From an uncultured Bacteroidales bacterium (GTDB taxonomy: Bacteria; Bacteroidota; Bacteroidia; Bacteroidales; Paludibacteraceae), in the NCBI GenBank assembly GCA_900317745.1, contig ONHW01000006.1:1-64000 (forward strand): a stretch of DNA of 64,000 nt. Reading direction: 5' to 3'. How positions within the stretch are numbered: position 1 is the stretch's first letter; each line of letters opens with the position of its first letter. Made by a program: the position numbers and the translations under genes. The notes under the pieces are model-generated. The model was not told the DNA's origin and searched no databases. It was given only the letters and a program-made list of their open reading frames with translations. Below, in pieces: positions 1 through 64,000 of the stretch.

Positions 1-1046
1 TGACAGGCTCGACCACCAAGAAACAGCGTGCCGAACTGCTGCCTGCGCTGGAGCGCGGAGAGATAGACCTGCTCGTGGGTACGCACGCGCTGATAGAAGA
101 TACTGTGCAGTTTGCGAATGTGGGATTAGTGATTGTGGATGAGCAGCACCGCTTCGGTGTGGCGCAAAGGGCTAAACTATGGGCGAAGAATATACGTCCG
201 CCACATGTGTTAGTAATGACCGCCACGCCTATACCGCGAACACTGGCAATGACCGTGTATGGCGACTTGCAGGTGTCGGTGATTGACGAGTTGCCGCCCG
301 GAAGAAAACCTATACAGACCTACCACTATTCGAATCTGAGAAGGAAATCGATCAATGAGTTTATAGTCAAACAAGTCGGCTTGGGACGGCAGATCTATGT
401 CGTTTATCCGCTGATACAGGAGAATGAAGAACTGGATCTGGCTGATCTGGAGAACGGCTACAATACGCTGGTTCAGACGTTTCCGCAGTTCAGGATATCC
501 ATGGTGCACGGTAAGATGCGTGCTGCGGACAAAGACCTGCAGATGCAACGGTTCGTGAGCGGTGAGACGCAGATTCTGGTGGCGACCACGGTGATTGAGG
601 TGGGAGTGAACGTTCCTAACGCGTCGGTGATGATCATCGAGGATGCTCAGCGGTTCGGACTGAGCCAGTTGCACCAGTTGCGCGGCAGGGTAGGGCGCGG
701 TGCGGATCAGAGTTATTGTATATTGCTTACGCCGCCGGAGATGAGCGCGGACACGCGCAAACGGATGGAAATCATGGTAGCGACGAATGACGGTTTCCGT
801 ATAGCCGAGGCCGACCTGCAGTTGCGTGGTCCGGGTGAGTTGGACGGTACGATGCAGTCCGGGCAGGCGTTTGACCTGAAGATCGCCAATCTGGCTACTG
901 ACGGTCAGATACTGGAGTTGGCGCGTGAGGCTGCAAACAGCGTGCTGGACGATGATCCGACACTGAGCACGGGGTACACGCAGGTATATAGGGATAATCT
1001 GGCTAAGTTCAAGAGTGCGGTGGTGGAGTACCGTGAGATATCGTAG
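1..1046 (+). CDS. recG: ATP-dependent DNA helicase RecG, C-terminal part (5' end outside window)
   Basis: RecG unwinds branched DNA such as stalled forks and Holliday junctions in the cytoplasm. The reading frame is open from the first full codon at position 3, so the gene begins before the window; about 347 codons remain. Visible superfamily-2 helicase motifs are the DEQHRFG Walker B block (about 137-157), the TATPIPRT motif (about 226-249), the ATTVIEVGVNVP block and the QLRGRVGRG motif VI (about 676-702). The last stretch (LRGPGELDGTMQSG, then a C-terminal helix region) matches the RecG C-terminus rather than Mfd or PriA. The GTG at 75 is internal, not a start. The next gene begins 50 bases downstream on the same strand. 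Confidence 0.95.
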   Translation, partial: TGSTTKKQRAELLPALERGEIDLLVGTHALIEDTVQFANVGLVIVDEQHRFGVAQRAKLWAKNIRPPHVLVMTATPIPRTLAMTVYGDLQVSVIDELPPGRKPIQTYHYSNLRRKSINEFIVKQVGLGRQIYVVYPLIQENEELDLADLENGYNTLVQTFPQFRISMVHGKMRAADKDLQMQRFVSGETQILVATTVIEVGVNVPNASVMIIEDAQRFGLSQLHQLRGRVGRGADQSYCILLTPPEMSADTRKRMEIMVATNDGFRIAEADLQLRGPGELDGTMQSGQAFDLKIANLATDGQILELAREAANSVLDDDPTLSTGYTQVYRDNLAKFKSAVVEYREIS

Positions 1047-1058
1047 AAAAAGGTGGGC

Positions 1059-1093
1059 CAACAATTATCCACAATTAAAAACAATTTTTTTAA
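1059..1093. repeat. 10-bp-period CAACAATT array before the S9 peptidase gene
   Basis: ACAATT begins at 1061, 1071 and 1081, followed by ACAATG at 1093, which contains the start codon of the peptidase. The 19-mer CAACAATTATCCACAATTA (1059-1077) recurs in reverse at 38183-38201. Confidence 0.6.
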
Positions 1094-1095
1094 CA

Positions 1096-3303
1096 ATGAA
1101 TTATTCCAAATTACTAATTATGGCAGGGATTGCTATGCTGCTGGGTGGGTGCGCCCAGAAGCAGCCGACAGAAGAGAAACAACCGATCGGGAAGCCGCAG
1201 ATCACGCTGCAAGGCGACCGCTTGACACCGGAAGCACTGTGGGCAATGGGACGCATAGGCAGCGTGAAGGCGGATATTGAGACAGGGCTGATTGCCTATA
1301 CGGTGAGTTATTATAGTGTGGAGGAGAACCGAAGCACAACGTGGATTAGGATAGTTAATCCATTCAGACCCACCCCTGCCCTCCCTCATAGGGAGGGAGA
1401 GAATGGACAGAGCAGAGTGACGGACTTGGAGGTGGTAGATGAGTTTGTGGGAAGCGATCCGGCGTGGTTCGGCAACAGCGGTTGTCTGGCTTATCTGAAA
1501 GGAGGGAAACTCTATCTCCGTCGCGACAAAGAAGAACTTGAAGTGCAAGGTGCGGAAGATGTCGAAGGATTTCTTCTCTCACCGATGCGGGATAAGGTGA
1601 TTCTGATCAAGGCGGTGAAGACTGTTCAGAGCACGGCGGACAAGTATCCCGACCTGCCGTTGGCGAGCGGACGCGTGGTGGATGATCTGATGTACAAACA
1701 TTGGGACGAATGGGTGGAGACTGCTCCGCAACCATTTGTATATGAATTGAATATTGAGTATTACGGCGAAGGCGAACGAATCAAATCCGCCACTCTTGGC
1801 GGATATGTGAACCTGTTAGAAGGTACGAAATTCGAGTGTCCGATGCGGCCGTTTGGCGGTGTGGAGCAATTAGCGTGGGCACCGGACAACAAAACGATAG
1901 CCTACACGTGCAGGAAGAAAACGGGATTGGAGTATGCAGTCAGCACGAACTCCAATATCTATCTTGTTCAAGTCGAAAGTCAAAAGTCGAAAGACAAAAG
2001 CCTTATTCTTTCTGAACCGCGCTGTATAACAGAGGGTAATGACGGTTATGACACCAATCCGGCATTCTCGCCGGACGGACTGTTCATAGCCTGGCAGTCG
2101 ATGGAGCGCGACGGCTATGAGAGCGACCAGAACAGGTTGATGGTAATGAACCTGCAAACGGGCGAAAAGACGTTCCTGAGCAAGGCGTTTGACAGCAATG
2201 TAGATGAGTTTGCATGGTACGACAACCAGACTATCGTTTTCACAGGTTGCTGGCACGCCACGGTGCAACTGTACAGCATTGATATGCAGGGCGCTATATC
2301 TGTGCTTACGCAAGGGCAGTATGATCATGTGCTCGGCGATGTTTGCGACGACAGGATCTATGTGCTCAGGCACTCGATGGTTGAGGCGAACGAGGTGTAC
2401 TGCCTGAAGTTCGGGCGCACCGAGAACGGTGAGCCGTACACGGCAGGCTGGGAGCAGTTGACATTCGAGAACGACAATATTTACAAGCAGATAGAACGCG
2501 CGACTGTTGTGCCGCGCTGGCAGAAGACCACAGACGGCAAGGATATGCTGACGTGGATCATACTGCCGCCGCACTTCGATCCGAACAAGAAGTATCCGAC
2601 ACTGCTGTACTGCGAAGGCGGTCCGCAGAGTCCGGTGAGTCAGTTCTGGTCGTTTAGATGGAACTTCAGTATCATGGCGGCGCATGACTATATTATCGTT
2701 GCGCCTAACCGGCGCGGTTTGCCGGGCTTCGGTCTGGCTTGGAACGAGCAGATCAGCGGCGATTATGGCGGACAATGTATGAAGGACTATTTCACGGCTA
2801 TAGATGAAGCGTGCGCTAACCTGCCGTATATCGACAAGGATCGGTTGGGGTGCGTGGGTGCTTCGTTCGGCGGATTCAGCGTATATTGGATAGCCGGTCA
2901 CCACGACGGTCGGTTCAAGGCGTTCATCGCGCATGACGGTATATTCAACCTGGAGATGCAGTATCTGGAAACGGAGGAGAAATGGTTCGCGAACTGGGAT
3001 ATGGGCGGTGCGTACTGGGACAAGCAGAACAAGATTGCACAGCGTACGTTTGCCAATAGTCCGCACAAGTTCGTTGACAAGTGGGATACACCGATCTTGT
3101 GTATCCACGGCGAAAAGGACTACCGGATTCTTGCTAATCAGGCCATGGCGGCGTATGACGCGGCGAAGATGCGCGGTGTGCCGGCCGAGTTGCTGATCTT
3201 CCCGGACGAGAACCACTGGGTGCTGAAGCCGCAGAACGGTATCTTGTGGCAGCGTACGTTCTTCCACTGGCTGCACAGGTGGATAGGCGGCATAGACGAA
3301 TGA
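1096..3303 (+). CDS. S9 family prolyl oligopeptidase (DPP-IV-like), lipoprotein
   Basis: Predicted serine peptidase of 735 aa that removes dipeptides or cleaves after proline in the periplasm or on the cell surface. The ATG at 1096 is preferred over an upstream GTG at 1015 because it directly opens a lipoprotein signal, MNYSKLLIMAGIAMLLGGC, with the lipidated Cys at residue 19. A beta-propeller-like region (TolB/DPP-IV N-terminal blades, for example AWAPDNKTIAYTC and NPAFSPDGLFIAWQS) is followed by an alpha/beta hydrolase domain. Catalytic residues: Ser590 in GASFGG, Asp675 in GEKDY, His707 in ENHW. Two low-complexity stretches (about residues 92-104 and 293-302) look like repeat insertions kept in frame. 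A strong terminator follows, so the gene ends a transcription unit. Substrate is not predictable. Confidence 0.92.
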   Translation: MNYSKLLIMAGIAMLLGGCAQKQPTEEKQPIGKPQITLQGDRLTPEALWAMGRIGSVKADIETGLIAYTVSYYSVEENRSTTWIRIVNPFRPTPALPHREGENGQSRVTDLEVVDEFVGSDPAWFGNSGCLAYLKGGKLYLRRDKEELEVQGAEDVEGFLLSPMRDKVILIKAVKTVQSTADKYPDLPLASGRVVDDLMYKHWDEWVETAPQPFVYELNIEYYGEGERIKSATLGGYVNLLEGTKFECPMRPFGGVEQLAWAPDNKTIAYTCRKKTGLEYAVSTNSNIYLVQVESQKSKDKSLILSEPRCITEGNDGYDTNPAFSPDGLFIAWQSMERDGYESDQNRLMVMNLQTGEKTFLSKAFDSNVDEFAWYDNQTIVFTGCWHATVQLYSIDMQGAISVLTQGQYDHVLGDVCDDRIYVLRHSMVEANEVYCLKFGRTENGEPYTAGWEQLTFENDNIYKQIERATVVPRWQKTTDGKDMLTWIILPPHFDPNKKYPTLLYCEGGPQSPVSQFWSFRWNFSIMAAHDYIIVAPNRRGLPGFGLAWNEQISGDYGGQCMKDYFTAIDEACANLPYIDKDRLGCVGASFGGFSVYWIAGHHDGRFKAFIAHDGIFNLEMQYLETEEKWFANWDMGGAYWDKQNKIAQRTFANSPHKFVDKWDTPILCIHGEKDYRILANQAMAAYDAAKMRGVPAELLIFPDENHWVLKPQNGILWQRTFFHWLHRWIGGIDE
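1370..1411 (+). repeat. Palindromic REP-like element inserted in frame in the S9 peptidase gene
   Basis: The core is a perfect 8-bp inverted repeat, CCCTCCCT (1379-1386), CAT loop (1387-1389), AGGGAGGG (1390-1397). It is flanked by CCCACCCCTG on the left and GAGAATGG on the right. Translated in frame it reads PTPALPHREGE, a peptide I associate with dispersed palindromic repeats that land in coding sequence. It sits in a loop-like part of the propeller domain, which would explain tolerance. The identity as a dispersed repeat is inferred because only one copy is in the window. Confidence 0.5.
1972..1999 (+). repeat. Four 7-bp units in frame in the S9 peptidase gene
   Basis: Units GTCGAAA, GTCAAAA, GTCGAAA and GACAAAA run head to tail from 1972 to 1999. 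They encode the lysine/serine-rich stretch VESQKSKDKS between two propeller blades. The composition differs from the flanking codons, suggesting a simple-repeat insertion. Confidence 0.45.
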
Positions 3304-3324
3304 GACAGTAGTCAAGGGAGTATA

Positions 3325-3364
3325 AAAGGGCGTTGCGTCGGTACAGGTGCAGCGCCCTTTTTGC
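3325..3364 (+). terminator. Intrinsic terminator after the S9 peptidase gene
   Basis: A 12-bp stem, AAAGGGCGTTGC (3325-3336) with GCAGCGCCCTTT (3349-3360), contains one G-T wobble, has a 12-base loop and runs into a short T tract. It lies 22 bases after the stop codon. Confidence 0.8.
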
Positions 3365-3415
3365 GTGCAGTTATTGCGCGGATTGCCGAACAGATGTTCT
3401 ATGGAGTAACAACAG

Positions 3416-3515
3416 ACGCTAAATGGCCCGAAGTTGGACCGAAAATGACGTGCTTATCCCGGACTAACCACCCGCTTACCACGTACTTATCACGCACTAA
3501 TCACGCGCTAAAATT
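3416..3515. repeat. Degenerate 11-bp-period array, spacer before giant gene 1
   Basis: Motif starts are spaced by exactly 11 bp. CTTAT/CTAAC/CTTAC/CTTAT/CTAAT/CTAAA begin at 3453, 3464, 3475, 3486, 3497 and 3508. Upstream, TGG/TGG/TGA begin at 3424, 3435 and 3446, with CCGA at 3428 and 3439. Nothing else was recognised between this array and the promoter at 3652. Confidence 0.6.
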
Positions 3516-3651
3516 TTGGTGGGTATTATATACAAAGTATATAATACTGATGTGTTGGTTGAAAATGGTGTAAAAAGGCGATAGACAGAGTATGCGGTTT
3601 TTAAGATACGAATAGCAATTCTTGCTATAAGAGGAAATTTTGTTATAAAAA

Positions 3652-3683
3652 TTTGCATAAGTCATTTTTTTTTTGTATTTTTG
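3652..3683 (+). promoter_or_regulatory. Bacteroidota-type promoter for giant gene 1
   Basis: TTTG at 3652-3655 (-33 box), a 20-base spacer, and TATTTTTG at 3676-3683 fit the TTTG/TAnnTTTG consensus of the primary sigma factor in this phylum. The predicted transcript starts near 3690, leaving a leader of about 95 bases. The leader begins with a GC-rich, alternating GT/GC stretch (about 3696-3732) of unknown role. Confidence 0.7.
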
Positions 3684-3787
3684 TGGGTTAATTGTATGCG
3701 TGTGCACGCGCGTCGGGCGTGTTTGCGTGCGTAAAACAAACATTATCAAAAGGAAACCCTTGTCAAAAGATATAAACACTTCGAGAT

Positions 3788-6700
3788 ATGAATCGTTTGC
3801 AATCATTGAGAATGAAGGTGAAAGGAGTATTAACTGTGTTGCCTGTAGTGTTGCTGATAGGTTTGGGCGTCGTTGGAACGCTTGCGCCTCAGCAGGCGTA
3901 TGCTCAGTCGTCGGTGCATGCGTCATCGACGGTGAATGACAGTGTTCCGTCCACGGGTAGGGACTTCTGGGTGACATTTATGCAGAATGCGGATGCTGAG
4001 ACTGCGGATAATGTCAAGCTTAAACTGGAAGTCATTGCTATTCCTACTGCAAGTGGTACAATCAGCCTCACGTGCGGTGATGGCACTCCATTAGTGACCG
4101 GCGGATCGTTGTCTGCGGGGACGCCATACGTGTATGAGATACCGGCTGACAAGCGGGATAAGGTGTATAATACCTCTTCTGCAACCAAAACGAGTAAGGG
4201 ATTGCATGTGGAGACCACCGGCACAGACATTGCTTTGTATGTGCGTAGTAAGTATGTTAACAGTCAGGCACTTAACTCCTACGACATGTCACCGGTGTTC
4301 CCGATTAAGACTTTGGGTGCGGATTATGTGATTCAATCGTATTGGGAAGACCAGACGAATACGGTGATGGCAGTTGTGGCAACAGAGAATGACACGAAGA
4401 TTACTATCAAGCCATCGTGCAAGACGCTGAACAGCGATAACACGACGTGGTCTGCTGCAGGCACGACAAGAATGGAAACGTTGAATAAAGGTCAGGTTTA
4501 TCTGCTGAAAGGCGAGAGTTTTGCCGAGGATGAGCCTTACACGAATATAGCGGGAACAACTGTAGGCGCCTCGAAGCCTGTGGCTGTTTTCAATGGCGGT
4601 GTTATTGCGTTTATACCGGATGGAACCGGTTTGAGCGGTGACCATATTTTCGAGCAGGCTCTTCCTGTCCATGCTTGGGGCAAACGGTTTGTGCTGATGA
4701 ATATGAACGCTTTCCCGACGGGCGTTTATGAGAAGAGTTCAAGCCCGACGGAGTTTATCATTACAGCGATATATCCCGACACTAAGGTGTATGTGGATGG
4801 TGAATACCTGCTGACCTTACAGCCGGGCGAGTCCACCCCCACATATGATGAGTCCACAACAATCTCTGTAGCGTGGAACGGGACTCCGAAGATGGTTCAG
4901 ACCTCCGAGCCTGTATCAATTTCCGGTTTCATGGTGAATGCCCAACACAATACGTACAGAAACACTCCGAGTGCTCCGAAGGGTATAGGTATTGGCGAGC
5001 CGTCCATGGTGTTGATTCCCGATGTTACGAAAGGTGTGTCAGAAATGTCCTACTATTGTAAGGACGTAAATACCGGAGCGACAACGGAACATTTGAATAC
5101 CCACTATGCGAATGTGATTGTCAAGAAGAGTGGCGTTGCAGGTATGCGTCTGCATAACGGTACGGAAGTAGTAAATATAAGTGGAAACTTTACTACTCTC
5201 TCGCAACCGTTCACCGGTCTTAGCGATGAATATGCATACGCACGTATACAGTTGACGGATGATGCGTTGAATAAGTTGTATAACGAAAATGATATACCGT
5301 TTGTTGCAACTATGTACAGCGTGCTTCCTGGACAGGCTATGTCGGAAGCAGCTGTGGCGACTATGAATATTGTGCCGTCTGCACCGAAAATGTTTGTTGA
5401 TGACAATGAAGTGGTTCATGGCACTACGTTTGATTATTGCAACAAGCATCCGGGTGTGCACTTTACTGCAATTGTTGACTATCCGCACACCGGTGTGAAA
5501 TGGGAACTTGGTGAAGGTGCTGAAAGTACAGACTACGAAGCATCGCACATGTATGGCGCTACTGTAGGTGAGTCGGATAAAAAGCACGATGTGTATCTGT
5601 ATGTTTTTCACGAGACACCTATTACCCATGTAAAAGATACTGATACAGTTCATGTTACGCTGAATGTGCACCCTGTCTATTATGATACATTGAAAACCAA
5701 GGTGGCTGCGAACAAGTTGGAGTATATATGGAACAAGAGTTCCAATCCGGCGTTTGGTTTGGCAGGCAAGGGTGAACTGAGTGTAGGCCCTGTAACGATG
5801 GGCAAGAACGCTCCCAATGCGAACAACAAATGGACGAGTGCCAATGACTCAAAGGTTATTTTTGACTCGTTGGTTTATGCAACGCGTCATGACTGCGACT
5901 CGATCTTCTACTTGCAGTTGCAGGTTGTGCCGGATATACTTATGCCGGCGGAGAACAGGACTATCTGCCAGCAAGAAGCTTTGGCTTGGGCCGGTCACGC
6001 CGCCGGAGCAGGGCATAGGATGAGCCGTAAGAACCTGACTACCAACGTTACAATTTATAATGTGAATGGTTCTGGCGCCGATATGTTCAAGACTGACGAG
6101 TACGGCACGTTTGAGATCCGGGATACGCTGGTATCGAAAGTGTTCCCGTATCCTGACTCGATTCATGTGATGAATCTGACCGTATATGTCAAGCCTACGA
6201 TGGGTTTGACTGCTCCGGACGCTATCTGCCAAACTGACGACGATAATTTGGAGGTGGCCTACACCACGACGGATGCCAACCGCTTCACGTACTCGCTGAA
6301 GAACAGCAGTAATGTGGAGGTTAAGAGCGGTACAATCAACTCGCCGGGTGCAACGGGTACGCTGACGATCACCGGTATGGGCACTCTGCCTTACGGTGCG
6401 TACAAGTTGTATGCCACGGCATACTCCGAGCACGACTGCAACAGCGTGGAAGCCTCTGTAGATGTGACGATTAATGTCAAACCGACATTGGCACTGGGCG
6501 ACATTGATCCGCAGTGTTATCCTGCCGCAGCGTTTGAGGTTAGTTACGACCACACGAATGCGACGAAAGTGTTCTACCGCGTGCTGCAAGGCGAGACGGT
6601 AAAGAAAGCATGGACAGAAGAGACTGTAGTTGCGGCTAAGAAGTTCACTATCAGTACCGAAGGTTGGAACGCCGCGACCTATACGGTTCAGGCGTATTCG

Positions 6701-9700
6701 CAGTCGGCCGACGGTTGCCAAAGCGTGCAGAAGGAAAAGACCTTCACCATCATTGTTCAGCCGACGGTAACAAGTGTTACGGTAGCTAATGCCTGTGATG
6801 CAGAGACTGCTACAGAACTTGCGTTCACTACGGCACATGCGGCAACGTACAACTATTATATTGTAGGACAAACCGCGCTGAAGGTTACTCCTGTAGCGAC
6901 AACGGACGGAGCGCACACAGCAGACCTGGATATCAGCATGCTGTCGGCGGGCGATTACACGCTGAAGATTGTAGCCAACTCGGCAACCTGCAAGAGTGAT
7001 ACCGTGGCGGTGAACTTCACCATCTATCCTATGCCTACGGCAACTATCACATCGTTGCCGGCAGACCTGAACGCTTGTGCACCGGGTACGAGCAACAAGA
7101 CGGTGAACTATACGACTACCAACGCTTCGCAGATCAAGTGGCAACTGACCACACCGCACGGCGTAAAGAACTATGATTACGCAGCAGTGGGTTCATCGTT
7201 GACCGTTCTGCAAGACTCGCTTGTATGCCCGGGTACGTACAAAGTAAAGATTACCGGCGTTAAGTCAGCCGCTCCGATGAACTGCGAGGTGCTTAATCCC
7301 GCAGGCGGTGAGGTGACGTTCACGATGTACAATCCGGCAGCAATCACGCTGAACGATATAGCTGCCGTATGCGCAGGAAATGCTGTAACGTCAACGTATA
7401 CAGCTGAATATACGGATTCATATACGTATGAGGTAAGGGGGAAAGCAGGCAGTGTGCTGAAAGGAAGTGGCAGTTCGACAACTATCGATGGTACGATAGA
7501 TTTGAGTAAGACAGATACACTTCCCGCAGGTACGTATGTGCTGAGCGTGACAGCCACGAATACCAACAACTGCGGTAGCAGCAGTGCGTCCAAAGAGTTC
7601 GTAATCAATCCTGCCCCCAAAATGTACACTTCGACTGCACCAAACTTCTGCAAAGGAACAAAGGAATCGTTAGATATTACGTTTGGCGGTACTAATGTAG
7701 ATACGGTTGCGTACGAGTTCCGCACTTTATTTACTAACGTTGTGATAGACAAAGGCAAGGTATTGGGCACGGCCGGAAAGTTAACCATACAGCACACCGA
7801 TACATTGAGTGCTCGCTCGTATGCAGTAGTTATGACCCCAATCTCTCGCCACGGTTGCGTGGGAAATATTATCTCTCCGAACTTTACCGTATATGCTGAA
7901 TCGAAGATCAATACGCTTGAACCGAAGGTTGTATGCTTCGGCGATGAGGAAGTAATAACAACATTCACAGCGACTAACGCTGCAACGTATAACTTCCAGT
8001 TGCTGAACAAGAACGGCGCAGTAGTGGCTGTCAGTCCGACCATCGCGGCAGGGCAAATAACGATTCCGCTCAGCACTTCGATGACGGCAGCATTGAGTCC
8101 GTACACGATGCGTCTGCAAGCCGTATCGGAACATGGATGCGAGAGCGACTGGAAAGAGGCTACGCTGACAATCAATCCGAAGCCCTCGAAAGTGACGAAC
8201 CTGAAGATCCCGACCGAGCCTTGTAAGGGCGAGAAAGCGATGATCTTCACCTACAACAAGAAGCCCAGTGAGGCAACTTCGGAATACTGGGCTCTGGATG
8301 ATGAGACCGTGACAGGCACGACGCTGAGCGATGGCGATTATTGCTACAGGAATGTGGATGTATCCGCATTGAGCGTAGGTACACACAAACTGCGCGTATG
8401 GGTGGAAAACGTTACTACCAACTGCGAGAGCGACCCTGTAGAGATCGAGTTCACCATTCATCCGCTGCCTGAGATTACTCTGCTAAAAGATACAGCATGT
8501 TGTGCAGGCGATGCGACAGTCATGGTGCGCTACGAATCGACCAATGCGAATAGTTACACCTATACCTTGACACCGGGTACCGGTTCGGGTTCCGGCAGTA
8601 TGGGGGCAAACGGTTACATTGAGGTGAACACCGCCGGTCTTGCAGCCGGCACGTACACGCTGACCGTGACCGCCCAGTCGGAGCATGGCTGTACTATTGC
8701 TACGCCAAAGACGGCAACGATAACGATCAACACCGTGCCGTCGATCAAGCTTAGCACGGTTGATGATTTCTGCGAAGGCACCGGTTCGGTGACCATCAAC
8801 TATACTGCTCTGACTGCCGCTACGGCATTCGACTATATCGTTAAGAGCGGCACAACAACCATTGATTCCGGCGAGAAGACCGGCATGGCTGCCAACGGCA
8901 CATTCACAATCAATCCGTCAAGTTGGGAGCCGGGTGATTATACCATCGAGTTGATTGCCAAGGCTAACGGTTGTGGCAGTCAGGGTGATGACCAAATGAA
9001 GTTTTTCACGATCAACCCGCTGCCGACCATCAGTGCAGACGAAACGGCAGTGACGCTATGCGAGAAGAATGACGATGCGGTATTCACGTTCACCACCAAG
9101 CACGCCGATACCTATAGCTACTGGCTGAGTGGCAGCGGTGCACCGACGTTCGCTGCATCGGATCAAGCTGTACCTGCAGGCGGCGTGGTAACCATCACCT
9201 GGCCTAAGGATGTACAGAAAGATGGCAACTTTACGCTGAACGTTACCGCCAAGAACGCTTGTGCTACCACGACGGCTGCTACCACGACGCTCAAGGTCAA
9301 CAACAAGCCCGAGATTATTTCGTTCTCGATTGACAGCCGTTGTCTGACATCCGATAACACGGTCGGGTACGACTTTGTATATGAGGTGTCGGCAGATGCT
9401 GCAAGGTATGACTTGCATGTATGGTCTGCAGACTTCAAGTCGTCACACGGTGGTGATGGTAACTTTGGGCTTCCCACATCGGGCACCGGCACGATTCACA
9501 AGTCATACTATCTGTGGGGCTCTCCCCTCATGGCTGGTGACTACAAGGCAGTGCTGAAGGTGCGCAACGATGCCCATTGCGAGAGTGATAGTGTGGTTGC
9601 TTCGTTCTCGGTATATCCTAAACCGACCTTGCCGACAGTAGTTGTGCCGGACGTATGTCAAGGAAAAAGCACGACGGAGAAAATCGTGTTCACTCACACC

Positions 9701-12700
9701 TACGGTTCGACATACGAATATTGGATCAAAGGCACTGATAAGCATGGTACGGGCAGTGTGACCGACGCAACGAGCGGTGAGCTGCATGCCAATATAATCG
9801 ATGTGCCGGCAGGCGAGCATACGTTGCGCCTGATCGTGAAGTCAGAAAACGGCTGCGCGAGCGATACGGTAGAGAGGAACTTCACCATCCACCCATGGCC
9901 GACGTGGAAGTGGATATCTACCGAGTCAAGCATCAGTGCTCCATATCCGATGGGTAATGTGTCGCTGAAGTTCAAGAATACGAACGGTACTGTTGCCTCC
10001 GGTAATTGGAATGTCGTGACAGAGGCTACAGTGAACGGCGGTAGTTTTGGTCCTGACAAATATGTTATCAGTGGCACTATCCCGACCGATTCGCTGAAGG
10101 CTGTAACAGGTCAGGATGACGGTGCGTTCACGATAGACTTTACGGGTGTTACCCCAGGTAGGTATCTGATATCGGCATCCGTAGCCACGGTTGATGGTTG
10201 CGGGTACACTATCCCCGGCTTGTGGATTACGATATATAACCCGACCAGTATAACGATTAATCATATAGACAGCATCTGCAAGGGTGAGACTCCTGTAACC
10301 ATAACCATCAACACCACGTATGCTGACACGTATTCGTACGCTGTAAAGGATGGTAACGGCAATACGGTAACTACAGGCAGTGGCACAACGACCAACAGCA
10401 ACGCCACTTCGGTCGCCAAGTCGTTTGACTTGACAACTGATACATGGGAGGCAGGTACGTACTCGATCACCGTATCTGCAACGAACAGTGTGACCCATGC
10501 TACCTGCGACGGCAATGCTACGTTCACCATCAACCCGATACCCGAACTGACATTCACCACCCCTGCTGCCATCTGTGAGAACGAGGTGAACAGCGTGAAT
10601 GTGGCGTTCACCAACAGCAATGCCAAGACAATCAAGTATCACGTAGATAAATTACTGCCGACACCTACAGCTGATATCATAGCTGAGCAGCAGATAAGCG
10701 CTAACGGAACTATTGCACTGACAGGTACAAACACCTGGGCTGACGGTACGTATCGTATATTCGCTACTCCGACTTCTCAGCATGGTTGCGTAGGAGAAGA
10801 GAAGTTTGTTGACCTGGTTGTCAATAATCAGCCTGAGGCTGCCATCACTGCTATGCCGGCCGATGTTTGCTTCAGTGACGCCTATCTGAATGTGACTTAC
10901 ACCGCGTCCACAGACGCGCGTGCGTACGCGTTCCGTATATTGAATGCTGCAACCGACCAACCTGTATCGGGTTATGCCGGTAACGGAACGATACAAGCTC
11001 CGTATGGTGGCGGTTCGTTTGCGGTGGATGTACACTCATTGTCAGTCGGCACGTACAAGATGGAACTCAAGACGCAGACCGAGCCCGGTTGCTGGAGTGA
11101 GGTCAGCCTGCAGCCGTTCACTGTTCGCGCCAAACCGGGAGCGACCATCGGTAAGATGGAGAGCGTTTGCGAAGGCACGGCAACAGCAACAGCAGAGTAT
11201 ACAACCACGAATGCAACGACCTATTACTACACAGTAAAGGGTACAAGCATTGAGGGAACCGGCACAACCACCGGCAGCGGTACGATATCCGTAGATGTAT
11301 CAACGCTGGTTGCGGCTAATTCGCCATATACCTTGCAACTCGTATCCAAGTCAACGTATTGCGAGAGTGATACGGCAGAGAAAGCGTTTGCAATATGGCC
11401 TATCCCTGTAGTGACTATCACCTCGATCAACGATGTATGCTTCGGTGATGCGACCACGACGGTTACCTATAGTCCGGATGCCAATGTCAGCAGTTGTACA
11501 TACACGCTGAAGCAAGGCACAACAATTCTGCTGGCAGACCAGCCTGTAACGCTCAATCCTGCACGTACGTTCACCATCAATACGAGTGCGTTGGCCGCAG
11601 AGACCTATACCGTAGAACTCACTCCGCGCTCGTCACACACCTGCACGGGAGCGATGGTAAGTTCGACGTTCAAGGTTAATCCGCTGCCTACACTGGGTGA
11701 TATCACTCTTGACGCTGCAGCAGTATGCGAAGGCACAGCCGCTATGGGCGCAACGTTTGCCCATACAGGTGCTACATCGTATGCATGGGAGTTGCGTCAG
11801 CAAGGTTCGACCACTGTGCTGCGTAGCGGCAATGCAACGGGCCTGGTAGATGCGACCAGTGCAATCAGCATTGATCTGCTTGCTCCTTCCGCCCTGGAGG
11901 CAGGCAAGACATACGACTTGAAGGTAGTAGTCAAGAACGATGCAACGGATTGCGAGCAGACGAAGACTGCTTTGTTCGTTATCCGCAAGAACCCTGTTGT
12001 GACCCTCTCGCCGGAAGGAACGCATATCTGCCAGCCTGTAACTGAGTTTAAGTTCAGTTACACGAATGAGGATAACCGAGCTACGGTCTTCCACTATCAG
12101 GTACTCAAGGGTACGGATGTGATCGTACCGATGGCAGACAAGATGGATATAGGTGCATCGGGCAATTGGACATTGCCGTTCGGTGCAGAATTGTTACAGG
12201 GTGAATACAAGATCCATGTGACGCCAGCCAATGCCAACTGTACAGGCGAAGAGAAGATTCTGACCTTCCACGTGGATACCGTTATGCCGAGTGTTACCAA
12301 TGCAACTATCTGCTACGGTGAGACGTTTGATTGGGTAGTGATCGGTTGTGACGGTATAACGCCTGACACGCTGATGCGAGGCTTGACAGCTACTACGCAT
12401 CAGTTGGATACCTTGTTCTGCGTAGGTGAGTGCGTCAAGGTATATGAACTTAACTTGACTGCTTATCCCGAGAACCTGATATCCGAGGAGCAGTACACGC
12501 TCTGCGCGGGTGAAACATACGCTTGGCACGGTCAATCGATAAGCAAAGCCGGTACGTACGAGGCGTTCGAGCCCGGTGGTGCTAACGGTTGCGATAAGGT
12601 TTACCGTATCGTAGTTGACCAAATAGTGCCGGAACAGAAGAGCGCCAGCCAGACTGTTTGCTACGGCGAGCCGGTGATCTTCAACGGAAAGACGTACACC

Positions 12701-15700
12701 AACCTGCGTGTAGGACCGCAAACTCTGCTGGATACCATCAAGTCGGTGGGCGATTGCGACTCTGTATATCTGAAGTTGAATCTGACGGTTGGTCAGCGCT
12801 ACTATGACTCGATTGTTGTAACCGAATGCAACAAGTATGTATGGGCTGTTAACGGCAATACGTACAACCACTCGGGTATCTACCGCGAGGAGATGGCTAC
12901 GGTTGACGGTTGTGATTCAGTATGTGTACTGAACCTGACTATTAACCCGAGTTACGAGTTCAATGAGACCTACGACATACTGAACACGCAGTTGCCGTTT
13001 ACGGTACATGAGTTCACCTATACCGCAGCCGGTACGTATGACCGCGAGTTTGTAAGTGTGGCAGGTTGCGACAGCATCTATCACATCACCCTTAACGTAC
13101 ACGAACTGCAGTTGCCGAAGGATACTACTACGGCTGCAATCTGCGCGGGTGCTACCTACACCTGGCAGGGTAACAACTATACTGCCGGAGGCTGGTACAG
13201 CGTGACGGAGAACGATGGTGTGAACGATGTGGCAATACATGTGCTGCACCTGAATGTAAATCCGACATACAGTGACACGACGTACGTTCATTCTTGCGGA
13301 ACATACAACTGGCGAGGCACGGATTACAGTGCATCGGGTATCTATCCTGTACTGTTGCCGTCGTCTTGCGGCTGCGACAGCACGGTTGTGCTCAAGTTGA
13401 CTGTAGGTGCTCCGACAGCAAGTACGGTGAACGTCACCGCTTGTCAGTATGAACCGACTACTGTCGGCAACCGCACATTCGTAGCAATGGCCAATACCTC
13501 GTTCACTGAGACATTGACCAACGCCGCCGGTTGTGACTCGGTAGTGACATACAATGTAACTGTAACTCCGCGCATTTATACTTCACCCGAGGATATGTAC
13601 TCGTTCTGCGAGGGAGAATCCTACACGTGGCACGGACATTCATACGACAAGCCGGGTACGTACTATGATTCGGTTGCAGACGCTAACGGTTGCACCACAA
13701 TTATACATACTCTGATACTTACTCAAAAGCAGGCATATCACTTCGAGGAGGATGTTGAGGTGTCCGAGTTGGCACTGCCGTACGCCTGGGTTGGTCATAA
13801 GGCTGACACGCTGCTGCGTACGAACGGTGACTACTACGACCGTTGGACCTCGCAGGTAACCGGTTGCGACAGTATCTACCATATCCACTTCCATGTGAAC
13901 TGGGTAATGCGTGATACGGTACAGAAGCAAGGCTGCGAGAGTGTAACGTGGAGCGTGAACGGACATTCATACACCTATACCGAGTCCGGTTTGTACTCCG
14001 ATACGCTCTTCACCGATGCCCCTGCCAACACGCAGTACGATGTAATACACTTCTGCGACGTGACAGTTCATCCGGCTTACCACGTTGTGGATCCTGATGT
14101 GACTGTCTGCCAGAACGAACTGCCGTACATATGGCGTGGACAGACATATTCTGACCTCACGGTGGGTGACAATGTGCGTTCAATCAATCCGAAGACAGTT
14201 AACGGCTGCGACTCGACATTCACCATCACGATACATGTGGTTAAGTCGTTCCGGGATGAGCAGACGTATGCTGCTTGTCCGAGCGAGTTGCCATATTTGT
14301 GGCACGGACAATTGCTTACCGTAGCCGGTGATTATACCGATGCCCATTCGTCTATCACGGGCTGCGATTCGACCTACGTGCTGCACTTCTCTGTCAAGGC
14401 GGTGACCGAGCCGGATGCAGAAAATCAGATCCATTGTCAGGGCGAACAAATCCAGTGGCACGGTTTGGACTTCGTAGCCAACGAACCGGGTGAGTATGCG
14501 TACTATGATTGGTATGTTCCCAATCCCGAGTGCCCGGACTATCAGACATATCACCTGCTCAACCTTACGGTAGGCGAGGTCTATGACGTAGATAGTGCCT
14601 TGACCGAGCATGTATGTCAGGGGCAGACGTTCCTGTGGTTCAATGCCGACCGTGCGGTAACGCAAGACAATGCACACAAGCTGGATGACCACACGTATGT
14701 AGAGACCTTCCATTATGAAGAGCAGACAGTTCTCGGCTGCGACTCGCTATCGGCTAATCTGACCTTGTACATGCACTTGCCGTACGAAAAGACGCTGGAA
14801 GATACGACAGTTTGCAACTCGTATGACTGGGACGGTCTGAACATCACCACGACCGGTGATTACGACAAGGTTTATCCGTTGCACGGCTTGACTTGTGCTG
14901 ACTCGGTGTTGCACCGCCACTTCACGGTATTGTACAGCGAGACGGAAACCATCACCGAGGATGTATGCGACTCCTACTATTGGGATAAGACGCAACAGGA
15001 TTATACCGAGAGCGGTACGTATGTACACAGCGTTCCGCAGATGGGCGGCTTGTGCGACAAGGTTTATACACTGAACCTCACCGTCCGCAAGAGTGTTCGT
15101 GATACGGTAACGATCAATAACTGGTGCCACGAGTTCACGTGGGCTGCTACGGGTACAACGTACCATACGTCAACGATAGACTCCGTTGTTTATCCGGGTG
15201 CTGCTGCATCTACGGGTTGCGACTCTATCGCTTATCTGCGCCTGACGCTTGTAACAGATACCGTCTTCCACCTGCCTGCAGTCACAGCCTGCGAGACCTA
15301 TACATGGACTGACGGTGATGGTATGACTTACACGGGCAGCACTACTGCACGCTATGCTACGACCTCGGTTGTAACAGGCTGCGACAGTATAGTATATCTG
15401 CCTATCACAATCAATCATCCTGTAGCAGTAACGCACAACCTGGAGGGTTGCCGCACACTGACCTGGAACGACGAGACGTTCACCGCTTCGAAGACAGGAT
15501 ATGTTCAGGTATTTGACTGTGACTCGGTAGTGACACTGAACGTAACGATTCATCAGCCGGATACCATCCACCACGTACTGCGCGCTTGCGAGAGTCTGAC
15601 CTGGAATAATGAGACATACACCTATTCACAGCAGGCACAGCAAGACTTCCTGTGCGACTCGGTTGTGATGCTTGATATCACGATTGACCATAACAAGGTG

Positions 15701-18700
15701 GAGGATGAGTACGTTACTGCATGGGATTCCTACACGTGGGAAGGCGACACCTACACCACGGAGGGATACAATGAGTACACCAAGACTCTGACGAGTGCGT
15801 GCGGTTGTGACAGCGTAGTGACCTTGCACCTGACACTCAACAGTTCGCAGAGCGGCGAGGAGACTCAACTTGCCTGCGAGTCGTTCGACTGGGCTTGGTC
15901 GGGCTTGACATATACGCTGTCAGGTGATTATGAAGTTAAGAAACGTATTGACGAAGGTCTGCCGACAGAGCGCGACTCGACACGTACGTTGCACCTCGGC
16001 ATAGGTCACAAGAAGTTCAAGGCTGAGACTGTTACCGATGTATGCGATGCATACGTATGGCACGGAACAGAGTATCTGACAAGCGGTACGTACACGTACG
16101 AGTACACTGATACCTGCGACGGTAACGTTGATACCTTGCACCTGACGTTGTACCACAAGTCCGTACCTGTTGAGCTCTATGACACTGCTTGCGATGTGCT
16201 GACCATCAACGGTAAATCGTACTTCAGCAACATTGACTTCACCGAGACGCTGCAGACCGTACACGGTTGCGACTCGGTAGTGAACTACCACCTGGTTATC
16301 CGTCATCGTCAGACGAAGAACATCAGTGCTCAGGCATGCGGCAGTTATGCATGGGAAGGCACGACGTACACCGAGTCCGGTGTATATAACAAGGTGCTGA
16401 CCGGAACTAACGGCTGTGATTCGGTAGTAACGCTGACGCTGAGTATCTTCCCGTCGTACAACCACGAGTTTGCGGCTGTAGGTTGCGGAGGTCACTACGT
16501 ATGGGATAACCGCATTTACGATGCCGAGGGCGACTATGTATGGAACTACACCTCTGTGAGCGGTTGCGACAGTACAGTTACAATGCACTTGACAATGCCT
16601 GCTGCAGTATCGTCAACGCTGGATACGACAGTATGTGACTACATCGACTGGAACGGCGTTCACTATACTGAAACCGGTTCGTATGAAGCCGTGTTCACAT
16701 CGGCAGTGACCGGTTGTGACAGTATAGCCAAACTGCACTTGAACATAGCCGAGCACCCGGCAGGTGAAGAGACTGTGGTAGAGTACACGCAGGCATACGT
16801 ATGGGGCGGACAGGTTTATTACCAATCCGGTGATTACACACGTCATATCGCATTGGATGACGGTCGTTGTGACAGTATAGCTACTCTGCACCTGACGATC
16901 ACCGATCCGCTGCCGTTGTCATACGAGTTCAGCGCAACGGCTTGCGATGCATACACATGGGATAGCGAGACGTTCTACGAGTCAGGAGTTTATGTTCGTA
17001 ACTTCCCGACTCTGGATGACCGCGACTCCATTGTCAAGCTGACGCTTACCATCCATCATGACACGACGGTATATGTGAGCGACAAGCATTGCATACCATA
17101 CACGTGGAACGACCAGACGATTACCGAGTCGGGCGTATATACGCAGGTTCTGGAGCGTGCATCGGGTTGCGACAGTGTGGTTACGATGACATTTATCTCG
17201 TGCGAGCGCTTTGAGACCTCGTTCACCGCTGAGGCCCGTGATGTATATACCTGGGAGGGTAATACGTACACGGAGAGTGGTGAATATACCCGTCTGTTCC
17301 AGTCGCGTCAGGGTTGCGACAGCTTAGTCACGATGTATCTGACTATAGTCAAGACAGTATATGCGACGGATAATGCTGAGGCTTGTACGCAGTATGCTTG
17401 GGCTGACAGTCTATTCACGCAAAGTACCGTTCATACGCACATCTTCCCGGCGGCTACCGGTGGCGACAGCGTGGTTACGATGACGTTGATCATCCATGAG
17501 CCTGTTCGTACCGAGTTGTTCGATACGGTACGCGAGCCTGATTGCAGTAATCCCGCATACACATATCCGTTGCCGTGGGCAGGTGGCGAATCGGTACAAC
17601 GTGCCGGTATATACACAACGACTCTGGCATCGGCTATCGGTTGCGATAGTATCGTAACGCTGCACCTGAGCTGGTGTGATGTTGATCCGTGCGTCGCAGA
17701 AACATCGTATCAGACTCTGACAGCATGTGACTCGGTACAATACGAGGGCTTGTGGTACAAGACTACTGGTTCGTATCCGTTGCATTACACCACCGATGCG
17801 GGCTGTGACAGCGTACATGTACTGCGCGTAGAGATTCAGCCTGTAGCACGTGCGCTGATAGATACAACGGCTTGCGACAGTATGTATTGGGCTGTTACCG
17901 ACAAGTGGTACTACCAGTCCGGATATGATTACGATACGCTGGTCGGCGGTGCTGCCAACGGCTGTGACAGTATAACGGTTATGCACGTAGTAATCGGTCA
18001 TGCGGGCGAAGGAACGCTGGATATAACCTCTTGCGACGCTTTGACCCTGAACGGTGAGACGTTCAAAGAGTCGGGTACTTATATCCAGCACCTGACTACA
18101 GTAACGGGTTGCGACTCGACGCTAACTATCAACCTGACGCTCAGTCCGGCAAAGGATTCGACCATTAGTGGCGTAGCTTGCGATGATACGGTTTGGAACA
18201 ACGTTTCCTACACTGCTTCGGGTTCGTATCCGCAAGTGCTGCAGACGGCAGAGGGTTGTGACAGCGTTGTGACGCTCAACTTGATCATCTATGGCAGCAA
18301 GGATATCAACTACATTGATACGATCCATTGCGACTCGATTGTTTGGGGTCCGGATCGTGAGGGTAATGACACCGTGATCTACGATGACGGAATCTATACT
18401 CGTACGTTCCTGACGGCAGTGGGCTGCGACTCGACGGTAACGATGGATCTGCGACTGTTGCGTCATGATCTTGTCATTGCACCGGATACGCAGGCTTGTG
18501 ATTCGTTTGTCTGGAACGAGAAAGTTTACTTCGAGTCAGGTACGTACAACGATACGCTGGTATCTTCGCGTACGGGTTGCGACAGTATAACCACGATGTT
18601 CATACAGATTGATCCGACGATCTATGTGGAGATTGAGGACAGTGTACCGCCTCCATTCTATCTCTGGCCGACGGAGAATGATACGATTTGGGAGAGCGGA

Positions 18701-19597
18701 GACTATGTGGATACCGTACCGTCGTTCATCACAGGTTGTGACAGTATCACTACTTTGCATCTGATCATGACTGATAGTATTATCCTTGATCCGCAAGAGC
18801 CGGTACGTGTTGATACCTTCGGCTATTGCCCGGGTGACACGATGAATTTCATCTACAACCTGCTGAAGGGTCATCCGACCAAGTACATACTGATCTTTGA
18901 CACCGTGGCTCCTCGTGTGCCGGATTACTCGCGCGACTTTATGTCCGTGCTGGATACGACGTACCTTGAGAATCATGGTCAGGACAGTCTGTTCACGGTT
19001 GTTATACCAGAGTTCTGCCCGGCGGGTGTATATTGCGCTCACCTGCAGTTGTTCGACGACTTCTCCAGCAGTGAGGTTTATGACTTCTGCATCCGCGTCA
19101 ACCTGAAGGGTGCTATCGTATCGATGTGGACGGATGTTATAGCGATCAACAACTTCAAGCAGGAATACTTCGGCTACCAGTGGTACAAAGACGACCAACT
19201 GTTGCCGGGCGCTACGAAGCAGTATTACTCCGACGGCGAAGACCTGAACGGCTGGTATCGCGCCAAAGTTCAGTTGGCAGACAGTTCGTGGGTATTCACT
19301 TGCGAGGAGTTCTTCGACCTGCGTACGGATTCGCTTGAACTGATTGCTTATCCGACACCGGCTCCAGTAGGTCAGCCTGTGACGATTAAGGCAATGGGTA
19401 TTCTGCTTGAGAAACTGGTAGGTTCACGTTTGACGATTACGAACGTTCAGGGCGTAACGATCAAGGAGTTCACACTTGAGCAGAACCAACGCAGCGTAGA
19501 TGTCGAACTCTCAGCCGGATTGTACATCGCTACACTCGTAACCGGCGATGCAGACGACAGAGCAAGAACTGCCAATGTGAAGTTCACCGTATTCTAA
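3788..19597 (+). CDS. Giant repetitive surface protein (5269 aa), probable type IX secretion cargo/adhesin
   Basis: Predicted extracellular, multi-repeat protein. Residues 1 to about 40 are a signal peptide ending AYAQ. Residues about 45-530 resemble the N-terminal IgGFc-binding domain family (GRDFWVTFMQN start, SKYVNSQALNSYDMSPVFP, VLMNMNAFPTGVYE). From about 800 to 2830 come roughly 22 Ig-like repeats of about 92 aa, most with two cysteines and ending FTI-x-P. From about 2833 to 4997 come 41 repeats of about 53 aa with a first Cys in an xACDSYTW-like strand and a second in GCDSVVTLHLTI. The last 80 residues (AYPTPAPVGQPVTIKA, then NVQG, then LSAGLYIA) look like a type IX secretion sorting domain. 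It has its own promoter and terminator. Ligand and function are unknown; adhesion is inferred from architecture. No frameshift was seen over 15.8 kb. Confidence 0.85.
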   Translation: MNRLQSLRMKVKGVLTVLPVVLLIGLGVVGTLAPQQAYAQSSVHASSTVNDSVPSTGRDFWVTFMQNADAETADNVKLKLEVIAIPTASGTISLTCGDGTPLVTGGSLSAGTPYVYEIPADKRDKVYNTSSATKTSKGLHVETTGTDIALYVRSKYVNSQALNSYDMSPVFPIKTLGADYVIQSYWEDQTNTVMAVVATENDTKITIKPSCKTLNSDNTTWSAAGTTRMETLNKGQVYLLKGESFAEDEPYTNIAGTTVGASKPVAVFNGGVIAFIPDGTGLSGDHIFEQALPVHAWGKRFVLMNMNAFPTGVYEKSSSPTEFIITAIYPDTKVYVDGEYLLTLQPGESTPTYDESTTISVAWNGTPKMVQTSEPVSISGFMVNAQHNTYRNTPSAPKGIGIGEPSMVLIPDVTKGVSEMSYYCKDVNTGATTEHLNTHYANVIVKKSGVAGMRLHNGTEVVNISGNFTTLSQPFTGLSDEYAYARIQLTDDALNKLYNENDIPFVATMYSVLPGQAMSEAAVATMNIVPSAPKMFVDDNEVVHGTTFDYCNKHPGVHFTAIVDYPHTGVKWELGEGAESTDYEASHMYGATVGESDKKHDVYLYVFHETPITHVKDTDTVHVTLNVHPVYYDTLKTKVAANKLEYIWNKSSNPAFGLAGKGELSVGPVTMGKNAPNANNKWTSANDSKVIFDSLVYATRHDCDSIFYLQLQVVPDILMPAENRTICQQEALAWAGHAAGAGHRMSRKNLTTNVTIYNVNGSGADMFKTDEYGTFEIRDTLVSKVFPYPDSIHVMNLTVYVKPTMGLTAPDAICQTDDDNLEVAYTTTDANRFTYSLKNSSNVEVKSGTINSPGATGTLTITGMGTLPYGAYKLYATAYSEHDCNSVEASVDVTINVKPTLALGDIDPQCYPAAAFEVSYDHTNATKVFYRVLQGETVKKAWTEETVVAAKKFTISTEGWNAATYTVQAYSQSADGCQSVQKEKTFTIIVQPTVTSVTVANACDAETATELAFTTAHAATYNYYIVGQTALKVTPVATTDGAHTADLDISMLSAGDYTLKIVANSATCKSDTVAVNFTIYPMPTATITSLPADLNACAPGTSNKTVNYTTTNASQIKWQLTTPHGVKNYDYAAVGSSLTVLQDSLVCPGTYKVKITGVKSAAPMNCEVLNPAGGEVTFTMYNPAAITLNDIAAVCAGNAVTSTYTAEYTDSYTYEVRGKAGSVLKGSGSSTTIDGTIDLSKTDTLPAGTYVLSVTATNTNNCGSSSASKEFVINPAPKMYTSTAPNFCKGTKESLDITFGGTNVDTVAYEFRTLFTNVVIDKGKVLGTAGKLTIQHTDTLSARSYAVVMTPISRHGCVGNIISPNFTVYAESKINTLEPKVVCFGDEEVITTFTATNAATYNFQLLNKNGAVVAVSPTIAAGQITIPLSTSMTAALSPYTMRLQAVSEHGCESDWKEATLTINPKPSKVTNLKIPTEPCKGEKAMIFTYNKKPSEATSEYWALDDETVTGTTLSDGDYCYRNVDVSALSVGTHKLRVWVENVTTNCESDPVEIEFTIHPLPEITLLKDTACCAGDATVMVRYESTNANSYTYTLTPGTGSGSGSMGANGYIEVNTAGLAAGTYTLTVTAQSEHGCTIATPKTATITINTVPSIKLSTVDDFCEGTGSVTINYTALTAATAFDYIVKSGTTTIDSGEKTGMAANGTFTINPSSWEPGDYTIELIAKANGCGSQGDDQMKFFTINPLPTISADETAVTLCEKNDDAVFTFTTKHADTYSYWLSGSGAPTFAASDQAVPAGGVVTITWPKDVQKDGNFTLNVTAKNACATTTAATTTLKVNNKPEIISFSIDSRCLTSDNTVGYDFVYEVSADAARYDLHVWSADFKSSHGGDGNFGLPTSGTGTIHKSYYLWGSPLMAGDYKAVLKVRNDAHCESDSVVASFSVYPKPTLPTVVVPDVCQGKSTTEKIVFTHTYGSTYEYWIKGTDKHGTGSVTDATSGELHANIIDVPAGEHTLRLIVKSENGCASDTVERNFTIHPWPTWKWISTESSISAPYPMGNVSLKFKNTNGTVASGNWNVVTEATVNGGSFGPDKYVISGTIPTDSLKAVTGQDDGAFTIDFTGVTPGRYLISASVATVDGCGYTIPGLWITIYNPTSITINHIDSICKGETPVTITINTTYADTYSYAVKDGNGNTVTTGSGTTTNSNATSVAKSFDLTTDTWEAGTYSITVSATNSVTHATCDGNATFTINPIPELTFTTPAAICENEVNSVNVAFTNSNAKTIKYHVDKLLPTPTADIIAEQQISANGTIALTGTNTWADGTYRIFATPTSQHGCVGEEKFVDLVVNNQPEAAITAMPADVCFSDAYLNVTYTASTDARAYAFRILNAATDQPVSGYAGNGTIQAPYGGGSFAVDVHSLSVGTYKMELKTQTEPGCWSEVSLQPFTVRAKPGATIGKMESVCEGTATATAEYTTTNATTYYYTVKGTSIEGTGTTTGSGTISVDVSTLVAANSPYTLQLVSKSTYCESDTAEKAFAIWPIPVVTITSINDVCFGDATTTVTYSPDANVSSCTYTLKQGTTILLADQPVTLNPARTFTINTSALAAETYTVELTPRSSHTCTGAMVSSTFKVNPLPTLGDITLDAAAVCEGTAAMGATFAHTGATSYAWELRQQGSTTVLRSGNATGLVDATSAISIDLLAPSALEAGKTYDLKVVVKNDATDCEQTKTALFVIRKNPVVTLSPEGTHICQPVTEFKFSYTNEDNRATVFHYQVLKGTDVIVPMADKMDIGASGNWTLPFGAELLQGEYKIHVTPANANCTGEEKILTFHVDTVMPSVTNATICYGETFDWVVIGCDGITPDTLMRGLTATTHQLDTLFCVGECVKVYELNLTAYPENLISEEQYTLCAGETYAWHGQSISKAGTYEAFEPGGANGCDKVYRIVVDQIVPEQKSASQTVCYGEPVIFNGKTYTNLRVGPQTLLDTIKSVGDCDSVYLKLNLTVGQRYYDSIVVTECNKYVWAVNGNTYNHSGIYREEMATVDGCDSVCVLNLTINPSYEFNETYDILNTQLPFTVHEFTYTAAGTYDREFVSVAGCDSIYHITLNVHELQLPKDTTTAAICAGATYTWQGNNYTAGGWYSVTENDGVNDVAIHVLHLNVNPTYSDTTYVHSCGTYNWRGTDYSASGIYPVLLPSSCGCDSTVVLKLTVGAPTASTVNVTACQYEPTTVGNRTFVAMANTSFTETLTNAAGCDSVVTYNVTVTPRIYTSPEDMYSFCEGESYTWHGHSYDKPGTYYDSVADANGCTTIIHTLILTQKQAYHFEEDVEVSELALPYAWVGHKADTLLRTNGDYYDRWTSQVTGCDSIYHIHFHVNWVMRDTVQKQGCESVTWSVNGHSYTYTESGLYSDTLFTDAPANTQYDVIHFCDVTVHPAYHVVDPDVTVCQNELPYIWRGQTYSDLTVGDNVRSINPKTVNGCDSTFTITIHVVKSFRDEQTYAACPSELPYLWHGQLLTVAGDYTDAHSSITGCDSTYVLHFSVKAVTEPDAENQIHCQGEQIQWHGLDFVANEPGEYAYYDWYVPNPECPDYQTYHLLNLTVGEVYDVDSALTEHVCQGQTFLWFNADRAVTQDNAHKLDDHTYVETFHYEEQTVLGCDSLSANLTLYMHLPYEKTLEDTTVCNSYDWDGLNITTTGDYDKVYPLHGLTCADSVLHRHFTVLYSETETITEDVCDSYYWDKTQQDYTESGTYVHSVPQMGGLCDKVYTLNLTVRKSVRDTVTINNWCHEFTWAATGTTYHTSTIDSVVYPGAAASTGCDSIAYLRLTLVTDTVFHLPAVTACETYTWTDGDGMTYTGSTTARYATTSVVTGCDSIVYLPITINHPVAVTHNLEGCRTLTWNDETFTASKTGYVQVFDCDSVVTLNVTIHQPDTIHHVLRACESLTWNNETYTYSQQAQQDFLCDSVVMLDITIDHNKVEDEYVTAWDSYTWEGDTYTTEGYNEYTKTLTSACGCDSVVTLHLTLNSSQSGEETQLACESFDWAWSGLTYTLSGDYEVKKRIDEGLPTERDSTRTLHLGIGHKKFKAETVTDVCDAYVWHGTEYLTSGTYTYEYTDTCDGNVDTLHLTLYHKSVPVELYDTACDVLTINGKSYFSNIDFTETLQTVHGCDSVVNYHLVIRHRQTKNISAQACGSYAWEGTTYTESGVYNKVLTGTNGCDSVVTLTLSIFPSYNHEFAAVGCGGHYVWDNRIYDAEGDYVWNYTSVSGCDSTVTMHLTMPAAVSSTLDTTVCDYIDWNGVHYTETGSYEAVFTSAVTGCDSIAKLHLNIAEHPAGEETVVEYTQAYVWGGQVYYQSGDYTRHIALDDGRCDSIATLHLTITDPLPLSYEFSATACDAYTWDSETFYESGVYVRNFPTLDDRDSIVKLTLTIHHDTTVYVSDKHCIPYTWNDQTITESGVYTQVLERASGCDSVVTMTFISCERFETSFTAEARDVYTWEGNTYTESGEYTRLFQSRQGCDSLVTMYLTIVKTVYATDNAEACTQYAWADSLFTQSTVHTHIFPAATGGDSVVTMTLIIHEPVRTELFDTVREPDCSNPAYTYPLPWAGGESVQRAGIYTTTLASAIGCDSIVTLHLSWCDVDPCVAETSYQTLTACDSVQYEGLWYKTTGSYPLHYTTDAGCDSVHVLRVEIQPVARALIDTTACDSMYWAVTDKWYYQSGYDYDTLVGGAANGCDSITVMHVVIGHAGEGTLDITSCDALTLNGETFKESGTYIQHLTTVTGCDSTLTINLTLSPAKDSTISGVACDDTVWNNVSYTASGSYPQVLQTAEGCDSVVTLNLIIYGSKDINYIDTIHCDSIVWGPDREGNDTVIYDDGIYTRTFLTAVGCDSTVTMDLRLLRHDLVIAPDTQACDSFVWNEKVYFESGTYNDTLVSSRTGCDSITTMFIQIDPTIYVEIEDSVPPPFYLWPTENDTIWESGDYVDTVPSFITGCDSITTLHLIMTDSIILDPQEPVRVDTFGYCPGDTMNFIYNLLKGHPTKYILIFDTVAPRVPDYSRDFMSVLDTTYLENHGQDSLFTVVIPEFCPAGVYCAHLQLFDDFSSSEVYDFCIRVNLKGAIVSMWTDVIAINNFKQEYFGYQWYKDDQLLPGATKQYYSDGEDLNGWYRAKVQLADSSWVFTCEEFFDLRTDSLELIAYPTPAPVGQPVTIKAMGILLEKLVGSRLTITNVQGVTIKEFTLEQNQRSVDVELSAGLYIATLVTGDADDRARTANVKFTVF
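6190..12285 (+). repeat. Block of about 22 Ig-like protein repeats in giant gene 1
   Basis: Each unit is about 92 codons, with a Cys near the start (for example DAICQTD, DPQCYPA, AAVCAGN), a TYxY-like strand, a xxGTYxLxVxA strand, a second Cys (EHDCNS, ADGCQS, NNCGS) and a closing FTINPxP. Sequence identity between units is low, indicating an old expansion. One unit (from about 9900) lacks the first Cys. Confidence 0.75.
12286..18780 (+). repeat. Block of 41 two-cysteine repeats of about 53 aa in giant gene 1
   Basis: Consensus strands are T-x-CDSYTWNGETY, ESGTYTxTL and GCDSVVTLHLTI. First-position Cys is missing in repeats 5, 10, 22, 29, 32 and 41. Second-position Cys is missing in repeats 6, 11, 23, 30 and 33. 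Thus each internal loss of Cys1 is followed by loss of Cys2 in the next repeat. Repeats 7 and 22 have an extra Cys just before GCDS; repeats 31 and 34 also have extra Cys. Unit edges were set by eye. Confidence 0.8.
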
Positions 19598-19607
19598 CAG
19601 AATAACA

Positions 19608-19676
19608 GATTTCTAAGGTCACCTTAGAAGCCGTAAGTCAAGGAGCACCGAAACAGCACGTTTCGGTGCTCTTGTT
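19608..19676 (+). terminator. Intrinsic terminator after giant gene 1, within a duplicated element
   Basis: A perfect 12-bp stem, GAGCACCGAAAC (19643-19654) and GTTTCGGTGCTC (19660-19671), with a 5-base loop, is followed by TTGTT. The stem lies in a segment of about 70 bp that starts GATTTCTAAGGTC and recurs in decayed form at 19957-20026. Confidence 0.8.
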
Positions 19677-19741
19677 ATGAACGGGGAACTACTGTGACGA
19701 GTAAAGCCAATGAGTCAGACGAAAATAAATCAAGATTTAGG

Positions 19742-19804
19742 CTTCACGGGATACTATTATTTGAACTTCACAGGATACTATTTGAACTTCACGGGATAAT
19801 ATAC
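19742..19804. repeat. Three imperfect direct repeats of 21-24 bp
   Basis: CTTCACGGGATACTATTA, CTTCACAGGATACTATTT and CTTCACGGGATAATATAC begin at 19742, 19766 and 19787. They lie in the 541-bp spacer between the giant genes. No gene or RNA was recognised there. Confidence 0.6.
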
Positions 19805-19830
19805 TATGTATATTATAGATACAAGTAGGA

Positions 19831-19920
19831 TGCGATAAAGGGTCGATAAGCCATCGAAAATGGACCGATGCAGTAACAGTAATAGCGAGATATTGCGAGA
19901 TATTGCGAGAAATGGCGGGG
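19831..19920. repeat. 11-bp then 10-bp period array in the spacer between the giant genes
   Basis: CGATA/CGATA/CGAAA/CGATG begin at 19833, 19844, 19855 and 19866 (period 11). GCGAGATATT-type units then place CGAG or CGGG at 19886, 19896, 19906 and 19916 (period 10). Confidence 0.6.
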
Positions 19921-19956
19921 TGGCGAGTGCAAAGTAAAGATTGCAGTAATATGACT

Positions 19957-20026
19957 GATTTTTAAGGTCAATCTTAAAATCCGTATATCATGGAGCGCTG
20001 AAATAGCACATTTCTATGCTGTTGTC
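19957..20026 (+). repeat. Decayed second copy of the terminator element
   Basis: Aligned with 19608-19676, the order GATTTTTAAGGTC, CTTAAAATCCGTA, TCATGGAGC, TGAAATAGCACATTTC, TGCT is kept with many point changes. The hairpin is broken by several mismatches, so termination here is doubtful. It lies just upstream of the promoter of giant gene 2. Confidence 0.55.
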
Positions 20027-20059
20027 TTAAAAATCGTACTACTTTTCACAATAGGCGCT

Positions 20060-20091
20060 ATTGTATATATGAAATAAAAGTCGTACCTTTG
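20060..20091 (+). promoter_or_regulatory. Bacteroidota-type promoter for giant gene 2
   Basis: ATTG at 20060-20063, a 20-base spacer, and TACCTTTG at 20084-20091 fit the TTTG/TAnnTTTG form. The leader to the ATG at 20139 would be about 40 bases. Confidence 0.7.
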
Positions 20092-20138
20092 CAGCGTAAT
20101 TTGAATAACTACGCATACATATCAACAAAACAATACAA

Positions 20139-23100
20139 ATGAAACAATTTTTTACACGATTTTTAACGATGGCAGTACTCGTGATGAGTACGCTTTCTTT
20201 GAATGCCCAGCAGTTACCGGATCCCGGGTTTGAGGACTGGTCGGGTGCAAAGTTCGATGGCAATATTCAGCCTAAGTCATGGCACGCGTCGAACGTATCT
20301 CAAGTTGGTCAGTCATATAATTTCATTACCCGAGAAACCGGTCGAAGCGGATATGCTGCCAAAGTGGCTAACACTTTTTGCGGTTTGGGTAGTATTGGTC
20401 AAACATCGCCCGGATACTTGACATTGGGCTCGCCTTGGCAATACCTGCCAAGCATTACTCAACTTAGTAGTGCTACAGGTGGTACGGATGGAGGTATCAG
20501 TTTTACATACCGCCCCGACTCCATGTATGTGTGGGTTAAGCGTACAGGTTCAAAGGTAGGCTCTGAGCACTATAGTGTATTGTTCTATTCTTGGTCTGGT
20601 ACATCCAAGGGCACCAGTTACAAGGCAAACACGGCTAACTCGTGTACATCCACCTCGCACACGGATGAGGAGTCCGATATTCGTCAAGCCATGGATGCCA
20701 ATACCTGTGGTACGCCCACCAAGGCTAACCAGGTAGCAGAAGGATTCTTCTTTGAGAAGAAGGAACATAGCTCGTGGACACAAATCAAGCTGCCTATCTA
20801 TTACTTCAATGACGATGCTCCTACTAAGTGCAACGTTATCTTCTCATCTTCCGGCTATCCTAACTTTCGTAACAGTGATAATATTAATGATGGCAACGCA
20901 ATCTACGTAGATGATGTTGAACTGATTTATTCTTCGAAGATTCAGCAGTTGTATATCGGTGGTAAGGTGTGGAATGGTTTCGACCCTAACTCCTCTGAAG
21001 AGCAGACCTATTCAGTAGGTCACACAACCGAGGTTCCTGAGATTTATGCCGTACGTGGTGCCGGTACGCTGACGAATATAGCCGGCACAAAAGTATCTTG
21101 CCCGGGACGTAAGCTGTCAGGCAGCGAAATCACCATCAACTATGGTAAGGTGGATGGCGCTCCTACGGTTATTACCGTTAAGTCCGGTGACGGCAAGTCA
21201 ACCACAACCTACAAGATTAAGATGGTGCAGGCTGCTTCTGAGAATGCTACGCTGGCATCCATCCTTGTGAATGGTGAGGCTATCAGCGGTTTCAATCCGC
21301 AGTTGGGTCAGTACGATGTATCTCTGCCTTATGGCACAACGGCTGCACCGGTAGTAAGCGTTGTGCAGGCTGAGGATAAGCAGACGGTTGCTATCACGCA
21401 GGCCACATCGCCTACGGGCAAAGCTACCATCGTTGTCACAGCAGCCGATGGCAAGACCAAGAAAACCTATACCCTGAACTTTTCCATAGCTCAGTTGGCA
21501 GATAATACCCTCGCCGGCATCAAGGTGAACGGCGAAGAGATTGCCGACTTCACCCCCTCGCTTACATCGTACCGCGTCGAACTGCCTTTGGGCACAACCA
21601 CAATGCCGAAGGTCGAGGCTGTGTCGAAGTACCCCGCGGGAGCGCAGACAATCACGTACGAGGCGCCCGATAAGATCGATGGCGGTACGTACAAGATTAG
21701 TGTTACTACCCCCGGAAATGCTATTGCCAAAGTATATCGTTTGACCTTTGCCATCACGGCATCTACCAATAGCAAACTCAAAGATTTGCAGATGGAGGGT
21801 CAAGACCTTGGCTTCAGCCCGAACAAGACAACCTATTATGTTACCTTGCCGATGGGTACAACCGTATTACCCAAGATTACCTATGTCAAGGGGGATGCCT
21901 ACCAAACGGTGGAGGTCACCGAGGGTGGGGTGGATGGTACGACCACCATCCTCGTTACGGCTGCCAGCGGCGCGCAGACTACGTACAGGATCATCTGCTC
22001 GACCGAGAAGTCCGAAGCTTCGCACCTGAATATGATTTATGTAGGCGGCGTGGCATTGGAGGACTTCAATCCGAACACCACAACGTATACCTATCAGCTT
22101 ACCCCCGGCACAACCGAACTGCCGGAGATAACGTGGGAGAAAGGTGATGAGTACGAGACTGTCACCATCAACTATGGCGGACTGAATGGTACAACGCGTA
22201 TCACTGTTGTTGCCGGCAATGGCAATACTACCATCTACAAGATTACCTTCTCGCTCGAGCTGGCTGCCGATGTTACACTGGATGCCATCTATGTGGACGG
22301 CAAACTGGTAGAGGGCTTCAGCAAGGATGTATATACCTATCAGATTGTCCTGCCTAAGGGTACGGACGAACTGCCTGCCGTCACGTGGGATAAGCACGAC
22401 GAGACACAGACCGTTACGCCGCGGTATGGCGGTGTCAATGGTGATACGAAGATTACCGTACGTGCGCAGTCAGGGGCTACGGCAGTCTATACGCTGCAGT
22501 TCCGCGTGTATAAGGAGTCGGTCAATCACCTGAACATGATTTATCTGGATGGCGAACTTTTGTCGGGCTTTGACAAGGATACACTCAACTATATCGACTC
22601 GCTGCCGGTCGGCGTGAGCAAGATTCCTGCTATCACATGGGATTTAGGCGCTGCCAGTGCTACCGCACGACTCGTCAATCAGGGCAACCAGCGTATGATA
22701 CGTGTTACGGCTGAGGACGGCTCGGTGCGCGAATATGTGATTCTGTTCATCATCAGCAAGTCGGAGTCCGCATTCCCGAAGATGATCTATGTCGATGGTC
22801 AGCCCTTGCCGGGCTTTGACCCTAAGGAGTTGGAATATACCTACATGTTTGAGGGCGACAAGGCGCCGGAGATCACAGTGGAGAAAGATGGCAACCAGCA
22901 GGTTACTATCCTTACCCCCGTGCGCGATGGTGTAACTACCATTATCGTTAGCCCCGAAGGTGGCGGTGAGGGTAATACATACATCATCAATCTTATGCTC
23001 AAGCCGAAGGCTGCCGTGCAACTCAATGCTATCTTGCTGGATGGCAAGCTGCTGGAGGGCTACCAACCTGATCAGTTGGATTATGCGGTTGATTATTCCG

Positions 23101-26100
23101 GCGCAATGCCCGTGGCGTCTTATCTTGCCGAAGATGATCAAACGGTGAATATCCTCACCGAGGGTGAGACTGTCCGTTTCGTCGTCTCTGCTGATGGCGA
23201 GCAAGCCATCTATACCGTTCGCTTCAACCGCATCTTGTCATCCGACACCCGCTTGGCTGCCATCCTGTTGAATGGTGAGGCGATGGCTAACTTCGCCCCC
23301 GCTGTATATGCTTATCCTATCACGCTGCCTGCCGGCAGCCAAGTGCCCGAGATCGGTTACACCTTGGGCAACGAGGCACAGGTGGTTACACTCGGTCAGA
23401 CCGGTGACAAAACATTTGCTATCACCGTCTATGCCGAGAATGGCGACTCGACTGCCGTCTATACGCTGGATTTCACCATCGAGCCTTTCACCTCTACCGA
23501 GTTGCAAGCGCTTTCGATTGATGGCGAACCTGTAGCCCTAGAGGAAGGTGTATATACCTATAATAGGAATATTGATGCCGGAGCCGAACTGCCGGCATTG
23601 GATGTAACACCTGCTGGCGGACAAACCATCCTCACGGTGAATACCTCCGATACCCAGCAGCAGATCATCGTCAAGTCCGAGGATGGCAACACCGCAACAT
23701 ATACCATCAATTATACACCCGTATATTCGTCAGAGGCCAAACTTGACTCAATCATTCTGGATGGCACTCCGTTGGAGGGCTTCGCCCCGAATACGTATAA
23801 CTATACGCACACGTTGGCATGGCGTAGCACGGTAGTGCCTGTAATTCGTCCGGTAGGTGCTACACCTCATCAGACGATTGAGATTCATTACGGCGCTGTC
23901 AATAGTCAGACGCATATTCATGTTATAGCAGCAGATAAGGTATCGACTGCTGACTATTACATCGATTTCCCTGTTCAGAAGTCAAGCAATGTGGCATTGC
24001 AGTTGGTAGTGTTTGAGGATGCGGATTTTGACTTCGACCCGGAGACAACCGACTACATCGTCAATCTGCCCTACCAGACCAAGGCTGTACCTACCATCTT
24101 CTATACGGCAGCCGAGCCCGAGCAGAGCATCAGGTACATCAGCGCCCCAATCAGCGGTACTACGCAACTGATTGTTACGGCTGAGAATGGCGACCAACGC
24201 ACCTACAACTTCAACTTCAACGTGCCTGCATCCGACAAACCGAATGTGCTTGCTGCCCTGTATATCACTACCAACAAGCAGGCGGATACCAAGCGTGAGG
24301 TGGCAGAGGACGAGACCGACATCACTATAAACCTGCCATACGGAACGACTGAGTTCAACATCGGTTATGACAAGAGCTATGACGAGCAGGCAGTGATTGT
24401 TCAGCCCGGTGGTATATTCGCACCGACTATCATCACCGTGAAGGCTAACCGCGGTGATGAGGAAGATAAGGTATATACCATCACCCCGAATATCGAAACA
24501 CAGAATCCTGCAGTGCTATCAAGTATCACAGTCAACGGTTCGGCACTTACCGGCTTTGACAAGAACCGCTTCTCGTATGTCATCAACGTGGCAGCTCAGC
24601 CGACTGTTGTTGCCAAGGATGGTGATGGTGAGATCGTTATCCCTACAGAACATAGCAGCAAGCACTGGCAAGCATCTGTTACCAAAGACGGCTATACCAA
24701 TACCTATGATATTTGGTATTACTATAATGCTGATGTTATTCCAAATCACGATTTTACTGAATGGACTAGCAATAGCAAGCCTACAGGTTGGCACGTTCTG
24801 GCAGATTTTGCTTCATCATACACCTATACGTTCTTCACATTTACTCCTGGCGAAGAAGTAAGCAAGAATGGTACAAGTGTGGCATATTTGCATACGCAAT
24901 ATAACGCAGCTCCATTGGCTGGTTACATCCCGGGTTATGTAACACTGGGTAATATTACCTACAATTATGGTCGTTGGGGAAGTAGTGCATTTGGTGTTAC
25001 CGGTGGTATTACTTTCCGCAATACACCGGATGTGTTATCGGTTAATTATCGAAATGCAAAAGTTAATAATAATAGCCGAATATTGTATACTTTAACAGGT
25101 TCGGGAGGTACTAAAACTATTACGCACACTGACTCTAAAACCTCCAGTAGTTTTGCAACGACAAATATAAGTCTTTCTGATGCGAATGAGACCGTAGGTA
25201 TTCCTACAATGATGAATATCGTGCTTAATTCATTTGATTCGGAGAGTGGTAAGAACGGTACTGTCGGAGGTGAAGCTGAGATGTATGTAGATTGGGTGAA
25301 GTTTGTTTACAACAGCACCCTCTCCAAAGTGAAGGTCAATGGTGCAGATGCTACTTTGTCAAACAAGACCTTCTCCTACACCTTGCCGTCATCCGAGACG
25401 ATTGGCGTACCGCAACTGTCGTTTGTCGGTCAAGTTAGCGACCAGGCGCAGAAGGTTGTATGGGACACCACTGACCCGAAAGCACTTACGCGTACCGCTA
25501 CCGTAACGAACTATGCCGAGGATGGTACATTCACCTCGTATCAGGTTGTTGTAAAGCGTCCTGCTTCTACGATCGCCACTTTGTCAGACCTGAAGGTGAA
25601 CGGCGTGACCGTTACCGGCTGGAGTGCAGATGTCACCGATTACGAGATCCCTGTAGGCTTTGGCCAGAAGCGTCTGTATGACGTACAGGCTATCCAGGGC
25701 AGTAACCTGCAGACGATTGCCGTCAGCCAGACCGACGAGACGGTTACTATCATCGTAACGCCTGAGAGCGGCGAAGCGAAAACCTACACCGTTACCTTTG
25801 TTGAGCAGAAGTCCAACGATGTAACCCTGGCAGGCATAGCTGCTGCAGGTGTGGAGTACGACCCCGCTATCAAGACCTATGCGCTTACGCAGGCTGAAAT
25901 GCCTAATATTAAGTTTGTCAAGAAGTCGGACGGACAGACTGTCACTCTCGACAACGGCGTGCTGTATATCGTGGCGGAGGATGGCGTAACCAAAGATACT
26001 ATCACCATCACCAATACACCTCCTGCGGTACCAACCAGTGGCAAGCTCTTCGACCTTGCTTTGGATGATTATACAATCGAGGACTTTGATGCCTCTACCT

Positions 26101-29100
26101 ACAGTTATATCAAACCGCAACCGCTGGCTACATCCTTCGTGCGCGAGTTTGCATCGGATGCTGTTGTTCAGACTATTACTCCTGACTCTGTCACATGGCA
26201 GATACAAGGTACAGAACAGCACACCTACACCCTTGTTTATCCGACCGAGATCTCTGCTGAGGCTGTGTTGGCTATGATTAAGGTGAATGGTGAGCCTCTC
26301 GCCGACTTCTCACCTGCTGAGACCGAGTACAACTATGCAAGCAACGATCCTATCCGTATTGAGGTAGTCGCCCAACCCGGTCAAACGATCACCACATCCG
26401 TCAGCGTCGAGGCTATAACAGGTGCTGCAGGGCGTCACGCCGCACCGGCTAATGCCATGGGCTTGCGTTATACCTTGGATGTTAAGGCAGAGAACGGCAT
26501 TAACACGCTAACGTACGTAATCAATGTAGTGCCTAAGCTCTCCGACGATGCTACGCTGAAGATGATACGACTCAACGGCGCTGACCTTGAGGGCTTTGCC
26601 GCTGACCAGATGCGTTATGTCGTAACGCTGCCTGCAGAGAACCCCAAGCTGGCTGAACCTAAGTTGCCGGCTGTGATGTATGTGGCTAACCAGTATGCAC
26701 AGAATATTGCATTAGAGACCTATACCGACAATGATACAACGTACCATTACATCACTGTTACATCCGAGGATGGCGTCAACGAGAATGTATATGAACTGCT
26801 TCTCACCGCCGAGCCTTCACACAACGCACAGATCACCGCGCTGATGCTGGATGGCAAGATGCTGGACAACTTCTCACCCGACCGTACGTTCTACTCGGCT
26901 TCGGTTACCGATCTCGATGTGGAGGTCAGCTATAGTGCCGCCGACCGCTTCCTGACGATCGAGAAGATTCTCAATGGCAACGCGCTGACCCTGCACGTTG
27001 TAGCGCAAGATCAGGTTACGACCAACGATTATGTCGTTGAACTCTACACCCAACCGCTGTCAGCGGATGTATCTTTGGCAGATATTCTGCTCAATGGTCA
27101 GTCGTTCACCGACTACAACGCTGCTCTCACACCGTTCACGCCGATGAACAGCTATTACACCATTCCGCTCACCAGCACTCAGCCTCGTCCGGATGTGTCG
27201 GCTCAGCTCGGGCATGTCGGACAGTCAATGGAGATCGATGCTTCGCGTCAGGATACGGTGCTTATCACCGTTCATGCGGAGGATGGCGTGCATAGCAATA
27301 CCTACGTGCTCTTCTTCAAGGTCGATTATTCGTCCAGCACTGCACTATCTAAACTGGAGGTTGGCGACAGCCCGCTCACGCTTGTGCCCGGTCAGTTCAA
27401 CTACACCTATGCGCTGCCTGTGGGCGAGAAGCAACCGCGTGCCGTAACCTTCGAACTGGAGAACTACACGCAGCAGACTGCCGAGAACGAGAACACCGAG
27501 GGACTCCGCTGGTCGGTGGATGTGGTCGCTGAGGATGGCACGCGTGCTACCTATACGGTTACTTTCGTGCCTACACTGTCGCAGAACGCTGCCTTGAGTG
27601 ACATCACCGCCAACGAGGTATCACTCGAAGGATTCAGCCCGGATGTGTTCAGTTATGTCATCACCTTGCCGCAAGGTGAACGCCGACTGCCGTCAATCAA
27701 GTTCTACGAGGGCGACGATTGGCAGCAACCGCAGCAGATCGACACGATTGCTACAACGCTGCGTACCACCTACAAATGCACCGTGCTGGCTGAGGATAGT
27801 ATCCACCGTGCTGTGTATAGCGTGGAGATCAATATCCTGCCGTCGGATGTCGACACCTTGGCTGCCATCAATGTCAAAGGCCTGCTGTTGGACGGCTTCG
27901 ACCCGTACCGCGCAACGTACTCCTACGTGCTGCCGAAGGGTACTACCGAACTGCCGCTCGTTGAGTTTGAGCCGGGTGATCCCTACCAGACTATCGACAG
28001 CGTCAGCACAGGATTGAATGGTACGATGTCTATCATCGTTACTGCCGAGAATGGCAACCAGCGTCGTTATGCTATCAACTTCAGTGTCGAGCGTGAAAAC
28101 AACACTACCCTCCAGACTGTCAACATTGGCGGTACACCGCTCGAGGACTTTGATCCCGAGACACCGGATTATACCATCACCCTGCCGCACGGCACAACGG
28201 CTGTGCCCGTGGTTACCTTCACCAAGGCTGACCCCAAGCAGGAGGTTGTTATCAGCGTTGCCGATAATGTGGTTACCATCACCGTTACGGCGGAGAACGG
28301 CGAGCAGCGCACCTATACGCTCACGTTCATCGAGGCTAAATCGTCCGAGGCACACCTCTCGTCTATCACCGTTGGCGACGAACTGCTGGCAGGCTTCGAC
28401 CCGAATACGTTTGAATACACCATCACCCTGCCGTATGGCACAACCGAGCTGCCTCAGGTATCGGCTACGCTCGCTGACTCGACGGCTACGATGGAGATTG
28501 CTGTCAGCGGACAAGCTGTCACCATCAGCACACTGTCGGCGGATAACAGCAAGCCTTACGATTATGTCGTAATCTTCGTCATCGAGGGCTGCCCTGTCAA
28601 TTACCTCACCGACCTGCAGGTTAGCGGTGTTACGATCGATGGCTTCCACCAGGATTCTACATTCTACACCCTTGCTTATCCTGTTGGTTCTGATTCGACT
28701 GCGTTTGTTCACGCCGATGCCGTAACCTATGTTGCCGGCGATACGACCGAAACGATCACCGTCAGCGAGGAGCACAGCACAATTTATGTCACTGTTAAGG
28801 CGCAGAACGGCGATGTGCGCGTCTATGCAATCAATCAGGTCATCAGCCTGAGCGACAACAGCCTGCTGTCCGACATCACGCTGAACGGTGTATCGCTGGC
28901 TAACTTCAATGATTCGACCTACGAGTACGAGTATCTGTTATTGGAGGGCGAGACACTGCCGATGGTTGAGGCTGTGGCACAAGACTCGTTGGCTGAGGTA
29001 TCAGTAACGCCGGGTGCTGTAGGCGAGGCTACGCTAATCTATTGTACGGCTCAGGATGGTACGGAAACAATCTACAAAGTGCTGTTCCGTGTATCTTCGA

Positions 29101-29423
29101 TCAACACTGCTGTTGAGGCGCGCTCTACCGATGTGCTCTTCAAGCAGATTGGCGGCACCGATCAGTTCGCGGCATATTCGATACGAAACAATACCTCGAT
29201 AGCGATCTTCGACCAATACGGACATTTGATGTTCGATCAGGTGCTGCCGGTTTGCAACCCGAATGATGTGACTATTGCTGCCGACCCGAACGGTCGTGAG
29301 ATAGTAACCGATGCACATGGCGATGGCGCTTTCTTCACCATCCCGGCACACGGTCAAGTGTTCTTCTACATGTTCTATAGCAACAATCAGCGCATCTGCT
29401 CGGGCAAGTTCATGGTACAATAG
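20139..29423 (+). CDS. Giant secreted protein (3094 aa) with two PCMD-like domains and 30 cadherin-like repeats
   Basis: Predicted surface or secreted protein. Residues 1-24 are a signal peptide (hydrophobic FLTMAVLVMSTLSLNAQ). Residues about 25-270 begin LPDPGFEDWS and resemble the putative carbohydrate-binding PCMD family. Fifteen repeats of about 75-85 aa follow, of the cadherin-like beta-sandwich type: LxxIxVNGxxLxGFxPxxxxY, LPxGTTxLPxVT, then ITVTAEDGxxxTYTITF. A second PCMD-like domain starts near residue 1530 (IPNHDFTEWTSNSKPTGWH) and ends in MYVDWVKFVYNS near 1725. Fifteen more repeats follow, then a C-terminal region of about 100 aa (IAIFDQYGHLMFDQ, ending RICSGKFMVQ) that may be the secretion signal. 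The two halves are about 1500 and 1455 aa. Transcription is independent: promoter upstream, terminator downstream. Polysaccharide binding is inferred from the PCMD likeness and the neighbouring capsule locus, not shown. Confidence 0.82.
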   Translation: MKQFFTRFLTMAVLVMSTLSLNAQQLPDPGFEDWSGAKFDGNIQPKSWHASNVSQVGQSYNFITRETGRSGYAAKVANTFCGLGSIGQTSPGYLTLGSPWQYLPSITQLSSATGGTDGGISFTYRPDSMYVWVKRTGSKVGSEHYSVLFYSWSGTSKGTSYKANTANSCTSTSHTDEESDIRQAMDANTCGTPTKANQVAEGFFFEKKEHSSWTQIKLPIYYFNDDAPTKCNVIFSSSGYPNFRNSDNINDGNAIYVDDVELIYSSKIQQLYIGGKVWNGFDPNSSEEQTYSVGHTTEVPEIYAVRGAGTLTNIAGTKVSCPGRKLSGSEITINYGKVDGAPTVITVKSGDGKSTTTYKIKMVQAASENATLASILVNGEAISGFNPQLGQYDVSLPYGTTAAPVVSVVQAEDKQTVAITQATSPTGKATIVVTAADGKTKKTYTLNFSIAQLADNTLAGIKVNGEEIADFTPSLTSYRVELPLGTTTMPKVEAVSKYPAGAQTITYEAPDKIDGGTYKISVTTPGNAIAKVYRLTFAITASTNSKLKDLQMEGQDLGFSPNKTTYYVTLPMGTTVLPKITYVKGDAYQTVEVTEGGVDGTTTILVTAASGAQTTYRIICSTEKSEASHLNMIYVGGVALEDFNPNTTTYTYQLTPGTTELPEITWEKGDEYETVTINYGGLNGTTRITVVAGNGNTTIYKITFSLELAADVTLDAIYVDGKLVEGFSKDVYTYQIVLPKGTDELPAVTWDKHDETQTVTPRYGGVNGDTKITVRAQSGATAVYTLQFRVYKESVNHLNMIYLDGELLSGFDKDTLNYIDSLPVGVSKIPAITWDLGAASATARLVNQGNQRMIRVTAEDGSVREYVILFIISKSESAFPKMIYVDGQPLPGFDPKELEYTYMFEGDKAPEITVEKDGNQQVTILTPVRDGVTTIIVSPEGGGEGNTYIINLMLKPKAAVQLNAILLDGKLLEGYQPDQLDYAVDYSGAMPVASYLAEDDQTVNILTEGETVRFVVSADGEQAIYTVRFNRILSSDTRLAAILLNGEAMANFAPAVYAYPITLPAGSQVPEIGYTLGNEAQVVTLGQTGDKTFAITVYAENGDSTAVYTLDFTIEPFTSTELQALSIDGEPVALEEGVYTYNRNIDAGAELPALDVTPAGGQTILTVNTSDTQQQIIVKSEDGNTATYTINYTPVYSSEAKLDSIILDGTPLEGFAPNTYNYTHTLAWRSTVVPVIRPVGATPHQTIEIHYGAVNSQTHIHVIAADKVSTADYYIDFPVQKSSNVALQLVVFEDADFDFDPETTDYIVNLPYQTKAVPTIFYTAAEPEQSIRYISAPISGTTQLIVTAENGDQRTYNFNFNVPASDKPNVLAALYITTNKQADTKREVAEDETDITINLPYGTTEFNIGYDKSYDEQAVIVQPGGIFAPTIITVKANRGDEEDKVYTITPNIETQNPAVLSSITVNGSALTGFDKNRFSYVINVAAQPTVVAKDGDGEIVIPTEHSSKHWQASVTKDGYTNTYDIWYYYNADVIPNHDFTEWTSNSKPTGWHVLADFASSYTYTFFTFTPGEEVSKNGTSVAYLHTQYNAAPLAGYIPGYVTLGNITYNYGRWGSSAFGVTGGITFRNTPDVLSVNYRNAKVNNNSRILYTLTGSGGTKTITHTDSKTSSSFATTNISLSDANETVGIPTMMNIVLNSFDSESGKNGTVGGEAEMYVDWVKFVYNSTLSKVKVNGADATLSNKTFSYTLPSSETIGVPQLSFVGQVSDQAQKVVWDTTDPKALTRTATVTNYAEDGTFTSYQVVVKRPASTIATLSDLKVNGVTVTGWSADVTDYEIPVGFGQKRLYDVQAIQGSNLQTIAVSQTDETVTIIVTPESGEAKTYTVTFVEQKSNDVTLAGIAAAGVEYDPAIKTYALTQAEMPNIKFVKKSDGQTVTLDNGVLYIVAEDGVTKDTITITNTPPAVPTSGKLFDLALDDYTIEDFDASTYSYIKPQPLATSFVREFASDAVVQTITPDSVTWQIQGTEQHTYTLVYPTEISAEAVLAMIKVNGEPLADFSPAETEYNYASNDPIRIEVVAQPGQTITTSVSVEAITGAAGRHAAPANAMGLRYTLDVKAENGINTLTYVINVVPKLSDDATLKMIRLNGADLEGFAADQMRYVVTLPAENPKLAEPKLPAVMYVANQYAQNIALETYTDNDTTYHYITVTSEDGVNENVYELLLTAEPSHNAQITALMLDGKMLDNFSPDRTFYSASVTDLDVEVSYSAADRFLTIEKILNGNALTLHVVAQDQVTTNDYVVELYTQPLSADVSLADILLNGQSFTDYNAALTPFTPMNSYYTIPLTSTQPRPDVSAQLGHVGQSMEIDASRQDTVLITVHAEDGVHSNTYVLFFKVDYSSSTALSKLEVGDSPLTLVPGQFNYTYALPVGEKQPRAVTFELENYTQQTAENENTEGLRWSVDVVAEDGTRATYTVTFVPTLSQNAALSDITANEVSLEGFSPDVFSYVITLPQGERRLPSIKFYEGDDWQQPQQIDTIATTLRTTYKCTVLAEDSIHRAVYSVEINILPSDVDTLAAINVKGLLLDGFDPYRATYSYVLPKGTTELPLVEFEPGDPYQTIDSVSTGLNGTMSIIVTAENGNQRRYAINFSVERENNTTLQTVNIGGTPLEDFDPETPDYTITLPHGTTAVPVVTFTKADPKQEVVISVADNVVTITVTAENGEQRTYTLTFIEAKSSEAHLSSITVGDELLAGFDPNTFEYTITLPYGTTELPQVSATLADSTATMEIAVSGQAVTISTLSADNSKPYDYVVIFVIEGCPVNYLTDLQVSGVTIDGFHQDSTFYTLAYPVGSDSTAFVHADAVTYVAGDTTETITVSEEHSTIYVTVKAQNGDVRVYAINQVISLSDNSLLSDITLNGVSLANFNDSTYEYEYLLLEGETLPMVEAVAQDSLAEVSVTPGAVGEATLIYCTAQDGTETIYKVLFRVSSINTAVEARSTDVLFKQIGGTDQFAAYSIRNNTSIAIFDQYGHLMFDQVLPVCNPNDVTIAADPNGREIVTDAHGDGAFFTIPAHGQVFFYMFYSNNQRICSGKFMVQ

Positions 29424-29443
29424 TTGCGTGTAAGGCTTAAGAG

Positions 29444-29484
29444 ACAAAGCGGTGCGTCCTATTGAGGCGTACCGCTTTGTTGTT
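29444..29484 (+). terminator. Intrinsic terminator after giant gene 2
   Basis: Stem ACAAAGCGGT (29444-29453) pairs perfectly with ACCGCTTTGT (29471-29480). Inner bases GCG/CGT extend it with wobble pairing, and TGTT follows. From here to the promoter at 29644 I see only AT-rich sequence without a recognisable feature. Confidence 0.75.
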
Positions 29485-29643
29485 AACTATTGTACTGAAT
29501 AATTCACAGTACGATGGTGGGCGCGCAAGTGTTAGACGTGATACAAGTCATTTGAGTAATTTGACATTTATGCCTGTGATTTGCTTTTTTATGTGCATAA
29601 ATTGTGGATAAAAAAGAAAAAATGACTTTTTTTTCACAAAATA

Positions 29644-29675
29644 TTTGCATTTTCAAAAAAAAAGTTGTAATTTTG
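29644..29675 (+). promoter_or_regulatory. Bacteroidota-type promoter for the ompA-wza-wzc-wcaJ operon
   Basis: TTTG at 29644-29647, a 20-base spacer that includes an A9 run, and TAATTTTG at 29668-29675 match the consensus exactly. A start near 29682 gives a leader of about 50 bases to the ATG at 29731. Confidence 0.75.
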
Positions 29676-29730
29676 TAGCCTTTGAAATAATAAAAATTTA
29701 TACATGCAGAAATTTTACTATAATCCTAAT

Positions 29731-30963
29731 ATGAAAAAATGTATTTTTGCGCTGTGCGCATTGGTTGTATGTGCCTTGCCTGTTTTTGCTCAAGAGGCAC
29801 CTTCGATGGATGAGAATCCGGATTCAATCAGAGTGTCGTATGTTCCTAATCGTTTCGGTGACAACTGGGAGTTGTCGATAAGTGGCGGTATCTCTGTTTT
29901 ATTCAATGGAATGGGACATAATGATGGAACGACATCCGCTCCGGGAACACCTTCTAGTGGTTATAAAACCTATGATGCCATTGGTGGAGTAGGCGAAATA
30001 GCTGCTACCAAGTGGTTTAACCCGTATATAGCCGGTCGTATTGGCTGGATGACTGGTTATCTGCCTTACGCAGAAGCGGATAATAGTCAATCCAAGATTG
30101 CCAAATGGCATAATTATGCGCACATTGACATGTTGTGGGACTGGACAACGCAATTTGGCGGCTATAATCCTAACCGCATATATGATGCTGTACCCTATGT
30201 GCATGTGGGTGTCGTGGGTAATCCCGGTTATAATGTAATGATGGGCGGTGGTGCCGGTTTCTTGAGCAGATTCCACTTGAATGACAGTTGGCTTATCAAT
30301 CTGGATTTGCGTGCTACAGCAACAACATCGCGTAAGTTTGGCTTGCCATCAGGTATAGCTATTGATGTCAACGCCTTGGTGGGCGTAAGCTATCGCTTCA
30401 AGGAGCGTAGCTGGAAGAAGAAGGTATATAACCCCTACGGTCCTGAGGTTCGCAGATTGAATGATGAGAACGGCAATCTGCGCACGATGTTGGATCAAGC
30501 ATTGAGCGAGAATCAAACGCTTGCAGATGATCTGAAGAAGGCGCAAGCCCGCGCTGCCAAGCATGACACAACGCGTGTTACAGATCAGGTTCCCGGCGAA
30601 GGAAATGGCGCATATCAAGACGTCCCGGACACGATTCTGCTGACCGTATATTATCCCATATCGTCAACGCAGTTGTCGGCTTACGAGCAGGCGCATCTGG
30701 CTTCGCATATGAAGTTGTTGCGTGCTCTTGACCCGGGGCGCAAGCACCGCTATATAGTGATTGGTTCTGCAGATGCCGGTACCGGCTCGCGCGAAACCAA
30801 CGAGCGTCTCGCTTCCAAACGCGCTGATTCCATCAAGCGTGCACTTGTTGAGCAAGGCATTACAGCAGATATGATTGATATCCAGACACAGATCGTTGAG
30901 AGTGGTGATCCGAGGCTGATGCGTGCTTCGCATGTGATAATCTATCCCTTGCTTAAGAAGTGA
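29731..30963 (+). CDS. OmpA family outer membrane protein
   Basis: Predicted 410-aa outer membrane beta-barrel with a peptidoglycan-binding OmpA C-domain. The ATG at 29731 is chosen over 29704 because it begins a clean signal peptide, MKKCIFALCALVVCALPVFA, cut before QEAP. Residues about 40-230 alternate in barrel style (NWELSISGGISVLFNG, YIAGRIGWMTGYLP, WLINLDLRATATT). A short coiled-coil-like linker near residues 240-280 (LNDENGNLRTMLDQALSENQ) leads to the OmpA domain, with GSADAGTGSRETNERLASKR as its signature. It is the first gene of the polysaccharide export operon and overlaps the next start by one base, so a role in anchoring the export machinery is plausible but inferred. Confidence 0.88.
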   Translation: MKKCIFALCALVVCALPVFAQEAPSMDENPDSIRVSYVPNRFGDNWELSISGGISVLFNGMGHNDGTTSAPGTPSSGYKTYDAIGGVGEIAATKWFNPYIAGRIGWMTGYLPYAEADNSQSKIAKWHNYAHIDMLWDWTTQFGGYNPNRIYDAVPYVHVGVVGNPGYNVMMGGGAGFLSRFHLNDSWLINLDLRATATTSRKFGLPSGIAIDVNALVGVSYRFKERSWKKKVYNPYGPEVRRLNDENGNLRTMLDQALSENQTLADDLKKAQARAAKHDTTRVTDQVPGEGNGAYQDVPDTILLTVYYPISSTQLSAYEQAHLASHMKLLRALDPGRKHRYIVIGSADAGTGSRETNERLASKRADSIKRALVEQGITADMIDIQTQIVESGDPRLMRASHVIIYPLLKK

Positions 30964-31796
30964 TGCCGGGTATGAAGAAGAGCCTGAATGTCATACTGCT
31001 TGCTTGTGTGCTGCTAAGTACTTCGTGTGTTTCGCAGCGCAAGTTGTCGTACTTGCGCGATGTGACAGAGGCATCAGCCGATTCAATCAATCAAACTTTT
31101 ACCTCACAAAAGGAGAATCATATAGCCAAAGGCGATTTACTCTCCATCTTTGTGAATGCGTTGGATATACAAGCGGTGCAGGCTTTCAACTTGCCGGTGG
31201 CGAATGTGCAGAACTTAGGTGCTCGTCAGGTGTCTGCGGCTGTGGGTGGCGGCTCGCTGCAAGGATATTGGGTCGATCCTGAAGGTAACATTGATTTCCC
31301 TGTCTTAGGAACGCTGCACGTGGAAGGAATGACCACTACTATGCTCAAGGATACCCTGACGCAACTTATCTCGCGCTCTGTAAAAGACCCGATTATTAAT
31401 ATCAACTTCATGAATTTCTTTGTGACGGTACTGGGCGAAGTTAAGAACCCCGGGCGTCACGCTGTCAATTCCCAGGGAATGACTATATTTGAAGCACTTG
31501 GCCTGGCGGGAGATTTGACCATATACGGCAAACGTAATAATGTGTTGGTTTCGCGCGAGGTAGATGGCAAGATGGAGTTCGCGCGATTGAATCTGAACGA
31601 TGAAGCAATTTTTGCGTCACCATACTATCATGTTCGTCAGAACGATGTGATATATGTGGAGCCTAATAATGCGCGTGCCATCTCATCACAAAACATTCCA
31701 TTGTATTTGTCAATGGTTACAACATTAGGATCGATGGCTACATTAATAGTTTCCTTATATTCAAATGCGCTTACGATAAAGGAATTGAAGAAATAA
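30963..31796 (+). CDS. wza: Polysaccharide export lipoprotein, Wza-like (Poly_export/SLBB)
   Basis: Outer membrane lipoprotein of 277 aa expected to form the polysaccharide export channel with the Wzc-like protein. The chosen ATG at 30963 overlaps the preceding TGA (TGATG), which suggests translational coupling; the ATG at 30972 is an alternative and starts the signal MKKSLNVILLACVLLSTSC directly. The Poly_export domain covers about residues 40-150 (KGDLLSIFVNALD, GYWVDPEGNIDFPVLGTLHV), followed by an SLBB domain (VTVLGEVKNPGRHAV, FEALGLAGDLTIYGKRNNV). A hydrophobic C-terminal segment (LYLSMVTTLGSMATLIVSLY) is typical of Bacteroidota members. Confidence 0.9.
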   Translation: MPGMKKSLNVILLACVLLSTSCVSQRKLSYLRDVTEASADSINQTFTSQKENHIAKGDLLSIFVNALDIQAVQAFNLPVANVQNLGARQVSAAVGGGSLQGYWVDPEGNIDFPVLGTLHVEGMTTTMLKDTLTQLISRSVKDPIININFMNFFVTVLGEVKNPGRHAVNSQGMTIFEALGLAGDLTIYGKRNNVLVSREVDGKMEFARLNLNDEAIFASPYYHVRQNDVIYVEPNNARAISSQNIPLYLSMVTTLGSMATLIVSLYSNALTIKELKK

Positions 31797-31824
31797 CGAG
31801 AGACATTAAACACAAAATCTATTT

Positions 31825-34209
31825 ATGGCTCAACAACAGAAGCAGCAAGATATTCAGGAGTTTGATTTTATCAAACTATTTTTCCATTGTCTCCATTATT
31901 GGTATTGGTTCTTGCTCTGTGGCGCGATAAGTGCAGGAGTTGCTACGTTGTATATTCAAAGCAAAACAAGAGTATTTACGACCTCTACGACCATTATGCT
32001 TCGAACAGACAACAATATGTCCCGCTCATCTTTGCAGACAGATATGCTAGAGATGATGGGTTATCAGACTAGTAAAATTGTTGAGGATGAAATGGTAATT
32101 CTTCAATCTCGAACCATCATGGAACAAGCGGTTCGCGCGTTGAATTTACAAACGGAGTATAGAAAGAAAGTGGGATTACGCTGGGAGGGACAATATCCTA
32201 ATCCGGATGTGTTGCTGACGTTTGAGCCTGGCGTGTTGGATACGTTAAAAGGGCTTTCGATAGAGTTGGAGCGAAAAGAACATGAATATGTGGTTACGCT
32301 GAACTATCGTGGTGTTGAATCCATACTTCATGTTAATGATCTTCAGTCGCCGATTCCAACCTCAGCCGGCTTATTAACATTCTCTGAAGTGCGTGTGCTA
32401 CAGGTTGGAGATAAGATACGCATAACCACGATGCCTGTATTTGGACGTGCAAATGCTTTGCTGGGACAATTAAGTTGCCGCCCTGTGAGAAGTAAAGGCG
32501 AAAGTAATGTTATCGTAGTCTCCATGCAAAGCGATATGCCATCTCGAGCTAAAGATGTGGTGATGAAGGTGGTAGAACTCTATAATTTAGACGCAGTTGT
32601 TGATAAAAATATTATGGCAACTAATACAGCGAACTTTATCAATGAGCGTTTGCAGATTGTAGAACAAGAATTGGGGGAAGTTGAGACGGCCGTGGAGTCC
32701 TATATGAAGGAAAACGGACTAACGGATATCAGCCAAGAGTTGCACATTGCATTAACCAATCAGACATCCTATCAACGAGAATTAGCAGATGTAGAAACGC
32801 AGATAAACTTGCTGAAATTCTTAGAAGACTATATCAAAGAGCCTGCAAATGAAAATTCCTTAATCCCTTCTAATCTTGGCATAAAAGATGCCGGACTGCA
32901 AAAATTGATGAGCGATTATAATGGTTTGCTGTTACAGCAGATGCGTATGTCACGTAGCGCGACAGAAATTAATCCGGCTTACATGCAGTCAAAAGAAGAG
33001 TCAGCAACGCTTCGTCAAGCCATCTTGTCCTCAATCGCTAATATTAGTAAAGGACTGATGATTCAAAAATCTGATTTGGCTAAGAAAGACCGTGAATTCG
33101 CATCGCAATTATATAAAACTCCTGAAAAAGAGCGTAAGTATGTGGAGATTAAGCGCCAACAAGAGATAAAGGAGAAGTTATACATATATCTCTATCAGAA
33201 ACGCGAGGAAAACGCATTAACCTTAGCATCTACAGTTATGCCGGCTAAGGTGATAGATTCCCCAATAACAACAGGACCTATATCGCCGCGAACAAAGCGA
33301 ATATGGATGATTGTTCTAGCAATAGGTATTGGCCTTCCGCTGATAATAATCTTTTTGATTGATTATTTGAATGACGAAGTGAAGGATCTGCGAGAATTCC
33401 AGTCTGTTGTAAAAGCCCCATTCCTCGGGCATGTACTATATTTGCCTTCAGATAAAGTTGTAGCAGTTGAGAATCACAACAACTCAGCGCAGGCGGAATT
33501 GTTCCGGACTATACGAACCAATCTTCGTTTTATGCTTCCCGACAAAAAGTCGCCTGTACTACTGGTGACTTCGGCGTTGAATGGTGAAGGTAAATCGTAT
33601 GTGGCCATCAATATAGCAGCCTCGTTAGCACTATTGAAGAAGAAAGTTATACTTGTAGGTATGGATATCCGTAAGCCGACTTTGTCGCAATACCTCCATA
33701 TTGACTTCAAGGGGCATCTCACCTCCTTCCTGCTTGATTCCACTATGCCGTTGGATGATATGATTATCCCGTCCGGTGCGGTGGATAACCTGGATGTGAT
33801 GCCTTCCGGTGCTATACCTCCCAACCCTGGCGAGTTGATTCAATCGGCTAATGTGGAGCTGTTGTTCAATGCCTTGCGGGAACGCTACGACTATATCGTG
33901 GTGGATACGGCACCGTTGTATCTGGTGTCGGATACATTCCATTTGGATAAATATGCCGATATGACGATATTTGTAACACGAGCCAACTACATCTCGCGAG
34001 AGATGTTACCATATATTCAGGATATTTATGCCAATCAAAAGATGCACAACATGGCATGCATACTGAACGCCTCCACCGGCGGCAAACGTGGCTATGGTTA
34101 TGGTCGCTATGGTTATGGCCGTTACGGTTATGGTCGTTATGGCTATGGCCACTATGGATATGGAGGCTATGGCTATGGTTATTATGGTGAAAAACAGAAA
34201 GACTCTTAA
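31825..34209 (+). CDS. wzc: Wzc-like polysaccharide co-polymerase and tyrosine autokinase (BY-kinase)
   Basis: Inner membrane protein of 794 aa that controls chain length and export through autophosphorylation on tyrosine. N-terminal Wzz domain with a membrane segment near residues 28-50 (YWFLLCGAISAGVATLYI), a long coiled-coil periplasmic part (about 270-460), a second membrane segment near 490-515 (IWMIVLAIGIGLPLIIIFLI), then the cytoplasmic kinase. Walker A is NGEGKS (about 586-591), Walker A' is MDIRKP (about 613) and Walker B is YIVVDTAP (about 690-697). The first Walker A glycine of the usual PGEGKS context is preceded by Asn instead of Pro. The C-terminus carries a Gly/Tyr tail with 14 tyrosines made of GRYGY units, the expected autophosphorylation cluster. 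Confidence 0.93.
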   Translation: MAQQQKQQDIQEFDFIKLFFHCLHYWYWFLLCGAISAGVATLYIQSKTRVFTTSTTIMLRTDNNMSRSSLQTDMLEMMGYQTSKIVEDEMVILQSRTIMEQAVRALNLQTEYRKKVGLRWEGQYPNPDVLLTFEPGVLDTLKGLSIELERKEHEYVVTLNYRGVESILHVNDLQSPIPTSAGLLTFSEVRVLQVGDKIRITTMPVFGRANALLGQLSCRPVRSKGESNVIVVSMQSDMPSRAKDVVMKVVELYNLDAVVDKNIMATNTANFINERLQIVEQELGEVETAVESYMKENGLTDISQELHIALTNQTSYQRELADVETQINLLKFLEDYIKEPANENSLIPSNLGIKDAGLQKLMSDYNGLLLQQMRMSRSATEINPAYMQSKEESATLRQAILSSIANISKGLMIQKSDLAKKDREFASQLYKTPEKERKYVEIKRQQEIKEKLYIYLYQKREENALTLASTVMPAKVIDSPITTGPISPRTKRIWMIVLAIGIGLPLIIIFLIDYLNDEVKDLREFQSVVKAPFLGHVLYLPSDKVVAVENHNNSAQAELFRTIRTNLRFMLPDKKSPVLLVTSALNGEGKSYVAINIAASLALLKKKVILVGMDIRKPTLSQYLHIDFKGHLTSFLLDSTMPLDDMIIPSGAVDNLDVMPSGAIPPNPGELIQSANVELLFNALRERYDYIVVDTAPLYLVSDTFHLDKYADMTIFVTRANYISREMLPYIQDIYANQKMHNMACILNASTGGKRGYGYGRYGYGRYGYGRYGYGHYGYGGYGYGYYGEKQKDS
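34090..34190 (+). repeat. 15-bp tandem units coding the tyrosine-rich tail of Wzc
   Basis: Units of 15 bp coding G-R-Y-G-Y recur about four times with His or Gly replacing Arg in the last ones, ending GYGYYGEKQKDS. Variation is mostly at third codon positions, so the amino-acid pattern is kept while the DNA diverges. Confidence 0.75.
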
Positions 34210-34215
34210 TTACTA

Positions 34216-35604
34216 ATGCCGTCATTCTCGGATACCGAATCAGCATGGAAATGGTTGGTCGCATTGATTGACCTGATTGCCATATACCTCTTGTATTGGG
34301 GTGGTATGGTCGTGGGCGTTATACCTGTGATTCAAGGTTGGTATGTATGGTTGGGGATATGCTATATCTTTGTATTTCTCATCTACCCACCTATGGCGCA
34401 CCAGCGTCTGGCTAAGGCAACTCAGGTGGCGCGTCATGCGCTGTGGAGCTCCATAATGATGTTCCTGCTGTACATAATTGCCGTATATGCGGCACGCCTA
34501 TATGATCCGGCTTTGGAGCGCTGGTGGCTTTTGCCAACCGCTTGGGTGGTGCTGGCCTTGCTTCTGTTTATCAGTCGCATGTGTACGCGCGGACTTATCC
34601 GCCGCTTCCGCACGTATGGCATCAACAACCGTCGCGTGTTGTTTGTGGGTGCTGGGCATAACCTCCGCTACTTGTACGATGAATTGGTGCAGAATCCTAC
34701 AACCGGTTTCCGCGTTAAGGGTTATTTCGACGAGAGTATAGATAATCAATTTACGGATGTGTTGCCTCGTTTGGGTGGCTTAGCCGATATCGAACCATAC
34801 CTCAAGAAGCAGCCCGTGGACATCGTCTTCTGCAATTTGACGAGCCGTCATGACAAGGAGATATTGCAACTGATGAACTATTGCGAGAACCACTTGATTC
34901 GTTTCTATTCCGTGCCTAATGTGCGTAACTACGTCCACCACGTGATGCAGGTGGAGATGGTAGGTAATATGCCTGTGCTCTCGTTGCGCGAGGAACCGCT
35001 TAATCTGCCCGTCAACCGAATTATCAAGCGCACGTTTGACATATTGTTCTCGCTATTATTCCTATGTACAATCTTCCCGTTCATTTTCATCTTCTGCACC
35101 ATAGGTATCAAGTTGTCTAGTCCCGGACCGGTGTTCTTCAAGCAGAAGCGTACGGGCATACGTGGCGAGGAATTTACCTGCTACAAGTTCCGCTCCATGC
35201 ATATCAATGATCAGGCGGATACGCTGCAGGCAACGAAGGACGACCCGCGTAAGTTCCCGTTTGGCGACTTTATCCGTAAGACCAATCTTGACGAGACGCC
35301 GCAGTTCATCAACGTGCTGCGCGGCGAGATGTCTATTGTAGGTCCGCGTCCGCACATGCTGAAGCATACTGAGGAATATTCGCAATTGGTGGACAAATAT
35401 ATGGTTCGTCATTGGGCAAAACCGGGCATAACCGGTTGGGCGCAAGTCACTGGTGCACGCGGCGAGACCGAACATCTGTGGCAGATGCAGGAGCGTATTG
35501 AGAAAGATGTGTGGTATATTGAGAATTATAGTTTCATGCTTGACCTTCAGATTATTATCTTAACGATAAAAACGCTGGTTAAACGAGACGAGCACGCCTA
35601 TTAG
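34216..35604 (+). CDS. Undecaprenyl-phosphate sugar phosphotransferase (WcaJ/WbaP type)
   Basis: Predicted inner membrane enzyme of 462 aa that starts repeat-unit synthesis by moving a sugar phosphate from a UDP-sugar to undecaprenyl phosphate. Four or five membrane segments fill residues 10-125. A CoA-binding-like middle domain (RRVLFVGAGHNLRYLYDEL) follows. Another hydrophobic segment (FDILFSLLFLCTIFPFIFIF) precedes the catalytic domain, with FKQKRTGIRG, CYKFRSMH, DETPQFINVL, MSIVGPRPH and KPGITGWAQV. The start lies six bases after wzc. The sugar (glucose or galactose) cannot be told. The stop is followed by a non-coding stretch, so the operon may end here. Confidence 0.92.
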   Translation: MPSFSDTESAWKWLVALIDLIAIYLLYWGGMVVGVIPVIQGWYVWLGICYIFVFLIYPPMAHQRLAKATQVARHALWSSIMMFLLYIIAVYAARLYDPALERWWLLPTAWVVLALLLFISRMCTRGLIRRFRTYGINNRRVLFVGAGHNLRYLYDELVQNPTTGFRVKGYFDESIDNQFTDVLPRLGGLADIEPYLKKQPVDIVFCNLTSRHDKEILQLMNYCENHLIRFYSVPNVRNYVHHVMQVEMVGNMPVLSLREEPLNLPVNRIIKRTFDILFSLLFLCTIFPFIFIFCTIGIKLSSPGPVFFKQKRTGIRGEEFTCYKFRSMHINDQADTLQATKDDPRKFPFGDFIRKTNLDETPQFINVLRGEMSIVGPRPHMLKHTEEYSQLVDKYMVRHWAKPGITGWAQVTGARGETEHLWQMQERIEKDVWYIENYSFMLDLQIIILTIKTLVKRDEHAY

Positions 35605-35673
35605 TGCGTTTAGTTAATTGTCATGTAGCGAGAACGACTGAATAAGAATCGCCGTTATTGAAAATATACTACT

Positions 35674-35760
35674 TGTTGGTAATTTTTGGTAATTGTTGAC
35701 CAAACATACAATTCTGCAATTTTTGACAAATTGTTGATAATTGTTGACTAAATAAAGTAA
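35674..35760. repeat. 10-bp-period AATTGTTGAC array, spacer before upxY-like gene
   Basis: TGGTAATT begins at 35677 and 35687. TTGAC, TTGAT and TTGAC begin at 35723, 35734 and 35744. The stretch 35687-35702 is the exact reverse complement of GGTCAACAATTACCAA at 37624-37639. Confidence 0.6.
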
Positions 35761-35855
35761 CCTGTATTCATAAGGCTAAGTTGTTGGCTGTGAATGCAAT
35801 AAACGAAGAATCTTTGTTCAAGGCAGCAGTGCTGCCGGACAACCTCTGTTCGAAA

Positions 35856-36482
35856 ATGAACGAATCAGGGGTGTCCCTAAACTATATCCTTGCCCCAACA
35901 TTTGTCGAGCCGGAAGGCTATCAGTGGTACGTGTTACGCGTTCCGTACGGGCGTGAGCGTGAGGTTGCTGCTACGATTCAGTCACCGACGCTTTTGACGT
36001 ACGCGCCCGTGCAGACCTTGGCGCGCATACGCGGCGGCAAGCGCGAGTTTGTCGAGAAGTCCGCTTTGCCCAACATGTTTTTTGCATACGCGCGCGAGTC
36101 GGATCTGGCTTATTATCAGCAGCGTACAATAGTATTGAAGGACCATCCTGACTGGCAGCCGGCGCAACTCAGGTTCATGTATGATCATACTCAAAAGAAC
36201 GAACAGGGCTACGACCGGAAGATGACCATTCCGATGGAACAAATGCGACACTTCATCCGCGTGACGATGCAGCATGATGAGCATGTGCGCATTTTCCTGA
36301 ACGATGCGTTCTCTGCCAAGCAAGGCGACTATGTCGAGGTCATTGATGGCAAGTTCGCTGGTGTTCGCGGACATGTGGCAAGACTGCATGGTCAAACCTG
36401 CGTACTCGTCAACCTTGAGGGCATCTGCATAGCATCAACCGCATACGTCCCCAAAGCATTTCTAAAGAAAATCAATATTTAA
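35856..36482 (+). CDS. UpxY/NusG-like transcription antiterminator
   Basis: Predicted 208-aa NusG paralogue that lets RNA polymerase read through a long capsule operon. The ATG at 35856 is the only in-frame ATG near the start; the frame stays open to a TTG at 35781, so the protein could be up to 25 aa longer. An NGN domain begins at [15 protein letters not shown] and includes [16 protein letters not shown] domain ends the protein ([20 protein letters not shown]). It sits two bases before gmd, heading the second block of polysaccharide genes. In Bacteroides such genes are usually the first gene of a capsule operon, which suggests a new transcription unit starts here. Confidence 0.88.
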
Positions 36483-36483
36483 C

Positions 36484-37611
36484 ATGTCAAAAAATATCGC
36501 ACTTATCACCGGAGTTACCGGTCAAGACGGCTCATACTTGAGCGAGTTTCTGTTAGCCAAAGGCTACGAAGTACATGGCATCATCCGCCGTTCGTCAGTT
36601 GATTTCCGTGAGCGTATTGCGCATTTGGAAGGTCAGCCGCATTTCCATTTGCATTACGCGGATATGTCGGACTCCATGTCGCTCGTCAAACTTGTCGGTC
36701 AAGTTCAGCCGACCGAGATTTATAACCTTGCTGCACAAAGTCATGTGCAGGTCAGCTTTGATGCGCCGGAGTTCACGGCTGATGTGGATGCTGTAGGCGT
36801 TTTGCGTATCCTGGAAGCGGTACGCACCAACCATCTGGAGAAGACTTGCAAGATTTACCAAGCCTCCACATCCGAGCTTTACGGCAAGGTCGAGGAAGTG
36901 CCTCAGAATGAGAATACTCCGTTCCATCCGTATAGCCCGTATGCTGTAGCCAAATTGTACGGCTACTGGATTGTCAAGGAGTATCGTGAAGCATACGGTA
37001 TGTTCTGCTGCTCGGGTATCCTCTTCAACCATGAGTCGGAGCGCCGCGGTGAGACGTTCGTCACCCGCAAGATCACGCTGGCAGCCGCGCGCATTGCGCA
37101 AGGCAAGCAGCAGCAACTGTTGCTCGGCAACCTCGACAGCCTCCGCGACTGGGGATATGCCAAGGATTATGTGGAGTGCATGTGGCTCATACTGCAGCAC
37201 AAGACGCCGGAGGATTTCGTGATCGCTACCGGCGTGCAACATACTGTACGTGAGTTCGCTACGCTGGCATTCCAGCATGCCGGAATCACTCTGCGTTGGG
37301 AAGGCGAAGGCATCAACGAAGTCGGAATATGTGAAGCCGCAACCGATGCTGTCAAGCTCCATGCCGGTGAGGATATTGTTGGCAAAACACTTGTGGCAGT
37401 CAGCGAAGATTTTTACCGCCCGACAGATGTGGTCAACCTCTGGGGTGATCCTACCAAGGCACGTGCCGAACTCGGCTGGAATCCGCAGTCCACGACCTTC
37501 GAGCAACTCGTTGAACTCATGGTCAAGAGCGACATGCAGAAGGTGGCTGCTGATGCCATCCGCGAGCATGTCAATCTCGCCGAGTACCTCGAGAAAGGTG
37601 TCGTCAAATAA
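36484..37611 (+). CDS. gmd: GDP-mannose 4,6-dehydratase
   Basis: Converts GDP-D-mannose to GDP-4-keto-6-deoxy-D-mannose in the cytoplasm, the first step to GDP-L-fucose. The 375-aa protein shows the NAD(P)-binding Rossmann motif [14 protein letters not shown] at residues 9-22, [10 protein letters not shown], the [12 protein letters not shown] block, the catalytic YAVAK motif in [13 protein letters not shown], and [17 protein letters not shown]. Length and motifs are standard for the family. The fcl gene, which acts next, lies 612 bases downstream with a GxxExxY gene in between. Confidence 0.95.
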
Positions 37612-37621
37612 TAGGGTTGAT

Positions 37622-37655
37622 TAGGTCAACAATTACCAACAATTATTTGCAATCT
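37622..37655. repeat. 10-bp-period GTCAACAATT array, left of the GxxExxY gene
   Basis: ACAAT begins at 37629 and 37639, and GCAAT at 37649, a strict 10-bp step. The orientation (GGTCAACAATTACCAA) is opposite to that of the array on the right side of the GxxExxY gene. Confidence 0.6.
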
Positions 37656-37667
37656 TGTGTGAAAGGA

Positions 37668-38099
37668 ATGGATGACAAGCGATTAATAGAATATGCGGAT
37701 TTGATCTATGGCATTGTCGGTGCTGCGCATGAAGTGCATAATGAACTGCGCTCCGGATTGTCGGAGGCTATATATGAAGAAGCACTTTGTGTTGAGTTAA
37801 GCGAGATGGGGATAGAGGCAGCTCAGCAGGTAGAATTGCCTGTTTTTTACAAAGGTTATCAATTGGAGAAACATTATAGACTGGATGTTGTTGTAGAAAA
37901 TGACATCATCATTGAATTAAAGGCTGTAGATAAAATCTTGTCAGAGCATAGAGCTCAATTGTTTAACTACCTGCGTATTACTCAAAAGCCAATAGGACTA
38001 TTGCTGAATTTCGGTAAAAGTGTATATGTGGAGAAATACATATACGATGCCGATACCAATGATGTTTCGTTCTTTAGTACGAAATCTAATAGAGGGTAA
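37668..38099 (+). CDS. GxxExxY family protein
   Basis: Protein of 143 aa named for the motif GLSEAIYEEAL (G-x2-E-x2-Y). The ATG at 37668 is preferred to a TTG at 37617 because the latter would translate the upstream repeat array. Other family traits are VGAAHEVHNELRSGL near the start, VVVENDIIIELKAVD with acidic and Lys residues spaced as in PD-(D/E)XK nuclease folds, and LGLLLNFG-like PIGLLLNFGKS. The function of the family is not established; a nuclease-like fold is inferred from the DxxxExK-type spacing. Such genes are often found loose inside polysaccharide loci, here splitting gmd from fcl. Its base composition is lower in GC than its neighbours. Confidence 0.85.
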   Translation: MDDKRLIEYADLIYGIVGAAHEVHNELRSGLSEAIYEEALCVELSEMGIEAAQQVELPVFYKGYQLEKHYRLDVVVENDIIIELKAVDKILSEHRAQLFNYLRITQKPIGLLLNFGKSVYVEKYIYDADTNDVSFFSTKSNRG

Positions 38100-38130
38100 T
38101 GTTTGTCTATTTGATACTTCGAAAAATGGT

Positions 38131-38206
38131 TGTTAATTGAGGACAATTGTTGACAGATTTGACTCATCGAAAAAATAATTGGTAATTGTGGATAATTGTT
38201 GACCAC
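38131..38206. repeat. 10-bp-period AATTGTTGACC array, right of the GxxExxY gene
   Basis: AATTG begins at 38135 and 38145 and again at 38184 and 38194 (10-bp steps). Bases 38183-38201 are the exact reverse complement of CAACAATTATCCACAATTA at 1059-1077. Confidence 0.6.
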
Positions 38207-38223
38207 ATTTAATCGTCATAACT

Positions 38224-39432
38224 ATGTTGGATAAGAACACAAAAATATACGTAGCCGGGCATCGCGGACTCGTTGGCTCAGCGATTTGGAACAACCTCTG
38301 GCAGCGTGGCTATCACAACCTCATCGGCCGCAGTCACGCCGAACTCGACCTCACGAACCAAGCCGCCGTGCGTAAGTTCTTCGACGAGGAACGTCCCGAG
38401 GCAGTCGTTCTTGCTGCGGCTTTCGTAGGTGGCATCATGGCAAATAGCCTCTATCGTGCAGACTTCATTATGAAGAACATGCAGATCCAGTGCAACGTGA
38501 TTGAGGAGGCGTACAAACATGGCGTGCAACGCCTGCTCTTCCTCGGTTCGACATGTATCTACCCGAAGAACGCACCGCAACCGATGAAGGAAGATTGCCT
38601 GCTCACATCGCCGCTCGAATATACCAACGAGGAGTACGCCATCGCCAAGATTGCCGGACTCAAAATGTGTGAAAGTTACAATCTCCAGTACGGCACGAAC
38701 TATATAGCCGTCATGCCTACTAACCTCTATGGTCCGAACGATAATTTCCACCTCGAGAACTCCCACGTCATGCCGGCTATGATGCGCAAGGTCTATCTCT
38801 CCAAACTCTTGGCAAACGGGCAATGGGAGATGATTCGCAAGGATCTGACGATTCGTCCCGTTGGTGCCAATATCCGTGAAAACGGCGAGATTGTCCGTTA
38901 CGTGATTGACGGCAATAGTGATGAAGCAACTATCATCAAAGTGCTCGCTTTCTACGGTATCGAGGCGAACAAAGTCACACTTTGGGGCACAGGCAAACCG
39001 CTCCGCGAGTTCCTGTGGAGTGAGGATATGGCGGATGCCAGCGTACATATCTTGCTGAATGTCAACTTCTCCGACATTATCGGCATTGAGAAGTATTCGC
39101 AGGTACACTACGGCGTAGCAGCTGACGGCACGGTTGACCGCAACCACTCTACAGGTCGTGGCGGAGCCATCCCGTCGTTGGGCGAGATTCGCAACTGCCA
39201 TATCAACGTCGGCACAGGCAAGGAACTCACAATCCGCGAACTTGCCGAACTGGTAGTCAAAACAGTCGGCTTTGAAGGCGAACTCTGCTTCGATGCCACC
39301 AAACCCGACGGCACGATGCGCAAACTCATCGATGTCAGCAAGTTACACAGCCTTGGCTGGACACACAAAGTCGAGATTGAAGATGGTGTTGTACGCTTGT
39401 TTGAATGGTACAAGCAATCTCTTTTTTGCTAA
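38224..39432 (+). CDS. fcl: GDP-L-fucose synthase
   Basis: Epimerises and reduces GDP-4-keto-6-deoxymannose to GDP-L-fucose using NADPH. The 402-aa protein has the Rossmann motif AGHRGLVGSAI (residues 11-21), LAAAFVGGIMAN, LGSTCIYPKNAPQPM, the catalytic YAIAK motif and PTNLYGPNDNFH. It is longer than the roughly 320-aa enterobacterial enzyme. Extra segments lie after KLLANGQWEMIRKDL (about residues 200-240) and around EKYSQVHYGVAADG to IPSLGEIRN (about 290-320); similar extensions are known in Bacteroidota. It completes the fucose pathway begun by gmd. Confidence 0.94.
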   Translation: MLDKNTKIYVAGHRGLVGSAIWNNLWQRGYHNLIGRSHAELDLTNQAAVRKFFDEERPEAVVLAAAFVGGIMANSLYRADFIMKNMQIQCNVIEEAYKHGVQRLLFLGSTCIYPKNAPQPMKEDCLLTSPLEYTNEEYAIAKIAGLKMCESYNLQYGTNYIAVMPTNLYGPNDNFHLENSHVMPAMMRKVYLSKLLANGQWEMIRKDLTIRPVGANIRENGEIVRYVIDGNSDEATIIKVLAFYGIEANKVTLWGTGKPLREFLWSEDMADASVHILLNVNFSDIIGIEKYSQVHYGVAADGTVDRNHSTGRGGAIPSLGEIRNCHINVGTGKELTIRELAELVVKTVGFEGELCFDATKPDGTMRKLIDVSKLHSLGWTHKVEIEDGVVRLFEWYKQSLFC

Positions 39433-39531
39433 TGTCCAATTTACGTCCAATATACGTTCAAAATAATTCTAATATGCGTCTAATATGCTTCCAATCCCGA
39501 CGGTCAGCCGACGGTCAACCGACGGTCAAGC
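39433..39531. repeat. 11-bp-period array between fcl and glf
   Basis: GTCCAAT, GTCCAAT, GTTCAAA, TTCTAAT, GTCTAAT and TTCCAAT begin at 39434, 39445, 39456, 39467, 39478 and 39489, an exact 11-bp step. After a 3-base phase shift, GGTCA begins at 39502, 39513 and 39524, giving three CCGACGGTCAA-type units. No promoter was recognised in this spacer. Confidence 0.7.
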
Positions 39532-39564
39532 CTAACGACACTTTTCTCTCAATACTCTGAAAGA

Positions 39565-40740
39565 ATGAAAAATTTTACCAAGTACGACTATCTCATTGTA
39601 GGTTCCGGACTCTTCGGAGCTACATTTGCTTATTGCGCCACGCAAGCAGGTAAGCGTTGTCTGGTGATTGACCGTCGTCCGCAGTTGGGGGGTAATGTCT
39701 ATTGCGAGGATGTGGAGGGCATTCATGTGCACAAGTACGGCGCGCATATCTTCCACACCAACGATAAGCAGGTCTGGGATTTCGTCAACTCGCTTGTGCC
39801 CTTCAACCGCTATACCAACTCGCCCGTGGCGAACTACAAAGGCAAACTGTACAACCTGCCTTTCAACATGAACACGTTCTACCAGATGTGGGGCGTGATT
39901 ACTCCCGAACAAGCGCAGGCAAAGATTGATGAGCAAAAGGCTGAAGCAGTAGCCAAACTTGGAGGAATGGAACCGCAGAACCTTGAGGAGCAGGCACTTA
40001 CATTGGTCGGTAAGGATATTTACGAGAAACTGATAAAAGGTTATACCGAGAAGCAATGGGGACGTTCGTGCACCGAACTTCCGGCATTCATTATCCGCCG
40101 CCTGCCTGTTCGGCTGGTGTATGACAACAATTACTTCAACGACGCTTACCAGGGCATACCCGTTGGCGGATACAACGTGCTGATTGAGAAACTGTTGGAA
40201 GGTTCGGATTGCGTGACAGGAGTAGATTATTTCATCGCCAAAGTTGGCGATGTGCTGCCGAATGTAGTAAACGAAAAGCTTCTGAAGCAAGCCTGGCATG
40301 ATATAGCCGACAAAATGGTCTTCACAGGCAAAATCGACCAGTTCTACGACTACCGCTTTGGTCAGTTGCAGTACCGCACCGTTCGCTTTGAGCAAGAGAC
40401 ACTGGATATGCCTAATTATCAAGGTAATGCGGTGATCAACTACACCGAGCGTGAAGTGCCTTTTACCCGAATCATCGAGCACAAGCATTTTGAGTCTTTC
40501 GGCCAGGCAGTTTATGACAATCCGAAGACTGTCATCAGCCGCGAGTATAGCACCGAGTGGACGCCCGGCATGGAGCCGTTCTATCCGGTGAATGACGATA
40601 AGAATGCCGCATTGTACAAGCAATATAAATCTCTTGCCGACCAGCAAACCGACGTCCTCTTCGGCGGCCGTCTCGCCGAATATGCCTACTACGACATGGC
40701 TCCCGTAATTGCGAAAGTAATGCAGCTGACAATAGATTAG
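39565..40740 (+). CDS. glf: UDP-galactopyranose mutase
   Basis: Flavoenzyme that interconverts UDP-galactopyranose and UDP-galactofuranose in the cytoplasm, supplying galactofuranose to the polysaccharide. The 391-aa protein has the FAD-binding motif IVGSGLFGATFA (residues 11-22), the RRPQLGGNVY block, HKYGAHIFHT, YTEKQWGRSCTELP, PVGGYN and a C-terminal FGGRLAEYAYYDM motif in which the active-site Arg is expected. Length is normal for the family. Its presence predicts a galactofuranosyltransferase among the downstream glycosyltransferases. Confidence 0.95.
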   Translation: MKNFTKYDYLIVGSGLFGATFAYCATQAGKRCLVIDRRPQLGGNVYCEDVEGIHVHKYGAHIFHTNDKQVWDFVNSLVPFNRYTNSPVANYKGKLYNLPFNMNTFYQMWGVITPEQAQAKIDEQKAEAVAKLGGMEPQNLEEQALTLVGKDIYEKLIKGYTEKQWGRSCTELPAFIIRRLPVRLVYDNNYFNDAYQGIPVGGYNVLIEKLLEGSDCVTGVDYFIAKVGDVLPNVVNEKLLKQAWHDIADKMVFTGKIDQFYDYRFGQLQYRTVRFEQETLDMPNYQGNAVINYTEREVPFTRIIEHKHFESFGQAVYDNPKTVISREYSTEWTPGMEPFYPVNDDKNAALYKQYKSLADQQTDVLFGGRLAEYAYYDMAPVIAKVMQLTID

Positions 40741-40755
40741 CAAAAGAAAAAGGTA

Positions 40756-40772
40756 GGGTACAAATTGTACCC
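40756..40772. promoter_or_regulatory. 17-bp palindrome upstream of the Bro-N gene, possible operator
   Basis: GGGTACAA (40756-40763), centre A, TTGTACCC (40765-40772) is a perfect inverted repeat. A 19-bp version, GGGGTACAA-T-TTGTACCCC, lies inside the Bro-N coding region at 40997-41015. Autoregulatory binding is a guess from this duplication. Confidence 0.4.
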
Positions 40773-40815
40773 CTCCTCCGAGAATTGAATAATAACAAAT
40801 TAGCCAATATAGAAC

Positions 40816-41694
40816 ATGGCAGACGAATCAATCATTAAATTATTCGAAGGAAAGAAAGTACGTGTTGTCTGGGATGAGGAACAGGAAAAATACTACTTCG
40901 CAGTACAAGATATAGTACAAGTCCTAACTGATAGCTCCGATGTAAAGCAGTATATCAAGCGTTTACGTTCGCGTGATATAGAACTGGATTCCATGTGGGG
41001 TACAATTTGTACCCCCCACCAATTTGTATCAACAGATGGGAAAAAACATGCTGTGAATTGTTCGGGTTTACAGGGGATTTTCCGTATTATCCAATCAATC
41101 CCGTCAAAGAAAGCCGAGCCGGTAAAACAATGGCTGGCAGAGTTGGGACAGCAGCGTATCGATCAGATGATTGATCCGGAACTCACGTTCCAGATGGCTG
41201 TGGAGGACTATCGACGCAAGGGGTATTCGGATAAATGGATCAACGAACGGATGCGTTCCATCGAGATGCGGAAGGAGTTGACGGATGAGTGGCAACGCAG
41301 CGGGATCACGGAACATAAGGATTTTGCGATACTGACGAACGTGCTGACGCAAGCATGGAGCGGCATGACAACAGGACAATATAAGAAGTTCAAGGGGTTG
41401 ACCAAAGAGAACCTGCGCGATAACATGACGAACATCGAATTGGCGCTGAACACGCTTGCGGAAGTGGCGACGACAGAGTATTCGCGGCAATCGAATCCGC
41501 AGACGATGGAGGAGAGCAAACGTGTGGCACAGGAAGGTGGCAGTGTGGCTCGTGAGGCACGTGAGACGATGGAGAAACGGCTGGGGCGTTCGGTGGTGTC
41601 GAAAGAACGTGCATCGGATTATATCCTGCCGGAGAAGCCAAAGAAAGATGTGGAGGAGTTGCCTTATGATGATGTGACGGAAAGAGAAAAATGA
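40816..41694 (+). CDS. Bro-N domain (phage antirepressor-like) protein
   Basis: Protein of 292 aa with an N-terminal Bro-N domain, a DNA-binding module of phage antirepressors. Family traits are YYFAVQDIVQVLTDSSD, YIKRLRSRDIEL, WGTICTP, VNCSGLQGIFRIIQSIPS and VKQWLAELGQQRI. The middle (AVEDYRRKGYSDKWINERM, then ITEHKDFAILTNVLTQAW) and the long helical tail match the Bacteroidota variant often annotated as a DNA-damage-inducible-D-like or antirepressor protein. It stands alone without phage genes, so it is a single-gene cargo rather than part of a prophage. Target and trigger are unknown. GC content of the 3' half is high compared with the capsule genes that follow. Confidence 0.85.
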   Translation: MADESIIKLFEGKKVRVVWDEEQEKYYFAVQDIVQVLTDSSDVKQYIKRLRSRDIELDSMWGTICTPHQFVSTDGKKHAVNCSGLQGIFRIIQSIPSKKAEPVKQWLAELGQQRIDQMIDPELTFQMAVEDYRRKGYSDKWINERMRSIEMRKELTDEWQRSGITEHKDFAILTNVLTQAWSGMTTGQYKKFKGLTKENLRDNMTNIELALNTLAEVATTEYSRQSNPQTMEESKRVAQEGGSVAREARETMEKRLGRSVVSKERASDYILPEKPKKDVEELPYDDVTEREK

Positions 41695-41790
41695 ATTAGC
41701 CTCATTAACCTAACGCAAATATACATGCAAAAGAAGGGAAAGAGAATAGATAGCGTAGAGAGGCGTTATGGAAGGACTAAAGTCTAGGAT

Positions 41791-41838
41791 ACCCACGTGA
41801 ATGGGCCGAAAACGGACCGTAAATGGACCGAGTTTGGG
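41791..41838. repeat. 11-bp-period array in the 369-bp spacer before the wzt-like gene
   Basis: ACG/CCG/CCG/CCG begin at 41795, 41806, 41817 and 41828, and TGG-type triplets at 41802, 41813, 41824 and 41835. Units read GCCGAAAACGG, ACCGTAAATGG, ACCGAGTTTGG. They resemble the ACCGAAAATGA units at 3438-3448 and TCGAAAATGGA near 19854. Confidence 0.6.
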
Positions 41839-41910
41839 AGATCAATAACAACCGACAGCAGCGGATAATTATTTAAACAAAAACGATACAAAGGTCATGC
41901 GAAATTTTGA

Positions 41911-42007
41911 GTGGCAGTTTTGTCAGTTTGGCAGTTTTATCAGCCAAGTGGCAGTTTCTTACCCGCTTAAAACCAGCAACATACTCGGCAAACTGCCAAA
42001 CTGCCAC
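41911..42007. repeat. Imperfect inverted repeat of TGGCAGTTT words before the wzt-like gene
   Basis: The left arm (41911-41932, GTGGCAGTTTTGTCAGTTTG) and right arm (41986-42007, CGGCAAACTGCCAAACTGCC, then AC) are complementary except for one extra base and a few mismatches. GGCAGTTT also recurs at 41930 and 41950. There is no T tract after it. The remaining spacer from 41695 to 42063 shows no gene or RNA that I recognise. Confidence 0.5.
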
Positions 42008-42063
42008 AGATAATTTTCTTATACGTACATATAGTAGTTCGCTAAAAAGAAAACATCATTGAA

Positions 42064-43356
42064 ATGAGTAACAATATAGCAATTGAATTTAACCACGTTA
42101 GCAAGCAATACAGATTAGGCTTGGTGAGTACGCAGACGCTGGCTCACGATATACGCCGATTCTGGATAACGAACGTGTTGGGCAAGGAAGACCCATACCT
42201 AAAAATCGGCGAGACCAATGATCGTGCCTCCAAAGGTAACTCGGAGTACGTGTGGGCACTGAAGGATATCGACTTCAAGATTGAGCAAGGCGATGTAGTA
42301 GGCATCATCGGCAAGAACGGTGCCGGCAAATCAACCTTGCTAAAACTCTTGAGTCGCGTAACTGGTCCAACGACAGGCACCATTCGCGCGCATGGACGAA
42401 TAGGCTCCCTGCTGGAGGTCGGTACTGGATTCCACCCCGAGATGACTGGTAGGGAGAATATATTCATGAACGGAGCCATCCTTGGAATGTCTCGTGCTGA
42501 TATTCAACGCAAATTGGACGATATCATAGATTTCAGCGGTTGTGCACGATACATTGATACACCAGTCAAGCGATATAGTTCCGGTATGACTGTTCGCTTG
42601 GGTTTTGCTGTAGCTGCATTCCTCGAACCCGAGATTCTCGTAGTGGACGAGGTGCTCGCCGTCGGCGATGCAGAATTTCAGAAGAAAGCCATCGGCAAGA
42701 TGCAGGATGTTAGCAAAGGCGAAGGGCGCACAGTGCTTTTTGTGAGTCATAATATGGCTTCTGTTCGGCAGCTATGTCATACCGGTATATTGTTAGAAAA
42801 CGGTTCTATTGCCATGATGGGGAAGATGAGCGATGTGATTGATACATATGTTTCTCAATCCTCAACTGACAAAGAACTAATCGGTGCAGTGTGGAATAAG
42901 AATAAGTTAGAGGATAAACCAATACAATTGATTCATGCAGAGGTGCAAAATGCAAATGGTGACCCCAAAACTTCGTTCTCTTGTGATGAAGACTTTTATG
43001 TAGAATTGACTTATAAAGTAGATGAAAAAGTCCCTGGAATGACTTGTCTCTTTTCGTTGTTAAAATCGTATGATGACTCGTTTGTATTACAAACCGAGAG
43101 CAATGATACCGGTTTTAATTATGTGGAATCGATGTCGCAAGGAATAAATAGGTTCCGATTGCATTTCCCAAAACGTTTGATAGGACATGGTACGTACTTC
43201 GCACGTGCAACATTGCTCAGCAATTATAATTTTTCTGGACGTGTTATCGAAAAAATGGATCGCATTATCAAGTTTGATATATCTGATTATCGTACGCAAC
43301 GTGGTAATTATCGTAATGGATATTTCAGTACGATAATTGATTGGGATTTGGCGTGA
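42064..43356 (+). CDS. wzt: ABC transporter ATP-binding protein, polysaccharide export (Wzt-like)
   Basis: Cytoplasmic ATPase that powers export of a finished O-antigen or capsule chain. The 430-aa protein has Walker A GKNGAGKST (residues 83-91), Q-loop region, signature YSSGM (about 171-175), Walker B ILVVDE (about 191-196) and the H-loop VLFVSHNMASV. Residues about 275-430 form a C-terminal Wzt-type carbohydrate-binding domain that gives substrate choice (VELTYKVDEKVPGMTCLFSL). The partner permease Wzm is not in the window. DNA composition falls from near 48% GC in the ATPase half (29 of 60 bases at 42241-42300) to about 38% in the C-terminal half (23 of 60 at 43021-43080), suggesting a recombination boundary inside the gene. 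Confidence 0.9.
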   Translation: MSNNIAIEFNHVSKQYRLGLVSTQTLAHDIRRFWITNVLGKEDPYLKIGETNDRASKGNSEYVWALKDIDFKIEQGDVVGIIGKNGAGKSTLLKLLSRVTGPTTGTIRAHGRIGSLLEVGTGFHPEMTGRENIFMNGAILGMSRADIQRKLDDIIDFSGCARYIDTPVKRYSSGMTVRLGFAVAAFLEPEILVVDEVLAVGDAEFQKKAIGKMQDVSKGEGRTVLFVSHNMASVRQLCHTGILLENGSIAMMGKMSDVIDTYVSQSSTDKELIGAVWNKNKLEDKPIQLIHAEVQNANGDPKTSFSCDEDFYVELTYKVDEKVPGMTCLFSLLKSYDDSFVLQTESNDTGFNYVESMSQGINRFRLHFPKRLIGHGTYFARATLLSNYNFSGRVIEKMDRIIKFDISDYRTQRGNYRNGYFSTIIDWDLA

Positions 43357-43368
43357 TTCATTTTGATT

Positions 43369-45099
43369 ATGAATATGACAATTTCACATTATATAGGTGC
43401 TTCTAAGAAACTTTCTAAGAAAGTGATATGGAAAATAGACAGGGTGTTGTTCTCTGGCTATTTTCAAAATGCTCGTAATAAAGCGTTGGAGCAAAAGAGA
43501 TTAGAAGAAGAGCGTTTTCGCATTGAGCATCCCGAGGAGTATTATGATAAATATTCGGTTGCAGCAAGACATTGTTTCCCTGTTGTTGGCAACCAACTAT
43601 ATTCCGTGCGTGATCTTATTCTCTCGCAATTTGTAAGTGGAGTTTATAAGGGGTATGATATCACAGTGCGACTTTTAGCCATCGAACAATATTATGGGAA
43701 AAACTCAATAGGATACAGTTTATATCGTAAAATGCAATTTCCAACAGGTTTTGATTGGATTCCGCGATATTCAAAATTAATTGCTTCGTATGAGCAAAAT
43801 GGCTTTGAAGATGATAATCCGATAGAAGTAGATGATCATCTGACGCTGATGGATGGAGCACATCGTTTGGCTTTAGCGTTATATCATAACGATGAAATAG
43901 TACCTGCAAGAATTTACAAAAATGACAGAGAGCGGCCGTATGATTATAATTGGTTTTGGCAAATGAATTTTTCAGCGGATGAAATTAGTTTGATTCATAA
44001 CCGCACGGTAGAACTGTTTAATCAATGTAAATACGATTATGTAGGCGTGATTTGGTCGCCGGCTTATCATTTACGCGATGAAATAATAAATGCTATTAAT
44101 TCATATCTACATTCTTCATATAATCCTCCGATTCAACAATGTGATTGTAAAGTTGTAAAATATGAAGATGTGACTCTTGACAAATTAGACTTTTTCGGAT
44201 TCCTACGGGCTATGTATTACACAGATGTGATGACAGAAGAGGGGGTGCAGTGGAAACTGAAAAGTATGGTGGATAGCATGCCAGATGGTTGTGAACAGTA
44301 TCCGGTACGTATATTTTATATTGAAACACTAAATCCGGAGATTGATAGAAATGTAAAAAATAACACGGCCAAGTCAATGCTTATAGCTAAAATAAAGAAT
44401 GTAATCCGTAGCCGCTATAAGAATCGTATCAATAAGTACGAGTATGACAATATAATGCATATAAGTGATAATTATATCCAAAGCAAGTTCTGTGATTTGG
44501 CAGTTAATATAGATAAAGATGTAAGCGACTTATTTGTGCAATTGAATAAGCAATATGATTATGTAATAGCAAAAGCGTTTGGTCGTCAAAGCATTGATTT
44601 TCCGTATTATTATTATTATTATTATTCAGATGTTGATATAGTAGTTAGACCTTCTGATGTCCAGAAAGTTAGTGAGACAGCCGAGAAATGGTTAAATGAA
44701 AAATATGGAGGAAAATATGAAGAATGGCTTAGGGTTGAACGCAGACTTGACGACGAAGAACAAGTTGAAATACAAGTATCTTTAAGAGGCTGGAGGTTCT
44801 TCTTAGTGCATGTTCAGACGTTGGCTCATTTCTCAATGAATAATGGCATTACTGATGAGTTTCTATCACATAGAGAACTCGCAGAAAATAAGCCTATTTA
44901 TATCTTGCCGCCTATTTATGATATGCTTATTCGTGCAGCAGATTTAGTTTTTAAGCCTCATAAGGATTGGCATCGTAGATATATTGCAAAGCATATAGAT
45001 GAATTTGATGAACAATTGGCAGAAAAATCATTCAGCAACAATCCTGATTTTCTGCAAAATGTAAAACAAATAATATCAGAAATACAGAGTTCAAAATGA
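43369..45099 (+). CDS. Unrecognised capsule-locus protein: ParB-like and nucleotidyltransferase-like domains
   Basis: I do not recognise the family of this 576-aa protein. The start is set at ATG 43369; ATG 43375 is also possible, and the upstream TTG at 43363 is less likely. Visible parts: a basic coiled-coil N-terminus (ALEQKRLEEERFRIEHPEE); a ParB/sulfiredoxin-like core with LTLMDGAHRLALAL (D-G-x-H-R); a middle domain with VGVIWSPAYHLRDEI, KLKSMVDSMPDG and DNIMHISDNYIQSKF; and a C-terminal part with SDVDIVVRP followed by VEIQVSLRGW, in the order expected of a nucleotidyltransferase-type fold. Seven TAT codons in a row encode Tyr just before SDVDIV. It overlaps the KdsB-like gene by four bases, so it is in the same operon; transfer of an activated group to the glycan is one possibility. 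Confidence 0.6.
   Translation: MNMTISHYIGASKKLSKKVIWKIDRVLFSGYFQNARNKALEQKRLEEERFRIEHPEEYYDKYSVAARHCFPVVGNQLYSVRDLILSQFVSGVYKGYDITVRLLAIEQYYGKNSIGYSLYRKMQFPTGFDWIPRYSKLIASYEQNGFEDDNPIEVDDHLTLMDGAHRLALALYHNDEIVPARIYKNDRERPYDYNWFWQMNFSADEISLIHNRTVELFNQCKYDYVGVIWSPAYHLRDEIINAINSYLHSSYNPPIQQCDCKVVKYEDVTLDKLDFFGFLRAMYYTDVMTEEGVQWKLKSMVDSMPDGCEQYPVRIFYIETLNPEIDRNVKNNTAKSMLIAKIKNVIRSRYKNRINKYEYDNIMHISDNYIQSKFCDLAVNIDKDVSDLFVQLNKQYDYVIAKAFGRQSIDFPYYYYYYYSDVDIVVRPSDVQKVSETAEKWLNEKYGGKYEEWLRVERRLDDEEQVEIQVSLRGWRFFLVHVQTLAHFSMNNGITDEFLSHRELAENKPIYILPPIYDMLIRAADLVFKPHKDWHRRYIAKHIDEFDEQLAEKSFSNNPDFLQNVKQIISEIQSSK
44605..44625 (+). repeat. TAT x7 microsatellite in coding sequence
   Basis: Seven TAT codons in a row encode Tyr just before the SDVDIV motif of the unrecognised protein at 43369. 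Being a triplet, length change would not shift the frame. Confidence 0.9.
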
Positions 45100-45833
45100 A
45101 AGTAGTAGGAATCATACCAGCGCGTTATGCCTCGACGCGTCTACCAGGGAAACCGCTGAAAGATATATTGGGACATCCAATGATATGGTGGGTGTATCAA
45201 CGTGTGTTGAATGCAAAACGACTTGATGAAGTATATGTGGCTACGGATGACGAGCGGATTGCACAAGTCTGTGAAGAAAACCGGATTCCTGTTGTAATGA
45301 CAGCTAACACTCATCGCACTGCAGCTCATAGGTTGCAAGAAGTTTCAGAAACGATCCATGCAGATTTCTATGTACAATTAAATGGTGATGAACCTTTGAT
45401 AAATACTGATGCTATTGATGCCGTAGTTCCTAAGGAAATTCCGCAAGATATTGCTTTTGGAACGAATATCATCACTGAAATGACAGAACCGGCGCAAGTA
45501 ATGGATCCGTCAAATATCAAGATGGCCTTTGATGAGAATATGAATGCACTCTATATGTCACGTACCCCCATACCATTCCCTTTTAAGGCAATTGATTTCA
45601 AGTACTACAAGCATGTTGGAATTATTGGATACAACAAAAAAATGCTTGATTTGTACAGAGACACTCAACCCGGACGGTTTGAACTGATTGAAGGAATAGA
45701 TACATTACGTTTTCTTGATTATGGGAAACAACTGAAGTTGACACTTGTCCCGAATTGTCATAGTCTTTCAGTAGATACGGAGCAAGATTTACAAATGGTT
45801 ATTCAAATGATTAAGAATAATGGCAAAGCTTGA
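45096..45833 (+). CDS. KdsB-like CMP-sugar (3-deoxy-ulosonate) cytidylyltransferase
   Basis: Predicted to join CMP from CTP to a 3-deoxy-2-keto acid sugar such as Kdo. The 245-aa protein opens with IIPARYASTRLPGKPL (residues 6-21), the CTP-binding motif of the family, followed by VYVATDDERI, QLNGDEPLI and MSRTPIPFP. Length fits KdsB. It overlaps the upstream gene by four bases and the next by 14, and the following genes include an aldolase and a KdsC-like phosphatase. This placement in a capsule cluster points to a dedicated capsule sugar rather than the lipid A core Kdo of housekeeping kdsB. Confidence 0.85.
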   Translation: MKVVGIIPARYASTRLPGKPLKDILGHPMIWWVYQRVLNAKRLDEVYVATDDERIAQVCEENRIPVVMTANTHRTAAHRLQEVSETIHADFYVQLNGDEPLINTDAIDAVVPKEIPQDIAFGTNIITEMTEPAQVMDPSNIKMAFDENMNALYMSRTPIPFPFKAIDFKYYKHVGIIGYNKKMLDLYRDTQPGRFELIEGIDTLRFLDYGKQLKLTLVPNCHSLSVDTEQDLQMVIQMIKNNGKA

Positions 45834-47373
45834 TTTGAAATTATTAGATTGCACGCTCCGTGACGGCGGATATGTTAATGATTGGAAGTGGGGATTTAAC
45901 TCTGCCAGGAGTATCATATCATATCTAACGAAAGCACGTGTGGATATGGTGGAAGTTGGCTTCCTGCGTAATGTAGAAAGCTATAATCCCGATATAACGG
46001 TATGCAATCATATTGAGGAGTTAAACAAGTTACTGCCTGAAAAAACAGGCGAAACCATGTATTCCGCTATGGCAATGCGTAGTAATTATGATATTTCCAA
46101 ACTCTCACCTTATTGTGGTAAGGGTATTGAGATGATACGTATTACAGCGCATGATTATGATATAGCAGAAGGTATGGATTTCGCTCGCCAAGTGAAAGCA
46201 TTGGGCTATAAACTCAGTATCAACCCTATCAATATTATGGGTTATTCAGACGAGCGCATACTTTGGATTATTGACCAGGTGAATCAGATTCAGCCTTATC
46301 AATTTGCTATAGTTGATACTTTCGGAAGTATGAAACGCCGTGATTTGGATCGTATTGTAAGTTTGGTGGATAATAATCTGGATAAGAGCATCCGTGTCGC
46401 TCTGCATTTGCATGAGAACATGGCGTTAAGTTGTTGCTTGGCGCAGAACTTTGTGGACAAGCATCTTAATCGTCCTGTCGCTGTAGATGGCAGTCTGATG
46501 GGGATGGGACGCATACCGGGCAATTTACCTATTGAGCTAATCGCTGATTATCTGAATGATTACACGGATAAAGCATACGATATTGACTATCTAATGGATG
46601 CCATTCAAGACCACATCGCTCCAATTAAAGGTCAAGCAGAATGGGGATATACTCCGGCTTATTTCTTATCCGCACGTTTTAATCTCCATCGCAACTATGC
46701 AGAGCATTATCTGAAGAAAGGCGATTTAACATGCCGAGACATAAATCATTTGCTTTCACGTTTTGATAAGAACAAGAAAACAGCCTTTGATGCGGCGTAT
46801 GCTGATAGTTTGTATGAAGAATATAAGAATAATCGGATAGATGATAGTGTAGCAAGAAAGTCGTTGAAGAGAATTCTAAATGGTAAAGATGTATTGATAT
46901 TAGCGCCTGGGAGAACGGTTTCCACTCATAAAGAGTCAATATATGCTTATGTCGCGAAGAATAAACCGATTGTAATTGCCGTCAATTTTATACCTACTGA
47001 CATAAATGTTGATTATGTGTTTATCAGTAATGCACGCCGTTATCAACAAACTGAAGAGGTGAAATGCAAGCGTATTATCACATCAAATGTGAAAGGCAAT
47101 GCAGATTTTGTGCTGGACTACAATGGACTTTCAGGTGCATTTGAACAGGGCTGTAATAGTTATATCATGTTATTAAAACTCCTGTCACAGATGGGCGTTT
47201 CCAATATAGTTTCTGCAGGAGCGGATGGCTATAAACCCAACGAGGAGAATTACGCTAACAACTCCATGCGTAGTGAAACTGATCACGGAGTCCAATTTAA
47301 TAATTCCGTGAAAGAGGCTATTCGAAACCTGAACGTGAATGTTACCTTTATAACTCCTTCCGCTTATGAGTAA
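45820..47373 (+). CDS. HMGL-type aldolase fused to a C-terminal domain
   Basis: Predicted 517-aa aldolase of the DRE-TIM barrel (HMG-CoA lyase/4-hydroxy-2-oxovalerate aldolase) family. The N-terminal barrel (about residues 5-285) has LLDCTLRDGGYVNDW with the metal-binding Asp10 and general-base region, VEVGFLR, LHLHENMALS (His ligands) and the loop GSLMGMGRIPGN. A C-terminal domain (about 345-517) starts KDVLILAPGRTVSTH and continues VIAVNF, VDYVFISNARRY and SAGADGYKP, similar in pattern to nucleotide- or sugar-binding Rossmann-like domains. With KdsB-like and KdsC-like neighbours, it may form the carbon skeleton of a 2-keto sugar acid in place of KdsA/NeuB, which are absent here. That role is inference. 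Confidence 0.8.
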   Translation: MAKLDLKLLDCTLRDGGYVNDWKWGFNSARSIISYLTKARVDMVEVGFLRNVESYNPDITVCNHIEELNKLLPEKTGETMYSAMAMRSNYDISKLSPYCGKGIEMIRITAHDYDIAEGMDFARQVKALGYKLSINPINIMGYSDERILWIIDQVNQIQPYQFAIVDTFGSMKRRDLDRIVSLVDNNLDKSIRVALHLHENMALSCCLAQNFVDKHLNRPVAVDGSLMGMGRIPGNLPIELIADYLNDYTDKAYDIDYLMDAIQDHIAPIKGQAEWGYTPAYFLSARFNLHRNYAEHYLKKGDLTCRDINHLLSRFDKNKKTAFDAAYADSLYEEYKNNRIDDSVARKSLKRILNGKDVLILAPGRTVSTHKESIYAYVAKNKPIVIAVNFIPTDINVDYVFISNARRYQQTEEVKCKRIITSNVKGNADFVLDYNGLSGAFEQGCNSYIMLLKLLSQMGVSNIVSAGADGYKPNEENYANNSMRSETDHGVQFNNSVKEAIRNLNVNVTFITPSAYE

Positions 47374-47884
47374 ACGCTCAATAGAATATATAGTAATAGA
47401 CGTGGATGGTACTCTTACAGATGCCGGCATTTATTATGATGAGCATGGTAATGAGCAAAAGAAGTTCTGCACAAAAGACGCAGCCGGATTCTTTGCCGCG
47501 AAGGCAGCAGGAATAAAGACGATTATTCTTACAGGTCGTGAATGTGCTGCAACTACTCGTCGCATGCAGGAGCTAAAAGCAGATTATATCTACCAGAATG
47601 TAAAAGATAAAGTGTCTTTCCTACGCAAATTTATGACGGAACACCATATTGTGAAAGAGCAATTAGCATATATAGGAGACGATTTGAATGATTTGGCTCC
47701 TATGCAGTTGGCTGGATATGTGGCTTGCCCTGCGGATAGTTGTTCTGAGATTATACAGATTGCTGATTATGTTAGTCCTGTCAATGGTGGACACGGAGTC
47801 GTTAGGGATGTGATAGAACAGATGCTACGCGATAGCGATGAGTGGGATAGCACAGTAAGTAAAGTTTATGGAATAGGAATATAA
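47366..47884 (+). CDS. KdsC-like HAD phosphatase
   Basis: Predicted to remove phosphate from a ulosonate 8- or 9-phosphate before CMP activation. The 172-aa protein has HAD motif [11 protein letters not shown] (catalytic Asp12 and Asp14), motif II TGRE, a conserved Lys in VKDK and motif [15 protein letters not shown], then [13 protein letters not shown] as in KdsC. It lacks a cap domain, as usual for the family. It overlaps the aldolase gene by eight bases. Confidence 0.88.
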
Positions 47885-47886
47885 AT

Positions 47887-48582
47887 ATGTTGGAGAACCT
47901 GAAAGAAATAGTATGTGCAGCCAATAAAGAATTAGCCAATAGAGGTGTCGTTCTTTATACATGGGGCAATGTGAGTGGAATTGATCGCGAAAAAGGCTTG
48001 ATTGTTATCAAACCCTCCGGAGTTCCTTATGAAGCCATGAAACCGGATGATATGGTGGTTGTTACTCTGCAATCAGGTGATGTGGTAGAAGGAAAATATC
48101 GTCCGTCGTCAGATACCCCGACTCATTTGGAGATATATCGTGCCTTTCCTGAGATCGGGGGAATTGTACATACCCATTCGATTCACGCCGTAGCTTTTGC
48201 TCAAGCAGGAATGGATATTCCGGCGATAGGAACAACGCACGCAGATTATTTCTACGGCGATATTCCTTGTACTCGTCCGTTAAACGAAGAAGAAACGTTG
48301 GGAGCATACGAAGCTAATACTGGCAAGGTGATAGTGCAGACGATGCAAGAACGTAAGATTAATCCGTTAGTTAATCCGGGTGTCTTGGTTTGTAATCATG
48401 GTCCATTCACTTTTGGTAAAGATGCTGCAGAAGCAGTACATAACGCAGTTGTATTAGAAACAATCGCCGAAATGGATTTAAAAACGATGATGTTAAATCC
48501 CAACGCATCCATGCCACAATATATATTGGAGAAACATTATTCCCGCAAGCACGGAAAGAATGCCTATTACGGACAAAAGTAA
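47887..48582 (+). CDS. AraD-like class II aldolase / L-ribulose-5-phosphate 4-epimerase
   Basis: Predicted zinc enzyme of 231 aa that epimerises a pentose phosphate or cleaves or joins a sugar phosphate. Motifs: TWGNVSGID (about residues 25-33), KPSGVPYE (43-50), [12 protein letters not shown], the zinc ligands HTHS (about 95-98) and [11 protein letters not shown] with a third His. It resembles AraD/UlaF/SgbE in length and motifs, but there is no arabinose or ascorbate gene nearby. Its place two bases after the KdsC-like gene suggests it makes the sugar-phosphate precursor for the CMP-sugar. Confidence 0.85.
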
Positions 48583-48593
48583 TGTAATATAAT

Positions 48594-49583
48594 ATGAAGT
48601 TTTTAAGAAACATATGTTTAGTTGATACGCCTTATGCTTTAGCATTATATTTATTGATGATGCCGATGGAAGAGATTGAAAGAACAAAATTTATTACAAG
48701 TAGTATTTTAGACCGTCAAATTACAGAAAAACTACCGAATAAGTGCCTTAATTATTATGGATTTAATATAGGAAATGATTGGAAAAAATTGTTAAAGGTG
48801 AGGCTTCTGCGTTTTTACGAATACCCTTCTATCTTTTGGTCGAAGGTATATGCACAGGATCATTTGCGAATATCCGCACAGGTAATAGGTAAAAAGAACT
48901 ATACATTAATTGCAGACGGACCTTATTTCTTGTATAACTATTCTAATTGTCCAAGACCAGCATTTGATATGGTCTCTCCTCGTTCTATTATAGGTAAAAT
49001 TAAGTATAGTTTAGCATTTGGACGAACAATCTTTAACAAAGAGTATGGTCAGAATCAGCAATGTGCAAATCGCTGGCTGACAACAGCTATAGATGCTGAG
49101 ACATATTTTGTGGCCAATAGAAAATATACACTTGTAGATTTATCAGCATTGTGGGAAAAAGCATCAAAACTTAAAAAGACATACATACTTACTATTTTTT
49201 CATTATCAGAAGAACTTATTGATTATGCAAAGCAGGCGGATGTAATGATATTAACTCAACCTTTTCGTGAGGATTGCGGTTTGACAGATGAGGAGTATAT
49301 TGAAATATATAAGCCGTATATTCAAAATTCGAAAAAAGTAGTGATAAAACCTCACCCCAGAGACAAATTCGATTTTGATAAATATTTTCCTACTATTCCG
49401 GTATTAAGAACATATATTCCTATGCAACTTCTTAATTTCATGGGAGTGATGCCACATATCGCGGTTACTGTTAATTCAACAGCAATATCTTCATTACCTA
49501 ACAATGTAGAAAAAATAATGATAGGAACGAAAGTTAATAAGAAGATATTTGATAGATATGGAGATATGTTTAATGACAAATAG
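48594..49583 (+). CDS. Glycosyltransferase family 52-like (sialyltransferase-like)
   Basis: Predicted 329-aa transferase. Features typical of the GT52 (Lst-like) group are the N-terminal NICLVDTPYALALYLLM, the ADGPYFLYNYS block, the strand KKVVIKPHPRD (about residues 254-264) and ITVNSTAISS near the C-terminus. Known GT52 members include enzymes that use CMP-sugars as donors. Directly after a gene set that should make a CMP-activated sugar, it is the best candidate for attaching that sugar. Sequence is AT-rich like the surrounding cluster. Confidence 0.7.
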   Translation: MKFLRNICLVDTPYALALYLLMMPMEEIERTKFITSSILDRQITEKLPNKCLNYYGFNIGNDWKKLLKVRLLRFYEYPSIFWSKVYAQDHLRISAQVIGKKNYTLIADGPYFLYNYSNCPRPAFDMVSPRSIIGKIKYSLAFGRTIFNKEYGQNQQCANRWLTTAIDAETYFVANRKYTLVDLSALWEKASKLKKTYILTIFSLSEELIDYAKQADVMILTQPFREDCGLTDEEYIEIYKPYIQNSKKVVIKPHPRDKFDFDKYFPTIPVLRTYIPMQLLNFMGVMPHIAVTVNSTAISSLPNNVEKIMIGTKVNKKIFDRYGDMFNDK

Positions 49584-49591
49584 TTAAATAT

Positions 49592-50527
49592 ATGAAGCAA
49601 AGAATACTATTGTTAGGCGGATTTGGTTTCTTGGGAACAAATATTCTCAAGTATATTGACAAGCATTTGACGCAACAATATCAAGTTATTGTATTTGATA
49701 AGTTTGCTCGGCATTCACATGGAGTTTCTTTTAATTGCGTTTCAAAAGTATATGCCGGAGATTTTATGAATAGCGAAATGTTGGCTCACATTTTTGAAGA
49801 GAATGAAATAGATTTGATTATCCATTCCTTGAGTACTACAGTTCCCGTAGACTCTTCGAATGCTCGCTATGACATTGAATCGAATCTCCTGCCAACGATA
49901 GATATTCTCAATCTCATGGTAAAGCATGGTGTAAAAGATATTGTATATCTCTCATCCGGTGGAGCTATCTATGGAACACAGGGGCAAGAGAAACACAAAG
50001 AAACAGATGATGTCTTCCCCATTAGTAGCTATGGTGTGATTAAACATACTATTGAGAAATATCTAATGCAATATGCTCAACTGCATGGGGTACGGCCATT
50101 GATCTTGCGCCTTAGCAATCCTTATGGTGAATACCATTATAGTATGAAACAAGGTGTCATCAATGTGGCAATGGCAAAAGCGATTCTTGGTGAAGAGATG
50201 CAAATATGGGGAGACGGAAATGGTAGGAAAGATTATATTTATGTGGGCGATTTTATCACAATTTTATTCAAGTTACTTTCTTTCGGTATTCACACGCAAG
50301 TTATAAACATTGCTTCAAATAACTTACTTTCTGTGAATGAAATAGTTCAAGCCGTAAAAGCATTAGAACCAAATTTCAAAGTAGAGTACATTGATGCAGA
50401 TAAGTATGATGCGAATTGTTTTTCCTTAGATACCCGCAAGCTGCATTCCTTGATAGGGGAGTATGACTTTACACCGTTGTCTAAAGGGCTTGACTTAACA
50501 TATATTTGGACGAAAGAAAATTTATAA
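49592..50527 (+). CDS. NAD-dependent nucleotide-sugar epimerase/dehydratase
   Basis: Short-chain dehydrogenase of 311 aa in the GalE/WbpP branch. It has LLGGFGFLGTNI (residues 5-16), a Ser-Ser-Gly substrate loop (VYLSSGGAIYG), the catalytic YGVIK motif and RLSNPYGEYHY. The GWGDGNGRKDYIYVGD-like stretch (IWGDGNGRKDYIYVGD) is typical of UDP-hexose 4-epimerases. The exact nucleotide sugar is not predictable; UDP-glucose/galactose would fit the glf gene upstream. Confidence 0.82.
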   Translation: MKQRILLLGGFGFLGTNILKYIDKHLTQQYQVIVFDKFARHSHGVSFNCVSKVYAGDFMNSEMLAHIFEENEIDLIIHSLSTTVPVDSSNARYDIESNLLPTIDILNLMVKHGVKDIVYLSSGGAIYGTQGQEKHKETDDVFPISSYGVIKHTIEKYLMQYAQLHGVRPLILRLSNPYGEYHYSMKQGVINVAMAKAILGEEMQIWGDGNGRKDYIYVGDFITILFKLLSFGIHTQVINIASNNLLSVNEIVQAVKALEPNFKVEYIDADKYDANCFSLDTRKLHSLIGEYDFTPLSKGLDLTYIWTKENL

Positions 50528-50529
50528 AT

Positions 50530-51480
50530 ATGGAGGAAAGAATAAACATACTAATCGGTTCTGATATAAATTATGCTCCATACTATGGCGTAATGCTTAC
50601 ATCTCTTTTTATGAATAACAAAGAGAGTCGGTTTGATGTATACTTACTTACGGACGATACATGGATTGAAGAAGAAACGAAGAGGTTTAGTCAATTATGT
50701 AGCATGTACGATTCAAATTTCTATGTTTTCGTTGTTAATGTAGATTTAGTTAAAGAATTTCCGCGAGCAGGACATATTACTCTTCCAACGTATTACCGCT
50801 TGCAAGCTTGCAATATACTTCCAAGCACTATTCATAAAATACTATATCTGGATGGAGATATGATTGTCACGGGAGATATTCGACCTTTATGGAATATTGA
50901 TATAAGTAACTATGCTTTTGCAGGAGCAGAAGATATGGATAGTATCAATAAGGAGTGTTTTTTTCGGTTAGGGTATGATGCTCCTTATGGATATTATAAT
51001 GCGGGGGTTTCATTATATAACTTCGATTATTGGCGCGCAAATAATATCTCCGAAAAATTAACGAAACTTATTGTGGAACATCCTGAAAGAATCAAGTGGA
51101 TGGATCAAGACGCTGTTAATCTGCTACTTCATGATAAGAGATATAAATTGCCTATAAGATATAACTTTCAAGTATATTATTTGAATCCCCAATGGTGGAA
51201 TGCATATTCAGATGCAGAGCATAAGATGATTAAAGATGAATGTGATAATGCCGTTATAGTTCATTTCAATGGCGCAATTAAACCATGGAATTTCCTTTAC
51301 TTAGGATTCCCCTTTGCGGAATTGTGGAAAACATATAATAATAAATCTCTCTGGCATATTGATATTAATGTGCCGCGAAACGAATACCTTAAACAGTATA
51401 TAAAACGTATCCTATGTCCGCAGGTAGCTTATAAAAATAGGGATATAAATGTTATTAAAGATTTTCGAAATTATAAATGA
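50530..51480 (+). CDS. Glycosyltransferase family 8
   Basis: Predicted retaining GT-A transferase of 316 aa, related to LPS glucosyl- and galactosyltransferases. The ATG at 50530 is chosen over a TTG at 50506 because it begins MEERINILIGSDINYAPY, the usual GT8 start. The metal-binding DxD is YLDGDMIV (Asp108/Asp110). YYNAGVSLYN, WMDQDAVNLLL and VHFNGAIKPWN are characteristic later blocks. The stop overlaps the next start (ATGA). Confidence 0.9.
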   Translation: MEERINILIGSDINYAPYYGVMLTSLFMNNKESRFDVYLLTDDTWIEEETKRFSQLCSMYDSNFYVFVVNVDLVKEFPRAGHITLPTYYRLQACNILPSTIHKILYLDGDMIVTGDIRPLWNIDISNYAFAGAEDMDSINKECFFRLGYDAPYGYYNAGVSLYNFDYWRANNISEKLTKLIVEHPERIKWMDQDAVNLLLHDKRYKLPIRYNFQVYYLNPQWWNAYSDAEHKMIKDECDNAVIVHFNGAIKPWNFLYLGFPFAELWKTYNNKSLWHIDINVPRNEYLKQYIKRILCPQVAYKNRDINVIKDFRNYK

Positions 51481-52457
51481 GTCATCATCCCAAAATATCC
51501 ATCATTATTCCTGTCTATAACGTAGCGGAATATATTGGTAAATGTTTGCAATCTGTGATGCGACAGACGTATGCCGGTGAGATGGAATGCATCCTTGTGG
51601 ATGATTGCGGAACGGATAAGAGTTTAGCCATTGCCGAGGGGCTGATAGCAGAATACAATGGAGCTGTATCTTTTCGCATTCTTCACCATGAGCACAATCG
51701 TGGACTGTCTGCGGCTCGTAATACAGGTACGGATGCCGCCCAAGGCGATTATATCTACTATTTGGATAGCGATGATTATATTTCTGATGATTGTATAGAG
51801 GTGTTGGCAGAACCTTTAAAAAAACGAGAGTATGATATGGTTATCGGGGATTATGAAATGTTTGGCAACATGCATAATCCCACATTATTGTTAGAGACTA
51901 AAAACGAATTAATCGGAAATAATATAATCTTTGAATCTTATGCTGATCGGCGATTGTATGTAATGGCATGGAATAAATTATGCAAACTATCGTATTTAAG
52001 AGACAATGATATCACTTTCTTAGAGGGGCAACTGCATGAAGATGAATTATGGACATATAAAACAATGCTATGTGCGCAGTCTATCGGAATTTGCCATCAA
52101 ATCGTGTATCTTTATCGCGTGCGGAATAATTCTATTGTAACAGATTTGACCAACGTAGAAAAAAAACTTACATCCTATTTTAGCACGATTCAATATATTC
52201 AAACACATAAGTATGAGATAGAAAACGATTATTATAAATGTCTTTTGTATTATTGGAATTTATATTTGTCAATAGCATTTGGTAATAATCTTTCTTTCCT
52301 TAAAAGTTATTTGCTATTGCGAAAATCATGCCCTTATAATCCGCTTAAACAATTATTGTTAGGCAAAATAAGCATTAAACAATTCAGCAATATACATTTG
52401 GCAATGCCTCCAGTAGCAGCATATTGTTATTTGAGATTTCGATATGGTAAAAAATGA
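51477..52457 (+). CDS. Glycosyltransferase family 2
   Basis: Inverting GT-A transferase of 326 aa. It opens with ISIIIPVYNVAEYIGKCLQS, followed by ILVDDCGTDKS, GLSAARNTG and the metal site YLDSDDYI, then LHEDELWTYK, which holds the catalytic-base region. The C-terminal 100 residues are AT-rich and hydrophobic. Overlaps the upstream gene by four bases. Confidence 0.9.
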   Translation: MSHHPKISIIIPVYNVAEYIGKCLQSVMRQTYAGEMECILVDDCGTDKSLAIAEGLIAEYNGAVSFRILHHEHNRGLSAARNTGTDAAQGDYIYYLDSDDYISDDCIEVLAEPLKKREYDMVIGDYEMFGNMHNPTLLLETKNELIGNNIIFESYADRRLYVMAWNKLCKLSYLRDNDITFLEGQLHEDELWTYKTMLCAQSIGICHQIVYLYRVRNNSIVTDLTNVEKKLTSYFSTIQYIQTHKYEIENDYYKCLLYYWNLYLSIAFGNNLSFLKSYLLLRKSCPYNPLKQLLLGKISIKQFSNIHLAMPPVAAYCYLRFRYGKK

Positions 52458-52463
52458 GATGAC

Positions 52464-53633
52464 ATGAGATTTTTATTTGTAAATAACATTTTCCCATTAT
52501 TCGCGAAGGCGGATAGCGGTGCTTCTGTGCGCTCAATGCGAATAATAGACGCATTAACCCAAATTGGTCATGTTGATGTTATCTCATTTCTGAATGACGA
52601 GAAGTCAAATATTGATAATTGTGATGTTATTTACTCTCAATTTGCTTCAGGGGCACGTGCATTGCCAAGTATCAAGGAAAAGATACAATTAGCACTCCAC
52701 CGATATAGCATTAGTGATGTGTGGCCGGTGAACGAGTCAAAACAATCCGTCATTAGAACTGCAATCGGTAAGAAGAAATATGATGTTATAGTAGTCCGAT
52801 ACATTGACAAAGCATGCGAATGCGGTTTATTGGAATATGCAGATCGATTAATTGTTGATGTCGATGATGATCCCAAATCTGTTGTCCGTTTGCACCAACC
52901 GGTGAGTTCTTTCTTAAGTAAAATTTTTTGGCATCATTTTTATGCCAATGCAGTCGAGAGTGTAACATTGGAGGTGCTAAGTAGAGTAAAAGGGGCATTT
53001 AATTCACAGCCGGAAAAACATTATCCTAATACAACCTATCTGCCCAATATCTCAAAATTTTCCGCATCTTTGCCAAATGTGGATTTTTCGGTAACGCAAG
53101 AAAACATCTTATTTATAGGAAAGATGGATCACAAGCCTAATATACAAGCTTTAGACCATTTCCTAAAGTATATATTCCCAATATTGAAAAAATCACATCC
53201 CAATGCAATCGTAAGAGTAGTAGGAAAAATTGTTGATTCAAGGTTGTTGCAGTTGTGCCATTCAATTCCGAATGTGGTTTTATGTGGTTTTGTTGATGAT
53301 ATAATAACTGAGTATGATGTATGTCGATGTGTCGTAGTTCCACTATTATCAGGAACAGGAACAAGCGTTAAACTGGTAGAAGCAATGTCATTAAATCGTG
53401 CGGTTGTGACTACTACTATTGGTAAACGTGGATTACATGAGGCTTTTGCAGAAGGTAATGATTTTCTATTAGCAGATAAAGATGAAGATTTTGCATATGC
53501 AATATCTCACTTATTGGATGATGAACATCTAAACCATAAAGTCGCCAATAGCGCCTATCAGAAAGTTAAGAGATTTTATTCAGAAGAAATGTTCAACCAT
53601 ATTGTGAAAAATGTAATATTTAATGCCCAATGA
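52464..53633 (+). CDS. Glycosyltransferase family 4
   Basis: Retaining GT-B transferase of 389 aa. The N-terminal domain begins RFLFVNNIFPLFAKADSGA with a sugar-nucleotide transferase-like glycine loop. The donor domain starts near ENILFIGKMDHKPN and has VVPLLSGTGTSVKLVEAM, the E-x7-E-like donor site, and VVTTTIGKRGL. It overlaps the following gene by four bases. Confidence 0.88.
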   Translation: MRFLFVNNIFPLFAKADSGASVRSMRIIDALTQIGHVDVISFLNDEKSNIDNCDVIYSQFASGARALPSIKEKIQLALHRYSISDVWPVNESKQSVIRTAIGKKKYDVIVVRYIDKACECGLLEYADRLIVDVDDDPKSVVRLHQPVSSFLSKIFWHHFYANAVESVTLEVLSRVKGAFNSQPEKHYPNTTYLPNISKFSASLPNVDFSVTQENILFIGKMDHKPNIQALDHFLKYIFPILKKSHPNAIVRVVGKIVDSRLLQLCHSIPNVVLCGFVDDIITEYDVCRCVVVPLLSGTGTSVKLVEAMSLNRAVVTTTIGKRGLHEAFAEGNDFLLADKDEDFAYAISHLLDDEHLNHKVANSAYQKVKRFYSEEMFNHIVKNVIFNAQ

Positions 53634-54676
53634 ATAAGTTATTGACATTGGCAGTGCCAACATATAATATGGAGAAATATTTGGCACGTTGTTTGGATTC
53701 TGTCCTTTGTGAGAATCAAGATTTCTTGGAGGTGCTTGTGGTGAATGACGGAAGCAAAGACCGCTCTTCTGAAATCGGGCATGAATATGCGTCAAAGTAC
53801 CCCAATGTGATTCGTGTTATAGATAAGGAAAATGGCAATTATGGCTCGTGTGTAAATCGTGCATTAAAGGAGGCTTCTGGAAAGTATTTTCGCATGCTGG
53901 ATTCAGACGACTGGTGTAATACAGATGCATTGAACCGATTGCTAGTAAATATGATGACGTGTGATGCTGATATGGTGTTAACGATATCAGAGGACAGAAA
54001 GGATGGGATGATAATACGTCGCATGGAAGCACCATGTTCAGTACAAACCGGGCATATATACAAAATGGATGAATTTGACGGGATAGCTCTTGGATATCAG
54101 TATCTATTCTGCTCACATATAATAACATACAAAACTGAATTATTACGAGCCATAGGTCTTAAGTTGCAGCAAGGCATAAGTTATACGGACAATGAGTATG
54201 TATATTTCCCGATGAGTAAATGCATTTCTGTCGTGTATTATGATTTGCCGGTATATCAATACTTCATCGGGCGTGAAGGACAAACAACGGATTTTAGAGT
54301 TGTTGTTAATTCGGTTAACCAAATAATGTCAGTACTTAATCGGCTTTTGGATGATTTTGAAGATCATAAAGCGGAACGCTCGTCAGCAGTATGTAACAAT
54401 CAACGTATATTGTTAGATATGTTAATATCATGGGTTTATAAATGTGCTTTCTCTAGGTTCGGTTTTAAACTTCAGCCCGTTATTGAAGATTTAGAAATAA
54501 GGTTAAAGAATGATGAAGCATTGTATATGATGTTACAATCGCATAAAATCAATATATATGGTTTTGATGCGTACGGATATTTCAAGAAAACAGGTAGATA
54601 TGTGAATCATCCCATCTCTATACTTCATTATTTCCCTCGTTTGTTGTGGCAACGATTGTTCAAAAAGAATCATTAA
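53630..54676 (+). CDS. Glycosyltransferase family 2 (paralogue A)
   Basis: Transferase of 348 aa with LAVPTYNMEKYLARCLDS, VLVVNDGSKDRSSEIG, NGNYGSCVNRALKEASG and the DxD-like MLDSDDW. The ISYTDNEYV block follows. It is clearly related to the next gene, which shares PTYNMExYL, NGNYGSC and GISYTDxE in the same order, so the pair probably arose by duplication and then diverged in acceptor or donor. Confidence 0.9.
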   Translation: MNKLLTLAVPTYNMEKYLARCLDSVLCENQDFLEVLVVNDGSKDRSSEIGHEYASKYPNVIRVIDKENGNYGSCVNRALKEASGKYFRMLDSDDWCNTDALNRLLVNMMTCDADMVLTISEDRKDGMIIRRMEAPCSVQTGHIYKMDEFDGIALGYQYLFCSHIITYKTELLRAIGLKLQQGISYTDNEYVYFPMSKCISVVYYDLPVYQYFIGREGQTTDFRVVVNSVNQIMSVLNRLLDDFEDHKAERSSAVCNNQRILLDMLISWVYKCAFSRFGFKLQPVIEDLEIRLKNDEALYMMLQSHKINIYGFDAYGYFKKTGRYVNHPISILHYFPRLLWQRLFKKNH

Positions 54677-54695
54677 GTTAGATTTCCTTTTGTGT

Positions 54696-55748
54696 ATGTC
54701 AAAGATTCTATCGGTGATAGTGCCTACATATAATATGGAACGGTATTTGGATAAATGCCTGGGCTCTCTTATAATTAATAATGAGATGCTGTTCCAACGA
54801 TTGGAGGTCCTCGTAATAATAGATGGGGCTACAGACCAATCCTCGGCGATTGCCCATTCGTATCAAGCACGATATCCGGAAGTGTTTATCGTTGTTGACA
54901 AGACAAATGGCAACTACGGATCATGCATCAACATGGGATTGGATCTCGCGACAGGAAAGTATATTAAAGTTCTGGATGCTGATGATAGCTTTGATACAAA
55001 GTCTCTTGAGGGATATTTGAAGTTTCTTCAATCTGTTGATGAAGATATGATAATCTCCCCCTTTGTTACAGTGGACGAACATGGCAGAGAACTACAGCGC
55101 GTGTCGTATGATTTGCCCGCTGAACAGTCATTGACATGGAAGCAACTAACACCTGTGTTTAAGAAGAGGTCTCTACAGATGCATGCGGTAACATATAAAA
55201 CTCAAAATATCCGTGCAATTAATTACAGACAAACAGAAGGGATTTCATATACAGACCAAGAGTGGATTTTTACGCCATTAACCACAGTGAACTCAGCAAT
55301 AACTTATCCGCATGTCTTGTATAAGTATTTAGTGGGGCGAGGCGGTCAAACAATGAATCCTGAGGTGTTCAAACGCAACATTTCTCACAACGAACAGTGC
55401 TGTCGGAGAATCATTAAGGATTATAAGGCGTTTGCAAAATTTGAACGAGAGAAACAAGAATATATTGATTATAGGTTCTTGGGCACGATAAAAGCTTTGT
55501 ACAATTGGTATTTGGTGAGATATACAGATTTGGATATTGCTCAATTGGTAAAATATGATGATTTCGTCAGGTCTGTAGATGAAAAATACATTGATTTACT
55601 GGATCAACAAACTCTTAAATATACACATTATCATTTTATAAAGCGTTGGCATGCTGATAGAACGAAACGCCCGAAGATGTGTGCGCTATATTATGTGTAT
55701 GCAAAGATAATGGATAAGCTTAACAATGTTATATGCAGGATAAATTAA
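54696..55748 (+). CDS. Glycosyltransferase family 2 (paralogue B)
   Basis: Transferase of 350 aa. Start set at ATG 54696; an upstream TTG at 54690 is unlikely. It shows VIVPTYNMERYLDKCLGS, VLVIIDGATDQSSAIA, NGNYGSCINMGLDLATG, VLDADDSFD and GISYTDQEW. The IDGATDQ block replaces the more common NDGSxD, a small deviation near the uridine-binding Asp. Its 3' end overlaps the acyltransferase gene by 16 bases. Confidence 0.9.
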   Translation: MSKILSVIVPTYNMERYLDKCLGSLIINNEMLFQRLEVLVIIDGATDQSSAIAHSYQARYPEVFIVVDKTNGNYGSCINMGLDLATGKYIKVLDADDSFDTKSLEGYLKFLQSVDEDMIISPFVTVDEHGRELQRVSYDLPAEQSLTWKQLTPVFKKRSLQMHAVTYKTQNIRAINYRQTEGISYTDQEWIFTPLTTVNSAITYPHVLYKYLVGRGGQTMNPEVFKRNISHNEQCCRRIIKDYKAFAKFEREKQEYIDYRFLGTIKALYNWYLVRYTDLDIAQLVKYDDFVRSVDEKYIDLLDQQTLKYTHYHFIKRWHADRTKRPKMCALYYVYAKIMDKLNNVICRIN

Positions 55749-56827
55749 AGCAAATACAGGGGATTCGCGCGTTAGCGATGCTCGGTATATTCCTTGCGCA
55801 TACAACAGTCTGGCTACCGGAAAGATTTGATGCTTTTGTGCCGATATTCTTGAAACTTGGTGGATCAGGGGTCGCTACATTTTTTATCATTTCGGGTTTC
55901 TTGTTGTCGTTCAAGCATCGAATGGTGCCAATGTTACCAGTTACGAAAGCGATACAGTCAGCATGGAAAAAAGTGAACAAAATGTATGGCTTGTATCTTA
56001 TTACGGTAGCAGTTTGCTTTGTCTGCAGATTACCCGTTTCAGCATCCGATTGGCTGCAGAAGTCTATCTTTCTGGTATTCCATGTTACCCTAACACAAGA
56101 TTTTGTCCCGTTTGCTGCATTAATAAATGCTTTTAATGCGCCGTCGTGGTTTCTGTCTGCTTTATTCGGGATCTGGATAATAATCTATTTATTTCCGCAT
56201 GTTGTCAATGACATGATGAATCTTGATGCGAAGAAGTGCGCAGTTGCAATTGTTGGCATATTTTTTGTGCAGATATTGTGGATGCTATTCGTAAATCATT
56301 GTGTTGCTACATGGTTGCCAACACGGTATTTGACCTGGTGTCGAAACTGGTTGGTATATAATAATCCCGTACTGTGTTTTTCTGAATATTGCGTTGGCGT
56401 ATTATTAGGAAGACTATGCGCTCAACGCCAATTTTCTGCGGTTCTCCAAAATTGCCTTATGTTGCTGACAATGATTAGTGTGATGGTCTATGCAGTGATG
56501 GTATTGAATTCAATAATGCCGCCATCTGCCTATATAATGGTTATTGCCGAGTGTTTAGCTAGTGTAGGAATAATTGCTGTTATATCTCCCCAATCATGGG
56601 GAAACAAAATATTATCCATGCGCCCATTGGTCCGGTTTGGAAATATAAGCGGATATTTCTTTCTTATTCACACAGCATCAATATTTATGATGCGTGCGAT
56701 AGCAGATTATGTCCCGCAAAGTTGGCTCATTTTTATTTCTTTTATGCTGAGTATCCTATTAGCTATATGTTCTGATTACATATATGGAAGAATTGGAGTG
56801 AGAAAGATAAAAACAATTGTAAGATGA
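55733..56827 (+). CDS. Acyltransferase family 3 (polysaccharide O-acetyltransferase)
   Basis: Integral inner membrane protein of 364 aa with about ten membrane segments, predicted to O-acetylate the polysaccharide from acetyl-CoA. The signature is IQGIRALAMLGIFLAHT (with Arg and the catalytic His near residues 13-22), then FFIISGFLLSFKHR. FGNISGYFFLIHTASI near the C-terminus is typical. Overlaps both neighbours, so it is translationally linked. Confidence 0.9.
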   Translation: MQDKLKQIQGIRALAMLGIFLAHTTVWLPERFDAFVPIFLKLGGSGVATFFIISGFLLSFKHRMVPMLPVTKAIQSAWKKVNKMYGLYLITVAVCFVCRLPVSASDWLQKSIFLVFHVTLTQDFVPFAALINAFNAPSWFLSALFGIWIIIYLFPHVVNDMMNLDAKKCAVAIVGIFFVQILWMLFVNHCVATWLPTRYLTWCRNWLVYNNPVLCFSEYCVGVLLGRLCAQRQFSAVLQNCLMLLTMISVMVYAVMVLNSIMPPSAYIMVIAECLASVGIIAVISPQSWGNKILSMRPLVRFGNISGYFFLIHTASIFMMRAIADYVPQSWLIFISFMLSILLAICSDYIYGRIGVRKIKTIVR

Positions 56828-57831
56828 GAAGTTTTAAAGATTTGTTAATTAGGGCGCTTCGACTTGTATATCGTGGAGTAACAAGGAAAAAATTCCCCCG
56901 TCCGGATTGTGAATGTGATAGGCAAGTAGCGAACGATATGATATATGATATGTTGGCCACTAACAAGCCATGTATGATTGCACGTATCGGAGCTATGGAA
57001 TCCAATTGTGCAATCAATTATATGATGGTAAATAGCAACACCCCCCAGTGGAGAAAATGGTGGGAATATATTTCAGGAAACACAACAACGCCTTGGTGGA
57101 ATGCAAATGTTATCAATGCGCTGCATAATAATGCCGGTGTATTCCCGTCAACCATAGATTCTGCAGAGCGGTTTGCCATATTATATCTGGATGATGTATG
57201 TGAGATTGATATACTTGCTTGTATCCATAATACGGAAAAACTTATGCCTGTACCGGATTCTGCTATAAAAATACAATTTGAAACCAATTTGCCATTTTTA
57301 GTGGAACGTCCGTGGACAAGGATCTTGAAAGGGAAACGGGTCTTGGTGATTTATCCGTTCGAACAAACCATTCGGCAGCAATATGCCAAGCGTGAGCTAT
57401 TATATGACAATCCTGATATACTACCTGAATTTGAATTGATTACGTTGAAGTCAGTGCAAACAATTGCAGGCAATCAATCTGAATTCGCAGATTGGTTTGA
57501 GGCTCTTGAATATATGGAGCGACAAATTGATAAAATAGATTTTGATATTGCTTTAATAGGGTGTGGGGCGTATGGCTTACCGCTTGCTGCATATATCAAA
57601 CGCAAGGGAAAGAAAGCTGTGCATCTTGGAGGTGGCGTGCAACTGTTGTTTGGCATATTAGGTAAGCGCTGGGTAGAAGACTATCCGAAAATCTCTCCAT
57701 GGCATTATTTGCCTGGGAAAGATATAGATATTGATTATACCCCACTGTTCAATGAGCATTGGTGCTATCCATTGCCTGAGGATACACCGAATAATACCAA
57801 AGCTGTGGAAGGAGCTTGTTATTGGAAGTAA
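56824..57831 (+). CDS. Putative GT-D-fold-like glycosyltransferase of capsule loci
   Basis: Protein of 335 aa that I recognise only as a type seen in polysaccharide clusters. Traits are PCMIARIGAMESNCAINYM near residues 47-65, a Rossmann-like strand RVLVIYPFEQTI, and IALIGCGAYGLPLAAYIKRK followed by LGGGVQLLFGILGKRW. The GAYGLPLA and GGxxQLLFGIxGKRW blocks resemble the GT-D (former DUF1792) group of transferases. Biochemical role is not certain. It overlaps the upstream gene by four bases. Confidence 0.6.
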   Translation: MRSFKDLLIRALRLVYRGVTRKKFPRPDCECDRQVANDMIYDMLATNKPCMIARIGAMESNCAINYMMVNSNTPQWRKWWEYISGNTTTPWWNANVINALHNNAGVFPSTIDSAERFAILYLDDVCEIDILACIHNTEKLMPVPDSAIKIQFETNLPFLVERPWTRILKGKRVLVIYPFEQTIRQQYAKRELLYDNPDILPEFELITLKSVQTIAGNQSEFADWFEALEYMERQIDKIDFDIALIGCGAYGLPLAAYIKRKGKKAVHLGGGVQLLFGILGKRWVEDYPKISPWHYLPGKDIDIDYTPLFNEHWCYPLPEDTPNNTKAVEGACYWK

Positions 57832-57844
57832 TTACTAGTATCCT

Positions 57845-59044
57845 ATGCAAAGTTCTTTGTGGGGTAATATATTAAAATATGGCATGTTGGCTCTTTGTGT
57901 GTCAGCAGTTGTTACTTTTTTGCGCTTTCCTATAGGTACAACTACTACTTGGTGGTTAATCAAATCAATAATTTTCCTGTCAATGTTTATGCTGTGGGAT
58001 AAGACGTATCGTCCAGTACAAATAATTCTTTGGATGGTATTGGTGTTAGCTTCGTGTGTGGCAGGAACATTCTTTTGTCGAGATTATTGGGATTGGAAGC
58101 ATCTGGTGAGCAATGTAATCAATTACAGTATATGTGTAGCTGCAATGCTCGCGTGTGTACCCGAAGCCCTTCAGAAAGTGTTGAGTTTCTTATACAAGCA
58201 TATATGGGCGTTGTTCTTCCTGTTTGTGTTTTTCTTGCCATCAAAAGGAATCGCCAAATTCCTGCTTCCATTTACATTTTTAGCCCTATTTTATCCCCTC
58301 CTTAACTCTAAATACAGCAAACTCGTTTGGTTGGCGTTTTTGATTACTATTATTTTGGGCATCCAAAGTCGTAGTGATGTTATACGTTTCCTATTTTGTC
58401 TTGCAATTGGCATATGGTCAATACGGCATGATGTCGTACGTATAGCCAAAAGATGGTATTGGGTGTTTTTTGTGCTCCCCTTTGTATTGTTTACATTAGC
58501 AGCCAAAGGGAAATTCAATGTTTTTAAGATCGGTGATGATAGTAGTCTTATTGCTGATGAAAACAATAGAATAAGTACAGCTGATACCCGAACAATGCTA
58601 TATGAAGAAGTAATATCTACGGTGTTGGATAGGAGTGCAATGTGGTTCGGCTGTACTCCTGCTCGAGGATACTATTCTGAGTGGATGATACGTAATAATG
58701 ACCAATCAAACATAATGGGCGATATGCATTACGGTGAGCGGGGAAATTCAGAAAGCAGTGTACTGAATGTATTTTTGCATTTCGGAATAATTGGGATTGT
58801 CGTCTATTTGTTATTGTTTTGGCGGGCCAGCTTTTTGGGTATCTTTCGGGCAAACAATCGCTATGTGCCTGTTATAGGCTTATATGTCGCATTCCGATTT
58901 ATGATGGGATGGGTTGAGGATTTTACAAGTTTTGATATGAATATGTTTCTCTTGTGGACTATGATAGGCATATGCTATTCTCCATATTTCAGAGAGATGA
59001 CTGATGACGAGTTTGAAGAGTGGATTGAAAACATGTTGGTATGA
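57845..59044 (+). CDS. wzy: Wzy-like O-antigen/capsule polymerase
   Basis: Integral membrane protein of 399 aa with roughly nine or ten hydrophobic segments and a large loop between about residues 225 and 310, the layout of Wzy polymerases that join repeat units on the periplasmic side. Sequence is poorly conserved as usual, but RSDVIRFLFCLAIG, FGCTPARGYYSEW and GNSESSVLNVFLHFGIIGI (a GxE-S-x-N-xxxxxGxxG pattern) support the call over a transporter. It implies Wzy-dependent assembly, in line with wza and wzc upstream. Overlaps the next gene by four bases. Confidence 0.78.
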   Translation: MQSSLWGNILKYGMLALCVSAVVTFLRFPIGTTTTWWLIKSIIFLSMFMLWDKTYRPVQIILWMVLVLASCVAGTFFCRDYWDWKHLVSNVINYSICVAAMLACVPEALQKVLSFLYKHIWALFFLFVFFLPSKGIAKFLLPFTFLALFYPLLNSKYSKLVWLAFLITIILGIQSRSDVIRFLFCLAIGIWSIRHDVVRIAKRWYWVFFVLPFVLFTLAAKGKFNVFKIGDDSSLIADENNRISTADTRTMLYEEVISTVLDRSAMWFGCTPARGYYSEWMIRNNDQSNIMGDMHYGERGNSESSVLNVFLHFGIIGIVVYLLLFWRASFLGIFRANNRYVPVIGLYVAFRFMMGWVEDFTSFDMNMFLLWTMIGICYSPYFREMTDDEFEEWIENMLV

Positions 59045-59727
59045 AAAACATAGTACTATTTATATACACCATGTTGCTTAGGTTGCGATATTGCTTCCGT
59101 GGTTCATTGAATATAAAACAGTCCCGCTTATGGTGCGTTCGAGTAAGCGGCTCGCGCGATGCGTTATTGTGTTTGAACGGTAGTCAGATAAGACGCACGA
59201 TGTTCAATATGAACGGTAGTGATAATCAATTGACTGCGCGTGATGTTGTGATGGATAAGTGTGAAATACGGGTAAATGGTATGGGGAATACTATTGAGAT
59301 AGAGCCTCAATGTAATTTGCACAACACCGTAATTGTGATTAACGGAAATAATTGCCGCATCGCAATCGGCAGGTCAACCGCTGTAGGTTCAATGTACATG
59401 GTGTGTATGGGACAAGCAAATTTCATTAAGATTGGCGAAGATTGCATGATTGCTGACCATGTAGACATTTGGAATACAGATGCTCATCCGATATACAATG
59501 AAAAGGGGGAAGTAACTAATTTATCTAAGCCAATTAAAATAGGTAATCATGTGTGGATCGGAAAGCATGCTAAAGTGCTGAAAGGTATAACGATTCATGA
59601 TAATGCCGTTGTCGGTATGAGTACTATTGTTACAAAGGATGTACCGACTAATACATTAGTGGCAGGGAGCGATTGCCGAATTATCAGGTCAGATATCAAT
59701 TGGGATAGAAAATTCATTACGGTATGA
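59041..59727 (+). CDS. Hexapeptide-repeat (left-handed beta-helix) acyltransferase
   Basis: Predicted cytoplasmic O- or N-acetyltransferase of 228 aa. Hexapeptide repeats cover about residues 60-210, including IKIGEDCMIADHVDIWNTDAH, with a likely catalytic His, and HVWIGKHAKVLKGITIHDNA, then VVGMSTIVTKDVP and a typical VAGSDCRII end. The N-terminal third begins with a hydrophobic stretch (IVLFIYTMLLRLRYCF). The acceptor sugar is unknown. Overlaps both neighbours by four bases. Confidence 0.88.
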   Translation: MKNIVLFIYTMLLRLRYCFRGSLNIKQSRLWCVRVSGSRDALLCLNGSQIRRTMFNMNGSDNQLTARDVVMDKCEIRVNGMGNTIEIEPQCNLHNTVIVINGNNCRIAIGRSTAVGSMYMVCMGQANFIKIGEDCMIADHVDIWNTDAHPIYNEKGEVTNLSKPIKIGNHVWIGKHAKVLKGITIHDNAVVGMSTIVTKDVPTNTLVAGSDCRIIRSDINWDRKFITV

Positions 59728-60530
59728 TTAAGCTAATTAATTACGCCAATGAAACGTATCGCCCGGCACAGCGAGTGAACTCCTGGTCGGGAAAGCATGT
59801 GGCCCATTTTGATGAAGTGTTGTCGTTTGGACCTCAAGATATAGATGATGATTTTAGAGAGTCACACAGGGATATCTTGAGCGCAAAAAGATTGAACGGA
59901 TATGCATTATGGAAACCATATTTCCTGCAAAAGGTGATAGAGGAAAGCCGGGATGGCGACTATATCTTTTACTTGGATTCCGGTGCATTCTTTGTTCGCG
60001 ATGTGCGTTTGTTGATACCATATCTATCAGAGGAAAATCCGTTGTTTGTAACTGATATCCCCCTCATGGAATGTAATTGGACAAAGCCCGCATGTATAGA
60101 GTATTTTCAAGCAGAGAAATTACGTTATACCAATCAGATACAGAGCGGATACATTTTCTTTGTAGTCAATAATTATACAAAAGTATTCTTTCGTGAGTAT
60201 TTTGATATATGCAGCAGCACACAATTACTTATACCTGAAGGGTTAGGTAAGTTTGAGCGAATCTCTAAAAATTATGGAGACCGGTTCGTGTCGCATCGTG
60301 AAGATCAATCCATATTGAGTATCATGTGCAAATTGCGTGGCATAAAAGCGCATCGAGATATATCCCAGCGTGGATTTGATCCGGCGAGTTTCTATAATCC
60401 TAATTACCTATATCAAGTGCCGGAGCATCCTGATGACTATTATCCAACTATGGTTTTCCTGCATAAAGCACCTAATCCGCTCAATCCCATCGTGTGGGCG
60501 AGGTATGTGAAGAACAGATTTTTCCGATGA
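59724..60530 (+). CDS. Putative glycosyltransferase, GT-A-like
   Basis: Protein of 268 aa without a certain family. LNGYALWKPYFLQKVIEES followed by GDYIFYLDSGAFFVRDVRLL places a D-S-G in the position where GT-A enzymes have DxD. IQSGYIFFVVNN and HREDQSILSIM then match the acceptor-side order of GT8-like folds (NxG and DQ blocks). It is therefore likely a capsule glycosyltransferase. ATGA overlap joins it to the next gene. Confidence 0.65.
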   Translation: MIKLINYANETYRPAQRVNSWSGKHVAHFDEVLSFGPQDIDDDFRESHRDILSAKRLNGYALWKPYFLQKVIEESRDGDYIFYLDSGAFFVRDVRLLIPYLSEENPLFVTDIPLMECNWTKPACIEYFQAEKLRYTNQIQSGYIFFVVNNYTKVFFREYFDICSSTQLLIPEGLGKFERISKNYGDRFVSHREDQSILSIMCKLRGIKAHRDISQRGFDPASFYNPNYLYQVPEHPDDYYPTMVFLHKAPNPLNPIVWARYVKNRFFR

Positions 60531-61360
60531 AACGCATTGCAACATTGATAACCGTTCATAACCGATGCCCCCAAACATTAGCGTGTCTGGCAAAATTGTA
60601 TGCTCAAAGTATGCCCGATAGCGTGCAATTAGATGTATATATGGTTGATGACGGCAGTACAGACGGAACCTCAGAATCCGTTGCAGCGCAATTCCCTCAA
60701 GTGCGGATAATTCAGGCGGATGGCAGCCTATACTGGAATAGGGGAATGTATAGCGCGTGGGAGATCGCTGCAAAACATTTCTGTTACGATTATTATCTGT
60801 GGCTCAATGATGATACAGAGTTATTACCTAATGCTATAAATGCGCTCCTGACGCTAAGTGCTGATTGTTATGACGAAGCTATAATCGTAGGCGCCACACA
60901 AAGCACTGAAGGAGACAAACTTACCTATGGCGGTCGCATCAACAAGAGAATAGCTCCTTGTAACGGCGCTGCGCACGAGGTGGAGCGATTCAATGGCAAT
61001 GTTGTGTTAGTGCCAAAAGCTGTGTATAATATTCTAGGTAACTTGGATTATTATTATCGACACAGCAAGGGGGATATAGATTATGGTATACGTGCCCGAC
61101 AGGCAGGTGTTAAGATCTATCAATGTGGCGAAGTGGCTGGAGTATGCGATGCGCATACAACAATTGATGGTTGGTGTAACCCCGAATATCCTTTAAAAAA
61201 ACGTTGGATATTGATGCATATGCCTAATGGTATGCCTCCGAATGAAATATTTCATCTAGAAAAGCAGACAAACATGTTACAAGCATGTGTACACTATATT
61301 TCAACATATTTGCATTGCATGTTCCCGCAATTATGGATGCGACGTGCAATAAAACAATAA
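60527..61360 (+). CDS. Glycosyltransferase family 2 (rhamnosyltransferase-like)
   Basis: Transferase of 277 aa. The ATG at 60527 overlaps the preceding stop and begins MKRIATLITVHNRCPQTLACL. Motifs are VYMVDDGSTDGTSE, WNRGMYSAWEIA and the DDT-type metal site YLWLNDDTELL, then FNGNVVLVPKAV and KGDIDYGIRARQAG. This set matches the WbbL/rhamnosyltransferase-like GT2 branch. Confidence 0.88.
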   Translation: MKRIATLITVHNRCPQTLACLAKLYAQSMPDSVQLDVYMVDDGSTDGTSESVAAQFPQVRIIQADGSLYWNRGMYSAWEIAAKHFCYDYYLWLNDDTELLPNAINALLTLSADCYDEAIIVGATQSTEGDKLTYGGRINKRIAPCNGAAHEVERFNGNVVLVPKAVYNILGNLDYYYRHSKGDIDYGIRARQAGVKIYQCGEVAGVCDAHTTIDGWCNPEYPLKKRWILMHMPNGMPPNEIFHLEKQTNMLQACVHYISTYLHCMFPQLWMRRAIKQ

Positions 61361-61368
61361 CATTGTAG

Positions 61369-62280
61369 ATGTTGATGGCAACTAAACTTCCCATACTTGT
61401 CGTAGCATATAATCGTCCTGATGATGTAACCCAGGTGATGCGTGTGCTGCAGGTTTATCAACCCTTGCGTTTGTACTTGGCATGCGATGGCCCCCGTATG
61501 CAAAATCCGGGTGATGATGAAAAAGTGACTCATACGCGTGAAGCAATGTTGGCTGCCGTAAATTGGGAGTGCGAACTATATACGTTGTTCCGCGAGAAAA
61601 ATCTTGGCTGTGGCTCCGGCGTGTGTGGCGCAATCACATGGTTTTTCGAGCATGAGGAATATGGCATAATTCTTGAGGATGATGTAATCGTAAGCCAAGA
61701 CTTTATACGGCTATGCGAAGACCTGCTTCCGCGTTATAAGAATGAAGACCGCATAATGCAGATTTCGTCACGCAACACAAGTGGACGTAAAGATATTCCA
61801 AATTCGTATGTCTATTCACAGGTGTTTCATTGTTGGGGATGGGCTACTTGGCGGCGAGCATGGCAACACATGGATATGTCAATGGAAGGTATAAATAAGG
61901 TTTCGGTTTGGTATATGATTAGGCGCATAGGCATACTACCTGGAATATTTAAGTACTATAGGACTTTGCATAAGTATAAACACATTGCCCAATACTCCGC
62001 GTGGGCGGCAAGATGGGATTTGAGTATCCTGGTTAGAGATGGAATAGGAATATGCCCCGGAGTAAACTTGTCGGAAAACATTGGTATGGCGGAGGGTGAA
62101 CACTATTCTGATGCCGATTCCAAACGTCCGGAAGCACTGGTGAAGATATCTCCATTTGTATGGCCTATTGTGTATAATGACTCTATGCGTATAGATGAAA
62201 GGCAGAAGAGGCTGGATATCCGTACCTTCTGGAAAGAACGTTGGTTCGGATTGAAAAAAATGTTGAAATGTTCTAGCTGA
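61369..62280 (+). CDS. Nucleotide-diphospho-sugar transferase-like glycosyltransferase
   Basis: Protein of 303 aa. It starts LPILVVAYNRPDDVTQVMRV and has REKNLGCGSGVCGAITWFF, the metal site IILEDDVIVSQDF, then QVFHCWGWATWRRAWQHMD, a block typical of the family of sugar transferases found in Bacteroidota polysaccharide loci. The ATG at 61375 is an alternative start. Follows the previous gene by eight bases. Confidence 0.85.
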   Translation: MLMATKLPILVVAYNRPDDVTQVMRVLQVYQPLRLYLACDGPRMQNPGDDEKVTHTREAMLAAVNWECELYTLFREKNLGCGSGVCGAITWFFEHEEYGIILEDDVIVSQDFIRLCEDLLPRYKNEDRIMQISSRNTSGRKDIPNSYVYSQVFHCWGWATWRRAWQHMDMSMEGINKVSVWYMIRRIGILPGIFKYYRTLHKYKHIAQYSAWAARWDLSILVRDGIGICPGVNLSENIGMAEGEHYSDADSKRPEALVKISPFVWPIVYNDSMRIDERQKRLDIRTFWKERWFGLKKMLKCSS

Positions 62281-62313
62281 TACGTGTAGCCTATTGTTGA
62301 ACCGGATTATTTG

Positions 62314-63660
62314 ATGAAATTAGGCATGACAGGTTCTCCGAAAAAAGAATTCATCAGTCGCTTGTTCTCTGAACTGGAGAGAAAGCGGGTTGACTATTTT
62401 GTGATGGGTGAATACGAATCTCTCCCTACAGATACAGGTGGGAGTGATATAGATATTGTCCTAACAGAAGTGACACCACAGCAGTTGAAAGAATGCTTGA
62501 GGTATGCCATGGCAGATGGCGATGTGAATCTGGCGTCCTATTATACGAATCCGGGTGCAGAACTCTATAGGTTTATTGCTAAAGATTGGGGTGTGCAAAT
62601 TGATTTCCTGCTCAATGGATTACACTACCGTGGTGTTCGATATTATCCTACCTCAAAGCTTGAGAGCCATACTATATATCACAATGGGATAAGAGTCCTT
62701 GAGCAGCAATACGGCTTTTATGTGGATTTCTTCAAAGAAATAATCCACAACGGTTGCGCAAAAGCCAAATACTGTGAAGCATTACTCCAACGAATAAAGG
62801 ATAACGAAAATGAAGTTCGCGAAGACGTGACTGCATGCTATTCGGAGGAAACTTGGACTATAATCGGTCAAAACCTTTCGGTTGAAAAGCTGAATGCTGC
62901 AGGAGCAAAGTTGCGAAACGCTATACTTCGCAGTTTTGATCGAAAAGCATTTTTATTGTATAAAATCAAATATTCAGCATTGCGAATGGGACGATTGCTG
63001 CAATTGCGTCCCGGATATGTAATCGTCGTTGAAGGGACGGATGGCAGTGGAAAGAGTGCAATAATCAATGCAATAACTCCCTGGCTCAATGAATGTTTCC
63101 ACAATGGCGTGGTTTATAACCATCTTCGTCCGAAATTGTTGCCGGATATTGCTATACTCTTGGGTAAAAGAAGTGCGAAAGAAAAGGGTGAGGTTGTGGA
63201 TAATCCCCATTCCGGCAAGCCATCAGGTTTATTAGGTTCACTTGTGCGCTGGAACTACTACATGTTGGATTATACTATAGGATATGTAATTAAAGTCTGG
63301 TCGCGAATTAAGACCCGGTCATACGTATATCTGTTTGATCGGTACTATTATGACTATTATATTGACCCTATTCGTTCGCGGACGAACCTCCCGCATTGGA
63401 TACTCCGAATAGGAGAATTATTTGTTCCCAAGCCGGATATCGTGTTGTGTTTGGGTGGCGAACCGGAAAAAATTTATGCTCGCAAGCCGGAAACGTCGCT
63501 TGCGGAGGTCACACGTCAGACGGATGAACTGAGGCGCTTTGCTGCTAAGCGGAAGAATGCCGTATGGATCGATACAACCAAGCCAATCGAAGACAGCATG
63601 GCTAATGCTAAATCTGCCATCCTCTTGATGATGTCCACGCGGTTTAAAGATGTATTATAG
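62314..63660 (+). CDS. Nucleotidyltransferase-thymidylate-kinase-like fusion protein
   Basis: Two-domain protein of 448 aa of unclear function. ATG 62314 is preferred over TTG 62311. The N-terminal domain has TDTGGSDIDIVL (about residues 39-50) and a third acidic strand VQIDFLLNG, the pattern of minimal nucleotidyltransferases. The C-terminal domain opens with a P-loop, VVEGTDGSGKSAII (about 237-250), then LFDRYYYDYYIDP (the DR motif of thymidylate kinases), KPDIVLCLGG and a lid-like YARKPE. Such fusions occur in polysaccharide loci, which suggests activation or phosphorylation of a glycan precursor rather than dTMP kinase work. The other NTase-like gene of the cluster is at 43369. Confidence 0.75.
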   Translation: MKLGMTGSPKKEFISRLFSELERKRVDYFVMGEYESLPTDTGGSDIDIVLTEVTPQQLKECLRYAMADGDVNLASYYTNPGAELYRFIAKDWGVQIDFLLNGLHYRGVRYYPTSKLESHTIYHNGIRVLEQQYGFYVDFFKEIIHNGCAKAKYCEALLQRIKDNENEVREDVTACYSEETWTIIGQNLSVEKLNAAGAKLRNAILRSFDRKAFLLYKIKYSALRMGRLLQLRPGYVIVVEGTDGSGKSAIINAITPWLNECFHNGVVYNHLRPKLLPDIAILLGKRSAKEKGEVVDNPHSGKPSGLLGSLVRWNYYMLDYTIGYVIKVWSRIKTRSYVYLFDRYYYDYYIDPIRSRTNLPHWILRIGELFVPKPDIVLCLGGEPEKIYARKPETSLAEVTRQTDELRRFAAKRKNAVWIDTTKPIEDSMANAKSAILLMMSTRFKDVL

Positions 63661-63665
63661 GTGAT

Positions 63666-64000
63666 ATGAAAGTTCTTGTCAGTTGTTATGCATGTTCACC
63701 TTACAAAGGCAGCGAACCGGGAGTGGGGTGGAATATGGCAGTTGCCTTAGCGCAATATAATGAGGTGTGGGTCGTTACACGCGAGAAAAATCGCAGCTCG
63801 ATAGAAAAATATATAGCCCAACATCCAATCAGTAACTTACACTTTTGTTACCATGATTCCAACATAGGCGTAAAAACGATAAAAAGAGTAAGCGATTTCT
63901 TGTATTATCAACTATGGAACATATCACTTCGTGCGAAAGCCAAAGTAATAGTTGAGCAGAATAAGATTGACATAATTCATCATGTGACATTCAATCAGTA
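63666..64000 (+). CDS. Glycosyltransferase family 4, N-terminal part (3' end outside window)
   Basis: The ATG at 63666 opens a frame that runs off the window (111 full codons). MKVLVSCYACSPYKGSEPG followed by VGWNMAVALAQYNEVWVVTR is a distinctive start of a GT4 subgroup in capsule and O-antigen clusters. IDIIHHVTFNQ at the edge is the HVTF block of the same subgroup. It lies five bases after the preceding gene, so the cluster continues beyond the window. Confidence 0.88.
   Translation, partial: MKVLVSCYACSPYKGSEPGVGWNMAVALAQYNEVWVVTREKNRSSIEKYIAQHPISNLHFCYHDSNIGVKTIKRVSDFLYYQLWNISLRAKAKVIVEQNKIDIIHHVTFNQ

Follow-up and report, generated by a model that had tools for sequence, protein, structure and literature searches.

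The window (the whole 64,000-nucleotide stretch of DNA analysed) encodes P0001, a 5269-residue protein. We consider it very likely that P0001 is a stalk exported by type IX secretion (T9SS) and headed by an IgGFc_binding domain, in which a disulfide joins Cys1 of each domain n to Cys2 of domain n+1 at every domain junction, so that the strands between the bonds behave mechanically as tie-rods. The evidence comes from the way the cysteines are lost in P0001 and its homologues, from residue couplings between neighbouring repeats and from the spacing of the cysteines along the chain.

Results

Architecture and predicted secretion of P0001

The shaft of P0001 would consist of head-to-tail Ig-like domains followed by 41 reduced domains, the small repeats, which are about 50 residues each (Table 1). 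The N-terminal end is probably the distal end of the molecule. In the Ig-like domains C to W, Cys1 is found in 20 of 21 and Cys2 in 21 of 21. At the sorting domain the TIGR04183 match is borderline, reaching 22.8 bits in the protein scan against a cut-off of 23, and passing the cut-off in the genome search at the value given in Table 1. The genome search returned seven TIGR04183 matches, and the SprA translocon is encoded as well (2652 bits against a cut-off of 200). These matches point to P0001 as a type A cargo of the T9SS that would be anchored at the cell surface. The genome assembly comprises 2.6 Mb in 38 contigs.

Table 1. Position of the domains, repeats and cysteine losses of P0001 in the window. 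A residue named at a loss is the one at the expected cysteine site.
Feature	Nucleotides	Strand	Basis
ORF of P0001, predicted 5269-aa surface protein	3788..19597	+	Open reading frame
IgGFc_binding (PF17517), aa 168-510, N-terminal	4289..5317	+	Pfam, 137.8 bits against cut-off 25.6
Upstream repeats A and B	5669..6190	+	By eye, boundaries included; Cys sites are low-scoring pieces of the profile parse
Repeat A without Cys1 (A640), repeat B without Cys2 (P789)	5705; 6152	+	
Ig-like domains C-W (n = 21), aa 802-2829, 90-115 aa each	6191..12274	+	Cut by eye from domain starts
Junction P/Q: P without Cys1 (~aa 2050), Q retains Cys 2240	9935..10507	+	
Array R1-R41, 41 small repeats, aa 2835-4995	12290..18772	+	Profile parse
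Paired loss, R5 Cys1 (L3065) and R6 Cys2 (D3147)	12980..13228	+	
Paired loss, R10 Cys1 (S3326) and R11 Cys2 (Y3417)	13763..14038	+	
Paired loss, R22 Cys1 (W3979) and R23 Cys2 (R4062)	15722..15973	+	
Paired loss, R29 Cys1 (T4334) and R30 Cys2 (R4412)	16787..17023	+	
Paired loss, R32 Cys1 (R4484) and R33 Cys2 (G4559)	17237..17464	+	
R41 without Cys1, then C-terminal Ig-like domain X	18635..19117	+	R41 by parse, X by eye
Type A T9SS sorting domain (TIGR04183)	19349..19549	+	28.1 bits in genome search

Paired cysteine losses within P0001

All cysteines beyond aa 2700 were listed, and the repeats were delimited with a circular profile model in which the two cysteine columns score nothing, so that a lost cysteine alone could not hide a repeat. 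The parse bore out the 41 repeats counted in a sequence-only reading of this DNA. Forty of them were recovered as single units, repeat 15 was cut into two, and an 11-residue fragment was split off after repeat 2. Cys1 is missing from six repeats, the five in the paired losses of Table 1 and R41 (E4950 at the site), and Cys2 is missing from the five direct followers in those pairs. All eleven losses had been listed in the sequence-only reading, at coordinates that agree with ours to within about 10 bases, and its odds of 1 in 658,008 were reproduced on recomputation as C(40,5) = 658,008. R11 carries a cysteine six residues beyond the Cys2 site and was scored as a loss; cysteines one to four residues off the model column were scored as present (Cys1 of R2, R9, R18, R31 and R34; Cys2 of R14, R16 and R24). 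Domain X, after R41, has no cysteine that could be seen by eye at the Cys2 site.

Counted over the whole chain of 66 domains and 65 junctions (domains Z, A, B and X being post hoc assignments made by eye), Cys1(n) is absent at eight junctions and Cys2(n+1) at seven, all seven among the eight (hypergeometric p 1.1e-8). The sole exception is the junction of Ig-like domains P and Q, where the cysteine that Q retains lies near the Cys2 site. Two cysteines per repeat usually mark a bond internal to a domain, and a rival reading would be Cys1(n)-Cys2(n) disulfides, the paired pattern being a product of chance or of descent.

Co-loss of Cys1(n) and Cys2(n+1) in homologues

The repeat was found in 73 of the 101 genomes searched, the organism's own included. 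The homologue set consisted of the window and 105 loci. Seventy-four of these were the best 74 of 487 confirmed matches, chosen with a DNA motif that contains Cys2 (CDSVVT), a choice that could bias the loss rates but hardly the pairing of the losses; the other 31 came from searches that used a protein or a repeat profile rather than the DNA motif. Among the best 74 of 487 matches, the loci closest to P0001 carry Bacteroidales and Paludibacteraceae titles, many of them from the rumen, and the records include Flavobacteriales, Chitinophaga, Saprospiraceae and one Glaciecola. The repeat profile matched 138 ORFs, of which the 136 with at least two hits were parsed and two single-hit ORFs were not. 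The parse yielded 2898 units, 2253 at score 20 with both cysteine columns and at least 38 columns, and 2042 at score 28, a threshold that drops R1, R2, R14 and R15 of P0001 itself. Ten loci that duplicate the window or L004 (L001-L003, L005-L009, L011 and L012) were excluded from all counts. The first, untuned run took units from score 20 and accepted Cys1 at -4 to +4. Once the exceptions had been inspected, this Cys1 window was widened to -4 to +8, and scores 20, 28 and 33 were then reported. Tables of counts are written [[both kept, second alone lost],[first alone lost, both lost]].

At a score of at least 28, the 2042 units gave [[1532,2],[29,71]] for Cys1(n) and Cys2(n+1), an odds ratio of about 1,900, and at score 33 the counts were [[1393,1],[12,57]]. 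The association was already strong with the untuned settings ([[1658,7],[69,84]], odds ratio 288), and the widened Cys1 window made it stronger. It was present both in the 31 profile-found loci alone ([[147,0],[4,13]]) and in the 74 motif-chosen loci, the best of 487 matches, alone ([[1356,2],[25,53]]). The sequence-only reading had called for just this comparison of co-loss with the alternative pairings, and at a score of at least 28 the alternatives were flat. By Fisher p-values, which count related pairs as independent, no association was seen at that score within the repeat ([[1690,97],[246,9]], p 0.23), between Cys2(n) and Cys1(n+1) ([[1413,150],[67,4]], p 0.4) or between Cys1(n) and Cys2(n+2) ([[1219,57],[71,1]], p 0.36). 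The within-repeat pair showed none at score 33 either. What favours the within-repeat bond in these data is a weak association at score 20 ([[1780,124],[313,36]], p 0.017); a further one appeared in the untuned run between Cys2(n) and Cys1(n+2) ([[1306,144],[65,18]], p 0.0025), and neither comes near the main effect. Bonding of Cys2(n) to Cys1(n+1) is disfavoured, since the two are not lost together at score 28 or 33 and their columns do not couple.

Cys2(n+1) is retained in 29 of the 100 internal Cys1 losses. In 23 of these 29 cases repeat n opens its array, and several such units read as Ig-like domains that fit the repeat model poorly; in the other 6 repeat n is internal. In both losses of Cys2(n+1) alone a cysteine near the Cys1 site is retained off-column. 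Of the 83 ORFs that pass the filter, 42 have no Cys1 in their last repeat, as against 100 of 1634 internal units, and about half of the last repeats retain it, while the first repeat lacks Cys2 in only 4 of 42, as against 73 of 1634 internal units. The first repeat of P0001 follows an Ig-like domain with its own Cys1, which would explain the difference between first and last repeats. Nineteen loci bear titles outside Bacteroidales, Paludibacteraceae and RUG, in part given to phylum or class only; their 258 units and 203 pairs held no double loss and three losses of Cys1 alone, a small sample for the pairing rule.

Independence and order of the losses

The 71 double losses are spread over 31 sources, namely the window and 30 loci, and form 21 sequence groups at 45% identity. 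Descent from one duplicated loss was rejected on account of these 21 groups. Clustering at the level of whole proteins is too coarse for a judgement of independence, as 113 of the 136 ORFs fall into one of 18 clusters. With one protein per cluster, and thus with few proteins, the counts for Cys1(n) and Cys2(n+1) at score 28 were [[119,0],[3,11]], and [[90,0],[3,6]] (p 7.5e-8) when the cluster of the window was excluded; 10,000 within-array shuffles of this small sample gave a mean of 3.9 double losses and a highest value of 10, against 11 observed.

The six internal losses of Cys1 alone (in L070, L060, L057, L046, L061 and L069) resemble the R32/R33 junction of the window, and at junctions of this kind both cysteines are lost in the window, L042 and L063. 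At the Ig-like junction resembling P/Q, Cys1 alone is lost in the window and L046 and both are lost in L042. These two junctions in relatives suggest that Cys1 may be lost first and the orphaned Cys2 later.

For the Ig-like domains, a larger-domain profile gave [[91,0],[3,2]] for Cys1(n) and Cys2(n+1) (p 0.002) and [[89,4],[3,0]] for Cys2(n) and Cys1(n+1). The within-domain control was also associated ([[103,7],[8,4]], p 0.013), probably due to poorly fitting units. Since the control is associated too and this small test is not clean, we take the pairing in the Ig-like domains as a hint only.

Residue couplings and the probable fold of the small repeat

Mean-field DCA drew on 1623 rows of two repeats each, with an effective number of 693, and considered column pairs at least 4 apart. 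The top coupling of all column pairs is Cys10(n)-Cys36(n+1), that is, Cys1(n) with Cys2(n+1), at z 10.4. It vanishes at lag 2 (z -0.1), at lag 3 (z -0.5) and with shuffled halves (z -1.3), and no coupling was found for Cys36(n)-Cys10(n+1) (z 0.1) or for the within-repeat pair (z -0.3). Rows with both cysteines present gave z 8.5, a value that was discarded because the pseudocount lends invariant column pairs apparent coupling; a W15-W15 coupling was not taken as a contact because it is seen at lags 2 and 3 too. The partnership of Cys1(n) with Cys2(n+1) proposed in the sequence-only reading is supported by this coupling and by the co-loss in homologues, from which we infer the disulfide.

The next-strongest inter-repeat coupling, N47(n)-N34(n+1) with z 6.4, would set the end of strand G, at the foot of domain n, beside the F-G turn of domain n+1. 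Within the repeat, the clearest ladder has columns 25-31 antiparallel to columns 37-43 (the F-G hairpin). Columns 15-20 run antiparallel to 24-29 (C-F), and columns 2-11 parallel to 39-48 (A-G), a ladder that some other registers equal in height (parallel 8 and 10, antiparallel 55 and 70). On this map each repeat looks like a small sheet domain. The earlier reading had described an interlocked, disulfide-laced fibre rather than separate domains; the lacing of the repeats is supported, and the denial of separate domains is not, since the couplings show an antiparallel hairpin and a parallel A-G pair in each repeat. By these ladders Cys10 stands opposite residue 47, and about 11 residues of strand G separate that level from Cys36. 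With Cys10 at the lower end of strand A and Cys36 at the upper end of strand G, the two would lie too far apart to bond each other. In the Ig fold the A-B loop is found at one pole and the F-G loop at the other, and in a tandem chain the poles of neighbours meet. This arrangement fits the coupling map.

In bead models built with no cysteine restraint, Cys10(n)-Cys36(n+1) is the nearest of the three pairings at 18-20 Å, which is not a bonding distance, and the within-repeat pair is 26-27 Å apart. With the N47-N34 contact included, the best 8 of 24 runs gave 18 Å for Cys10(n)-Cys36(n+1), 27 Å for the within-repeat pair and 29 Å for Cys36(n)-Cys10(n+1). The best penalty was 9 with no forced bond, 7 with Cys10(n)-Cys36(n+1) forced, 10 with Cys36(n)-Cys10(n+1) and 27 with two within-repeat bonds. 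The models are too coarse to separate the two inter-repeat pairings. Within-repeat bonding carried the highest penalty, but two bonds were imposed in that case and one for each of the other pairings. Together with the flat controls at scores 28 and 33, the coupling of z -0.3 and the 21 groups of double losses, these model results make within-repeat disulfides with a chance or inherited pattern exceedingly improbable.

Covariation would be the same for a contact within a chain and for one between chains in register, and a swapped Cys1(n)-Cys2(n+1) disulfide between bundled neighbour chains, which would yield a cross-linked sheet or rope, would leave the same trace. We consider this unlikely to be the case in P0001, as the N47(n)-N34(n+1) coupling and the parallel A-G pairing already place both sites close together in a single chain, and an interchain bond would require an exact stagger of one repeat along a varied array. 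Covariation also reveals contact and not chemistry, so the cysteine pair might bind a metal or make a cross-link other than a disulfide. In line with this, the genome, 95.6% complete, gave no match at E 0.001 to DsbA (PF01323), Thioredoxin_4 (PF13462), DsbB (PF02600) or VKOR (PF07884). Among the 12 strongest listed inter-repeat couplings, neither Cys10 nor Cys36 is joined by a third column, so no additional ligand is evident. For Bacteroidota, the T9SS and the gliding machinery are reported to contain disulfides (PMC12635249), so an oxidising route exists. We give a metal or another cross-link only a slim chance of being the correct reading.

Pfam returned no family for the folded P0001 repeat fragment. 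When 119 five-repeat stretches were compared with Pfam, 68 families matched some member, and among the 25 families listed none matched more than 7 stretches, PKD_4 matching 3. Big_13 reached 17.1 bits in the second half of P0001, under its cut-off; in the first half Y_Y_Y, WxLIP_HBD and DUF3244 pass their whole-protein cut-offs and no single stretch passes alone. A PDB sequence search gave one match with E 0.24, and a PDB search gave weak matches that were nearly all antibody light chains among the 60 listed (best E 7e-4), which were not counted as evidence.

Proposed lacing and its mechanics

In the intrachain disulfide model that we prefer, Cys1 of domain n would lie just past strand A, in the A-B loop at the lower pole, and would bond Cys2 of domain n+1, which would lie in the F-G turn at the upper pole. 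The model predicts about 35 such bonds among the 41 small repeats and about 20 farther upstream. The segment from Cys2(n) to Cys1(n+1) would then comprise strand G of n, the linker and strand A of n+1, a tie-rod fixed at both ends. If J(n) denotes the bond between n and n+1, this segment would join J(n-1) to J(n+1) and span two domains, and from this topology the lacing should cap the extension of the shaft. A pull would be borne by strands that are already extended, and unfolding of a domain would free little length.

The spacing from Cys2(n) to Cys1(n+1) is 23 residues in 1206 of 1413 cases (sd 0.56), and the spacing from Cys1(n) to Cys2(n) is variable (sd 2.69, n = 1690). A residue in a strand spans about 0.34 nm, so 23 residues would cover about 7.8 nm per two repeats, close to the expected folded length of two domains. 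The constant spacing agrees with a tie-rod, and the fold alone could also produce it. We put forward more tentatively, as a possibility that we hold with somewhat less than even confidence, that the whole shaft is a covalent truss of two-domain tie-rods that overlap by one domain and are fixed by disulfides. Even when fully unfolded, the shaft would then grow only a little, since each repeat would offer about 11-12 residues of chain rather than about 49. Anaerobic Bacteroidota would have to form dozens of these bonds in every molecule, by means of an oxidant that belongs to none of the DsbA, DsbB and VKOR families.

Discussion

Several known systems resemble P0001 in part. A disulfide between adjacent Ig domains is known from Siglec, an animal receptor with a single interdomain bond, whereas the proposal for P0001 is a repeated lacing. 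RTX adhesins leave the cell by type I secretion, the Rib domain derives from an Ig-like parent fold, and SprB is an adhesin of great size. The 51-domain adhesin of Mobiluncus mulieris (PMC10619420), a Gram-positive example, resembles P0001 in being a single giant chain of tandem Ig-like domains that is covalently cross-linked, a disulfide included. Cross-linked adhesin stalks are already known; in that account, however, each isopeptide, ester or disulfide bond is internal to a domain and the interdomain linker is called flexible, whereas the bond in P0001 would join neighbours. The extender domains of RTX adhesins (PMC7493085) are likewise tandem beta-sandwich repeats with stiffened linkers, the stiffening there being due to Ca2+ in the linkers and in P0001 to the proposed cysteine pairs, with type IX secretion as the presumed export route. 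The Rib domain of streptococcal surface proteins, described in PMC6936399 as a case of domain atrophy used in tandem, may be likened by description to the P0001 repeat. SprB of Flavobacterium johnsoniae is, like P0001, a Bacteroidota surface adhesin exported by the T9SS; it is treated in PMC12635249 as a type B substrate carried by SprF, whereas P0001 has a type A sorting domain, and the disulfides described there attach carrier to track, whereas those proposed here would attach repeat to repeat. The motif GCDSVV was found in none of the open-licence PMC papers searched, and among the open-licence PMC titles and abstracts in the matches listed none describes the P0001 repeat or an interdomain disulfide lacing of a bacterial stalk.

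The analysis gives a testable bond map that draws only on sequence, and it does so for a large family of repeats that has no Pfam model of its own. It raises the question of how an organism without a recognisable DsbA, DsbB or VKOR would form such bonds. The map points to a way of strengthening a stalk by bonds across the joints between domains, unlike isopeptide bonds or calcium. If the lacing is true, this gut-type Bacteroidota bacterium would carry a long stalk that could hardly be stretched by unfolding.

Cysteines of P0001 and thiol oxidants

Searches of the whole source genome returned no profile match for DsbA, Thioredoxin_4, DsbB or VKOR, and in this genome the 5269-aa surface protein P0001 would by itself account for dozens of predicted disulfides. 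P0001 also has cysteines beyond the two-Cys pattern of its repeats R1 to R41, at aa 2854 and 2878 (both R1), 3046 (R4), 3194 (R7), 4005 (R22), 4472, 4630 and 4635.

Genes downstream of P0001

The second giant ORF contains six stretches matching Cadherin-like (PF12733). Judged by its gene content, the gene group that lies beyond it looks like a surface polysaccharide cluster, and the ABC transporter of this group has a sub-threshold match to Wzt_C. The 15-base tandem repeat presumably encodes a Tyr- and Gly-rich tail of the Wzz/AAA_31 protein.

Features in the window and repeat sites on other contigs (C9, C16, C20) of the source genome, G000
Feature	Location	Description
Second giant ORF	window 20139-29423	3094 aa; immediately downstream of the P0001 ORF
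Gene group	window 29704-43353	OmpA-family protein, Wzz/AAA_31 protein, sugar transferase, GDP-mannose dehydratase, epimerase, UDP-galactopyranose mutase, ABC transporter
Tandem repeat	window 34091-34188	15-base unit GCTATGGTTATGGTC; 3' end of Wzz/AAA_31 gene
Repeat site	G000:C9:3531-3800	within an 893-aa open frame
Repeat site	G000:C16:16884-17318	within a 2097-aa open frame
Repeat site	G000:C20:189749-190072	within a 1044-aa open frame

Distribution of the repeat

The P0001 repeat is also present on three more contigs of the source genome. Among the homologous loci, one on a chromosome that the record title assigns to Glaciecola amylolytica (847801-867935) has 21 repeat-profile matches, all in one ORF. 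Glaciecola is a gammaproteobacterial genus, and the repeat possibly reached this locus by horizontal transfer.
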